Program-made: the position numbers and the translations under genes | In this document: positions 1 through 46,172 of the stretch, in pieces | Layout of the letters: the number at the start of each line of letters is the position of its first letter | Numbering within the stretch: position 1 is the first letter of the stretch | The notes under the pieces: generated by a model | The model's database searches: none | Seen by the model: only the letters and a program-made list of their open reading frames with translations | What the model was told of the DNA's origin: nothing | Assembly (NCBI GenBank): GCA_913051705.1 | Contig: CAJXCW010000008.1 | Span: forward strand, 1-46,172 | Length of the DNA stretch: 46,172 nt | Source of the DNA: an uncultured bacterium | GTDB lineage: Bacteria > JAAXHH01 | Direction of reading: 5' to 3'

Positions 1-28
1 AATTCATTTTATCGGGAGGAACGCCCTA

Positions 29-124
29 TTGAAGGGAACACTTCACCCAGTATCCCCATAGCTATGGATCCCCGCTTAAAGCCTGCGGGGATGACATCCT
101 TTTCAACTTTGGTCGTGCAATACA
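29..124. repeat. dispersed palindromic repeat, family A copy 1
   Basis: This lies in a 303-base stretch with no convincing gene. It contains a hairpin with arms CCCCGC (70-75) and GCGGGG (85-90), followed by a GATGAC box. The flanks, an 'agctatggatccccgcttaaag' type core and a downstream 'aacttt.gtcgtg' box, match copies near 3.5 kb and 21.4 kb, so the repeat unit is longer than the hairpin. The rest of the stretch (125-303) is AT-rich and ends in an AAGGAGG ribosome binding site for the metallopeptidase gene. A terminator role for a gene further left is possible but cannot be judged here. Confidence 0.75.
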
Positions 125-303
125 TAAAATAATTTGAAGATTAATTCCGAATACATATATTAGGTAACATACGAAGACACACCGTTTTATAACGACTAAG
201 AACCGAAAACAAATTATAGATTTTCCGTACGAGTGAAATCGTGGGGTTATGATCATGCTGTTTTCTCAGAATAGACCATATTCTGGGGCGACAAGGAGGT
301 AGT

Positions 304-2343
304 ATGTTGCATTACAAATTTTTCAAATGGGCTCTTATGGGGGTCTTTTTTCTGATTACACCGAGTTTTAGCCAGGAGTTTGATCCCATCTCTGTCCCTC
401 TCAGTCCCAGAAATGCCAATTATACCATGGATGTCAAACTGAATCCTGACAACAAAATAATGACTGGATCCACTACACTGGAATGGGTCAACATCACTGA
501 GCATGGGGCGCCGGATTTACGTTTTCATCTGTATTACAATGCCTGGCGTAACAACAAGAGTTCTTTCTTTAAATCGGTTCGTTATGATTCATTTAACAGC
601 TCTCGTTATCGCGATGACGAATGGGCTTATAGCGATGTGAAGTCCATGCGTATAACCTATGAGGATGGTCGCGAGGTTGACCTGACGCCTCAGTTGACTT
701 TTATCCAGCCTGACGATGGGAACCCCGATGACCGCACGGTCTTACAGGCGCCCCTGGCAGAACCGGTAGAATCCGGCAGCAAGGTGACGGTATCCATCGA
801 ATGGGAAGCGAAAGTGCCACGTGCCTTCGCGCGGACAGGGGCTATCGGAGATTATTATTTTGTGGCGCAATGGTTTCCGAAGATCGGCGTGTTCGAAGCT
901 AACGGGACCTGGAAGAGCCATCAGTTTATCCAGACCGAATTCTATGCTGATTATGGGAATTATGATGTGAGCATGACGGTGCCGACCGGCTGGGTGGTGG
1001 GCGCGACCGGGCAGGAGCGATCACAGCAGGATAACGGGGATGGAACCACCACCCATCGTTACTATCAAGAAGATGTCCATGATTTTGTCTGGACCGCAAA
1101 TCCTTATGCTCAAGTTTATACGGCTCGTTTTGAGGATCCTTCCTTGCCGTCGGTGGATATGCGTCTCTTACTCATGCCCGATCATCTTCACCATAAAGAT
1201 CGCTATTTCGAGGCTACGCGAGCCGCACTCAAATATTACGGCACCTGGTTCGGGGCTTATCCTTACGGTCATATTACTGTGGTCGATCCGGCCTATCAAT
1301 CCCGCTCCGGCGGCATGGAATATCCCACCATGTTTACCGGTGGCACACGCTGGCTGTCCCCACCGGAAATGCTATCTCCGGAAGGCGTTACTGTCCACGA
1401 AGCCGGCCACCAGTTCTGGTACGGCATTATCGGCAATGACGAATTCGAAGATGCATGGATGGATGAGGGATTCAATACCTACTCTACAACCCGCACGATG
1501 GAAGCTGCTTATCCTGAACGGGTTTTAACCAAACGCTATTTTGAGCGGTTCATCCCCGTCGTTTTCAGCAGTGTCAAGAGAGGGGCATCAAGGACGGCGG
1601 GCGCAGATGGGTTTGGCGGTTTTTATTCGAACCTGAAACGAGACGCCATGGCGACTCAATCCTGGCAGCAGGGACCAAATGCGTATGGGCTCAATTCCTA
1701 TACCAAACCTGGCTTGATGCTTCGCACGTTGGAGAATTATCTGGGATGGGAAACCTTCCAGAATGTGATGTCCACCTATTTCGATCGCTGGAAGTTCAAA
1801 CATCCAAGACCCAGAGACTTTTTTGCCGTCGTTAATGAAGTCAGCGGCCAGGATATGAGTTGGTATTTTGAACAGATCTATTTTTCATCCAATGTCTTCG
1901 ATTATGGCGTGGGCTCTGTGAAGTCCAAAGCGGTGGAAAAAACCAAAGGCTACCTCGAAAAAGAAGATGGGCTGGTTTTTGAGAACCTGTCGAAGAAGGA
2001 TACCAAAGATGGAGACGACAAGAAACAGTTTCTCTCTACGGTCTTTGTAAATCGATGGGGAGAAGGCGTCTTTCCTGTTGAGGTTCAGATTACGTTTACA
2101 GACGGATCTCAGGCGACCGAGAAGTGGCTTGGCAGGGAACGCTGGACCCGTTATGATTATACCAGATCATCCCGGATAGAGCGGGTGGTGATCGACCCCG
2201 ATCATAAGCTGACGCTGGACATCAACTACACCAACAACAGTTGGATCAAAGAATCTGCGGCGCCCCTGGCGGCCGGGAAGTGGGCTGCAAAGTGGATGAT
2301 CTGGGTGCAGAGCGTAATGGAATACTTGAGTTTCTTTGCTTGA
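304..2343 (+). CDS. M1-family zinc metallopeptidase, exported
   Basis: A 679-residue protein that probably trims peptides in the periplasm or outside the cell. A hydrophobic signal peptide covers about residues 1-23, ending near FSQ. The zinc site is clear: HEAGH at 365-369, then a glutamate 19 residues later in the WMDEG motif (E388), which is the HExxH-x18-E spacing of gluzincin M1 peptidases. The substrate-binding loop reads GGMEY instead of the usual GAMEN, as in several bacterial M1-like proteins. A beta-rich N-terminal domain precedes the catalytic domain. The AAGGAGG site at 294-300 supports this start. The next gene follows after about 25 bases, so the two are probably co-transcribed. 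The peptidase call is strong; the exact substrate is unknown. Confidence 0.9.
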   Translation: MLHYKFFKWALMGVFFLITPSFSQEFDPISVPLSPRNANYTMDVKLNPDNKIMTGSTTLEWVNITEHGAPDLRFHLYYNAWRNNKSSFFKSVRYDSFNSSRYRDDEWAYSDVKSMRITYEDGREVDLTPQLTFIQPDDGNPDDRTVLQAPLAEPVESGSKVTVSIEWEAKVPRAFARTGAIGDYYFVAQWFPKIGVFEANGTWKSHQFIQTEFYADYGNYDVSMTVPTGWVVGATGQERSQQDNGDGTTTHRYYQEDVHDFVWTANPYAQVYTARFEDPSLPSVDMRLLLMPDHLHHKDRYFEATRAALKYYGTWFGAYPYGHITVVDPAYQSRSGGMEYPTMFTGGTRWLSPPEMLSPEGVTVHEAGHQFWYGIIGNDEFEDAWMDEGFNTYSTTRTMEAAYPERVLTKRYFERFIPVVFSSVKRGASRTAGADGFGGFYSNLKRDAMATQSWQQGPNAYGLNSYTKPGLMLRTLENYLGWETFQNVMSTYFDRWKFKHPRPRDFFAVVNEVSGQDMSWYFEQIYFSSNVFDYGVGSVKSKAVEKTKGYLEKEDGLVFENLSKKDTKDGDDKKQFLSTVFVNRWGEGVFPVEVQITFTDGSQATEKWLGRERWTRYDYTRSSRIERVVIDPDHKLTLDINYTNNSWIKESAAPLAAGKWAAKWMIWVQSVMEYLSFFA

Positions 2344-2368
2344 GACCATTGAACCTGAGGAAGGTGTG

Positions 2369-3433
2369 ATGAATATTTTTGCCTGTTTTATGGACGGTAT
2401 AAGACGTGTAAACAGCGCCAAGCGGTATATTTTTGTGGTCTATTTGATAAACGTGCTGCTTGCATTGGGATTGGCTATCAGCCTGGGTGGCGCCATCAAA
2501 GACAGTCTGGGATCCAGTATGGCCGCCGAGCGCTTACGGGATGGCTTCGACGGGTTCTGGTACAGTAATTTTTCGGCTCAGGCGCGTGATCTGGCCGCCA
2601 CATTTGATCCCAGCGTCGTGGGTATTGGCGCTATTTTCAACAGTCTGGATGCTTTTCTTCAGGGGAACGTGCTGGATCTGGAAACCAGCATCGTGGCTAT
2701 CGGTATATTTTATCTGCTTTTATGGAGCTTCTTTTCGGCTGCTTTTATCTCCATTTATATCCACAGGGACGATACGTCCGGTCCACACTCGTTTTTCCAG
2801 CAGGGGGCTCATTTCTTCTGGCGTTTTCTCCAACTGGCGATCATGGCCGGCATAATCTACTATTTACTATTCCATTTTGTTATGCCCTGGTTGACAGATC
2901 GAGTTACTGACTTGACCCGGCAGATGGTGGATGAACGTGTGGTGTTCAGCTATGTTTTGATTAAATACCTGATCCTGTGGAGCCTGGTCCTTGGCGTTAA
3001 TATAATCTTCGACTACAGTAAAATCATCACTGTATGGCAAGATCGATCATTTGTCCTGACCATACCCTGGCAGGCATTGCGGTTTATAGGGAGCCATCTG
3101 GTCAGCACCACAGGGCTGTACCTATGTCTGGGAGTGGTGGGGATCGTTCTGATGCTTTTCTATTGGCTCATTGTGCCCGGCGCCGGCCAGGCCTCATGGG
3201 TTGCGATTACAGGCGTCTTTTTGATCGGGCAACTTTATATCCTCAGTCGCATCTGGATGCGCTGCCTGTTCTATGCCGGTCAGACCACCTTTTACGAATC
3301 TGTAGCCGGGGGGCAACTGGACTCCGAGCCGGATACCGCTGAGGCGGCGGCCATCATCCCCGACAAGGTAGAAGGTGAGGGAGAGGTGCAAGCAGAACAA
3401 ACTCCACAGAGCGGCTTGCCCGACCCGACTTAA
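2369..3433 (+). CDS. polytopic membrane protein, unknown function
   Basis: A protein of about 354 residues with several hydrophobic segments (for example around LVVIKYLILWSLVLGVNIIF-like stretches in the middle and GIVLMLFYWLIV further on), probably five or six membrane helices. The C-terminal tail after the last helix is soluble, acidic and rich in Glu, Gln and Ala. An upstream ATG at 2336 in frame overlaps the peptidase gene. The ATG at 2369 is preferred because GAGGAAGG lies just in front of it. No conserved catalytic motif is recognised. Tight linkage to the metallopeptidase suggests joint expression, but gives no function. Confidence 0.75.
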   Translation: MNIFACFMDGIRRVNSAKRYIFVVYLINVLLALGLAISLGGAIKDSLGSSMAAERLRDGFDGFWYSNFSAQARDLAATFDPSVVGIGAIFNSLDAFLQGNVLDLETSIVAIGIFYLLLWSFFSAAFISIYIHRDDTSGPHSFFQQGAHFFWRFLQLAIMAGIIYYLLFHFVMPWLTDRVTDLTRQMVDERVVFSYVLIKYLILWSLVLGVNIIFDYSKIITVWQDRSFVLTIPWQALRFIGSHLVSTTGLYLCLGVVGIVLMLFYWLIVPGAGQASWVAITGVFLIGQLYILSRIWMRCLFYAGQTTFYESVAGGQLDSEPDTAEAAAIIPDKVEGEGEVQAEQTPQSGLPDPT

Positions 3434-3489
3434 TACCCTGTTTTACGTTAATGTGACTTGTCATCAAGGTACACCATAGTAAATAGAAC

Positions 3490-3632
3490 CGCCATTCCCG
3501 CAGGCTGTAAGCGGGAATGGCGTAGAGCTTGAAGTGTTCCCAGCGGGAACCTTCCATCCAGCCTCTCCAAGCTATGAATCCCCGCTTAAAGCTACGGGGA
3601 TGACCACCTTTATAACTTTCGTCGTGTACTAT
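3490..3632. repeat. dispersed palindromic repeat, family A copy 2
   Basis: Two hairpins lie between convergent genes. The first has a perfect 12-bp stem (3490-3501 with 3511-3522) built around CATTCCCGC/GCGGGAATG and a 9-base loop. The second is the CCCCGC-type core near 3580-3602, followed by GATGACC. The downstream box with 'aacttt.gtcgtg' matches copy 1. There is no T-run after the stems, so rho-independent termination is not obvious, though the position between convergent genes fits a bidirectional end signal. Confidence 0.8.
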
Positions 3633-3662
3633 GATAAGACACTGTATTTGCGAAATAGGGTA

Positions 3663-4970
3663 CTAACTCAGCGCGTTCAAGAATTGATCGATGTCATCAT
3701 CGTTGTTATAGACGGATATGCCGATTCGCATCCCGCTCACGGTCTCTGTCTCTCCCTGTTCGTTGGTTTTGTGCCATTTGCGTTGCGAGACAACACGCTC
3801 ACCGAACGCCTTATTGAGTTTATTTCGCGTGGCTTCTGAGTCGGGAGTCAGGAAGCTGACGATCGGTGTTGGACAGTCCAACGGTGTGATGGAAGGATAC
3901 CCTATCGGCGGCAGCTCTTTCTGTAGACGATCTATGAGTCGTTTGGCGTGGGTCCGGATGTGCTCAACACCGAGCTTTGTTACGTACTTCAGGCCTTCAT
4001 ACGCACAGATTCCAGGCAGGTACCCCATGGTGGTAGTCCCTTCATAGCGGGCAGCCCCTGGACGTGGATCGAAAGAGCCGCTGCCCATCCTAATCTGTCG
4101 CAAGCCATAGCGCGTTTGCTTAATGACGGTCCCCTGAAGGTCCTCGCGTACATACAGAAAACCGAGCCCGAAGTCACCCATCAGCCATTTATAAGTGCTG
4201 GACGCGGCACAATCGATCCCCATAGCCTGGACATCGATAGGCGTGCAACCAGCGCCCTGGATGATATCTCCATAGATCAGCGCCCCATGAGCATGAGCCA
4301 GGTCGCTAATCGCCTTCACCTCGTGCATGTAGCCATTCACGTTTGACACCAACGCCATAGAGACCAGCCGGGTATCCTTATCGATAGCCTTTTCCACATC
4401 AGCCATCTCGATCTTCCAGTCCCGGTGCCGGACCACTCGGAGCTCAATATGGCCCTTCTGGGCTAATGTGGAGTACATATATTCGGATGCCTCGAAATGC
4501 AGATCATCAATAACGACATTGCCACCGCGTTTCTGCAGGTCCAGCCCGGCCACCACGATGTTCTCTCCGTCCGTGGTACTCAAGCAGAACGCGATTTCTT
4601 CCTGCTTTGCGTTGATGATCCCGGCAAAGCGCTGTTTGACCTCATCCTGCATTTCCCGCGTAAAGCTCTTACGCCCCTCACCCGGGCCGAGTGTGCGATA
4701 TTGGGTATAGTTTTCAAGTGCACGCAAGGTGTTGATATTGAAGGGATGGGTCTCGGACGCGGCGAGCCAGAGCTTTCGGGCAGCACGAGGAAAATCAGCA
4801 CGTACGGCCGCAAAGTCCGGTGCGCCTGTAGAAACCGGCTCCGTTCCCGATGGGAATCGGTCCGCGAAGGTCCCCTCTGGATTCGATTTGGAAATGGGCA
4901 GCAAAGCCGTGCTTGCCGCGGCCATAGTGCCGACAAATTCACGCCGGGTAATTTTTGTGTCATCAGCCAT
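3663..4970 (-). CDS. class V aminotransferase-fold PLP enzyme with Tat signal
   Basis: A 435-residue fold-type I PLP enzyme of the class V group, which includes cysteine desulfurases, isopenicillin N epimerases and related lyases. The PLP lysine is visible in SSTYKWLMGDFG, and the cofactor aspartate plus glutamine in GDIIQG. The N-terminus carries a twin-arginine motif (TRREFVG) and an Ala-rich hydrophobic stretch, so the folded holoenzyme is predicted to be exported, which is unusual for this family. The start at 4970 is supported by an AAAGGTG site. It is the last of four minus-strand genes, 38 bases after the secreted protein gene. The reaction cannot be assigned from sequence alone; epimerase or lyase activity is as likely as transamination. 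Confidence 0.85.
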   Translation of the reverse strand: MADDTKITRREFVGTMAAASTALLPISKSNPEGTFADRFPSGTEPVSTGAPDFAAVRADFPRAARKLWLAASETHPFNINTLRALENYTQYRTLGPGEGRKSFTREMQDEVKQRFAGIINAKQEEIAFCLSTTDGENIVVAGLDLQKRGGNVVIDDLHFEASEYMYSTLAQKGHIELRVVRHRDWKIEMADVEKAIDKDTRLVSMALVSNVNGYMHEVKAISDLAHAHGALIYGDIIQGAGCTPIDVQAMGIDCAASSTYKWLMGDFGLGFLYVREDLQGTVIKQTRYGLRQIRMGSGSFDPRPGAARYEGTTTMGYLPGICAYEGLKYVTKLGVEHIRTHAKRLIDRLQKELPPIGYPSITPLDCPTPIVSFLTPDSEATRNKLNKAFGERVVSQRKWHKTNEQGETETVSGMRIGISVYNNDDDIDQFLNALS

Positions 4971-5008
4971 TGTTCACCTTTGGTTGGAAATTGAGTAGCA
5001 GACTCCTC

Positions 5009-5875
5009 TTACCAGCTGCCTGCACCGGGTTTGACGGTAACCTTCACGTGCGCATTGGTCCAGCAACACTGGGCGCCGCCGCCACCCTCGCGAGACACAT
5101 CGTTGGCCTGTAAGCGCAGAATATATTCCCCGGGTGTGGTGAACGTCGCCGTTGTGGTCACCTTGCCATCCGAGGGATCGACATGCGGTTTGGTTTCGCT
5201 GAACGCGACATCGCCAGGCCCTCGGAACTTGCTCCATGTGACGTTGACCGGTGGATCGGAGGCACGGCTGCGTCTGTAGGCGTCAACACGTCCATCATCG
5301 CTCGCCCAGGCTCTCAACATGGTCGGCTCAGCCACCGTGGCATCAAGTGATTGACTGATTTCATGCGGCGGGCCTTGCTGGGTGGATCCCGAATCGAACC
5401 GCAGCACGGGTGGTGTATTCCCTTGCGCCATATCTTTTAAAGGGGAGACCTCCCATAAGGTGGCCAGTCCCATGGGGATCTCGGTCGTCTTATTATGGGC
5501 AACCAGGGTCCAGGTTAACTTATTGTCCCGAAAATCCGCTGGAACAATAATGATAAAAACACCCCACTGCCGGCGCGGTAGAAAGTGCGTCGGCTGACCC
5601 TGGTCCGGTCCACCCGGTTCAATCCGGTTGTTCCGACCGATCGGGATATCAAGCATTTCCGTGTGGTTTCGATTATAGTAGCCGACGAGCAGACTGTACG
5701 TCCCATCCGAGTTGGGGTACCACCCCTCATAGGCCGCCGTCACGCTCTGGCCGGATTCTCGCCCGGGCTCCAGGGGCAACTGCGCCGCAGAGGGTCTACT
5801 CCCGGCAAAGAAGATACATATAGCGACCACAACAGCCGCGCTGATGTGCAACGCAGCTAATCGTTTTAACGGCAT
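5009..5875 (-). CDS. secreted beta-rich protein of unknown function
   Basis: A 288-residue protein with a signal peptide (about residues 1-31, cleavage after the SAA near 'RPSAAQ'). The middle has a YEGWYPN...DGTYSLLVGYYNRN pattern, and the C-terminal third resembles a PKD/cadherin-like beta sandwich, with VTWSKFRGPG and FTTPGEYILRLQAND. The latter is the usual last-strand signature of PKD-type domains. The AGGGGG site in front of the ATG fits. It lies 14 bases downstream of the cytochrome gene, so the two are certainly in one transcription unit. A role as partner or scaffold for the cytochrome-containing protein is inference; no enzymatic motif is seen. Confidence 0.8.
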   Translation of the reverse strand: MPLKRLAALHISAAVVVAICIFFAGSRPSAAQLPLEPGRESGQSVTAAYEGWYPNSDGTYSLLVGYYNRNHTEMLDIPIGRNNRIEPGGPDQGQPTHFLPRRQWGVFIIIVPADFRDNKLTWTLVAHNKTTEIPMGLATLWEVSPLKDMAQGNTPPVLRFDSGSTQQGPPHEISQSLDATVAEPTMLRAWASDDGRVDAYRRSRASDPPVNVTWSKFRGPGDVAFSETKPHVDPSDGKVTTTATFTTPGEYILRLQANDVSREGGGGAQCCWTNAHVKVTVKPGAGSW

Positions 5876-5889
5876 TCGGATAACCCCCT

Positions 5890-7236
5890 TTATTCCATCA
5901 ACGTTCTTTTTTCTACTTCGATCTTGTAATCCTCATCACTCATATATGTGATGTTCACCCAGGCGTGTGCCATCTCGTCCACCGTGCGATCCCCCCAGCC
6001 CACCCACTGATCGGGATCAGGATTATCCCTGTTCGACGCGGTATTATCATGCCACGCCGTGATGATCAGCACCGTACCTGCCGGCAGGAGCGGTGCCGCA
6101 TGATCCGCGTAGACGTAATTGTTATGCCAATCAAACTGGAAGTTGTTTACGTGACTCAGCATCCGCCTTGTGCCATCGGGCAGAATCGCTTCTATCGACA
6201 TCGCCTTGCCCCGCAGGTGCATATGCGCCTGGAAATTCTCGACTCGCCCTGACCGTTTCATCACCTTGATTCCCTGATGTACGGTCTTCGAATTGGGCGG
6301 GATATCCAGCCCCCTGGGGCCTCCGTTAAGGGCATGAAAAAGACCGAGGACCTGCCGATACTTCGGTATTTCATCCTTTGGATAAAAATAAATCGCGAGT
6401 TCCATGGAGGTCGTGATCTCCTCACCCACGGCATGATGGTGGATGTCCCACACGATCTTCGCGCCCGGCAGCATCAGCTTGCCGCTGTTCGGACGCATCA
6501 GTTCACCCTGTTTCCCTACAGCCCACTCCATAAAGAGACCGGGGCCGATATCATCGACCGCATTGGTTCGGGCCGTATTCGTGGGATCTCTTTGCTGCAG
6601 GGCTGCAAGGGCATGATGGGTGATTGTGCGGCCATCCAGCGTGGAAGGCCGTATCTCGATGGCTCGTACCCACCGCGCTTCATTCAGGCCTGTCGCAACA
6701 ACTGGTCTATACCAGATATCCTGGGCAGAGGCCGGCATGGTGTAGGCCGGCGACTCGACGATTAAGTCGGGGTCACCGAACTGTTCGGAAAATATCCAGC
6801 CGTCTCCATCAGGCCAGCTAACCGGCGCCGGCATGTCTTTCTCATCACCCCTTGGCGCACCGGAATCGACCCATTGGACGATCGTATCGATTTGCTTTTC
6901 GGTCAACGATCGGTCATTCTTAAAATCCTGTATGCCGACCGTCTTGTCGATATGCCAGGGCGGCATATCGCGTGTGACCACCGCTTTTTTAAGAGATTTA
7001 GCCCAGGGACGCGCCTCCTTATAACTTACCAGCGACATGGGCGCGATTGAGTTATCCCGATGGCAGGACTCGCACTTTTGCTGAAATATAGGGGCTATAT
7101 CTTTCGTAAATGTTACCCGCTGTCCGGCCGACTGCGCATAAGCCGATGGGGCCAGGAAGGCAAGGAGAGCCCATAGCACCAGCGCACCTGACCATATCCT
7201 CAGCCTTATCAGATTGCGAAACATTGAATTTCTCAT
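5890..7236 (-). CDS. c-type cytochrome with copper-monooxygenase-like C-terminal domain
   Basis: A 448-residue exported protein with a signal peptide ending near AYAQ (residue 35). A heme c site CESCH lies at residues 55-59. Downstream, methionines in IAPMSL and DMPPWH could supply the axial ligand. The C-terminal half carries paired-histidine motifs (DIHHHAVG, QAHMHLRGKAM and TAWHDNT) that resemble the copper sites of the ascorbate-dependent type II monooxygenase fold (PHM/DBM-like). A protein of this layout could oxidise a substrate in the periplasm and pass electrons to or from the heme. The copper ligands are inferred from pattern only. It sits between the HD-domain gene and the secreted beta protein. 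Confidence 0.85.
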   Translation of the reverse strand: MRNSMFRNLIRLRIWSGALVLWALLAFLAPSAYAQSAGQRVTFTKDIAPIFQQKCESCHRDNSIAPMSLVSYKEARPWAKSLKKAVVTRDMPPWHIDKTVGIQDFKNDRSLTEKQIDTIVQWVDSGAPRGDEKDMPAPVSWPDGDGWIFSEQFGDPDLIVESPAYTMPASAQDIWYRPVVATGLNEARWVRAIEIRPSTLDGRTITHHALAALQQRDPTNTARTNAVDDIGPGLFMEWAVGKQGELMRPNSGKLMLPGAKIVWDIHHHAVGEEITTSMELAIYFYPKDEIPKYRQVLGLFHALNGGPRGLDIPPNSKTVHQGIKVMKRSGRVENFQAHMHLRGKAMSIEAILPDGTRRMLSHVNNFQFDWHNNYVYADHAAPLLPAGTVLIITAWHDNTASNRDNPDPDQWVGWGDRTVDEMAHAWVNITYMSDEDYKIEVEKRTLME

Positions 7237-7380
7237 GAGTTACCCCTTTTCACAGGTGGTGTGCGAAAGGAGCTTTATGTACCCCCATGGTAAAAAAAGC
7301 GTATCACACCTGGGGCATGACACGCTTTGTCCATTCGTGCGAAATCAATTATTGAGCGAAATTCTCTTCACTCCAAATGG

Positions 7381-8148
7381 CTAGAGGGGCCGGTGTGGCC
7401 AGATAATGGTGCGCCACATATAGGAGGATTCGGTGTTATCCCATCCAAGCCCTTCCTTCGGCTGTTTGAAATGACGCCCTATGATATCTAAAAACGGCTC
7501 AAGCGTAACCACTTCTTCCCGATCGAAGCTGTATTCGTCCATCATCGTGACGAGCCGCGAGTTCATATACCATTTGTGATTACGCGCATATTTGTAATCC
7601 GCCTGGATGTAGGGTTCCGGCTTGTATTCTTTACCGAAGGAGCGATAATAACTTTCCGGATACTCATAGCCCACATCCGGATCGGGGAAAAAGCGCAGGG
7701 CTTGATGATGGCGTATCGCCCAATGGACTTTTTCGCTGACATAGGGTTTGATTAATGCCGCCCCCCTGTATCCGTGATCGGGGCTGTCCAGTGCGATTCC
7801 CGTGTCGTGCAAAAGGCAGGCTAAAATGACCTCTTCATCAAGTCCCCGTTTGAGGGCATTGTTGGCACTTTGTACACAATGGCTGAATATAAATTTTGGC
7901 AACCGAAGATTGAAGATATCTTCCAGCGTGGGTTTGGCGGGGAGCGGCGTCATTTCTTTTTCTTTTTCTATAAAGGTTTTCCGCGCAGGACGCTGAGCCT
8001 GTCCCTGGCCCTGTTGCATCTCTTCGAACATCATATGTTCGACTTCCTCAGCCAAATCCTCAGAGACGATCCCTGAGGCGTCCGCCTTGGCCAATAATAC
8101 GGCGCCACCAGCGCTTAATGAAGCGATAAAAGTTCTTCTATCCATCAT
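7381..8148 (-). CDS. HD-domain protein, PhnZ-like, with Tat signal
   Basis: A 255-residue protein. The N-terminus DRRTFIASLS is a twin-arginine signal. Metal ligands of an HD fold are visible: H90 (FSHCVQ), H114-D115 (LLHDTG), H125 (DHGYRG), H147/H148 (RHHQAL) and D204 (MMDEYS). The four-His/two-Asp pattern matches the diiron oxygenases of the PhnZ and myo-inositol oxygenase type better than simple phosphohydrolases, though this is a family-level inference. A GGAGG site precedes two adjacent ATGs at 8148 and 8145. It is the first gene of the minus-strand exported cluster, 144 bases before the cytochrome gene. Export of a diiron HD enzyme is unusual. Confidence 0.85.
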   Translation of the reverse strand: MMDRRTFIASLSAGGAVLLAKADASGIVSEDLAEEVEHMMFEEMQQGQGQAQRPARKTFIEKEKEMTPLPAKPTLEDIFNLRLPKFIFSHCVQSANNALKRGLDEEVILACLLHDTGIALDSPDHGYRGAALIKPYVSEKVHWAIRHHQALRFFPDPDVGYEYPESYYRSFGKEYKPEPYIQADYKYARNHKWYMNSRLVTMMDEYSFDREEVVTLEPFLDIIGRHFKQPKEGLGWDNTESSYMWRTIIWPHRPL

Positions 8149-8545
8149 CTACCTCCTATACTGATCGCCGTTTCCGGCAAGGGTTCCCTGCCGGACGGAA
8201 GGCCTGCCCCGCAGGATCATGGTGCAATCATGGTCAGGACCCACCACAGTGGAATAGGGCGAATCCTATTTACTCACCAGATAACTGATGTTCTATAATT
8301 CGGTGTGGTCCTAATTTTTTATATTTGAGGATATCACAACACGACTGTCGTGTACTAAAGATTCTATACATTTATAGATAGCGTATGTCAAGGAAAATAC
8401 CCGGACTAAAAGATTGGTTGCGTGTCGATGTGCTTCCGGGTAAGTTCATTTGTGATTTTGTTATTTTTTAAATAGATACTCCTTCATGCTGGTGATTCTT
8501 CAATTTATTACGACATCCGGCACCATGTCCATCCTGTTGGGGAAT
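8149..8545. other. divergent intergenic region with hairpins
   Basis: About 400 bases separate the divergent HD-domain and livG genes, so promoters for both operons should lie here. An imperfect inverted repeat at 8173-8195 (TCCGGCA arm and TGCCGGA arm) and a small CCTGC/GCAGG hairpin near 8203-8215 lie in the leader of the minus-strand operon. The part from about 8290 to 8480 is AT-rich. I could not fix -35 or -10 boxes with confidence and see no riboswitch pattern. Confidence 0.5.
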
Positions 8546-9283
8546 ATGGCATTGATTTTAGAGATTGAGCAGCTCACTAAAACTTTCGGAGGCTTAATCG
8601 CACTCGATGAGGTTTCATTTGATATCAAAGCTGGTGAAACGCTTGGCCTCATCGGTCCCAACGGATCGGGGAAATCCACGGTCTTTAATGTGGTCACAGG
8701 GATCTATCCGCCGGATGCCGGAAAGATCCGGTTGTGTGGTGAAGAGATCACCTCGCTTCGTGCGCATGACATCGCCGGCAAAGGCATCGCCCGAACCTTC
8801 CAACTGGTAAAGTCTTTTTTACGTCTCACCGCGTTACAGAATGTTACCGCAGGCCGGGTATACGGGCATGAACCTGCGGCAAGTTATGCGCAGGCAGCAA
8901 CAGAAGCGCAAGAGATTCTCGCTTTTATCGGCTTAGAGGATAAGCAGCATGTTGAAGCCCAGTCCCTGCCTATCATGGAACGTAAACGTTTAGAGTTAGG
9001 ACGCGCCCTGGCAACCCGCCCAAGGTTGTTGCTGCTGGATGAATTCATGGCCGGCTTAACACCGGTTGAAATTCAGGCCACCATATCATTGATTACCGAG
9101 CTCAAAGAGCGCGGCATAACCATCGTAGTGGTCGAACATATCATCAAAGCTGTGATGACGTTATGCAACCGGATCATTGTGTTAAATGCCGGACAAAAAA
9201 TTGCCGAAGGGTCTCCAAAGGAAATTTCCACAGACCCGACTGTCATCACCGCCTACCTGGGAAAATCGTATGTTGGCGATTAA
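8546..9283 (+). CDS. livG: branched-chain amino acid-type ABC transporter ATPase 1
   Basis: The ATP-binding subunit of a LivFGHMJ-type importer, about 245 residues from the chosen start. The Walker A motif is GPNGSGKS and Walker B is LLLLDEF with a following MAGL. The signature motif is degenerate (LPIMERKRLELG), as is normal for LivG, which often lacks a canonical LSGGQ. Longer starts at 8486 and 8525 exist, but the conserved family beginning (ALLEVE-like, here MALILEIEQL) and the TTGGGGA just upstream point to 8546. The next ATPase gene overlaps its end by 14 bases. The clustering with aromatic degradation genes downstream suggests that the cargo may be an aromatic acid, not an amino acid; this is inference. 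Confidence 0.9.
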   Translation: MALILEIEQLTKTFGGLIALDEVSFDIKAGETLGLIGPNGSGKSTVFNVVTGIYPPDAGKIRLCGEEITSLRAHDIAGKGIARTFQLVKSFLRLTALQNVTAGRVYGHEPAASYAQAATEAQEILAFIGLEDKQHVEAQSLPIMERKRLELGRALATRPRLLLLDEFMAGLTPVEIQATISLITELKERGITIVVVEHIIKAVMTLCNRIIVLNAGQKIAEGSPKEISTDPTVITAYLGKSYVGD

Positions 9284-9974
9284 GGATATCGATGTATCCT
9301 ATGGTGATGTATCCGTTTTGCGGAGGGTGTCATTAGAGGTTGGCGAAAAATCGATTGTGGCCCTCGTCGGTCCCAATGGGGCCGGTAAAACAACGACGTT
9401 GAGAACCGTCCTGGGTTTGCTCAAACCGACCAGAGGCGCCATCACATTCCGCGGGCAATCGATCACCGACATGGCCACCCATGACATTGTGAATCTGGGC
9501 TTGTACCTTGTGCCGGAGTGGCATGGCACTTTTTCCAGTTTAACGGTTCTGGAGAATCTGGAATTAGGGGCGTTTCCACACAAAGCGCGTGCTTGCAAAG
9601 ATGAAACAATGAACCAGGTGTATGATCTGTTCCCTCGTCTGGCCGAGCGTCATGCTCAGAAAGCCGGTACCCTCAGCGGCGGCGAACGGCAAATGCTGGC
9701 CATCGGCCGGGCATTGATGTCAAAACCGGAGCTTCTTATCCTCGATGAGCCATCTCTGGGATTAGCGCCCATTATTATTGAACAGATATTTGAAATTATA
9801 CAGAAAATCAGTCATGCCGGCATGTCTATTCTTGTGGTCGAGCAACATATCCATATGGCCCTGGAGATCGCCCAATACGCCTACATTATCGAGAGCGGGC
9901 GCATTGTTCAGCATGACTCGGCTGCGGCTCTACTGGATGATGAGCACGTTAAGGAAGCGTATATGGGAATGTAA
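9270..9974 (+). CDS. livF: branched-chain amino acid-type ABC transporter ATPase 2
   Basis: The second ATPase of the importer, 234 residues from the ATG at 9270, which overlaps the livG stop by 14 bases (translational coupling likely). Walker A is GPNGAGKT, the ABC signature is LSGGERQML, and Walker B is LLILDEPSLGL. The D-loop and H-loop (VVEQHI) are present. An in-frame ATG at 9186 lies inside livG and would add a tail that no LivF has. After its stop comes a short tandem repeat, then the permease gene. Confidence 0.92.
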   Translation: MLAIKDIDVSYGDVSVLRRVSLEVGEKSIVALVGPNGAGKTTTLRTVLGLLKPTRGAITFRGQSITDMATHDIVNLGLYLVPEWHGTFSSLTVLENLELGAFPHKARACKDETMNQVYDLFPRLAERHAQKAGTLSGGERQMLAIGRALMSKPELLILDEPSLGLAPIIIEQIFEIIQKISHAGMSILVVEQHIHMALEIAQYAYIIESGRIVQHDSAAALLDDEHVKEAYMGM

Positions 9975-9980
9975 TATCAC

Positions 9981-10008
9981 ATTATGAATTATGAATTATG
10001 AATTATGA
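9981..10008. repeat. tandem heptamer ATTATGA x4
   Basis: Four exact copies of the 7-base unit ATTATGA follow the livF stop codon by six bases. Reverse-oriented versions of the same type occur at 25721-25751 and 32144-32165, each between genes. The pattern resembles the short tandemly repeated repetitive heptamers known from cyanobacteria. Confidence 0.85.
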
Positions 10009-10087
10009 TTGAATAAGCTATTATTTTCAATTAGTTACATGTGTTTAAACGTGATGTTCCAGATGGCAGAAGGTATAACTACTGACT

Positions 10088-10969
10088 ATGTTTGAAACCG
10101 TAGGACAAAATATCGTATCCGGTGTGCTGGTAGGCGCGTTGTATGGGCTGGCTGCATTGGGATTATCGCTGGTATTCGGCGTACTCAAGGTGCTGAATAT
10201 CGCCCACGGTGAACTGATCATGCTGGGCGGCTATGCGGCTTTTTGGATATTTAATCTTTATGGTATTGATCCCTTTTTCGGGTTGCTGCTTGTCATCCCG
10301 ATGCTCTTTATGGTAGGCTGGGTTTTACACAAAGGGTTATTCTCCGCTGTCGTGAAATTCGACGAAGAAGAACGGATTAAAAACTCGATGCTTATCGGGT
10401 TCGGCCTGACCCTGATTCTGCAGAGTGTGGCCATTCAACTGTGGACCGCTGATGAGCGCAGCATCACGACCGCGTATGCCACCGCCTCTCTGGAGCTCGC
10501 TGGTATTCGTCTGCCTGTGGTGCGTCTGGCCGGTTTGATCATTGCTTTGTTGGCTGTTATCGGCCTGGAACTGTTCATGAACCGGACTTATTGGGGCAAA
10601 GCCATGCGGGCAACGGCAGAAAATTGGGAGACGGCATCCTTAACCGGCATAAACATTCAGAAGATTTACCTGATGACCTTTGCTTTGAGCGCCGCTCTGG
10701 CCGGTGTAGCCGGCACGCTGGTGAGTGTCAGTTTCAGTGTGAATCCGGCTATCGGGTTATCCTGGACATTGAAAGCCCTCATCGTTGTTGTTCTCGCAGG
10801 TTTAGGCAGCATCCCCGGCACGCTCCTGGCCGGTGTGTTACTCGGCGTCGGGGAATCAGCAAGCGCCTATCTGGTTGGTGGCGCTTACCGGGAGCTGGTT
10901 GGTCTTTTCCTCTTCCTCATTATTTTAAGCATCCGACCGCAAGGTTTGTTTGGAGGTGGTCGTGCATAA
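10088..10969 (+). CDS. livH: branched-chain amino acid-type ABC permease, LivH family
   Basis: A 293-residue inner-membrane permease with about eight hydrophobic segments. The N-terminus has the family signature (GALYGLAALGLSLVFGVLKV then NIAHGELIMLGGYAAF). The cytoplasmic loop with TAENWETASLTGIN corresponds to the EAA-like coupling region. It pairs with LivM to form the translocation pore. The gene follows livF by about 113 bases containing the heptamer repeat, and its end overlaps the next gene by 8 bases. Confidence 0.92.
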   Translation: MFETVGQNIVSGVLVGALYGLAALGLSLVFGVLKVLNIAHGELIMLGGYAAFWIFNLYGIDPFFGLLLVIPMLFMVGWVLHKGLFSAVVKFDEEERIKNSMLIGFGLTLILQSVAIQLWTADERSITTAYATASLELAGIRLPVVRLAGLIIALLAVIGLELFMNRTYWGKAMRATAENWETASLTGINIQKIYLMTFALSAALAGVAGTLVSVSFSVNPAIGLSWTLKALIVVVLAGLGSIPGTLLAGVLLGVGESASAYLVGGAYRELVGLFLFLIILSIRPQGLFGGGRA

Positions 10970-11876
10970 ACTAAAATGGGGTTTTGTTGCCATTCTAACC
11001 GCCGTTTTATTGCTATTGCCTTTGCTTCCCTTCAGCTCCAACAAAATACTCACCCTGATGATTCAGATGTTTTTGGTGGCCTCCCTGGCCGCCAGTTGGA
11101 ACATTCTGGCCGGGTATGCGGGACAGATTAACCTGGGTCATGCCGCTTTTTTCGGATTGGGGGCGTTAACGACCCGCCTGCTTTGGCTCAATGCGTATCC
11201 GTTTATCCTGAGCTTCCTCGCGGGGGGTGTTGTGGCGACTCTTTTCGCGCTCATCATCGGTGTGCCTGCCCTGCGCCTCAAGGGGATCTACTTTTCCATC
11301 GGTACCCTGGCGCTGGCGGAAATGCTTCGGGTCACGGTCGGCAACGTCCTGCCCGGTATTTCAGCCTTGCCTGCGCCGGATCTCATCAATTATGATCTGG
11401 CGCCGCGATACTATCTGATATCAGGGCTCTGGGTGATCATCGTCGGCGCCTCCTTTTTAATCAGCCGATCCAGAATCGGCCTGGGGATCATGACGGTACG
11501 AGAAGATGAAGACGCCGCCCGCGCCATCGGCGTTAATGTATTCCGGCACAAATTATCGGCTTTTGTCATCAGCGCCTTTTTTACCGGATTGACGGGCAGC
11601 GCCTTTGCTTACTATCACGTGAGCTACTACCCTCAATTCACGTTCAACCCGGTATGGACCTTTGACGCGTTGATCGTGACCTTCATCGGTGGCATCGGCA
11701 CCATCATCGGGCCCATCATCGGCGCCGTGTTTTTTGTCCTGGTCCGAGATGTCTTGACAACCAGCCTGACGGACTTTCATCTTATTATCTTCGGTATTCT
11801 TATAATTGCTGTCGTTCTGCTTTTGCCGGGGGGGTTGGTGGGGTTGTGGCATAGAGCGGTGAGAAGGAAATGGTGA
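10962..11876 (+). CDS. livM: branched-chain amino acid-type ABC permease, LivM family
   Basis: The second permease subunit, about 304 residues. The family pattern SWNILAGYAGQINLGHAAFFG is visible near residue 45, and the coupling loop (VREDEDAARAIGVN) near residue 190. The GTG at 10962 is preferred over a TTG at 10950 because GGAGGT lies at 10952-10957. It overlaps the livH stop by 8 bases. The stop codon lies inside a GTGATTG-type tandem repeat, so the extreme C-terminus may have been shaped by repeat insertion. Confidence 0.92.
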   Translation: MHKLKWGFVAILTAVLLLLPLLPFSSNKILTLMIQMFLVASLAASWNILAGYAGQINLGHAAFFGLGALTTRLLWLNAYPFILSFLAGGVVATLFALIIGVPALRLKGIYFSIGTLALAEMLRVTVGNVLPGISALPAPDLINYDLAPRYYLISGLWVIIVGASFLISRSRIGLGIMTVREDEDAARAIGVNVFRHKLSAFVISAFFTGLTGSAFAYYHVSYYPQFTFNPVWTFDALIVTFIGGIGTIIGPIIGAVFFVLVRDVLTTSLTDFHLIIFGILIIAVVLLLPGGLVGLWHRAVRRKW

Positions 11877-11894
11877 TTTGGTGATTGGTGATTG
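11873..11894. repeat. tandem GTGATTG heptamer repeat
   Basis: One 8-base variant and two exact 7-base copies (GTGATTTG, GTGATTG, GTGATTG) overlap the livM stop codon and run to the edge of the HepT remnant. It belongs to the same class of short tandem repeat as the ATTATGA array, but with a different unit. Confidence 0.8.
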
Positions 11895-12137
11895 AAAAAA
11901 CAGATTAAAATAAATTTGCAGACGTTATCCGAAGCAACTCAGCGGTTATCCGACTCCACAGAGGCCTCCCGGCCATCGGTAGAGTGGCGCAAGATTGCAG
12001 CATTTAAAATTGTCATCGTGCACAATTATCTGGGTATTGATTTAAATATGGTTTGGAACATTCTACAACGAGATATTCCTCCATTGAAGCAGATCATATC
12101 AGACCTGTTTCGCGCGGATCAAGAATCATCTGATTAA
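11892..12137 (+). pseudogene. HepT-like (DUF86) toxin remnant, N-terminally truncated
   Basis: An 81-codon open frame whose first possible start is TTG. From about residue 8 it matches the second half of HepT/DUF86 proteins: NLQTLSEATQRLSD, VEWRKIAAFKIVIVHNY, then LGIDLNMVWNILQRDIPPLK. The RNase-like motif R-x4-H-x-Y is changed to K-x4-H-x-Y, and the N-terminal helices of the usual 110-140 residue protein are missing. No MntA-like nucleotidyltransferase partner lies nearby. It separates livM from the binding-protein gene. I read it as a leftover of a toxin-antitoxin insertion; a functional short protein cannot be excluded. Confidence 0.7.
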
Positions 12138-12147
12138 AGGACCCTGC

Positions 12148-13356
12148 ATGAGACACACTTTAATAGCAGCATTAATCATAGCATTATCTATAACTGGCTG
12201 CGGTGGATCATCTTCTGAAGTACCTGTAGTCATCGAGATAGGGGCTGCGATGCCGTTGACGGGAAAGTATGCGGCGGGTGGGGCAGAGATCCAACGCGGA
12301 TATACCCTGGCGGTGGAGAAGATCAATGCCGACGGGGGCGTCTTTGTCAAAGCATATAACAGAAAACTTCCTCTAAATTTAAATATCCTCGATGATAGCT
12401 CTGACCCAGGTAAGACCGTCAGCCACTTGGAAACGCATTTTTCCGATACTGAGGTCGTCGCCTATCTGGGCGGGTTCGGCAGTGATCTGCACGCGGCAGC
12501 GGCGGCGATTGCCGAAAAAAACCAGGTGCCATATATCGGAGTGGCCTTTGCCCTATGGGGCATCCACCAGCAGGGTTATAAATATCTTTTCTCCCCCTTC
12601 TTTAAATCGCCGGACCTCGGTAAACATGTTTATGAGTTTCTCAATGAAGTTCTGCCTGAGGACCGACGGCCTACCAGAGTTGGTATTTTTCAGGAACAGA
12701 CGGATTGGGGCATCGAGATGGGGGAACTCTGGCGGGACAATGCCCCTGAATATGGATACGAAGTGGTTCAATACGAGGTGTATACGCCGTTTACGAAGGA
12801 CTTCACCGATCTCATTCTCAAAGCACAAGAAGCCGACGTCGAAATACTGCTGGCCTTGCCCACCCCTCCCGATGGGATAACCATTTTCAAGCAGCTGGGC
12901 GAACTCGGTTTTTCGCCCAAATTTTCTCTCTTCGTCCGTGCCCCAGATGTGCCTACGTGGATAGAGTCCCTCGGAAGCATCGGGGATTTCGTCACCTCCG
13001 CTCCCGGCTGGCACCACACACTGGCCTTTCCCGGCGTTGATGAACTGAATGCCGCCCACCAGACCTTAAAGGGGCGGCCGGCCGATCCGTTGGTCGGGCC
13101 CGCCTACGCCGCCGTCCAGATCCTCGCTCAAGCGATTGAAAAAGCCGGATCGCTGGATCGGTCCGCTATCAGGGACGCGATCGCCGCCACCGACCTGGAT
13201 ACTGTCATCGGGCCTGTCACATTCCGCCAGGACGGGACCGGCATTGTAAATAGTCCCATCCTTCAGTATCAGGACGGCCAGGTTGAATTGGTCTGGCCGG
13301 TTGAATATGCTACGGCTGATCTGGTCTATCCTGCCCCGCCATTCGATGCGCGGTAG
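12148..13356 (+). CDS. ABC transporter substrate-binding lipoprotein, LivJ/LivK-like
   Basis: A 402-residue periplasmic solute binder. The signal peptide ends in a lipobox (LSITGC), so the mature protein is a lipoprotein. The start of the type I periplasmic fold is typical: IEIGAAMPLTGKYAAGGAEIQRGYTLA, then a conserved serine region near DDSSDPGKTV. It completes the livGFHM importer. The HepT remnant lies between it and livM. The ligand is unknown. Family members near aromatic catabolism genes often bind aromatic acids, which would suit the downstream pobA-lig operon. Confidence 0.9.
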   Translation: MRHTLIAALIIALSITGCGGSSSEVPVVIEIGAAMPLTGKYAAGGAEIQRGYTLAVEKINADGGVFVKAYNRKLPLNLNILDDSSDPGKTVSHLETHFSDTEVVAYLGGFGSDLHAAAAAIAEKNQVPYIGVAFALWGIHQQGYKYLFSPFFKSPDLGKHVYEFLNEVLPEDRRPTRVGIFQEQTDWGIEMGELWRDNAPEYGYEVVQYEVYTPFTKDFTDLILKAQEADVEILLALPTPPDGITIFKQLGELGFSPKFSLFVRAPDVPTWIESLGSIGDFVTSAPGWHHTLAFPGVDELNAAHQTLKGRPADPLVGPAYAAVQILAQAIEKAGSLDRSAIRDAIAATDLDTVIGPVTFRQDGTGIVNSPILQYQDGQVELVWPVEYATADLVYPAPPFDAR

Positions 13357-13592
13357 AGGGACCGCTGCTGAAGAATCTGAGATTGGAATTGTAAATAATA
13401 GTAACGGGCAGCATTTCGTTCAGGTGGTACTATATCTATATAAGTGAATGATGTTACGCAGCAACTTTTTATATCGCTCGCAGTATATGTTTAGCGTGAT
13501 TCCGGTTTGTCAACCTGGCGCAGGCCGGGAACCAGCGTGGATCAACGAAATTACGTCAATAAAAATACATACAATAGAGGAGTTTTACGACG

Positions 13593-16025
13593 ATGGGGAT
13601 GGTTCTATTTCGAATGGTTTATTGCTTGTTGTTCGGTCTGCTGTTACTTGGTTTAACGAGGAACAGCCTAGCCCAAATAGGGCCTATTAATGCGGCTGAT
13701 TTTAATGTGGATGTTGTTAAGGTGGATACGCCACCCCGACTGGACGGAATTCTGGACGACCCTGTATGGAAGCAAGCGCAGATGGTGACCAACCTTTTGC
13801 AGCATGAGCCGGCGGAAGGGGAACCAGCGACCCTGAAGACCGAAATCCGGGTGCTTTATGACGAGGATAAGATTTACTTCGGATTCATGTGTTATGATCC
13901 TGAGCCGGATAAAATCAATGCCCGCGAGCTGAAACGAGATGGCCAATTATGGCAACGTAATGATATGGTCTCGGTGGCCGTCGCTACGTTTGAAGATATG
14001 CGGGATGCCTATTATTTTCAGACCAACCCGCAGGGTGCGCGGCGTGATATGCTGGTCGGCCAGGAGGGTGCCAATCTTAACGGCGATTGGAACGCCATCT
14101 GGGAGGCGAAAGGCAGTATTCATGATCTGGGCTGGTCGGTCGAAATCGCCATTCCATTCAAATCATTTCGTTTTCCGAGCAAGGAAGAGCAGGTCTGGGG
14201 AGTTAATTTTTCACGCCATATACTGAGGGCAAGGGAAGATGCATACTGGGTGCCGATCAGCCGTAAGGATGGTTTTCAAGGGATGTTTAAATTCGGCAAA
14301 GGCGGTCGATTGCGTGGTTTGCGCAACATCAAACCCGGTAGATCAGTGGAAGTGCTTCCCTATACGGTCTTGGGCTCACTCGGTGAAAGGCAGACGATAA
14401 GCACGACGCCTGTGGCCACCGACCTTGATTTCGACATCCTGCGCGACCTGGGAGGCGATGTGAAATGGGGGATCACTTCCAATCTGACCGGCGATTTCAC
14501 CATCAACCCGGATTTTGCGCAGATAGAAGCGGATGATCAGATTATCAACCTGACCCGGTTTGAATTTCAGTTTAATGAAAAAAGGCCCTTTTTTCTGGAG
14601 GGCAGTGATATTTTTAACTTGGGACGCAGCTCCAGCCAGTTCGGTGATGGCGGTGGTGGTGGAGGAAGACGACCGCCAGGCGGCAATATGCCGCAGCTTT
14701 TTTTCAGTCGTCGTATCGGCCGGCAACTCGCTGACGGTACGCGGGTTCCGGTTGATTTAGGCACAAAAATCACCGGTAAGGTGGGAGGGACCAACCTCGG
14801 GTACCTGAACATGCAGACCCGGGAAACCGCCTTTATCGATGATGGCCTCCTCGAGATTGAACCCGAAACCAACTGGCATGCGTTGCGGCTGCGTCACGGG
14901 ATCCTTAACCGGTCCAGCATAGGGGTGATAGGCACCTTCAAAGAACCTGAATCCACGCCTGACGGTGACGTCTCCATACCCTTGCCCCGATTTTCAAAAA
15001 ACGGGTATAATCGAGTTGTCGGGGTCGATGGATCGTTTGCGTTTGTTAATACGCGCCACGAATTTCAGTTTGCGGGCGCCCAGAGCTGGACCGACGGTAA
15101 ATCGGGTGGGATAGGCAAGGAGAGCCTCTGGTATCTCAATCAGAGCTGGCGCAATCAAAATTTCAACTACCAGCTAAGCTATACCGATATCGGAAAAAAC
15201 TTCGAAGGGAGCAAGATGGGATTCATCCTGCGTAAGGACATCCGTTCTCCCAGGGCGGCGGTTGGTTTTACGCCCCTGATTCGCAAGTATGGTATCAGGA
15301 GTATTTCCCTCGGAACCAACTATGAATATTACGCCAACCATCAGACCGGCTTCTCCAATCCGGAAAGCTGGCGATATCAGAATTTCGGGACCATCACCCT
15401 TGAAGAAGGCACCACCTTCTTTCTCAGCCAATTGATAAATTTTGATACATTGGATAAAACAACGAAGATAACCGGTGTGCATTTTCCGCAAGGCGAATAT
15501 CGATTTAACAATTTGATGACCGGTTTTTTTACTAATGCCGGCAAGCGTCTTTCGGCCACTTTATTTGCCAGCCAGGGTTCGCAATACGGGGCTGATTTAA
15601 AAAGCATCAACTTGACTACGGTGCTAAAACCCACCGACCGGTTGTCGACAGAATGGAACATTAACTGGAACCGTGTAGAACGAGCCGACCGCATCGGCTT
15701 GGCAGCAACCGAATTTGATTTCAACGAAACCATGATCAACCGGTTAAGAGTGAACTATTCTTTTACCACTGAGCTGTTCCTCACCACGCTGGTACAGGTC
15801 AATTCAGATAAGCGGGCTAAAAACAAGGGCTATCACCTGAATACAATCATCGCCAACGTCTTACTGGCCTATCGTATGGATAGCGGCCACACCTTTTTCC
15901 TGGCATTTAACCAGTTCAGTGATGACAACCCGGATGACCCAGGATATGATCCTTTCAATCCCTTCTCCCTCACTTCGGCCAGCCAGACTGTGGTAGCCAA
16001 ATTCAGTTATCTCCTGAACCTGTGA
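13593..16025 (+). CDS. DUF5916-type outer-membrane protein with CBM9-like domain
   Basis: An 810-residue protein with a signal peptide ending near LAQ (about residue 28). Residues about 40-240 form a CBM9-like domain, with the family signature PPRLDGILDDPVWKQA and later YYFQTNPQGARRD. The remaining two thirds read as an outer-membrane beta-barrel with alternating aromatic strands, ending in FSYLLNL, a plausible barrel-assembly C-terminus. A Gly-rich loop (GDGGGGGG) interrupts the sequence near residue 350. A GAGGAG site lies 10 bases upstream of the ATG. Function in this family is not established; binding of a glycan or aromatic polymer, or transport, are both possible. Confidence 0.85.
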   Translation: MGMVLFRMVYCLLFGLLLLGLTRNSLAQIGPINAADFNVDVVKVDTPPRLDGILDDPVWKQAQMVTNLLQHEPAEGEPATLKTEIRVLYDEDKIYFGFMCYDPEPDKINARELKRDGQLWQRNDMVSVAVATFEDMRDAYYFQTNPQGARRDMLVGQEGANLNGDWNAIWEAKGSIHDLGWSVEIAIPFKSFRFPSKEEQVWGVNFSRHILRAREDAYWVPISRKDGFQGMFKFGKGGRLRGLRNIKPGRSVEVLPYTVLGSLGERQTISTTPVATDLDFDILRDLGGDVKWGITSNLTGDFTINPDFAQIEADDQIINLTRFEFQFNEKRPFFLEGSDIFNLGRSSSQFGDGGGGGGRRPPGGNMPQLFFSRRIGRQLADGTRVPVDLGTKITGKVGGTNLGYLNMQTRETAFIDDGLLEIEPETNWHALRLRHGILNRSSIGVIGTFKEPESTPDGDVSIPLPRFSKNGYNRVVGVDGSFAFVNTRHEFQFAGAQSWTDGKSGGIGKESLWYLNQSWRNQNFNYQLSYTDIGKNFEGSKMGFILRKDIRSPRAAVGFTPLIRKYGIRSISLGTNYEYYANHQTGFSNPESWRYQNFGTITLEEGTTFFLSQLINFDTLDKTTKITGVHFPQGEYRFNNLMTGFFTNAGKRLSATLFASQGSQYGADLKSINLTTVLKPTDRLSTEWNINWNRVERADRIGLAATEFDFNETMINRLRVNYSFTTELFLTTLVQVNSDKRAKNKGYHLNTIIANVLLAYRMDSGHTFFLAFNQFSDDNPDDPGYDPFNPFSLTSASQTVVAKFSYLLNL

Positions 16026-16170
16026 TAAGGGTTGTCCAGGTTGCCCCTGCTTTGACAGTCGCTTTGAATTTATACAACACCAGAATTACCTTGTTTTGAT
16101 CGCGGATTTTCATATTTTAGTTACCTACTTAAATTGGTCTTGATTAATTGAATATCATGAGGCAGTATCT

Positions 16171-17343
16171 ATGCGTACGCAAGTCGGTATTATCGGCGGC
16201 GGGCCTGCCGGCCTTTTACTGTCACAACTCCTCCACCTGAAAGGCATTGAGAGCGTTATTCTGGAACGCAGAACCCGGGCATATGTGATGGGTCGAATAC
16301 GCGCGGGGGTTCTCGAATGGGGCACTGTTGAAGTGCTTCGAGATGCGGGGGTGGGCGAACGGATGGACCGGGAAGGTCAGGCGCATGACGGCACAGGCAT
16401 TGTATGGGCGGGCAAAAACCGGCTCTTTATAGACACGTACAAATATGCCGGTAAGCGGCTGATGGCGTATGGTCAGACACAGATCACGGAAGATCTCTAT
16501 GCGGCACGGGATGCCATGGGGGGTGTCATCATTGACGAGGCCGCCAAGGTAACCCCCCACGATATCACGAGCGATACGCCTTACATCACCTATCAAACAC
16601 AAGGGGAAACCCATCGGCTCGATTGTGACTACATTGCCGGTTGTGATGGGTATCACGGCGTCAGCCGCCCATCGATCCCGGCATCGTCACTGCGGACCTT
16701 CGAAAAAGTATATCCCTTCGGATGGCTCGGCATTCTGTCGGAAACGCCCCCGTTGCCCGAAATCGTATACGCCAACCATGAACGGGGCTTTGCGCTGGCG
16801 TCCATGCGCAGTCCGATGCTCAGCCGGTACTATATTCAATGCCCACTCGACACCAATCTTGATGATTGGCCGGATGAGCGTTTCTGGGAAGAGCTCAAAG
16901 CACGTTTCCCGGTAGATCTCGCAGACCAGATTGTCACAGGTCCCTCTATCGAGAAATCTATTGCCCCTCTCCGGAGTTTCGTTGCCGAGCCGATGCGCTA
17001 CGGACGGTTGTTCCTGGCCGGCGACGCGGCGCATATCGTCCCACCGACCGGAGCTAAAGGCCTGAACCTGGCTGTCTCCGACGTCTATTACTTATCAAGA
17101 GCATTCATTGATTTCTATGTGAACAAATCCACCCGCTATCTGGATAGTTATTCCGCAATGGCATTGAGACGGGTATGGGGAGCAGCCCGGTTTTCATGGT
17201 GGTTATCCATGCTGTTGCACCGTTTTCCCGATCAGACGGAATTCGATCGGCGTACACAGGAAGCAGATTTGGACTACCTTGCGTCTTCCGAGGCTGCCCA
17301 ACGGTCTGTGTGCGAGCAATACGCAGGTTTGCCTTTCGAATAA
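16171..17343 (+). CDS. pobA: 4-hydroxybenzoate 3-monooxygenase
   Basis: A flavoprotein hydroxylase that converts 4-hydroxybenzoate to protocatechuate with FAD, O2 and NADPH. At 390 residues it matches the family length (about 394). The FAD motif GGGPAG is at the N-terminus and GDAAHIVPPTGAKG at about 284-297. Substrate and catalytic residues of the Pseudomonas enzyme are conserved with a one-residue offset: Y200, S211, R213, P292 and Y384. The NADPH-side residues R33, Y38, R42 and R44 are also kept. It is the first gene of the protocatechuate operon, with GAGG upstream of the ATG. A TTGACA-like box at about 16053 may belong to its promoter, but the -10 spacing is poor. Confidence 0.97.
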   Translation: MRTQVGIIGGGPAGLLLSQLLHLKGIESVILERRTRAYVMGRIRAGVLEWGTVEVLRDAGVGERMDREGQAHDGTGIVWAGKNRLFIDTYKYAGKRLMAYGQTQITEDLYAARDAMGGVIIDEAAKVTPHDITSDTPYITYQTQGETHRLDCDYIAGCDGYHGVSRPSIPASSLRTFEKVYPFGWLGILSETPPLPEIVYANHERGFALASMRSPMLSRYYIQCPLDTNLDDWPDERFWEELKARFPVDLADQIVTGPSIEKSIAPLRSFVAEPMRYGRLFLAGDAAHIVPPTGAKGLNLAVSDVYYLSRAFIDFYVNKSTRYLDSYSAMALRRVWGAARFSWWLSMLLHRFPDQTEFDRRTQEADLDYLASSEAAQRSVCEQYAGLPFE

Positions 17344-17389
17344 GGCATCCGCTTCTATAACATGAAGAAACCAGGGGAGGTAGTAAACC

Positions 17390-17791
17390 ATGAGCGAATC
17401 CCGCGATTACAATGACATTCCTGGCACCTATGTCATGGACGGGAAGCATTCCCGCAAGGGGTACCATTTGAATATGTTCTGCATGTCCTTGAACAAAGCT
17501 GAGAACCGTGAAGCGTTTCGTGCTGATGAGGAAGCCTATCTGAATACATTTCCGATGACACCTGAACAACGCCAGGCCGTCCTGGACAGGAGCTGGTTGG
17601 AATTATTGAGGCTCGGCGGGAATATTTATTTCACCTTTAAAATCGCCGCCTTTGACCGGCTCAACATGCAGCACCTCGGCGCTGCCATGTCGGATACGCC
17701 CATGACCGAAGAGGAGTTCGCACAAATGATGATCGATGGTGGTCGTTCCATAGAAGGCAACAGAAGCAAAACGGAGGCAAAAAATGGCTAA
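17390..17791 (+). CDS. ligA: protocatechuate 4,5-dioxygenase alpha subunit
   Basis: The small subunit of the extradiol ring-cleaving dioxygenase LigAB, 133 residues, all-helical. Family patterns include IPGTYVMDG near the start and LELLRLGGNIYF in the second half. LigA closes the active site of LigB and does not carry the iron. A GGGAGG site precedes the ATG, and the gene overlaps ligB by 8 bases, as expected for subunits made in equal amounts. Confidence 0.96.
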   Translation: MSESRDYNDIPGTYVMDGKHSRKGYHLNMFCMSLNKAENREAFRADEEAYLNTFPMTPEQRQAVLDRSWLELLRLGGNIYFTFKIAAFDRLNMQHLGAAMSDTPMTEEEFAQMMIDGGRSIEGNRSKTEAKNG

Positions 17792-18623
17792 AATCATCGC
17801 CGGCATAGGCACTTCTCATGTGCCCTCTCTCGGGGCTGCCCTTGACCACGGTAAAACGCAAACGGATTACTGGAAACCTCTTTTCGATGGTCTTGAACCT
17901 GCGCGCCGTTGGATTGCAGAAACCAATCCGGACGTCTGTATTATTATTTTTAACGACCATGCATCGGCTTTTTCACAGGCATTAATTTCCACCTTTGCCA
18001 TAGGGGTTGCCCCTGAATTTCAGCCGGCGGACGAGGGTTATGGACCACGTCAGGTGCCTGTGGTGAAGGGCGACGGCGAGTTGGCCTGGCATATCGCTGA
18101 GTCGTTGATTCTGGATGAGTTCGATATGACGATTGTCAATGAGATGCCGGTAGATCACGGCCTCACGGTGCCGCTGTCTGTGATGTACGATCAGCCTGCG
18201 GAATGGCCTTGTCGGGTGATTCCGGTGTGTGTAAACGTGATCCAATATCCTCAGCCGACAGCAAACCGCTGTTACAATCTGGGAAAAGCCATTCGCAGGG
18301 CGGTCGAATCTTACCCGGAAGACCTTCGGGTGGCTATTGTCGGTACGGGTGGTTTATCACACCAACTGCAGGGCGAGCGCGCCGGTTTGATTAACTCGGA
18401 ATTTGATACGACATTCCTTGAAAAGCTGGTCACCGAGCCGGAAACCATCAAGAGTATGTCACACACCGAATATCTTCGCGAGGCCGGTTCTGAGGGTATC
18501 GAAATGATCATGTGGTTCACCATGCGTGGCGCCCTTGATGATCAGGTCAATGAAATCTATCGTTTCTATCATGTGCCTGCCTCAAATACGGCATACGGTC
18601 TTCTGGTTCTTGAAAACGAATAA
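17784..18623 (+). CDS. ligB: protocatechuate 4,5-dioxygenase beta (catalytic) subunit
   Basis: The iron-containing subunit that opens protocatechuate between C4 and C5 to give 4-carboxy-2-hydroxymuconate semialdehyde. At 279 residues, the Fe(II) ligands of the class III extradiol family are visible: H12 (GTSHVPS), H59 (FNDHAS) and E240 (GSEGIEM). The acid/base histidine is in GTGGLSHQ. The start overlaps the end of ligA, with GGAGG in front. Confidence 0.97.
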   Translation: MAKIIAGIGTSHVPSLGAALDHGKTQTDYWKPLFDGLEPARRWIAETNPDVCIIIFNDHASAFSQALISTFAIGVAPEFQPADEGYGPRQVPVVKGDGELAWHIAESLILDEFDMTIVNEMPVDHGLTVPLSVMYDQPAEWPCRVIPVCVNVIQYPQPTANRCYNLGKAIRRAVESYPEDLRVAIVGTGGLSHQLQGERAGLINSEFDTTFLEKLVTEPETIKSMSHTEYLREAGSEGIEMIMWFTMRGALDDQVNEIYRFYHVPASNTAYGLLVLENE

Positions 18624-18635
18624 GGTGATTTTTAT

Positions 18636-19577
18636 ATGAAAATATGTATGGTAGGTGAAGGGGCTTTTGCCCGCAAGCATCTGGATGCCCTGGCGTGTAT
18701 CGATGGGATTGAAGTCGCTACGATCGTTGGTGGCGTTGCTAAGGACACCGAAGACCTGGCACGGGATCGCGGCATTGCCCACTGGACCACCGATCTGGAC
18801 AAAGGATTGTCTCAGCCGGATGTAGAAGCGGCCATTCTGACATCCCCGACACCGATACACGCCGACCAGGCTGTACAGGTGATGCGCGCGGGCAAGCATG
18901 TCCTGATCGAGATCCCGATGGCCGATTCCCTGGCCGACGCCGAACGGGTGGTGCAAGTGCAGAAAGAAACGGGCATGGTGGCGATGGTTAACCATGTCCG
19001 ACGTTTTAATCCCAGTCATCAATGGGTCCATAACCGGATAAAGACCGGTGAACTCACGATTCAACATCTGGTCGTGGAAACGTACTTCTTTCGACGGACA
19101 AATATGAATGCCCTGGGCCAACCGCGCAGTTGGACCGACCATCTGTTGTGGCACCACGCCTGCCATACGGTAGACCTGTTTCAGTATCAAACCGGCGAAC
19201 CCCCGGTAGATATATACGCCCTCAGCGGACCACATCATCCCGAACTCGGTATTGCGATGGATATGAGCATAGGCATGAAAACAGCTTCCGGTATCCTCTG
19301 CACGCAATCTATGTCGTTTAACAACGATGGTCCCCTTGGCACCTTCTTTCGCTATATCTGCGACAATGGGACCTATATCGCCCGCTACGACGAGCTGGTC
19401 GACGGCAAACAGCAACCGATTGACGTGTCGAACGTCGACGTGTCGCTAAACGGCGTCGAGCTGTGCGACCGCGAGTTCTTCGCGTCCATCAGAGAGGGCA
19501 GAACGCCCGGTACGAGTGTAGAGCAATGTCTTCCCGCCATGCAGACGCTGGATCGATTGGAGAAGGTGCTTAAATAA
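18636..19577 (+). CDS. ligC: 4-carboxy-2-hydroxymuconate-6-semialdehyde dehydrogenase
   Basis: An NAD(P)-dependent enzyme of the Gfo/Idh/MocA fold, 313 residues, that oxidises the ring-cleavage product (as its hemiacetal) to 2-pyrone-4,6-dicarboxylate. The Rossmann start is MVGEGAFARKHLDAL, and the usual EKP motif is replaced by EIPMADS, as in LigC proteins. The C-terminal alpha/beta domain carries HHACHTVDLF. It follows ligB by 12 bases. The assignment rests on family resemblance plus its place between ligB and ligI. Confidence 0.93.
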   Translation: MKICMVGEGAFARKHLDALACIDGIEVATIVGGVAKDTEDLARDRGIAHWTTDLDKGLSQPDVEAAILTSPTPIHADQAVQVMRAGKHVLIEIPMADSLADAERVVQVQKETGMVAMVNHVRRFNPSHQWVHNRIKTGELTIQHLVVETYFFRRTNMNALGQPRSWTDHLLWHHACHTVDLFQYQTGEPPVDIYALSGPHHPELGIAMDMSIGMKTASGILCTQSMSFNNDGPLGTFFRYICDNGTYIARYDELVDGKQQPIDVSNVDVSLNGVELCDREFFASIREGRTPGTSVEQCLPAMQTLDRLEKVLK

Positions 19578-19598
19578 CTGATTAGTTGAGGTCCAACC

Positions 19599-20474
19599 AT
19601 CGTTACCCCGGGCTATTTGCCTTTTCATCCAGAACCGAAAAAACCGGATCAGCCCCTACCGCCGGATACGTGTGACAGCCATTGTCATGTATTCGGTCCG
19701 GCGGCGATATTTCCGTTTGCGGCGAGCAGCACCTATGTGCCGGTAGATGCCCCCCAAGAGACGCTGTTTCAGCGTCACCGGCATCTCGGTATCGATCGGG
19801 CAGTGATAGTGCAGGCCAGTTGTCATGGCACCGACAACGCGGCGATGATGGATGCGCTGAAGGCCGGGGAGAACCGCTATCGTGGGGTGGCGGTGGTTGC
19901 CGATGATATTACCGATCATCAGTTGGCGGATATGCATGCCGTCGGTGTCCGGGGTGTGCGGTTCAATTTCGTGAAAAGATTGGGCGGCGGCAAACCGCTG
20001 GATGTCTACCGCAGGATTCTCGCTAAAATAAAATCGTTTGGATGGCATCTTATCGTCTATTTCGATGCCGAAGATCTTGAAGAGTTGACGCCGTTTTTAG
20101 AATCGATTGAGGTGCCTGTAGTCGTCGATCATATGGGCGTGGTCCCGGTTGAACAGGGGCTGGATTCCACCGCATTTAAACTGCTGCACCGACTGCTCCT
20201 CGGTGACGAAAAGTTCTGGGTGAAGATCAGTTGTCCGGAGCGCCTTTCAAAGACGGGGCCGCCCTATTTAGATGTCGACCCCATCACCCTGAAACTTCTT
20301 GAAAGTGTCCCTGATCGGGTGCTGTGGGGGACGGATTGGCCGCATCCCAATATGAAAACCCACATTCCGGACGACGGCCAACTGGTCGATCGAATCATGA
20401 GGATCTGTGATACCTCCGCGTTGCGGCAGAAGGTGCTGATTGATAATCCGACCCGGTTGTATTGGACGGACTAG
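19599..20474 (+). CDS. ligI: 2-pyrone-4,6-dicarboxylate lactonase
   Basis: An amidohydrolase-superfamily lactonase that opens 2-pyrone-4,6-dicarboxylate to 4-oxalomesaconate. The metal-site-like motifs are DSHCHVFGP near the N-terminus, VVDHMGVVP in the middle and GTDWPHPN near the end. The start is uncertain. The frame is open only from 19590 and has no ATG or GTG before the conserved part. TTG at 19617 has no good ribosome binding site; ATC at 19599 lies six bases after GAGGT and is used here as the outer limit. If TTG is used, the protein has 285 residues. The gene lies 21 bases after ligC. Confidence 0.9.
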   Translation: MVTPGYLPFHPEPKKPDQPLPPDTCDSHCHVFGPAAIFPFAASSTYVPVDAPQETLFQRHRHLGIDRAVIVQASCHGTDNAAMMDALKAGENRYRGVAVVADDITDHQLADMHAVGVRGVRFNFVKRLGGGKPLDVYRRILAKIKSFGWHLIVYFDAEDLEELTPFLESIEVPVVVDHMGVVPVEQGLDSTAFKLLHRLLLGDEKFWVKISCPERLSKTGPPYLDVDPITLKLLESVPDRVLWGTDWPHPNMKTHIPDDGQLVDRIMRICDTSALRQKVLIDNPTRLYWTD

Positions 20475-20574
20475 CTCATGTTACGTGCAAGACCTTGTAA
20501 CGCCCGCAGGAGCGGGCTCCTACCCACCAAACGCCCGCCTATCTTGGTAGGAGCTCGCTCCTGCGAGCGATATC
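20475..20574. repeat. dispersed palindromic repeat, family B copy 1
   Basis: This starts with CTCATGTTACG directly after the ligI stop and contains paired GC-rich palindromes: CGCAGGAGCGGGCTCCTACC and its opposite, GGTAGGAGCTCGCTCCTGCG. The same layout recurs at 41836-41948. It separates ligI from ligK within the operon and could act as an RNA-stabilising or attenuating hairpin. Confidence 0.8.
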
Positions 20575-20623
20575 AGAGATAAATACACCGCGTAATATTA
20601 GTGACTGACAAAGGGGAAACCAA

Positions 20624-21316
20624 ATGAAACCCGTAGCCGTTCGCCATATTGAGCGGACTGATGACGCTGTCGTAGAAAAGCTGGGTGCGCTGGGCGTGGC
20701 CACCGTGCATGAAGCTCAGGGCCGGGCCGGTTTGATGAAGCCTTATATGCGTCCTATTTACGCAGGCGCCAGAATCGCCGGCAGTGCCGTGACTGTTCTC
20801 ACGCAGCCGGGGGACAACTGGATGGTGCATGTAGCCATTGAGTTGTGCCGGCCCGGTGATCTTCTCATCGTCGCCTGCACAGCCGATAACACCGATGGCA
20901 TGTTTGGCGATCTGCTTGCGACGTCTGCCTTAGCACGCGGGGTTAAAGGGTTAATCACAGATACCGGGGTACGTGATGTGCGCGATCTGACGGAGATGAA
21001 TTTTCCAGTCTGGGCGCGGGCAATATCTGCCAAGGGTACGGTCAAAAGCACCCTGGGATGTGTCAATATACCGGTAGTCTGTGCCGGTCAGCTGGTTACG
21101 CCCGGTGACGTGGTCGTGGCCGATGATGATGGGGTGACGGTCGTGCCAAGAAAGAAAGCCCCCGATGTTTTACAAGCCGGCCTTGAGCGAGAAGCAAACG
21201 AGGTCGACAAGCGCGAAAAACTCGGCGCCGGAATGCTCGGTATTGATCTGTACGGGATGCGCCCAAAGCTGGAGCAAGCCGGGTTGATCTATCTGGATAA
21301 TCTGGATGAACTGTAA
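20624..21316 (+). CDS. ligK: 4-carboxy-4-hydroxy-2-oxoadipate aldolase
   Basis: A class II aldolase of the HMG/CHA type (RraA-like fold), 230 residues, that cleaves 4-carboxy-4-hydroxy-2-oxoadipate to pyruvate and oxaloacetate. The metal and catalytic loop is clear: [12 protein letters not shown], then [11 protein letters not shown] with the Arg-Asp pair that binds pyruvate and the divalent metal. AAAGGGG precedes the ATG. It is the final enzyme of the pathway, although not the last gene of the operon. Confidence 0.95.
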
Positions 21317-21348
21317 CTGCAGGGCGGGTGGCAGGTGGTAGGTAAGGG

Positions 21349-21450
21349 TTCGTCATTCCCGCAGGCTTTGAGCGGGCTTCTACGCCGCGAACAGCGGACA
21401 TCCAGCCTCTCCAAGCTATGGATCCCCGCTTAAAGCATGCGGGGTGACGG
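21349..21450. repeat. dispersed palindromic repeat, family A copy 3
   Basis: This begins with GTCATTCCCGCAGGCTTTGAGCGGG and then repeats 'tccagcctctccaagctatg' and the CCCCGCTTAAAG core seen at 3.5 kb, ending GGGGTGACGG. It sits between ligK and ligJ, inside an operon of same-strand genes, so it does not necessarily end transcription. Confidence 0.8.
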
Positions 21451-21521
21451 TTCTATTTACTCCGTTGTACCTCGATGATACGTGACCTTAATTATGAAAT
21501 GGAGTGCTAAGGAGTCAGCAT

Positions 21522-22541
21522 ATGATTATTGATTGCCACGGTCATTACACCACCGCGCCGCAGGAGCTCACAGACTACCGGGATCAGCAAATCGCCGATC
21601 TGGCCGAAGATCCTCTTTTTCAACATACCAAGGGGGTTATTTCTATCACCGACGATCAGATCCGGGAATCCCTGGAAGGCGCGCAGTTGAAACTCCAACG
21701 TGAGCGTGGTACCGACCTGACTATTTTTTCTCCTCGGGCGAGCAGGATGGCCCACCACATCGGTAATGAATCGACCAGTAAATACTGGACCGAGCATTGT
21801 AATGAAATGATCTATCGGATCACCCGGCTTTATCCGAATAACTTCGCCGGCGTCGCTCAACTACCGCAAACGCCCGGTGTGCCTCCTACGGTCTGTATCG
21901 CCGAGCTGGACCGTTGTGTCAACGAACTCGGTTTCATCGGTTGTAACCTGAATCCCGACCCTTCCGGTGGATACTGGACCGATCCGCCGCTTGGCGACCG
22001 GTACTGGTATCCGCTCTATGAGAAAATCGTTGAGCTGGATGTACCGGTTATGATTCACGTCAGTGCGGCTTGCAACCCCTGCTTTCATTCTACCGGCTCC
22101 CATTATCTCGGCGCCGATACCACGGCTTTTATGCAGGCGATGACGTCCGATCTGTTCAAAGACTTTCCTACGATGAAATTCATTATTCCCCACGGGGGTG
22201 GCGCGGTACCGTACCACTGGGGGCGCTTTCGCGGTCTGGCAGATATGATGGGCAGGCCGCCTCTACAGGAGTTGTTGCTGGACAATGTGTATTTCGATAC
22301 CTGCGTGTACCATCAGCCGGGCATCGATCTGCTGCTCAAAGTTATACCCGCAAAAAATATCCTCTTCGGGTCCGAAATGATCGGCGCCGTCAGAGGGATC
22401 GATCCGGAAACAGGGTATTACTTCGATGATACCAAACGGTATATAGACGAGTGTACCCAAGTAAGTGACGAAGATAAGGCGGCTATCTTTCAGGGTAATA
22501 TTCAGGAAGTTTTTAGTCGGTTGGTTTTGAGTAAAGAGTGA
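21522..22541 (+). CDS. ligJ: 4-oxalomesaconate hydratase
   Basis: A zinc-dependent amidohydrolase-fold hydratase, 339 residues from the chosen start, that adds water to 4-oxalomesaconate to make 4-carboxy-4-hydroxy-2-oxoadipate. Metal motifs are IIDCHGHYT at the N-terminus, MIHVSAAC in the middle and FGSEMIGAVRG near the C-terminus. The ATG at 21522 follows AAGGAG by seven bases and puts DCHGH at residue 4, as in the family. An in-frame GTG at 21504 is less likely. The stop codon lies inside a short AGAGTGA-type repeat. Confidence 0.94.
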   Translation: MIIDCHGHYTTAPQELTDYRDQQIADLAEDPLFQHTKGVISITDDQIRESLEGAQLKLQRERGTDLTIFSPRASRMAHHIGNESTSKYWTEHCNEMIYRITRLYPNNFAGVAQLPQTPGVPPTVCIAELDRCVNELGFIGCNLNPDPSGGYWTDPPLGDRYWYPLYEKIVELDVPVMIHVSAACNPCFHSTGSHYLGADTTAFMQAMTSDLFKDFPTMKFIIPHGGGAVPYHWGRFRGLADMMGRPPLQELLLDNVYFDTCVYHQPGIDLLLKVIPAKNILFGSEMIGAVRGIDPETGYYFDDTKRYIDECTQVSDEDKAAIFQGNIQEVFSRLVLSKE

Positions 22542-22590
22542 AGAGTTAAGAGTGCAGAGTAGAAGCAAAAGCATATTACTCTTCACTGCC
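22530..22590. repeat. AGAGTGA/AGAGTTA heptamer repeat with inverted copy
   Basis: Degenerate 7-base units (AGAGTGA, AGAGTTA, AGAGTGC) start within the last codons of ligJ. An exact 10-bp inverted copy follows (22537-22546 pairs with 22578-22587), giving a possible hairpin with a 31-base loop. It lies between ligJ and the tautomerase gene. Confidence 0.75.
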
Positions 22591-22610
22591 TTTAGATAAA
22601 GAGGTAAACG

Positions 22611-23687
22611 ATGACTGAAGGTATCCCCTGCACATGGATGCGCGGGGGTACATCCAAGGGCGCCTATTTTCTAAAGCAGGATCTGCCAGATGATGCAGAC
22701 CAGCGGGATGCGCTTTTGCTGTCCATCATGGGGTCGCCCGACCCACGCCAGATCGATGGGATCGGTGGGGCCGATCCGTTGACCAGCAAAGTCGCAGTGG
22801 TGTCCGGGTCTGAGCGTCCGGGGGTCGATGTCGAGTATTTATTCTTGCAGGTATTTGTCGATCAGGCTATTGTCACCGATAAACAGAATTGCGGTAATAT
22901 CCTGGCGGGGGTAGGGCCGTTCGCTGTCGAAAATAGGCTTGTACCAGCTTGTGACGGTGATACCGAGCTGGCGATCTACATGGTCAACAGCGATCAGGTG
23001 GCCATGGTGACCATCCAGACACCGGGCGGGGTCGTAACCTACCGGGGTGATGCCCGTATCGATGGCGTACCCGGTACGGGCTCGTCGGTGCTGGAAAATT
23101 TTCCAGAGGCGTCAGGCTCTACCTGTGGGGCGCTGTTGCCTACCGGCCGATCCATCGATGTCATCGACGGCGTGGAAGTGACCTGCATAGACAACGGTAT
23201 GCCCGTGGTTGTGCTACGTGCGGCGGATATAGGTATCAGCGGATATGAAAGTCGGGAAGAGCTCGACGCCAACACCAATCTGAAGAAAAAATTGGAGTCG
23301 ATCCGATTACGGGCAGGCCCGCTCATGAAACTGGGTGATGTCAAAGAGCAATCGGTACCGAAAATGACCCTTGTGGCCGCACCTCGCCACGGCGGCGCCA
23401 TTACCACCAGGACGTTTATACCACATCGGTGCCATGCGTCGATCGGCGTCCTGGGCGCAGTCAGTGTGGCGACGGCCTGTATGCTTCCGGATTCACCCGC
23501 AACGGCGTTATCCCATATTCCGGAGGGCGCTGAAAAACTGATCTCAGTCGAGCATCCGATCGGTGAGACCAGCGTGGTGATGCATGTGACCATTGACCAG
23601 CGCAACATAAAGGTGCATAAGGCAGCCATTCTGCGCACGGCACGCAAACTTTTTTCGGGATATGTTTTCCCTAATGTATCCACATAG
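22611..23687 (+). CDS. galD: 4-oxalomesaconate tautomerase, PrpF family
   Basis: A cofactor-free isomerase of the PrpF/diaminopimelate epimerase-like fold, 358 residues. Characteristic stretches are CTWMRGGTSKGAYF at the start, the SPDPRQIDGIGGADPLTSK loop, and DKQNCGNILAGVGPFA. In Pseudomonas GalD and the Sphingobium counterpart LigU, such enzymes interconvert 4-oxalomesaconate tautomers so that the hydratase can act. The position right after ligJ fits this role. An AGAGG site precedes the ATG. The galD name follows function; which of the two tautomerisation reactions it performs cannot be told here. Confidence 0.9.
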   Translation: MTEGIPCTWMRGGTSKGAYFLKQDLPDDADQRDALLLSIMGSPDPRQIDGIGGADPLTSKVAVVSGSERPGVDVEYLFLQVFVDQAIVTDKQNCGNILAGVGPFAVENRLVPACDGDTELAIYMVNSDQVAMVTIQTPGGVVTYRGDARIDGVPGTGSSVLENFPEASGSTCGALLPTGRSIDVIDGVEVTCIDNGMPVVVLRAADIGISGYESREELDANTNLKKKLESIRLRAGPLMKLGDVKEQSVPKMTLVAAPRHGGAITTRTFIPHRCHASIGVLGAVSVATACMLPDSPATALSHIPEGAEKLISVEHPIGETSVVMHVTIDQRNIKVHKAAILRTARKLFSGYVFPNVST

Positions 23688-23718
23688 ATCCACCAGATGA
23701 TTTATGAGGAGATAAAAA

Positions 23719-24933
23719 ATGGCCCGTATTGAAGATTTCGATTTGCCGCTGGCTTTTAAAGTAAACCCTCTTTCTGCGCCTCTATTGGACAGGCCATCTG
23801 ATTCAGAAGACACCGGGGAGATTGCTGTTCAGGTCCAGGTTCGGACGCTTGAGGGCATGCAGAAAGAGGCTGTGATCTCCAGTAATAGCGGCAACACCTG
23901 GCGGATGGTTTGCGATGAAGGGCATTATTTAAACGGGACGGACCTGGCGCCGTTTCCGCTGGGGTTTTACACCGCCGGGATGCAATTCTCCCTGATGTCG
24001 GAACTCCGCCGCCATGCCGGGATGCACCAGGTTGATTTGAAATCGATAGAAGTCATCCTGGACAATTATTATACGATGGAAGGATCCGCTTTGCGAGGCA
24101 CCATGATCGGTGGGGCGAAGTCGGCCGAGGTGTCCATCAAAATAGAATCAAACGCTTCTGAAGAAACGATCGGGCGATTAGTCCGCCTGGCCGAAGCGAG
24201 TTCCCCTGCCCATGCCATGATGCGCGACGCGATTGAGAACACTTTTTCCTTGAAATTCAATGGTCACAACACGTCGGTCGTTGATGTTAATCCATCACAC
24301 GCGGCACCTGTTCAAGATCCCGAGGAAACCTTCTTTGAGTCCATTCAATCCACCGATGATACGACATTTTTGCCGGACATCATTTCCAAGTTGAGTGACA
24401 CGGAAAAAGTGTTCGGTGTAGAAGGGGGCGCCGGTAGTAGTTTACATGCAGAACAAAAACGGACCCTTCACGTCCATGGCGAGGCCAGGACAATGGATGG
24501 CACGCTGATGGAAACCGTCGTTCAACCCTTTAAGCCTATGGGCAGCGCGTTCCGATTTGCATGTGATGAAACGATAGACGCGGGCGGCCAGGAGAGTGCG
24601 CCTCCGCCCCTGATGTATTTATCGGCTGGCGTTGGGTTTTGCTATATGACGCAAATAGGACGATATGCTCATATTACCAAACAGGATTTACAGAAGTATG
24701 AGATTGTTCAGAATAATGTGTTTACAACAAGCCGTTCTTCGGAAGATGGGGCACGGATCGGCCACGCTCATCCCTTTGATACCAGGGTGATCATGGAAGC
24801 CGACGAGTCAAACGAGATCGCACAGAAGACCCTCAGCATGGGTGAGCGCACCTGTTTTTTGCACGCCGCCATGCGCGGTCGTCATCCCTCTATTCTCAAG
24901 GTTGAATTAAACGGACAGTCGTTCGGATTGTGA
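23719..24933 (+). CDS. tandem OsmC-like domain protein
   Basis: A 404-residue protein formed by two OsmC/Ohr-like domains (about 30-185 and 245-400). The halves align around CDEG (C65) and CDET (C282), then YTAGMQFSLM versus LSAGVGFCYM, and SPAHAMMRDA versus RTCFLHAAMRG. In domain 2 both peroxidatic cysteines expected for OsmC are present (C308 and C379). In domain 1 the matching positions are Ser91 and about Pro163, so only the second half could act as a thiol peroxidase. The ATG has GAGGAG in front and follows galD by 31 bases, making it the last gene of the protocatechuate operon. Its role is unknown; peroxide repair or binding of a pathway intermediate are guesses. Confidence 0.85.
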   Translation: MARIEDFDLPLAFKVNPLSAPLLDRPSDSEDTGEIAVQVQVRTLEGMQKEAVISSNSGNTWRMVCDEGHYLNGTDLAPFPLGFYTAGMQFSLMSELRRHAGMHQVDLKSIEVILDNYYTMEGSALRGTMIGGAKSAEVSIKIESNASEETIGRLVRLAEASSPAHAMMRDAIENTFSLKFNGHNTSVVDVNPSHAAPVQDPEETFFESIQSTDDTTFLPDIISKLSDTEKVFGVEGGAGSSLHAEQKRTLHVHGEARTMDGTLMETVVQPFKPMGSAFRFACDETIDAGGQESAPPPLMYLSAGVGFCYMTQIGRYAHITKQDLQKYEIVQNNVFTTSRSSEDGARIGHAHPFDTRVIMEADESNEIAQKTLSMGERTCFLHAAMRGRHPSILKVELNGQSFGL

Positions 24934-25004
24934 GACGGCGGCATCGCTTACGCATGCGGATGCACTTATTGACTCATTGTGCCAACATGAAGAAGAGAGA
25001 ACCC

Positions 25005-25653
25005 ATGTCCGATGCCCCCCTGACCATGCCTGCCTACACCATAAAAATTGATAGATATGAAGAGGCGATAGAAAACTTTCGTCGTTTTGACAGCCGGAAT
25101 TAACTGACTAAAAACACTATATTGTTTGTAGGAAGTTCAAGCATTGTTTTATGGTAAACATCCCAGCCTTTCCCTGAATACCCCATAATTAATCGTGGTT
25201 TTGGTGGTGCGAGTCTCCCTGAAATCATCCATTATTGTGGCGATGTTATTAAAAAACATGCGCCATCTATACTCGTTATTGTATTGTGATATTGATGTGG
25301 AAAGGGGAAGATCACCGGACGTGGCTGTAAATGCGTTTAAAGACTTGATAAACAAGGTTAAAGATGACTTTCCCGAAACCCAAATTTTACTTCTTTCGAT
25401 GAAGCCGACTTTAATCGATGACTTTCTGGGAAAAGAGGGCCGTAAGAATAAGATCATCACCAATGAAAAATGGTTAGCCTATTGTAATGATGAAGAAAAT
25501 CTACACTATGTAGAAATTACAAATCCGATGTTAAACCCCGATGGTCGGTTGCGATCGGATATTTTTATTTCTGATGGCATGAGCCTAAATGCATTAGGTT
25601 ACACGCTTTGGGATCCGGTGATCAGGAAAAAAATTGCGAATCTAACCAAATGA
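25005..25653 (+). pseudogene. decayed SGNH/GDSL hydrolase gene
   Basis: Translating from the ATG at 25005 gives a recognisable N-terminus (RYEEAIENFRRFDSRN), an in-frame TAA at 25101, then NTILFVGSSSIVLW, which carries the family's block I serine region, a second TAA at 25155, and INRGFGGASLPEIIHY. A +1 shift at about 25275-25287 is needed to continue in the 25195-25653 frame with CDIDVERGRSPD, the catalytic-end block SDIFISDGMSLNALGY, and the stop. The usual DGxHLN active histidine is changed (MSLN). Two stops, one frameshift and a small deletion after LW show that the gene is dead. Base composition is AT-rich relative to its neighbours. Confidence 0.85.
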
Positions 25654-25720
25654 AAATAATACCAGTTGCCAAATTAAAAACCATATATGAATGTTTATAA
25701 TTGACTGAGAATAATATGGT

Positions 25721-25751
25721 TTTCAATTATAATTCAAAATTCATAATTCAA
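25721..25751. repeat. AATTATAATTC/AATTCATAATT heptamer-type repeat
   Basis: A degenerate run (TTCAATTATAATTCAAAATTCATAATTCAAC) in reverse orientation to the ATTATGA repeat after livF. It lies 23 bases upstream of the transporter start and may mark an insertion or recombination scar. Confidence 0.6.
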
Positions 25752-25774
25752 CAATGCGCGCAGGAGGTCATCGC

Positions 25775-27109
25775 ATGACCAGCTTACTGCGGCGAATTCA
25801 TTTCCCGCACCCGATGGTGTTGCTGCTGTGTGGTGTTCTCATCGCAGCGTTGCTTACCTGGGTGCTCCCTCCAGGATCGTATGAGCGCCGCATTGATCCC
25901 GAATCGTCCCGTGAAATCGTAGTTGCCGGCACGTACCATCATGTAGAAGCTTCGCCGGTCGGGATCGCCGCTGCGTTTCTGGCTGTGCCTCTCGGCATCG
26001 TGCGCGGCGCCGATGTGATTGTTGTCATCCTCTTCGTGGGTGGCGCCTATGTCCTGCTCGATCGTACTGGGGCGCTCGCTCGTCTGATTGCAGCCCTATT
26101 GGGACGCACTCGTCGACCGCGAAGTGTGGTTGTCGTGGTGTCGTCGGTGTTCGCCATTCTTGGGGCGATGGTCAACACGCACGAGGAGATCATCGCGCTC
26201 ATGCCGGTACTGGTGGTGCTGAGCCGAGGGCTTGGTTTCGGCGCCATCACGGCACTCGGGATGAGTGTAGGAGCAGCAGTGGTGGGTTCCGCGTTTGGTC
26301 CCACCAACCCGTTTGCGGCAGGTATTGCGCAGCAGTTTGCAGACGTTCCGGCCTTGACCGGTTTTGGCCTTCGACTTATTCTGACTGCCGTCGCTACGTT
26401 GGTGTGGATCGTGTGGATCCTGTCTCAGGTGAAGCGCGACGATGTACGCCCCGAAGTCACAGCCTCAGTCGAGGGTTCTGCCACCTGGCGTGATGGCGTC
26501 CTCGTTGCTCTCGTGATGCTGCCTTTCGTGCCCTATATCGCTGGTGTACTACGGTATGATTGGGGATTTAATGAGCTTTCGGCGTTGTTCCTGGTGGCTG
26601 CTTACGCAGTCGGGATAACCGCAGGATTTGGAATTCGACGTACTACCGTCGAGTATATCAAAGGAATGGAAACGATGTTGGCAGCGGCGCTCTTTGTCGG
26701 CATCGCCCGTGCCATTTCGGTGGTCCTTACCGACGGTCGGATCATCGACACCATCGTCTATGGACTGGCGAGTCCGTTGGAGGATGTGCCAAGGTCCGTC
26801 GCAGCAGGACTCATGGTGCCCATGCACGCTGTCCTTCACGTTGTGGTCCCATCCAACAGCGGTCATGCGGCCCTCATCATGCCCATCATGGCACCGCTGG
26901 CAGACCTGCTGGGTTTCCCGCGTGACGTGGCCGTGCTGGCCTACCAGTCGGGTGGCCCTATTATGGACATGATTATTCCCACAAATGGCGCTCTGCTGGC
27001 CATGCTGCTGGCAGCCGGTGTACCTTATGGACGATGGCTTCGGTTTGCCATACCAGGGGCCCTGTGTGTCTCATTGTTGGGATTGATAGCGATGACACTA
27101 GCAGGTTAG
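25775..27109 (+). CDS. YfcC-like (DcuC/ion transporter superfamily) membrane transporter
   Basis: An inner-membrane carrier of about 444 residues with some eleven to twelve hydrophobic segments. Patterns typical of the YfcC group are PHPMVLLLCGVLIAALLTWV with VLPPGSYER near the start, a central AMVNTHEEIIALMPVLV and the repeat GSAFGPTNPFAAGIAQ, echoed near the end by PSNSGHAALIMPIMAPLAD. YfcC relatives carry organic acids or amino acids; the substrate here is unknown. ATG 25775 follows AGGAGG and is preferred to the ATG at 25754. The gene is visibly richer in G and C than the decayed region before it, which may indicate different origin. Confidence 0.85.
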   Translation: MTSLLRRIHFPHPMVLLLCGVLIAALLTWVLPPGSYERRIDPESSREIVVAGTYHHVEASPVGIAAAFLAVPLGIVRGADVIVVILFVGGAYVLLDRTGALARLIAALLGRTRRPRSVVVVVSSVFAILGAMVNTHEEIIALMPVLVVLSRGLGFGAITALGMSVGAAVVGSAFGPTNPFAAGIAQQFADVPALTGFGLRLILTAVATLVWIVWILSQVKRDDVRPEVTASVEGSATWRDGVLVALVMLPFVPYIAGVLRYDWGFNELSALFLVAAYAVGITAGFGIRRTTVEYIKGMETMLAAALFVGIARAISVVLTDGRIIDTIVYGLASPLEDVPRSVAAGLMVPMHAVLHVVVPSNSGHAALIMPIMAPLADLLGFPRDVAVLAYQSGGPIMDMIIPTNGALLAMLLAAGVPYGRWLRFAIPGALCVSLLGLIAMTLAG

Positions 27110-27234
27110 GACATGAGCACCCCCGCTACTTCTCTGCGTAGCTGATCGATGTTCTTATCCGATTGGGCTGCGTTAGCATTTTTGTCGTTTTTATCTGTCT
27201 TCCCGGCATATTTTACAATTGGATTTCCTAACAT
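27106..27234 (-). CDS. possible small hydrophilic protein, 42 residues
   Basis: A short minus-strand frame with a strong GAGGAG site six bases before its ATG (27234). It encodes 42 residues that begin MLGNPIVKYAGKTDKNDKN and are rich in Lys, Asp and Asn. The stop overlaps the end of the convergent transporter gene by four bases. It lies 84 bases downstream of the phytanoyl-CoA dioxygenase gene on the same strand, so it could be the last gene of that cluster. No family is recognised and coding status is uncertain. Confidence 0.4.
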   Translation of the reverse strand: MLGNPIVKYAGKTDKNDKNANAAQSDKNIDQLRREVAGVLMS

Positions 27235-27318
27235 GATCTTCTCCTCGTAGCATACAGTAATTCCAAAACGTTAATCAATAGAAATACCCAGAAGATGCGG
27301 ATCATCTGAAGGATTGAA

Positions 27319-28131
27319 TTATGCTCCCGGAGCATATTCTCCCCTCGCATTCCAGCCCGGATACTGTTCTTCCAGAAGCACCAGTGTCTCTCTGGTGTAG
27401 TAGGGATGCCCGACGGCGGGGAATCTGAACAATTCCCTGTCTCTGGCCGTCAATGTACCGATAAACGATCTGAAGTGTTCATCCCGACCCCGGTTCGTAA
27501 ACGAAGACACGCCTTCCCAGTAGTGATCTGCACGTCCGTAAATACGGGTGACAGAATACCGTTGCCCTTCTTCGCCCTTGAATATGGACGCTGCATGCCA
27601 CAGAAAGGTATTAAAGATCATCTGTGTCCCTCCGGGAACGGCAAGGGATACTTGTCTGGTCACATCTTGGCCATGAGACTTGGGAATGATCACCATGGGC
27701 GCGTGGTCTTCCGATACCTCGTCAGGAAAATACCAACTGCTGATCTGCCCGTATCTCAGGTCATCGCAGGGCGGCAGGAGTGAATTGTTTCCATTATCGA
27801 TGTGCAGATTGGGCGGCGAAGCTGAGGGACAGGGATATCTCGCCCAGTTGTGTGCATAGCGAAAGTGAATGGCATCGGTCTTAAGTACCCGCTGAACAAA
27901 GTGAATGAGATCCCAATCTAAGATGAGCTCATTGAAAAACATTTTTGAATACGGAAAGTCATCCGTCAATAAACCATGATCGGGCGGATCATCCTTGATC
28001 TCCTCCCATGGGGGTAGATCCTGACGAACCGCGGTGGCAATGCGCGCCCTTTTTTCTTCCGGATAAAAATCTTCGATGACGACGAAGCCCTGCTCTACAA
28101 AAGTCTTCAAATGGTCATCCGATAGCTTCAT
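27319..28131 (-). CDS. phytanoyl-CoA dioxygenase family protein (PhyH 1)
   Basis: A 270-residue Fe(II)/2-oxoglutarate oxygenase. The iron ligands are H110 and D112 (NLHIDNGNN) and H179 (FLWHAAS), and R191 in GQRYSVTRIYG is placed to bind 2-oxoglutarate. The substrate of such small PhyH proteins is usually unknown and rarely phytanoyl-CoA. GAGGAGG precedes the ATG, and the gene follows the amidohydrolase gene by 31 bases. It is one of three PhyH homologues in the window. Confidence 0.9.
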   Translation of the reverse strand: MKLSDDHLKTFVEQGFVVIEDFYPEEKRARIATAVRQDLPPWEEIKDDPPDHGLLTDDFPYSKMFFNELILDWDLIHFVQRVLKTDAIHFRYAHNWARYPCPSASPPNLHIDNGNNSLLPPCDDLRYGQISSWYFPDEVSEDHAPMVIIPKSHGQDVTRQVSLAVPGGTQMIFNTFLWHAASIFKGEEGQRYSVTRIYGRADHYWEGVSSFTNRGRDEHFRSFIGTLTARDRELFRFPAVGHPYYTRETLVLLEEQYPGWNARGEYAPGA

Positions 28132-28162
28132 GGTCGTTCCTCCTCACCTCAATCCACCTTGT

Positions 28163-29197
28163 TTACAATGGGTTGTTGTCCGTTGCTTTTCTGCTCATCT
28201 CTCCAAGATTATAGGCCCTCACGGCTGTATTGTGGAATAAATCAGCCCGTTGGGTATCCGAGAAGTCTGCACTCCACGCAAGAAACAGGTTATACAGGTC
28301 GCCTATGCTGATTTTATTGAACTTGTCCACCGGGTAGTTGCTGGCGAACATACACCGATTGCATCCGAATAGATCAATCACCTCACGGACCAGAGACCGG
28401 ACCTTGGCCTCTCTGTCGGCATCCTGATGGAAACCATCTCGTGCAAACCAGAGCATGGACAATTTCATATGAATATTCGGCAGGGCGGCAAGGGCACGCA
28501 TTCCCCGGCGCCAGAGATTCTCATGAGCGTCGTTTTCTCCATCGTGCAAAAACCCCAGATGGTTGACCACCACCTGGACGCCGGGAAACTCACGAAATAC
28601 GTCAACTGCATCCATGATCTGATGTGGGTTGCAGGACAGGTCAAACGATAGATTGTGGTCCTCAAGCAGGGCAATTCCTTCGCGAAATAGAGTACTGCGC
28701 AGGAATCCCCCGTGCTCCACCTGAGGCCAGGTCAGGTCTGGATTGTCGGGATGGTGATTCAGGATCATTCGCACGCCGCACAGGCGTCCGCTGGATACTT
28801 CGATATGCTGTTCAAGTATCCTTGCTCTTTCGATGGCATCTCGCGCCAGATGTACGTAGGCCACGATGCCAAATGGCTGTTGGACTTCTGTGGGTTTCAA
28901 CTGCGAGTATACCCATCTTGTCTCATCCACGGTGTCCAACGGTTCGCCGCCCTCCATCTGGCCGACGATTGTCTCCACATGGACCCGGGAGACTAACTGT
29001 AGCGGCTCTGGCAACTCATACATATCCCTGAGATAGTCAGCCGCCTGATAGACCGGAAGGGGGTGGCCTGTTGCGTCACCAAGATTGGGATTGGGACGAT
29101 TGTGGAGATCCCACAGGTGAAAATGGGGGTCACATAGGGGGATGGCAGATCCGGTCGAACTTTTTTTGCTTTGTTGCCCTGGGCTTGGGAATTGCAT
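28163..29197 (-). CDS. amidohydrolase family 2 protein (COG3618-like)
   Basis: A 344-residue TIM-barrel metal hydrolase. The metal motif CDPHFHLWDL lies near residue 23; VVVNHLGFLHDG and FASNYPVDKF match the central and C-terminal active-site segments of family 2 amidohydrolases, which include lactonases such as L-rhamnono- or L-fuconolactonase and the LigI group. The start has AAGGAAGG upstream. In its cluster it lies between an oxidoreductase and a dioxygenase, which suits hydrolysis of a lactone formed by a dehydrogenase. That role is inference. Confidence 0.88.
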   Translation of the reverse strand: MQFPSPGQQSKKSSTGSAIPLCDPHFHLWDLHNRPNPNLGDATGHPLPVYQAADYLRDMYELPEPLQLVSRVHVETIVGQMEGGEPLDTVDETRWVYSQLKPTEVQQPFGIVAYVHLARDAIERARILEQHIEVSSGRLCGVRMILNHHPDNPDLTWPQVEHGGFLRSTLFREGIALLEDHNLSFDLSCNPHQIMDAVDVFREFPGVQVVVNHLGFLHDGENDAHENLWRRGMRALAALPNIHMKLSMLWFARDGFHQDADREAKVRSLVREVIDLFGCNRCMFASNYPVDKFNKISIGDLYNLFLAWSADFSDTQRADLFHNTAVRAYNLGEMSRKATDNNPL

Positions 29198-29239
29198 TGT
29201 TCACCTTCCTTTTCAAATCTCCTGAGATATGGCCGTCTA

Positions 29240-30262
29240 TCAACGCAAGGCGGTGCGCAGTCTTCCCAGTAAATCCGGTTGCGGATCAATCGGCAGGGCA
29301 ACAACGTCGTGATTTACCGCGCTCTGGTAGATTCCGAGTAGGACACTGAAATCACTCAATGCCTGGTCGATATTAAGAGGATGAATAGCCTGATCATCTG
29401 CAATCCAGTCAATCATGGCTTCAGTCATGGCCGCCTGCCCCAGAATATCTTCCTCGCCATAGATGTGCTCACCCGATTCATAGACCTGATCGATATTGGT
29501 TTCCCAGCCGTGCATCGTCCAATGTATGAAGCCTTTGGTCCCGTATACCGCAATGCGTTTATGTACATGGGCAGCAGGATTTCCGATGACACGGGGCGCA
29601 TTATCGCCGCAGCGTAACAGGGCGGTGAGACCATTGTCGTAATTGATACTCGCTGCACACTGATCCGGAGCGTAGTGATGCTTCGGCGTTTCTGTCAGGC
29701 CGTTGGCCCCGGAAACCTGAGCGAAGACATTAATGGGTTTTGACCTCGGGCTAAATGCACCTATCGATTGCAGGGCGTGTGTCCCCTGGTATGCAAGATT
29801 CAAACCAGCGCTGGCCTCGATGAAACGAATATCCCCGATTGCACCATCCTGGACAAGGGTTTGCAAATACTGACGTCGTGGATGAAAGTGAAGTTGATGG
29901 TTGATGGCAATCTTAACCCGTGCATTTTTAGAAAATTGTCTGATGGATAAATAATCCTCACCCTGGATCGCCAGCGGTTTTTCGACCAAGACGGCCGGCA
30001 CGCCGGCTTTCTCCGCCGCTTCAAAAATTTCGAGGCGTACCGAAGGCGGTGTGTTCAGGTGCACCAGATCAGGCTGCTCTTTTTCAAACATCTCATGGTA
30101 GTCGGTATAGCGGGCGGCTACACCAAATTTATCCCCGAAAGCATCCAGGTTATCTCGCTGCCGGGTCGAGACGGCGACCAATCGACCCCTGACATGCCGA
30201 TACGCCTCGGCCAAACCATGCGCCCGTCCGCCGCTTACGCCGATGATGACGCTTTTTATCAC
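29240..30262 (-). CDS. Gfo/Idh/MocA family oxidoreductase
   Basis: An NAD(P)-dependent dehydrogenase of about 340 residues. The N-terminal Rossmann motif is VIIGVSGGRAHGLAEAY and the EKP signature is VEKPLA. The chosen start is GTG at 30262, seven bases after AAAGGAG; the longer frame to 30337 would overlap the preceding dehydrogenase gene and add an unrelated tail. The family oxidises or isomerises sugars and polyols. It lies between a zinc dehydrogenase and an amidohydrolase in one transcription unit. Confidence 0.88.
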   Translation of the reverse strand: MIKSVIIGVSGGRAHGLAEAYRHVRGRLVAVSTRQRDNLDAFGDKFGVAARYTDYHEMFEKEQPDLVHLNTPPSVRLEIFEAAEKAGVPAVLVEKPLAIQGEDYLSIRQFSKNARVKIAINHQLHFHPRRQYLQTLVQDGAIGDIRFIEASAGLNLAYQGTHALQSIGAFSPRSKPINVFAQVSGANGLTETPKHHYAPDQCAASINYDNGLTALLRCGDNAPRVIGNPAAHVHKRIAVYGTKGFIHWTMHGWETNIDQVYESGEHIYGEEDILGQAAMTEAMIDWIADDQAIHPLNIDQALSDFSVLLGIYQSAVNHDVVALPIDPQPDLLGRLRTALR

Positions 30263-30279
30263 TTCATCACTCCTTTTTC

Positions 30280-31299
30280 TTATGACCAGGGTTGGACAAC
30301 CACTTTGCCACATTCTCCGGAGGCCTGTGTTTCCCATGCCTGCTGAATGTCGTCAATCGAAAAGATATGGGTGATGAATTTATCCAACTGATAGGGATTC
30401 TTGGCAATGACCTTCATAATATTCAGGGTATCCTTCATATTATAATGCCAGTTGCCTTTCAGGTCTATTCCCTTTCGGATCATATCACGACTGATGACCA
30501 GCGGCGTTTCCGCACCGCTTTCGCCGACAAAAGTAAGCTGACCCCGACGACGGAGCGCATCAATGGCCAGACGGTGGGCAGAGACCGCCCCTGAACAGTC
30601 TACTGCTTTATCCACTCCGATGCCTTTGGTCAGATCCATAATCTGTTTAAGGGCATCCTCATCACGCGGATCGATGAGGTGATCGGCGCCAAGTTCTTTG
30701 GCTTTGGCGACCCGATACGGATGGGACTCGACGGCAATGACCGTAGCCCCGAGATGTTTGGCGTTGATGACCCCGCCTAACCCAACGGGGCCGAGTCCGG
30801 TAATGAGTACGGTGTCGACGCCTCTGACCTGCATCCGCTCAAATGCGCCAAATGTAGGGCCTAAACCGCAGCACGCCATGGCACCGTGATCATAGGATAT
30901 ATCATCGGGGATCGGTGTGAGCAGCCAATCCTGCTTTAAGAGATATTGAGCCACTGTGGCTCGCCCTTCGTCTGATCCAGTAAACGCTGTAAAATCAACC
31001 ACATTTTCACAGTGAATATACTCACCCGACCGGCACAGGGTACAGGTTCCACAAGGATATTGCGGCATCACGGCGACGCGATCACCGACCTTTACTCGTC
31101 CCGGTTGGGCGATTTCAACCACTTCCCCCGCAGCCTCATGCCCGAGATGTGCTGCTTTTTTTCCAGCCGTAAACATCTTATATTCGGTGCATAGCGGTGC
31201 GGCATGTATCTTTACGAGCACCCAGTCTTCTTTGGGCCGGGGCATAGATGCTTCGATCACACCGCCTTGACATTCACCGAGGATGACAGCTCTTTTCAT
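30280..31299 (-). CDS. zinc-dependent MDR alcohol/polyol dehydrogenase
   Basis: A 339-residue medium-chain dehydrogenase. The catalytic zinc site is indicated by C37 (APLCTEYK) and the GHEAAG motif. The structural zinc cysteines are in CGTCTLCRSGEYIHC. The nucleotide-binding motif is GLGPVGLGG. The ATG at 31299 has GGGAG upstream. It is the first gene of the minus-strand cluster and its product is probably a polyol or aldose dehydrogenase acting before the Gfo/Idh enzyme; the substrate is not known. Confidence 0.9.
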   Translation of the reverse strand: MKRAVILGECQGGVIEASMPRPKEDWVLVKIHAAPLCTEYKMFTAGKKAAHLGHEAAGEVVEIAQPGRVKVGDRVAVMPQYPCGTCTLCRSGEYIHCENVVDFTAFTGSDEGRATVAQYLLKQDWLLTPIPDDISYDHGAMACCGLGPTFGAFERMQVRGVDTVLITGLGPVGLGGVINAKHLGATVIAVESHPYRVAKAKELGADHLIDPRDEDALKQIMDLTKGIGVDKAVDCSGAVSAHRLAIDALRRRGQLTFVGESGAETPLVISRDMIRKGIDLKGNWHYNMKDTLNIMKVIAKNPYQLDKFITHIFSIDDIQQAWETQASGECGKVVVQPWS

Positions 31300-31494
31300 G
31301 GTGCACTCCCTGTTTTTATATATTGCCCAAATTTTTATATTATGAAAAAAGGACTTCGACCTATGACCTATGTATATCTTCCAGGCTTGCCTATCGGCAT
31401 TCAGTATAATAAAATAAAAATCGTATACAAATAAATAGTTTTGATTTATTATCTGTTACGCTAAAATGCGTGCGTTCTGTACAAGGAGATCATC

Positions 31495-32091
31495 TTGGAA
31501 GATATTCGTATTTACTTTATCGGTGATTCATATATAAATGGAACCGGCGATCCCCAATATCTCGGTTGGCCGGGGCGCGTGTGTGTCGCGTCGCAGTCCG
31601 ATCAGGCCGGGATCACCTGTTATAATCTCGGTATACGTGCCGACACGAGTGAGGATATTCTGCGTCGATGGGAAAGCGAGGTGGATGCCAGAAGGTTGAA
31701 ACCCCATGATGGTCGGATCGTGTTCGGATTCGGGGCAAACGACTGCTGGCTCGAAGAAGGAAAAATGCGGATCGCCCGAGCCGAAACAGAAAAGAATGCA
31801 GAACACATCCTGTCACGGGCGGTCGAACGACTCCCCACATTAATGATCGGTCCACCGCCGGGCCTGGGCTCTGAGCAAGATGCCATGCGGCAGGACATGT
31901 CTGCCCTGCTTCAGGATATATGCACACGGGTCGGCGTCCCTTATCTGGCTGTTATCGATGATCTGAGAGATGGTGAAATATGGCAGGCGGAAGCGGCGGC
32001 TGGCGATCAGATACATCCCACCACCGGCGGTTATGCCGCACTGGCCAAACTGGTCCTCGATTGGCCGACATGGTGGTTTCACTCGGGATAG
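31495..32091 (+). CDS. SGNH/GDSL-type hydrolase
   Basis: A 198-residue lipase/esterase-fold hydrolase, probably cytoplasmic as no signal peptide is seen. Block I is FIGDSYINGTG (nucleophilic Ser), block III is FGANDC, and the catalytic Asp-His pair is in GDQIHPTTGGY. The start is TTG at 31495, with AAGGAG seven bases upstream and no better start nearby. It is the first gene of the plus-strand cluster and may deacetylate or de-esterify a sugar before the GH4 enzyme. Confidence 0.88.
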   Translation: MEDIRIYFIGDSYINGTGDPQYLGWPGRVCVASQSDQAGITCYNLGIRADTSEDILRRWESEVDARRLKPHDGRIVFGFGANDCWLEEGKMRIARAETEKNAEHILSRAVERLPTLMIGPPPGLGSEQDAMRQDMSALLQDICTRVGVPYLAVIDDLRDGEIWQAEAAAGDQIHPTTGGYAALAKLVLDWPTWWFHSG

Positions 32092-32143
32092 CCAGGGAAA
32101 AGTTTCGAGTTCCGAGTAATGTCTTTAATTACGACTGATCTTA

Positions 32144-32165
32144 AAATCATAAATCATAATTCAAA
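32144..32165. repeat. AAATCAT/AATCATAATTC heptamer-type repeat
   Basis: A short degenerate array (ATCATAAATCATAATTC) just upstream of the GH4 gene, related in sequence and orientation to 25721-25751. A partial 'gagttccgagt' repeat lies 40 bases before it. Confidence 0.55.
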
Positions 32166-32176
32166 AGGATTTTCAG

Positions 32177-33715
32177 GTGTCCATAAAAATCGCCATGATC
32201 GGCGCGGGTTCCATCGGCTTCACAAGAAAACTCATGACCGACATTCTGACTGTCCCCGAACTGGCCGATACTCATTTCGCTTTTATGGATATTTCCGAAA
32301 AGAACCTCGATATGGTGTCTCAGTTGGCCCAAAGGGACATAGAAGCCAACCATCTGCCGGCCACCATCACCACTCATATGGATCAACTTGAATCTATTAC
32401 AGATGCGGACTATGTGATCAGCACAATCCGTATGGGCGGCTTGGACGCTTTCCAGTTAGATATTGATATCCCGCTTCAATATGGCATCGATCAGTGTGTG
32501 GGTGATACGATCTGTGCCGGTGGTATTATGTATGCCCAGCGAACCATTCCGGCCCTGCTCGACATCTGTGACGATATCGCTGATGCGGCCAAACCGGAGG
32601 CCCTCTTTCTCAATTACTCGAACCCGATGGCCATGAATATATGGGCCTGTAACAAGTACGGCGGTGTACCGACGATCGGTCTGTGTCACGGTGTGCAGGG
32701 TGGCCACTGGCAGATCACCCGCTGTATTGAGCGTTGGGCAAAACAAGAGGGAATGCTATCTGAGGAGACGTCACTCCACCGAAATGAGGTGGATATTATA
32801 TGTGCGGGTATCAACCACCAGACCTGGTATATCCAGGTACAGTGGCGTGGTATGGATATGCTGCCCCGTTTGCTCGAACTGTTCGAGGCCCATCCTGAAT
32901 ACAGTCAAACTGAAAAAGTCCGGATGGACGTACTGCGCCGCTTTGGGTATTATACCACCGAATCCAATGGTCATGTCAGTGAATATCTTCCCTGGTATCG
33001 CAAACGGCCGGAAGAGATCGGAGATTGGATCGACCTCTCCAGTTGGATTAACGGCGAAACAGGCGGCTATCTGCGTGTTTGTACAGAGGGTCGCAACTGG
33101 TTCGAAACAGACTTCCCGAACTGGCTCAAAGAAGATCCGCCGAAGATCACCGCGGAAAGGCGCAGCGAGGAGCACGGCTCTTACATTATTGAGGCGTTGG
33201 AAACGGGACGGATCTACCGTGGCCACTTTAATATCCCGAATCAGAACCATATCACGAACCTGCCTGACGAGTGCATTATAGAAATCCCCGGCTATGTTGA
33301 TAAAAATGGCCTCAACATGCCTGTAGTCGGTGACCTGCCTCTGGCCTGCGCAGCCACCTGTTCCGCCAGCGTACGGGTTCAGGAGATGGCCATGGAGGCG
33401 GCTGTCCACGGCGATGTGATGTTGTTAAAGCAGGCGATGCTGCATGACCCGTTAGTCGCTACGGTATGTAATCCGGAAGAGATCTGGCAGATGACCGATG
33501 AGATGCTCATCGCACAGGCGAAATGGTTGCCTCAGTATGCAGATACAATCCCCGAGGCCCAGGCCAGATTATCCGCCGCCGAACAGGAAGGTTCCCGTGT
33601 AAAACGCTGGGAAGGATGGCAGGGGGCGGCGCGTATACCTACCCAATCAATCGAAGAGATGTCGGAACATGCCGCCGAAGCACGTAGTAATGCCGCGGCT
33701 GCAGATAAAGGGTAA
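32177..33715 (+). CDS. glycoside hydrolase family 4 protein
   Basis: A 512-residue NAD- and Mn-dependent glycosidase of family GH4 (alpha-galactosidase, alpha-glucosidase or 6-phospho-glycosidase group). The Rossmann start is MIGAGSIGFTRKL. The manganese ligands are in GLCHGVQ (Cys and following His region) and AGINHQTW, and the NYSNPMAMN loop is typical. The CHGVQ form favours the alpha-galactosidase/glucuronidase-like branch over phospho-glycosidases. The chain is longer than the usual 430-480 residues at the C-terminus. The start is GTG with AAAGGA upstream. It is followed directly by the remains of a sugar isomerase gene. Confidence 0.9.
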   Translation: MSIKIAMIGAGSIGFTRKLMTDILTVPELADTHFAFMDISEKNLDMVSQLAQRDIEANHLPATITTHMDQLESITDADYVISTIRMGGLDAFQLDIDIPLQYGIDQCVGDTICAGGIMYAQRTIPALLDICDDIADAAKPEALFLNYSNPMAMNIWACNKYGGVPTIGLCHGVQGGHWQITRCIERWAKQEGMLSEETSLHRNEVDIICAGINHQTWYIQVQWRGMDMLPRLLELFEAHPEYSQTEKVRMDVLRRFGYYTTESNGHVSEYLPWYRKRPEEIGDWIDLSSWINGETGGYLRVCTEGRNWFETDFPNWLKEDPPKITAERRSEEHGSYIIEALETGRIYRGHFNIPNQNHITNLPDECIIEIPGYVDKNGLNMPVVGDLPLACAATCSASVRVQEMAMEAAVHGDVMLLKQAMLHDPLVATVCNPEEIWQMTDEMLIAQAKWLPQYADTIPEAQARLSAAEQEGSRVKRWEGWQGAARIPTQSIEEMSEHAAEARSNAAAADKG

Positions 33716-33729
33716 GCCCGGACAATATA

Positions 33730-34426
33730 CTTGAAAAAGCCGGCGCCATCCGTGCCGCCGCGCAACGCAGTGGTGTACGAGTGGCGGCATTTGCGCCCAA
33801 CTGCCTGCTGGATGATGAGGTGACTATACATAAGCTGTTCAAGGGAGCTGTAGCTATTAATCCGGACAGGTCGCCCATGATTCGCATAGGTACCCCTCGT
33901 CATGACCGGAGGAAACCGTATATACCTCAGTTTCTAGCGGCACGTTCTGGATTTGCAGTCCTGATAGAAACAGCTCGTATTTATATGGCGTTAAGATACT
34001 TTATGAAATTCATGTGGGCACGGCTGCTGTCAGCGCTGCACGAACGATAGAATTACTCCGGGATTTCGACCCGGAGCATATCGGTGCTATTTTCGATGTC
34101 CCCAATATGATCCGGGTAGGCCTGGAAGACAGCCTATGGGCCTTGAGCTTCTGGGCCCTTATCTGGTCCATGGCCATATAGGGAACGGTACTCCAGAAGC
34201 CGGGGCGCGTGATGTGCAGGGGGCTCTGCTGTGGTCGTGGGTTTTCAGCAGACTTAAGGAGGGGGTTGCTAATATCGCCCAGATTATCGGTGATCTTAAA
34301 TCAGTTGGATATAAGGGATACATATCATTGGAAGATTTTAGCCCGGCTCGGGATGAAGATAAATTGCAGGATCAAGGGATGTATTTTCAGACCTTGATTC
34401 GGCAGGAGAGTAAAACTAATTGTTGA
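33730..34426 (+). pseudogene. frameshifted sugar phosphate isomerase/epimerase (xylose isomerase-like TIM barrel)
   Basis: Three successive frames together restore about two thirds of an AP-endonuclease-2 type TIM barrel. Frame 1 (from 33730) has SPMIRIGTPRHDRR and ARSGFAVLIETA. Frame 3 (from 33984) has YGVKILYEIHVGTAAVSAAR and HIGAIFDVPNMIRVGLED. Frame 2 (from 34136) has MGLELLGPYLVHGHIGNG and VGYKGYISLEDFSPARDED. The junctions need a two-base insertion near 33982 and a one-base loss near 34134. The N-terminal third is absent right after the GH4 stop. Sequencing error cannot be excluded for the shifts, but the missing N-terminus argues for real decay. Confidence 0.88.
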
Positions 34427-34462
34427 ACCGCGATACAAACAATCATGAATAGGGGAGGACAC

Positions 34463-35227
34463 ATGTCGTTGTCACAGGAGCAGGTAAACCAATTCAATGA
34501 CCAGGGGTTTCTACCCTTCGAGGGCATGTTGACGCCGCTGGAAGTCAAAGCTCTACATCAACGCCTGGAAGATATTGGTAATGAGGTTGTTGATTTCCCG
34601 ACGGAATATGTACAGATTGAACCGCTGGTCAAAACCGGCGAGCTACTGGAAGACCCTGTGCGTTTTAACAATGTACGGAAGATATGGAACCTGACGAAAT
34701 ACGATGTGGTATTTAAAGAACTGGCACGTCATCCGAAAATCCTTGAGGTGGTACAGAGGCTGCTCGGACCCGATCTGAAGATCTATGTCGACCAGACCCT
34801 GTGCAAGCCGCCGAGAATAGGCTCTCCCAAGCCACCTCATCAAGATTCCGCTTACTGGACCAATATCGACCCTCCCGGTCTCGTGATTTGCTGGATGGCC
34901 CTCGATGATGCGACCGAAGACAACGGCTGTATGCGTTTTATTTCCGGCTCACACAAACAGGGGGTCATAGAGCATAAACACCTGGAGGATTTCCGTGTCG
35001 AAGACCATAAGGTCGAATATGAACGCGAGGTGACAGTCCCTCTCAAGGCTGGAGGCTGTTCATTTCACCACAGCCTGGCCTTGCACAGGACCGACGCCAA
35101 TGCGAGTGACGACCGGCGTATCGGCCTGACGGTGGCTTATATGGATGCCCATTCGAAGTACATCGGTAAAGAACCTATACCGCAATTTGAATTGGTATCC
35201 GGACAAGCATATGAGGGTTGTGTTTAG
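34463..35227 (+). CDS. phytanoyl-CoA dioxygenase family protein (PhyH 2)
   Basis: A 254-residue Fe(II)/2-oxoglutarate oxygenase. Iron ligands are H126 and D128 (PPHQDSAYW) and the distal histidine near 208 (SLALHRTDAN). R218 or R219 in DDRRIGL is placed for 2-oxoglutarate. FISGSHKQG is a usual family turn. GGGGAGG lies just before the ATG at 34463; the ATG at 34445 would place that site inside the gene. Substrate unknown. Confidence 0.92.
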   Translation: MSLSQEQVNQFNDQGFLPFEGMLTPLEVKALHQRLEDIGNEVVDFPTEYVQIEPLVKTGELLEDPVRFNNVRKIWNLTKYDVVFKELARHPKILEVVQRLLGPDLKIYVDQTLCKPPRIGSPKPPHQDSAYWTNIDPPGLVICWMALDDATEDNGCMRFISGSHKQGVIEHKHLEDFRVEDHKVEYEREVTVPLKAGGCSFHHSLALHRTDANASDDRRIGLTVAYMDAHSKYIGKEPIPQFELVSGQAYEGCV

Positions 35228-35325
35228 TACCAGGGTGTTTATAATCAACTATAAACCACCAGCTCCAGGCCACCTAAAACATACAATGATGTGTATCATC
35301 AGATACTGATTATATCGGAGGAGAC

Positions 35326-36192
35326 ATGACGACATCAGAGGAAACAAAAGCAATTGAGCTGGCAGACAGCACCTGGAGGGAAGAACCGATTCCCATGACG
35401 CAGGAGCAGAAGTTCTTTTTCGATCTCCGAGGGTGGATCTCATTGCCCGCTGTGCTGACGTCGGAGGAGATCGAGGAGATGAAGGTCGAGGTGTACGGCG
35501 GCGCCAAGCGGGGTTTTGATGGATCACTGCAAAAGCTGTTGGACCATCCGGCTATCGTGGGAATTCTCACCGAAATCCTGGCAGAATCCTCTTTTGTATC
35601 GGACGATGTCTACAGTTTCCGTTGTGAGAGTTCTTTCACGACTACCCGGCCGACTGGGTGGAGCAAGCCGGAAGGAAATGGCACCGGGATGCCTCACGTA
35701 GTGCGTCCGCCTCAGCAGGCCAACGCGATGCGATATCAGGTAGACGGTAATAAAATATACGCCGGACTGACCAGAGTGGTGTGGGAACTCGAAGAGGTGA
35801 AAGCCGGTCAGGGTGGCACGACTTTCCTCAGCGGGTCGCACAAGGCGCATTTCAACTACGGCGGACCGGACCCGTATAGACCGAACATCAGTGAGTCGCC
35901 CTGGGAACACAGTATGCGGGCGGCGATGGCGGAGTATAGTTGCCCTGCTGGATCGGTGGTCATCTTCACGGAAAGTCTCATCCATGCGGCCAACGACTGG
36001 ATCAATCCTGATAACGACCGGTGCGCGGTGTTCAACTGTTACAACTCGATCTGGGCACAATGGCACCGCCTGAATCTGGACCACGAGACGATCGAGGCCA
36101 TGCCATCGAAACGACAATCTCTTTTCAGAGGCACGTGGGCACTGGGCGCCGGCGGTAACCAGGCCTATTCAGAGGACAACCGTTGTCTTTAA
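35326..36192 (+). CDS. PhyH-like protein without a canonical HxD motif (PhyH 3)
   Basis: A 288-residue protein of the phytanoyl-CoA dioxygenase family by overall pattern: GTTFLSGSHKAHF in the middle and FTESLIHAANDW with the distal histidine H220. Where an HxD pair is expected, the sequence reads MPHVVRPPQQ (H124 without an Asp two residues later). Either another residue binds iron or the protein is not an ordinary 2-oxoglutarate oxygenase. GGAGG precedes the ATG. It lies between PhyH 2 and a hydroxyacid dehydrogenase. Confidence 0.85.
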   Translation: MTTSEETKAIELADSTWREEPIPMTQEQKFFFDLRGWISLPAVLTSEEIEEMKVEVYGGAKRGFDGSLQKLLDHPAIVGILTEILAESSFVSDDVYSFRCESSFTTTRPTGWSKPEGNGTGMPHVVRPPQQANAMRYQVDGNKIYAGLTRVVWELEEVKAGQGGTTFLSGSHKAHFNYGGPDPYRPNISESPWEHSMRAAMAEYSCPAGSVVIFTESLIHAANDWINPDNDRCAVFNCYNSIWAQWHRLNLDHETIEAMPSKRQSLFRGTWALGAGGNQAYSEDNRCL

Positions 36193-36220
36193 CCGTCGGA
36201 CCCTCCGTGGAGATCATTTT

Positions 36221-37273
36221 ATGACATCCCCCCTTCCATTCCGCATAGGACTCACAGATGATGGGGTCTATGATCGGGTCATGGCTGTCCCGTCGGCTCG
36301 AAAGGCGCTCGAGAATAAAGCCGGCATAGAAATCGCCCGATTCCCTGTTGATATAGATCCCATCCCGGCTGACGTCCTCAATCGTTTTGATGCCGTGCTG
36401 ACCGGAGGGGTTAACTTCACGCCTACCAGTACAGCGGGAGTAGACCGGTGTGCGTTGATCGTCCGATTCGGCGCCGGTTATGACCGGGTTGACCTGGCCG
36501 CCTGCACCGAATCCGGGATCATCGTGGCCACCACGCCTGCTGGGGTACGCCGACCCATGGCGACGGCCGCCCTCACGCATATCTTGGTACTGAGTACGCG
36601 ATTCGTTTTCAAGTCTGAATGTGGCAACAACGGGCGTTGGGATGAGGCTCAGTCGGCGCCTCAAGCAGGGCTCGGACTGACCGGTAGAACCATCGGTTTT
36701 CTGGGGTTCGGCAGTATTGGTAAAGATCTCTATAGTCTCATAAAGCCCTTTGATATGCGACACCTTGTCTTTGATCCATATTTAGATGAGGTGACAGGCC
36801 GCAGGTACGACATCGAACAAGTTGATCTGGATACCCTGTTGTCGGCATCAGACATCGTCGTCATCCTTTGTGCCCTCACCGAAGAGACGCATCATCTTAT
36901 CGGCGCCAGAGAACTCGAACAGATGAAACCATCGGCTTATCTGGTAAACGTGGCACGTGGTGCGATTATAGATCAGATAGCTTTAGCAGGAGCCCTGGCA
37001 GAAAAACAGATCCAGGGGGCGGGACTGGACGCACTCGATCCTGAACCGATTTCACCTGATGACCCTCTGCTCACCTTGAATAATGTACATCTGACCCCCC
37101 ATGCCCTGGGCATCACAGATGAGTTGGTCCGGGGATGCAGCGAATTGTGTGTGCAAGCCGCCCTCGATGTGATGCAGGGAAACTGCCCTGAGTCGGTTAT
37201 CAACCGCGATGTACTGGATCATCTCGGGCTGAGGGAAAAACTCGAAAGGTATCGAAATCGGTATGGAGGTTAA
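36221..37273 (+). CDS. D-isomer-specific 2-hydroxyacid dehydrogenase
   Basis: A 350-residue NAD-dependent dehydrogenase. The nucleotide-binding motif is GFLGFGSIGKDL. The catalytic trio of the family is visible: Arg in NVARGAIID, Glu in LDPEP, and His in LTPHALGITDE. An additional 20 residues at the N-terminus (PFRIGLTDDGVYDR) are unremarkable. GGAG lies upstream. Its stop overlaps the stop region of the convergent acyl-CoA dehydrogenase by four bases. It could oxidise or reduce a 2-hydroxy acid released by the sugar cluster. Confidence 0.92.
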   Translation: MTSPLPFRIGLTDDGVYDRVMAVPSARKALENKAGIEIARFPVDIDPIPADVLNRFDAVLTGGVNFTPTSTAGVDRCALIVRFGAGYDRVDLAACTESGIIVATTPAGVRRPMATAALTHILVLSTRFVFKSECGNNGRWDEAQSAPQAGLGLTGRTIGFLGFGSIGKDLYSLIKPFDMRHLVFDPYLDEVTGRRYDIEQVDLDTLLSASDIVVILCALTEETHHLIGARELEQMKPSAYLVNVARGAIIDQIALAGALAEKQIQGAGLDALDPEPISPDDPLLTLNNVHLTPHALGITDELVRGCSELCVQAALDVMQGNCPESVINRDVLDHLGLREKLERYRNRYGG

Positions 37274-38430
37274 AACGATCGGGGCAGGCCTAAAATATGT
37301 TGGGCAATATAGGACAACACCATGTTAGTAGAAACCGGCGCGACCTGATATAGGCGGGTTTCCCTGAACTTCCGTTCTACATCATATTCCCGGGCGAAAC
37401 CGAATCCGCCATAGGTCTGTATCGTGGTGTTGGCCGCTTCCCATGAGGCGTCGGCTGCAAGCAGCTTTGCCATGTTGGCTTCCGCTCCGCAATCCTCGCC
37501 TGCGTCAAACAGTCTGGCCGCTTCATTTCGCATCAGATCTGCAGCCCGGATATGAATATAGGCCTGAGCAATGGGAAATTGAATCCCCTGGTTTTGACCG
37601 ATGGGCCTACCGAATACCTCCCGTTCATTTGCATAGTTCGTAGCCCGTTCCGTGAACCAGTACCCATCTCCGATACATTCGGCTGCCATCAGAATGCGCT
37701 CCGCATTCATCCCATCCAGAATATAGCGAAATCCGTTGCCTTCTTCACCAATCAGACTGTCGACCGGAATACGCAGATCATCGAAAAAAACCTGGGTTGT
37801 CTGATGGTTCAACATGGTTTCTATCGGTTCAATGGTCACTCCTTTGCCCACAGCGCTTTTGAGATCTATCAGAAAGACAGACAGTCCCTCCGTCTTTTTT
37901 TTAACCTGATCCTTTGGGGTCGTACGCGCAAGAAGTAACATCAGATCCGAATACAAGGCGCGGGAGGTCCATATTTTCTGACCACGAACGACATACGTAT
38001 CGCCCTCCCGCGTCGCCGTGGTACGAATACTGGTCGTGTCTGTACCTGCGTCCGGTTCGGTAACGCCGAAGGCCTGCAAGCGAAGTTCACCGGATGCGAT
38101 GCGGGGTAGATAAAATGCTTTTTGCTCTGGTGATCCATGCCGGAGAAGGGTACCCATGATGTACATCTGGGCATGGCAGGCCGCCGCATTGCCGCCGGAA
38201 CGGTGAACTTCCTCCAGGATAATGGAGGCTTCCGTGACACCGGTCCCAACGCCGCCGTATTCTTCCGGAATCAAGGCCGCCAGATAGCCCGCCTGCGTCA
38301 TGGCCGTCACGAATTTCGTTGGATAGGCCTCCTCCTTGTCCATACGCCGCCAGTATTCATCCGGGAAATCAGTGCACAGTTGTCGGACACCCCGGCGCAG
38401 GTCACCATGGAGATAAGCTAAGTCAGACAT
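37270..38430 (-). CDS. acyl-CoA dehydrogenase
   Basis: A 386-residue flavoprotein of the acyl-CoA dehydrogenase family. FAD and substrate patterns are FGVTEPDAGTDTTSI and GQKIWTSRA; the C-terminal TYGGFGFAREYDVERKFRE is the usual signature. The catalytic Glu of medium-chain enzymes, in the YEGT position, is absent here (YQVAPVST). A glutamate in MNAERILMA, at about residue 240, is where isovaleryl-CoA dehydrogenase has its base, so that arrangement is likely. AAAGGAA precedes the ATG. It is convergent with the hydroxyacid dehydrogenase. Confidence 0.92.
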   Translation of the reverse strand: MSDLAYLHGDLRRGVRQLCTDFPDEYWRRMDKEEAYPTKFVTAMTQAGYLAALIPEEYGGVGTGVTEASIILEEVHRSGGNAAACHAQMYIMGTLLRHGSPEQKAFYLPRIASGELRLQAFGVTEPDAGTDTTSIRTTATREGDTYVVRGQKIWTSRALYSDLMLLLARTTPKDQVKKKTEGLSVFLIDLKSAVGKGVTIEPIETMLNHQTTQVFFDDLRIPVDSLIGEEGNGFRYILDGMNAERILMAAECIGDGYWFTERATNYANEREVFGRPIGQNQGIQFPIAQAYIHIRAADLMRNEAARLFDAGEDCGAEANMAKLLAADASWEAANTTIQTYGGFGFAREYDVERKFRETRLYQVAPVSTNMVLSYIAQHILGLPRSF

Positions 38431-38621
38431 GGATGTTCCTTTTTCTGGTTTCTTGTCATGGGAAAATCCGCTTGCATATTCTATACATCATAACCAAATT
38501 GCAAGGGGATTTCAAGATTATTTGAAGTCCCCAGGCGAAATGTTGGCTGGTCAGGCATTGCGCCACTTTCTCTTTTTCAAATTATTTACAGCAGGTAAAT
38601 AAGAGGGTTGTCTTATATATT

Positions 38622-38807
38622 ATGGATGAATTATTCAGGAAATTGGACGATGCCGTAACGGAATACAGACAGCTGGCCCGTTTGCGCACCCGGGGAGAAA
38701 CAGATAAAAAGATATTAGATATTTGTGTCTCTCAATTGCATACCCTTATCGACGATATTAACTACAGCACTAATGAGGCTTATTTGGATAGTATAACTAC
38801 GGAATAG
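38622..38807 (+). CDS. small hypothetical protein, 61 residues
   Basis: A 61-residue hydrophilic, probably helical protein (MDELFRKLDDAVTEYRQLAR at the start, with a second helix around ILDICVSQLHTLIDD). AAGAGGG lies about 14 bases before the ATG, rather far for a ribosome binding site. No family is recognised. The spacing and charge pattern look like a real small protein, but this is not certain. Confidence 0.45.
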   Translation: MDELFRKLDDAVTEYRQLARLRTRGETDKKILDICVSQLHTLIDDINYSTNEAYLDSITTE

Positions 38808-38830
38808 GAATTTTCGGGGCTAAGGAACTA

Positions 38831-38926
38831 TTATTTGACTGCATCGGCAAAGGGCATGATGGTCTCCAAAATGTTATCTTTTCCCAGTTGCGCATAATAC
38901 AGATCCCAGCGAAGTTGCAGGTTCAT
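38831..38926 (-). CDS. very short ORF, 31 residues, ATGA-coupled
   Basis: ATG at 38926 overlaps the TGA of the upstream minus-strand ORF (38923-39060) in an ATGA arrangement, with AAAGG in front. The product, starting MNLQLRWDLYYAQLGKDN, ends after 31 residues. It may be a mini-protein or the tail of a broken gene. No family is recognised. Confidence 0.3.
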   Translation of the reverse strand: MNLQLRWDLYYAQLGKDNILETIMPFADAVK

Positions 38927-39060
38927 CCTTTCAGACAATACTCCCGTTCCAGGAATTGACGGACACGATCGAATTCGATTTCCAGTTCTGATAACATCAT
39001 GACTGCATCGTCCGACAGCGTCCCGGTCCGGGCTTCCTCAACGAGTTTTGTACAAATCAT
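38923..39060 (-). CDS. short ORF, 45 residues, or gene fragment
   Basis: A minus-strand frame of 45 residues, acidic and helical (LSDDAVMMLSELEIEFDRVR). It begins inside the last codons of the truncated outer-membrane protein gene and ends in an ATGA overlap with the next short ORF. The beginning coincides with the point where the outer-membrane protein loses similarity to its family, so this may be foreign DNA joined at about 39060. Function unknown. Confidence 0.35.
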   Translation of the reverse strand: MICTKLVEEARTGTLSDDAVMMLSELEIEFDRVRQFLEREYCLKG

Positions 39061-39589
39061 CTTTTCTGTTAATAAATCCGGTCGGAATGCTCAATCCGAA
39101 TGTAAGAATCGTCTGCTGGGTATCATTCTTTTGAACGGCATACAAACCGGATATATTCAGATCTCCAATGCCCTTCGCTTCAGCGGTAAAAGACGCACCT
39201 AATCTGGTGAGATGGTCCATGGAAAGGTCTCTATAGGATACCATGCCCATCAAAGTCAACCTGTCCGTCGTGCCAAACATTATCCCAAACATGTGCATGC
39301 CCATGGTCATTTCCGTCGGCGTAACCATAAAAGATCGTAGAACCTCTCCATTGCTTTGCCGACTGGCCCTGTCTCGATTGCCCCGCATCAGCACCTGCCC
39401 GTATTTGTAGGATATCATCCATTCCCCTTTTGGATGGACATGATGAATATCCATAAACCCTGATTCTGTGAATCGGATACTCATAAGTGCCTCAAGAGAC
39501 AGGTCTGTCAGATCTTGAGTATCTTGCGCATATCCATGCGTGGAGAAACTCAATAAAAAAAGAAATGAAAAAAGATAAACTTTTCTCAT
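39038..39589 (-). CDS. truncated outer-membrane transporter-like protein
   Basis: The first 180 or so residues of a protein family found as 'transporter' or MetA-pathway-like outer-membrane proteins, often near metal-resistance genes. A signal peptide (residues 1-22, ending GYAQ) leads to a Met/His-rich segment (DIHHVHPKGEWMISYKYG, then MTMGMHMFGIMFGTTDRL) and GLSIPTGFINRKDD. Family members continue for another 120 or more residues; here a stop follows five residues after RKDD. The ATG at 39589 is chosen because the signal peptide begins there. Probably non-functional. Confidence 0.7.
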   Translation of the reverse strand: MRKVYLFSFLFLLSFSTHGYAQDTQDLTDLSLEALMSIRFTESGFMDIHHVHPKGEWMISYKYGQVLMRGNRDRASRQSNGEVLRSFMVTPTEMTMGMHMFGIMFGTTDRLTLMGMVSYRDLSMDHLTRLGASFTAEAKGIGDLNISGLYAVQKNDTQQTILTFGLSIPTGFINRKDDLYKTR

Positions 39590-39755
39590 AATATTCTCAC
39601 TGGTGTCGATTGATTCCAATCAGAACTATTTTAATTCGGATATATCTATACACTGATATATCGGCTAAGCCCAGGGCACACTTGAGGGATTTTACCTCTG
39701 CGCTGTGGTCGTACGGAGCAAACAATCGAGGGGTGGAGCATTACCAGGTGCAGTT

Positions 39756-39778
39756 CCAACTCACCAACTCACCAACTT
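39756..39778. repeat. tandem 8-base CCAACTCA repeat
   Basis: Two exact copies and one partial copy of CCAACTCA lie immediately downstream of the minus-strand transporter stop codon. The position at a gene end matches the other short tandem arrays of the window. Confidence 0.75.
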
Positions 39779-39782
39779 CCGC

Positions 39783-41768
39783 CTACCAATCATCCACCAG
39801 ATGCCCCTGGCCGGGAAACCAGATTACATCCACAATGAACGACAGAAATACACCTATGGCATAGGCACAAAGCATACCGATGAAGAAGGGTTGGGCTTTC
39901 TTATACAGTTGCACCCCGCCGAATCGGACCAGCAAGGCTTTGAACAGCCAGACGAGAAAGATGGAGAAGATCCCCATATTAGCGCTGTGGGTAATCACCA
40001 CGCCGAACCCGACGGGGTGCAATGGCCACCACGGAAAGCGATGATGCCCGAATACCAGGATCCCGCCGATTGCGGCACCAAGCGCCATGAACAGATACTC
40101 GGAGGCCGTCATGGCCAGTGGCGAGGCCATGGTGGTGGCGAGGCCGTCCCAATTCCCCCGCGCCCCCGCCATAAACGCCGGACCTGCGAATTGTGAAGCG
40201 CCCACCTCGTACCCGAGATATAACGTGTAAACCACAGAGGCGATAAAACTAACCACCAACGACGCGGTAATTACACTGAATACCCCTTTCCCAACCCCAC
40301 CTAATTGATCGCCGACTTTGGCGCAATGAGCCATGGAAGCCATGCCCAGCGTGCGCCAGTTCCTTGAATACGTTTGATTCAGCCACATCGTCGTCAACGT
40401 TCCGGGCGGGATGTTCGCGGAGCCTAAGAAATTGACGGTCACATCCTTGGCGCTTCCGGTGGGAAGATCAATAGAGACCAGTCCTGTCTCAGCCACCACT
40501 CGGGTGATGCCTACCCAAAGGATCAACATGACACAGAGCATAATCAGAATATATGGTAAGGTCATACCGGCCTTAACCAGCCAACAAATAACATATACCG
40601 TACCAATCACTGTACCAAGCACCGCCGTCCGATAAGAAAAAAATTCTTTTGAATCATCCAACGCCTGTGATCTTCCAATAGCTTTTAACCAGACCAGACG
40701 CAGGTGATCTCGTGCGAGCCACAGTCCGAATACGATGTACACCACAAAACCGGCAAAATGTTGCCCGCTGATGGTCGGACCCAGTTTAGGCAATCCCATC
40801 CTGGCGAGGGCGCCCTGCTCAATCACACTCACGAGATAAAAAAGCCACACACTGAACAGGACTTCAATGCGTGTGAAATACGCCACCCCCACCAGTAGAA
40901 AATTGAACTTGAGATTGATCACAGGGAAACTGCGGGCTATAGTGAAGGGGGTATTATAACTCGGTCCGAATGGAATCGGCGGGATGCCATCAAAAAAACT
41001 GACGATATTCCAACCCAGGATAAATCCGGTAATACTAAATCCCACCCAGAACAGTCTGTTGCGTGCGACTTTCGGTAACCAGTGGTCTTCATTTGTGCCC
41101 TCTACAAGCATGAGAGGCACTTGCGCCAGAGGAAAGGTGAGCCGTTCATGATCCACCCACTGTTTGCGTAAAATGACCATCAGGCATGCGCCAACGATGA
41201 AAATGGCCAGGTAAAAAGAGCCCCACCAGAAGAGCGGCCAGAACCAGACTTGCCACGGGATGGCCCTGTGCGACGGCGCCCCTTCGAAAAACCAGGTAAC
41301 CGCATCTTGATCGTTCTGGACGATCAGCCATTCGGGCAGATATTCAATGAATAATTCCGCCCATCTGTTTTCCGGAGAGGCGTAATAATGAGGTCCGCTG
41401 ATAAAAGAGATCGCATAACTGCTGAACGCCCATCCGGGAATCGCAGACGCCGTAAAGATCATGAAAAAAATAACAATCAATTCATTCGTAGTGAACCGGC
41501 TTTTCGGATGGAATCGTATCAGGAGAGGATTTACAATCAGTAAAAGACAAACAAATGGGAACAGGGCCGCCACCGGTAAATGAGTGACGGTAATGTTTGA
41601 GGCTTGAAGAATATATCCCGAATGGATCGCCCATACAGCCAACGCCGCAGATAGAATCAACCCGATGATTATAGCACGCAGCGTAAGCCCGGATGATATG
41701 GGAAGGACCGGCTGACTTGCTGACTGGTGGCTGATATCTGCTTTGGAACCGGTTGTGCGGATGGACAT
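39783..41768 (-). CDS. large polytopic membrane protein, DUF6785/DUF6784 type
   Basis: A 661-residue integral membrane protein with some fourteen hydrophobic segments. The order of motifs (LTLRAIIIGLILSAAL at the first helix, NPLLIRFHPKSRFTTNEL, RKQWVDHERLTFPLAQVPL, then TRVVAETGLVSIDLPTGSAK) matches a family of oligopeptide-transporter-like proteins found in Planctomycetes and related lineages. Substrate unknown; peptides or metal chelates are plausible by analogy. The ribosome binding site before the ATG is weak, so the start may be elsewhere. The C-terminus ends against a short tandem repeat. Confidence 0.82.
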   Translation of the reverse strand: MSIRTTGSKADISHQSASQPVLPISSGLTLRAIIIGLILSAALAVWAIHSGYILQASNITVTHLPVAALFPFVCLLLIVNPLLIRFHPKSRFTTNELIVIFFMIFTASAIPGWAFSSYAISFISGPHYYASPENRWAELFIEYLPEWLIVQNDQDAVTWFFEGAPSHRAIPWQVWFWPLFWWGSFYLAIFIVGACLMVILRKQWVDHERLTFPLAQVPLMLVEGTNEDHWLPKVARNRLFWVGFSITGFILGWNIVSFFDGIPPIPFGPSYNTPFTIARSFPVINLKFNFLLVGVAYFTRIEVLFSVWLFYLVSVIEQGALARMGLPKLGPTISGQHFAGFVVYIVFGLWLARDHLRLVWLKAIGRSQALDDSKEFFSYRTAVLGTVIGTVYVICWLVKAGMTLPYILIMLCVMLILWVGITRVVAETGLVSIDLPTGSAKDVTVNFLGSANIPPGTLTTMWLNQTYSRNWRTLGMASMAHCAKVGDQLGGVGKGVFSVITASLVVSFIASVVYTLYLGYEVGASQFAGPAFMAGARGNWDGLATTMASPLAMTASEYLFMALGAAIGGILVFGHHRFPWWPLHPVGFGVVITHSANMGIFSIFLVWLFKALLVRFGGVQLYKKAQPFFIGMLCAYAIGVFLSFIVDVIWFPGQGHLVDDW

Positions 41769-41835
41769 TGGATGGAATAAAATGGGGGGGTTGTCGAGAT
41801 GGGAATTTGGCTTTTTACTATGTACTACTTACTAA

Positions 41836-41948
41836 CTCATGTTACGCGGACTCGGCGTATTTATGGCTTATATCGCTTACAGGAGCGAGCTCCTACCAGG
41901 ATAATCTGTTCTACTGACGGGTAGGAGCCCGTTCCTACGGGCGATATA
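41836..41948. repeat. dispersed palindromic repeat, family B copy 2
   Basis: This begins CTCATGTTACG like the copy at 20475. Its arms, TATATCGCTTACAGGAGCG and its imperfect complement near 41930-41948, form a long inverted repeat of about 29 bases around a central AT-rich loop. The GTAGGAGC core is shared with copy 1. Confidence 0.8.
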
Positions 41949-42036
41949 GGAGGTCACTGCGTACCATCAGTTACTAAGTACTTCGTATCGCAAATATAAC
42001 GTCATATCTTAGCACATTACAAAAGTTGAAAAGATT

Positions 42037-42113
42037 GTCATTCCCGCAGGCTTTAACATGTAATCTATGATTTTCAGATACGTGGTCTCCGTTCAAAGCC
42101 CGCAGAAATGACA
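42037..42113. repeat. dispersed palindromic repeat, family A copy 4 (diverged)
   Basis: The arms GTCATTCCCGCAGGCTTT and an imperfect inverse (GTTCAAAGCCCGCAGAAATGAC) are 35 bases apart. The left arm is identical to that of the copy at 21352, while the middle has diverged. It lies just after the stop of the CocE-type gene. Confidence 0.7.
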
Positions 42114-42124
42114 AAACGAATGGA

Positions 42125-44038
42125 TTACGATCCGAGTTTGGGGCCACGTTCGATAATCGGTAACTTGATCTGCGATGGGTGGTCGGCCGAGTGGTGAATC
42201 GTGTTGCGTGCCGGGATGCCTTCCGTCTCATCGTAGTTGTTGCCACCCGTGTTCAGGTTTCGTGTAAACCTCGGGAAATTGCTGCTCGATACTTCAATCC
42301 GGATGCGGTGGCCCTCCGCAAAGTAGTTACTGGTAGACATAGGACTTACAGAGATCTCATAAACTTCTCCTTCTTCCATGAATACCTCTTTATCATAGCC
42401 CTCGCGGTACCGCGCGCGTTGGATGGTTTCATCGAGATTGTAGGCCTTGCCGTCCGGATATACGTCGAGTATTTTCACGGTGAAATCCGTGTCTTTCACA
42501 TCGGATGCGACATAGAGCTTGATCTCAATGGTTCCACTGACTTCAACGCCTGTTTCGAGCGGCTCCGTTGTGTAGACGAGGATATCGTTCCGGGTTTCCA
42601 TCTGGCGCTGATCGAAAGACCCACCCTGGATGGCATTGCCGGTGCAGCAGACGTTTCCACCATGGGAAGGCACGGGATAGGCCGGATCGTAGACAAAGGT
42701 ATCGGGATGGTCGTCTGATCCTGGTGCATCGGTCGAAAGAACGCCATCGCCCATCACACTGTTAGCCCTTCCACCGCTTCCCAGATAATAGGTGACTATT
42801 TCAGCCTCTTCCGGCGGCCAGGTGTCTGATGACTGCCATTCATTGGAGCCCATCGTATAGTATTGCACCCTGGGTGTCTCTTTTAGGATACCGTTGTCTT
42901 CCCCCTTCAGCCAGTGGTCGAACCAGCCATATATCAGGGCATCGTAATCAAGCCGGGCATCGCCCACATTACGTTCTCCTACGATGGTCTCCTCGGTCGC
43001 CCTTCTGTATCCACAATGGAGCGTCGGTGCGATAACGAGGTATTGATTATTCGCCACCTCCGGGTCGGTAGCATTTTCGCGGACGTGGTTGAACAGCGCA
43101 ATATTCGGTCCTGTTGATACATCATACCAGGACACAAACCACATACTCGGTGCGCCGAAGGGCATGTCGTCGTGATACAGACCGCCCTCGTACCAGGCCG
43201 GATCGTTCGGCTTCCGGCGGATCATCTTATCGAAGACGCCCTTCGGTCCATCGACATTTTTTATCAGGTCCATTACGGGCAGGTGGTATAATTTTTCCGA
43301 CCAGTCTACCTTGGGACGTTCAGGCGCCAGGTCAAATGAGCGAGAGATGCGAATGAGGTCTTCCTGAGTCAGATCCTTGCCGAACGTGGGCCGGGCGACG
43401 TCATTCTGAACACCGTACAGCCATGAAATGAAGAGCATCTGCACGGCGCCGCCGCGGTACCAGTTGCCCTGCTCGTGCCAATCTCCGATACGCCCGACGC
43501 CGGCGCCGAACCCCATCGGTACAACGGCTTTAAGGGCGGGGTGATCAGATGCGGCCACGGCCATCTGCCATTCGGCAGTGGATGAGCATCCCAGTAAACC
43601 GACCTTGCCGTTAGACCATGGTTGCTCGGCCATCCAGGTCAGGGCATCGTCGCCGTCGGTGAGCGGCGTACCGAGGATGTCCCATTCCCCTTCTGAAAAA
43701 TATCGGCCCCGCTCATTTTGAACGACGTAGGCGTAACCAAGCTTTACGGCTTTTAATGCAGATTCGTAGGTGCGCGTTCTGAGTTCGCCATCCCGCCAGG
43801 CGTTGAAGTTATATGGCGTCCTCGAAAAGATGATGGGCACACGACCCTCCGCCTTAGGACGATAGACATCGGTCGCGAGCCGCACCCCATCGCGCATGGG
43901 CACCAAGATTTTCTGGTCGATCACGGCGATCTCTTTTAGCTCCTCAAGTACGTCCTCATCCTGCGCAAGGGCTGGAGAGGTGAGGACACAGGCCATGAGA
44001 CCGACAGCCAAGAACAAAACACTATACATGGACTTCAT
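42125..44038 (-). CDS. CocE/NonD family hydrolase, exported
   Basis: A 637-residue alpha/beta hydrolase of the X-Pro dipeptidyl-peptidase (S15)/cocaine esterase group, with a signal peptide ending near LAQ. The nucleophile elbow is [11 protein letters not shown], and a conserved [16 protein letters not shown] segment begins the family domain. The acid and base segments are in the [14 protein letters not shown] and LHCGYRRA region. The C-terminal jelly-roll domain is present ([20 protein letters not shown]). A CAAAGGAGG site precedes the ATG. It probably cleaves ester or amide bonds in the periplasm; the substrate is unknown. Confidence 0.9.
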
Positions 44039-44211
44039 ATCTTCCTCCTTTGAGTTGATTGTGGGTAGGATCTGTATATAATAGACGTTCCGATTTAAAA
44101 GGCAAGATAATCCCCCTTTTTTCCATAGGGGATCAGACGGTCTTCGACTTTCAATATTTGTTTACCAGGACCATATCTAATTCCAGGCGTTCATCCCGTT
44201 ATCTGCCCAAA

Positions 44212-45045
44212 TCAGCGATCAATAAATAATGTTTTATCGGAAGGGGGAATAATACCCGCCTTTTCAGCCCGATAATATAGGTCGTGCAAGGCAGATTCTC
44301 CCTCAACGCCATAATCAAGCGAATACTGATTGACATACAGGTCGATGTGCTGCTGCATGACAGCCTCATCCATTTCCTGGGCGTGTTGACGAATATAACC
44401 CTTCACTTCGTCGGGATGGGCATACGCATATTTTATGCTGTCATGGAGGCTTCGGTCAATGTGCCTGATCAGTTCTTTGTCCAGGGTACGCCGGATGAGT
44501 ATACCGCCGAGCGGTATCGGATGACCGGTAGCCTCTTCCCACCATTCCCCAAGATCAATTACTTTTTTTAATCCATATTCCGGATAGGTAAATCTACTTT
44601 CATGGATGATGACACCTGCATCGACCTGCCCATCCCGACAGGCATCCATAATATGGTGAAAAGGCATGACTTTAAGATCCGTGACTCCGGGATCGAACAG
44701 TCGCAACAGCAAGGCGGCTGTAGTCAGTTGGCCCGGGATTGCGATTTTTTTTCCAATCAGATCTGAACAGTCTATATTTTCTTTTGATATCACTAAAGGT
44801 CCACATCCTCTGCCCAACGCACCGCCTGCGTGCAATAAGCAATACTGATCACGTAAATAAGCCAGGGCATGAAAAGATATTTTGGTCATATCCAACGACC
44901 CATCTCCGGCCATCCTGTTTAATGTTTCAATGTCTTCCAGTACTTCTTGAAACGGTGGCGCATCAGGAATACATCCGTGGACCAGACCGTAAAAGATAAA
45001 GGTATCATTTGGACAGGGAGAATAGCCGAGGGAAAGTGGTTTCAT
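44212..45045 (-). CDS. mqnD: 1,4-dihydroxy-6-naphthoate synthase
   Basis: The menaquinone enzyme of the futalosine pathway that turns cyclic dehypoxanthine futalosine into 1,4-dihydroxy-6-naphthoate. At 277 residues it has the family N-terminus (LGYSPCPNDTFIFYGLVHG) and the periplasmic-binding-like fold with the ESRFTYPEYG segment. GAGG precedes the ATG. It lies 18 bases downstream of mqnB, so the two are co-transcribed. Its presence shows that the organism makes menaquinone through futalosine, not the classical Men route. Confidence 0.93.
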   Translation of the reverse strand: MKPLSLGYSPCPNDTFIFYGLVHGCIPDAPPFQEVLEDIETLNRMAGDGSLDMTKISFHALAYLRDQYCLLHAGGALGRGCGPLVISKENIDCSDLIGKKIAIPGQLTTAALLLRLFDPGVTDLKVMPFHHIMDACRDGQVDAGVIIHESRFTYPEYGLKKVIDLGEWWEEATGHPIPLGGILIRRTLDKELIRHIDRSLHDSIKYAYAHPDEVKGYIRQHAQEMDEAVMQQHIDLYVNQYSLDYGVEGESALHDLYYRAEKAGIIPPSDKTLFIDR

Positions 45046-45063
45046 GGACGCCTCACATTTTTT

Positions 45064-45819
45064 TCAGTCATCCCAATGGGTGAGAATTGACAATAGCGCA
45101 GATTGAGTGCGTGATATGGCCAACGGGATATTCCATTTTGACAGATCCCGGTCGATAACCAGATTACTGATACACCGAAGTTCGAGAAGGGGGATGTCCT
45201 TCAGTGTACAAATATGGGCAGCAGCAGCTCCCTCCATATTTTCACATATCCCGTTAAATCGATCAGCCAGAGCATCGCCAATGCCCTGAACGCCACTGCA
45301 TTGTTGCACGGTGATAAAATGACCGCTCATGATGTTGGACCTCGGTCCATCCCAATCAGATTTCTGTAAGGTCTTTTGCGCTCTTGAAACAAAACCAAGA
45401 TCAAGGGATAATCGATTGAAAATCGGCGCGGATTCATCATGCCGATTTTCTAATACCGGTATGCCGATGTATTCCATCCCTTTCCAGCCATCCACGGTTA
45501 CTACTCCCATATCCCCATAATATTCTTCATCCGCCAGGGCGATGTCTCCCACCTCTAAACCGGATGATACATATGCGCCGCCGATGCCGATTTGAACCAC
45601 TGCACCCGGTTGATGCCGTTCGAGTGCCAGGGTGAGGGCATGGGCTGTATTGACACATCCGATACCCGTTACAATAAATAAGAGGGAATAGCCGGCAAAA
45701 TCACCATAGATCCATCGTTTAGTTCCAGCCGCTTCTATTTTTTTATGATGGATATGCTCCAGGATAGTATGCTGTTCATGCTCAGTGGCTGTTATAATGA
45801 TGAAATCCAAGTCCGTCAT
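45064..45819 (-). CDS. mqnB: futalosine hydrolase
   Basis: The nucleosidase that removes the base from futalosine (or a related form) in menaquinone synthesis. At 251 residues it has the purine nucleosidase fold: GIGCVNTAHALTLAL, then VQIGIGGAYVSSGLEVGDIALADEEYYGD, and the catalytic end ENMEGAAAAHIC with VIDRDLSKWN. It lies between the mqnD gene and the partial gene at the right edge. Confidence 0.92.
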   Translation of the reverse strand: MTDLDFIIITATEHEQHTILEHIHHKKIEAAGTKRWIYGDFAGYSLLFIVTGIGCVNTAHALTLALERHQPGAVVQIGIGGAYVSSGLEVGDIALADEEYYGDMGVVTVDGWKGMEYIGIPVLENRHDESAPIFNRLSLDLGFVSRAQKTLQKSDWDGPRSNIMSGHFITVQQCSGVQGIGDALADRFNGICENMEGAAAAHICTLKDIPLLELRCISNLVIDRDLSKWNIPLAISRTQSALLSILTHWDD

Positions 45820-45849
45820 AATAAGTTTTTTCTTGGTTGATTATCGTAT

Positions 45850-46172
45850 TTACAACAAATCCTGTACAGGATCCCCGATCAATCGTTCCAGGGCAGGGTC
45901 GATGTGCCAGAATGCTTTAAGTTGTTTGTATTCTTCGATGACTGATGGTTCTCCTACGTTTAATCCCGATAATCCTCGAATCATCAGATTTTTGGGCGTG
46001 TGGGCGGGATATACGAATTCTACGACATCGGTTTTGTACCCCATCATTCTTAGTAATAAGGCGCGCACGGCATCCGTAATGATATCTGCCGTTCTGTGTT
46101 TCAGCAAGCCATCCCTCATCATTGGTCTCAAGATCTCCGACTGCACCTGTTTGCGTAACTCTGATTGACAGC
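45850..46172 (-). CDS. C-terminal part of a probable SAM-dependent methyltransferase (partial)
   Basis: The frame stays open to the window edge, so the beginning is missing; the ORF's GTG at 46146 is not a trusted start. The visible 107 residues end a probable class I methyltransferase: an ITDAVRALLLRMMGYKTDVV segment, then VEFVYPAHTPKNLMIRGL, a motif often seen at the C-terminus of such enzymes. The tail (YKQLKAFWHIDPALERLIGD) is variable in the family. It lies upstream of mqnB on the same strand with a 30-base gap. A methyltransferase of this kind could act late in quinone synthesis, but this is only suggested by place. Confidence 0.6.
   Translation of the reverse strand, partial: CQSELRKQVQSEILRPMMRDGLLKHRTADIITDAVRALLLRMMGYKTDVVEFVYPAHTPKNLMIRGLSGLNVGEPSVIEEYKQLKAFWHIDPALERLIGDPVQDLL

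What the first reader, a model, noticed from the sequence alone, without database searches (positions are those of the whole stretch)
3663..8148. Four consecutive genes, all exported: HD oxygenase, cytochrome c/copper protein, beta-sandwich protein, PLP enzyme
Two Tat and two Sec signals are visible in one minus-strand run with gaps of 144, 14 and 38 bases. A diiron-type HD protein, a heme c/copper monooxygenase-like protein and a PLP enzyme do not normally act together outside the cytoplasm. They may form an extracytoplasmic oxidation pathway for one substrate. That joint role is my inference.
Basis: partly seen in the sequence, partly recalled or inferred. Interest (0 to 1): 0.65.

Follow-up and report, generated by a model that had tools for sequence, protein, structure and literature searches.

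The report
Exported heme-copper oxygenase beside HD oxygenase
The four neighbouring genes are real and all appear to make exported proteins, but they look like two separate units: a stand-alone iron (HD-type) oxygenase gene, then a short operon whose core is a cytochrome c fused to a copper oxygenase like those that make animal hormones, which may take its electrons from its own heme.

Summary
In detail: four minus-strand genes, the stated gaps, two Tat-like and two Sec-like N-termini, broadly correct families. The joint-pathway reading does not hold up well. A strong intrinsic terminator (-19.9 kcal/mol, T7 tail, no shuffle as stable) lies in the 144-base gap after the HD gene, so that gene is probably its own transcription unit. 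HD paralogs in the same genome, and orthologs in Chloroflexota, sit without the other three, beside LigXa-type Rieske oxygenases or molybdenum hydroxylases. The PLP family occurs in all 16 phylum genomes held; the loci I read lie elsewhere. Only genes 2 and 3 recur as a pair (one distant genome), and gene 2 also occurs alone. Gene 2 is a CXXCH heme c domain fused to a PHM/dopamine beta-hydroxylase core: a profile of its relatives matches solved DBH (E 1.8e-8) and PHM (E 1e-4), and all six copper ligands are conserved. Gene 1 has the full H..HD..H..H..D motif, nearest TmpB/PhnZ oxygenases, but lacks their YxxE loop. Most likely the second unit is an extracytoplasmic copper C-H hydroxylase wired by its own heme, with a beta-sandwich partner and possibly a PLP enzyme. 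Substrate and electron route are inferred. A new variant of known kinds.

The parts
7381..8148 (-). Gene 1: HD-domain protein, 255 aa, metal motif H90..H114-D115..H125..H148..D204
8089..8148 (-). Tat-like signal of gene 1 (RRTF plus hydrophobic stretch)
   Evidence: sequence; conserved in own-genome paralogs; TatC present
7290..7328 (-). Intrinsic terminator between gene 1 and gene 2 (15-pair hairpin followed by T7)
5890..7236 (-). Gene 2: Sec-exported heme c domain fused to PHM/DBH-type dicopper core (H207 H208 H266; H338 H340 M422), 448 aa
7060..7074 (-). CXXCH heme c motif of gene 2 (residues 55-59)
5009..5875 (-). Gene 3: Sec-exported putative two-domain beta protein, 288 aa; ortholog paired with a gene-2 relative in G295
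3663..4970 (-). Gene 4: Tat-exported class-V PLP enzyme, 435 aa, Schiff-base lysine K261, no cysteine where desulfurases carry theirs
3490..3522 (-). Hairpin with weak T tail downstream of gene 4, possible end of the unit

Best explanation
Two neighbouring transcription units, both for extracytoplasmic chemistry, not shown to share a substrate. Unit 1 is the HD gene alone, closed by a strong terminator: a Tat-exported HD-domain protein nearest to the PhnZ/TmpB oxygenases, probably loaded with two irons and folded before export, oxidising an organic substrate linked to aromatic catabolism. Unit 2 is genes 2-3-4. Gene 2 is a cytochrome c domain fused to a PHM/DBH-type dicopper monooxygenase. I infer that the heme takes electrons from an extracytoplasmic donor and reduces the CuH site (a role ascorbate plays in the animal enzymes), that CuM activates O2, and that a C-H bond of a small substrate is hydroxylated. 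Gene 3 is its partner, possibly a scaffold or substrate-binding protein. Gene 4 is a Tat-exported class-V PLP enzyme that in this genome joins the unit and may process an amine or amino acid. Shown by sequence: gene order, terminator, ligand sets, family relationships, the gene 2-3 pair, independent occurrence of genes 1 and 4. Inferred: metal and heme loading, electron route, substrate, role of gene 3, link of gene 4.
For: Terminator in the 144-base gap: -19.9 kcal/mol, z -6.4, no shuffle as stable, T7 tail. HD paralogs on C206 and C78 of the same genome lie with molybdenum-hydroxylase or Rieske/LigB genes and without genes 2-4; Chloroflexota orthologs lie with Mo hydroxylase and Rieske genes. 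HD motif complete in all members long enough to show it; best solved relatives TmpB 3.3e-9 and PhnZ 4e-7, hydrolases far weaker. Gene 2: CXXCH and all six copper ligands invariant in seven proteins including the window's; the profile matches DBH 1.8e-8 and PHM 1.1e-4 with HH, H, HxH and DEM aligned. Gene 2-3 pair in G295, same order and strand. PLP family in all 16 phylum genomes, read loci in other settings. TatC and heme-c assembly proteins present.
Against: The gene 2-3 pair was seen in only one other genome, whose 23 order-mates lack gene 3, so it may reflect transfer or contamination. Gene 2 alone in G014 (65% identical) shows that gene 3 is not obligatory. Terminators can be leaky, and two units can still serve one pathway. 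Copper, iron, heme, oxygenase activity and electron route are unmeasured. Matches of the gene 2 family to Pfam copper families are below or at cut-off and AF2 from one sequence failed.
Confidence: 0.58

Rival explanations
1. One four-gene extracytoplasmic oxidation pathway for a single substrate, newly assembled in this lineage from parts that occur independently elsewhere.
For: Consecutive, same strand, all exported, gaps of 14 and 38 bases within genes 2-4; the HD family and the window's downstream genes both point to aromatic catabolism.
Against: Strong terminator after gene 1; genes 1, 2 and 4 each occur without the rest; no second four-gene locus found in the 16 phylum genomes or the 400 Chloroflexota genomes sampled.
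Confidence: 0.17
2. Gene 2 is not an oxygenase but a heme-copper sensor, electron-transfer or copper-handling protein on a PHM-like scaffold.
For: Some paralogs keep the heme motif but have lost the copper ligands; a paralog cluster carries a heavy-metal-binding (HMBD) protein.
Against: All six catalytic ligands, including the CuM methionine in a DEM motif, are invariant in the window protein and six relatives and align with PHM.
Confidence: 0.15
3. Gene 1 is an exported HD phosphohydrolase rather than a diiron oxygenase.
For: Dinuclear HD phosphatases exist: the review's Table 1 lists YqeK as a dinuclear Fe diphosphatase; the YxxE loop of PhnZ/TmpB is absent.
Against: Closest sequence relatives are the oxygenases TmpB and PhnZ and NCBIfam phosphonate HD oxygenases; neighbourhoods are oxidative aromatic catabolism.
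Confidence: 0.2

Closest known systems
Dopamine beta-hydroxylase (4ZEL) and peptidylglycine alpha-hydroxylating monooxygenase (1PHM, 1OPM)
   Same: Core by profile alignment; all six copper ligands (HH, H, HxH, M); works outside the cytosol.
   Different: Gene 2 carries an N-terminal heme c domain, is bacterial and sits beside gene 3; reductant inferred to be heme c rather than ascorbate; similarity visible only with a profile.
PhnZ and TmpB HD-domain diiron oxygenases
   Same: Complete H..HD..H..H..D motif, conserved HxxQ segment, best sequence relatives in PDB and NCBIfam.
   Different: Tat-like signal, longer protein, no YxxE loop before the first histidine, no phosphonate genes seen nearby; scores far below equivalog cut-offs.
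PvdN and PtaA, Tat-exported periplasmic PLP enzymes of pseudomonads
   Same: PLP enzyme with Tat signal (PvdN profile match E 3e-9).
   Different: Gene 4 scores 36 bits against a cut-off of 650 for PvdN; no pyoverdine genes seen in the window.
SufS-type cysteine desulfurases
   Same: Class-V fold and lysine (E 2.5e-34).
   Different: Far below the curated cut-off; no cysteine after residue 366, where the catalytic cysteine would lie; exported.

Membership tests
PHM/DBH type-II dicopper monooxygenases (gene 2) | CuH ligands H, H, H | tested here: met
   H207, H208, H266 invariant in seven proteins and aligned to PHM/DBH
PHM/DBH type-II dicopper monooxygenases (gene 2) | CuM ligands H, H, M | tested here: met
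   H338, H340, M422 invariant; DEM aligned to PHM SSDEM
PHM/DBH type-II dicopper monooxygenases (gene 2) | Score over the Pfam Cu2_monooxygen/Cu2_monoox_C cut-offs | tested here: not met
   Window protein: no match; relatives 20.1-20.4 bits against 23, one at 23.2
PHM/DBH type-II dicopper monooxygenases (gene 2) | Copper content and O2-dependent hydroxylation | not testable with these tools
   Needs purified protein
c-type cytochromes (gene 2) | CXXCH heme motif with candidate distal methionine | tested here: met
   C55, C58, H59 invariant in nine proteins, M91 in eight; Pfam cytochrome c scores of the window protein are below cut-off
[quoted passage not shown]
   H90, H114, D115, H125, H148, D204; criterion from PMC8177086
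PhnZ/TmpB subgroup (gene 1) | YxxE substrate loop before the first histidine | tested here: not met
   Absent upstream of H90
PhnZ/TmpB subgroup (gene 1) | NCBIfam equivalog cut-off | tested here: not met
   24.6 bits against 214.6
[quoted passage not shown]
   Needs spectroscopy and assay
Class-V PLP aminotransferase fold (gene 4) | Aminotran_5 profile and Schiff-base lysine | tested here: met
   149 bits against 21.5; K261
Cysteine desulfurase (gene 4) | Catalytic cysteine in the C-terminal loop | tested here: not met
   Cysteines only at 129, 242, 254, 322, 366; the expected site is further towards the C terminus (own knowledge of SufS)
PvdN (gene 4) | NCBIfam equivalog cut-off | tested here: not met
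   36 bits against 650
One conserved four-gene system | Co-occurrence of the four families in the same order elsewhere | tested here: not met
   None in 16 phylum genomes or 400 Chloroflexota genomes (gene 4 was not searched in Chloroflexota); other phyla could not be searched

The most novel reading that the evidence does not exclude
Gene 2 is a self-wired copper monooxygenase: a PHM/DBH-type dicopper core that draws its electrons through a fused heme c from the extracytoplasmic electron-transfer chain instead of from ascorbate. Beside it stands an exported clade of HD diiron oxygenases, so that two different O2-activating chemistries work outside the cytoplasm in one bacterium, feeding the protocatechuate pathway encoded nearby.
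Probability: 0.35. Interest if true: 0.65.

Novelty: new variant of a known kind. Interest (0 to 1): 0.45.

Why it matters
The characterised PHM/DBH enzymes known to me are animal enzymes that take electrons from ascorbate. A bacterial version with its own heme c would show another way to feed electrons to the two copper sites and would offer a simple model for their long-range electron transfer. HD-domain oxygenases characterised so far (MIOX, PhnZ, TmpB) are, to my knowledge, cytoplasmic; a Tat-exported clade tied to aromatic catabolism would extend where and on what they act. I found no paper on either in the library searched, which is weak evidence only.

Tried and rejected
AF2 on single sequences of genes 2 and 3 gave unusable models (mean pLDDT 30.7 and 44.6), so no fold search was run. 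Plasmid searches with genes 2 and 3 found nothing; with gene 1 they found distant, shorter HD relatives without a visible signal. Viral-contig scans found nothing. A cysteine-desulfurase reading of gene 4 was rejected for lack of the cysteine. A phosphonate pathway for gene 1 was rejected: no phosphonate genes seen nearby and no YxxE loop. The built-in terminator scan missed the terminator; it was found by reading the gap and folding it.

Full report
What is there. The four genes are at the stated coordinates, all on the minus strand, with gaps of 144, 14 and 38 bases. Genes 1 and 4 start with Tat-like segments and genes 2 and 3 with Sec-like ones (sequence). The RR motif of gene 1 is kept in its two own-genome paralogs, and Tat-like PLP relatives occur across the phylum. 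The genome encodes TatC and heme-c assembly proteins. By my reading about 9 of 36 genes in the window look exported, so a run of four is expected about 0.13 times by chance; the automatic heuristic is over-inclusive, flags 15 of 36 and gives about 1. The run itself is therefore not strong evidence of a system.

A terminator splits the run. The 144-base gap after gene 1 holds AAAGCGTGTCATGCCCCAGGTGTGATACGCTTTTTTTAC. Folded as RNA it gives a 15-pair hairpin at -19.9 kcal/mol (z -6.4, 0 of 200 shuffles as stable) that ends in a T run. Gene 1 is thus probably its own transcription unit. Genes 2, 3 and 4 are close together, and a hairpin with a weak T tail follows gene 4.

Gene 1. Pfam HD (E 2.7e-5) and weak matches to phosphonate HD oxygenases. 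A profile of seven relatives finds TmpB (3.3e-9) and PhnZ (4e-7) as the best solved structures, with hydrolases much weaker. The H..HD..H..H..D motif that binds the diiron cofactor in MIOX, PhnZ and TmpB (PMC8177086) is complete; the YxxE loop of PhnZ/TmpB is absent. The own genome has two further copies at 51-54% identity: one beside Mo-hydroxylase subunits (assigned by eye) and a cytochrome b561, one in a region with a LigB-type protein, an ABC transporter (by eye) and a Rieske oxygenase with a LigXa C-terminal domain. Orthologs in Chloroflexota, without a Tat signal in the one read in full (L006), lie with a Mo hydroxylase, a MetE-like protein and the same kind of Rieske oxygenase. None of these loci has genes 2-4. 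The family is tied to aromatic catabolism, not to the other three genes.

Gene 2. Nine proteins share CXXCH; seven of them, including the window's, also keep H207, H208, H266, H338, H340 and M422. The profile of the copper part matches dopamine beta-hydroxylase (1.8e-8) and PHM structures (1.1e-4), and the PHM alignment places HH, H, HxH and the DEM methionine on the catalytic ligands. Scores against the Pfam copper families are below or at cut-off. Two paralogs keep the heme motif but lost the copper ligands. In G014 a 65% identical protein stands alone between phytanoyl-CoA-dioxygenase-like genes (assigned by eye), with no gene 3 in that genome.

Gene 3. No family match above cut-off. One full-length relative (37% identity) lies directly after a gene 2 relative (44%) in G295, same strand and order. 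The 23 other genomes of that order lack it, so this is one independent instance and could be transfer or contamination. Its N-terminal part also occurs in a large Chloroflexota exoprotein. The conserved residues include no obvious metal-binding set.

Gene 4. Class-V PLP fold, lysine K261, no cysteine at the desulfurase site. Relatives at about 35% identity or less occur in all 16 genomes of the phylum held; the Tat-like ones read stand in other settings. Tat-exported PLP enzymes are known: PvdN and PtaA (PMC6206403).

Setting. Divergent from gene 1 lies a liv-type ABC transporter (8486-13356) and then a protocatechuate 4,5-cleavage set: pobA, a ligA-like gene (by eye), ligB, a dehydrogenase, a lactone-hydrolase-like protein, ligK, an amidohydrolase and the oxalomesaconate tautomerase. 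This makes an aromatic substrate plausible for gene 1 and possible for genes 2-4; it is inference.

Mechanism. For gene 2 I propose: heme c accepts an electron outside the cytoplasm, passes it to CuH, CuM binds and activates O2, and a C-H bond is hydroxylated. The ligand set and domain fusion are shown by sequence; loading, electron route and substrate are inferred. Gene 3 is the likely partner; gene 4 a possible upstream or downstream step. Gene 1 is a separate exported oxygenase.

Limits. Only the home phylum (16 genomes) and a sample of 400 Chloroflexota genomes could be searched; other phyla may hold more pairs or even the four-gene order. No confident structure was obtained. No paper on a heme c-fused PHM/DBH enzyme or an exported HD oxygenase was found in the open library searched, which does not prove novelty.

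Noticed in passing
window 16171-23687: Near-complete protocatechuate 4,5-cleavage set (pobA, ligA-like 17390-17791, ligB, ligC/I/J-like, ligK, oxalomesaconate tautomerase) downstream of a liv-type ABC transporter.
   Followed up: partly
L032:3319-7442 and L034:458-4406: A gene 2 paralog sits in a second conserved cluster in two genera of the phylum: a 208-aa secreted protein, a heavy-metal-binding (HMBD) protein and an ornithine-cyclodeaminase-like protein, same order.
   Followed up: partly
L033:2968-4239 and L015:490-1740: Gene 2 paralogs that keep the heme c motif but have lost the copper ligands.
   Followed up: partly
L005:12707-16032, L006:6800-11264, L064:3876-7072: HD oxygenase-like gene near a Rieske oxygenase with a LigXa C-terminal domain in two phyla; a recurrent pairing that may define the HD family's role.
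   Followed up: partly
L054:5447-12001: The N-terminal domain of gene 3 recurs inside a giant Chloroflexota exoprotein of more than 2000 residues.
   Followed up: no
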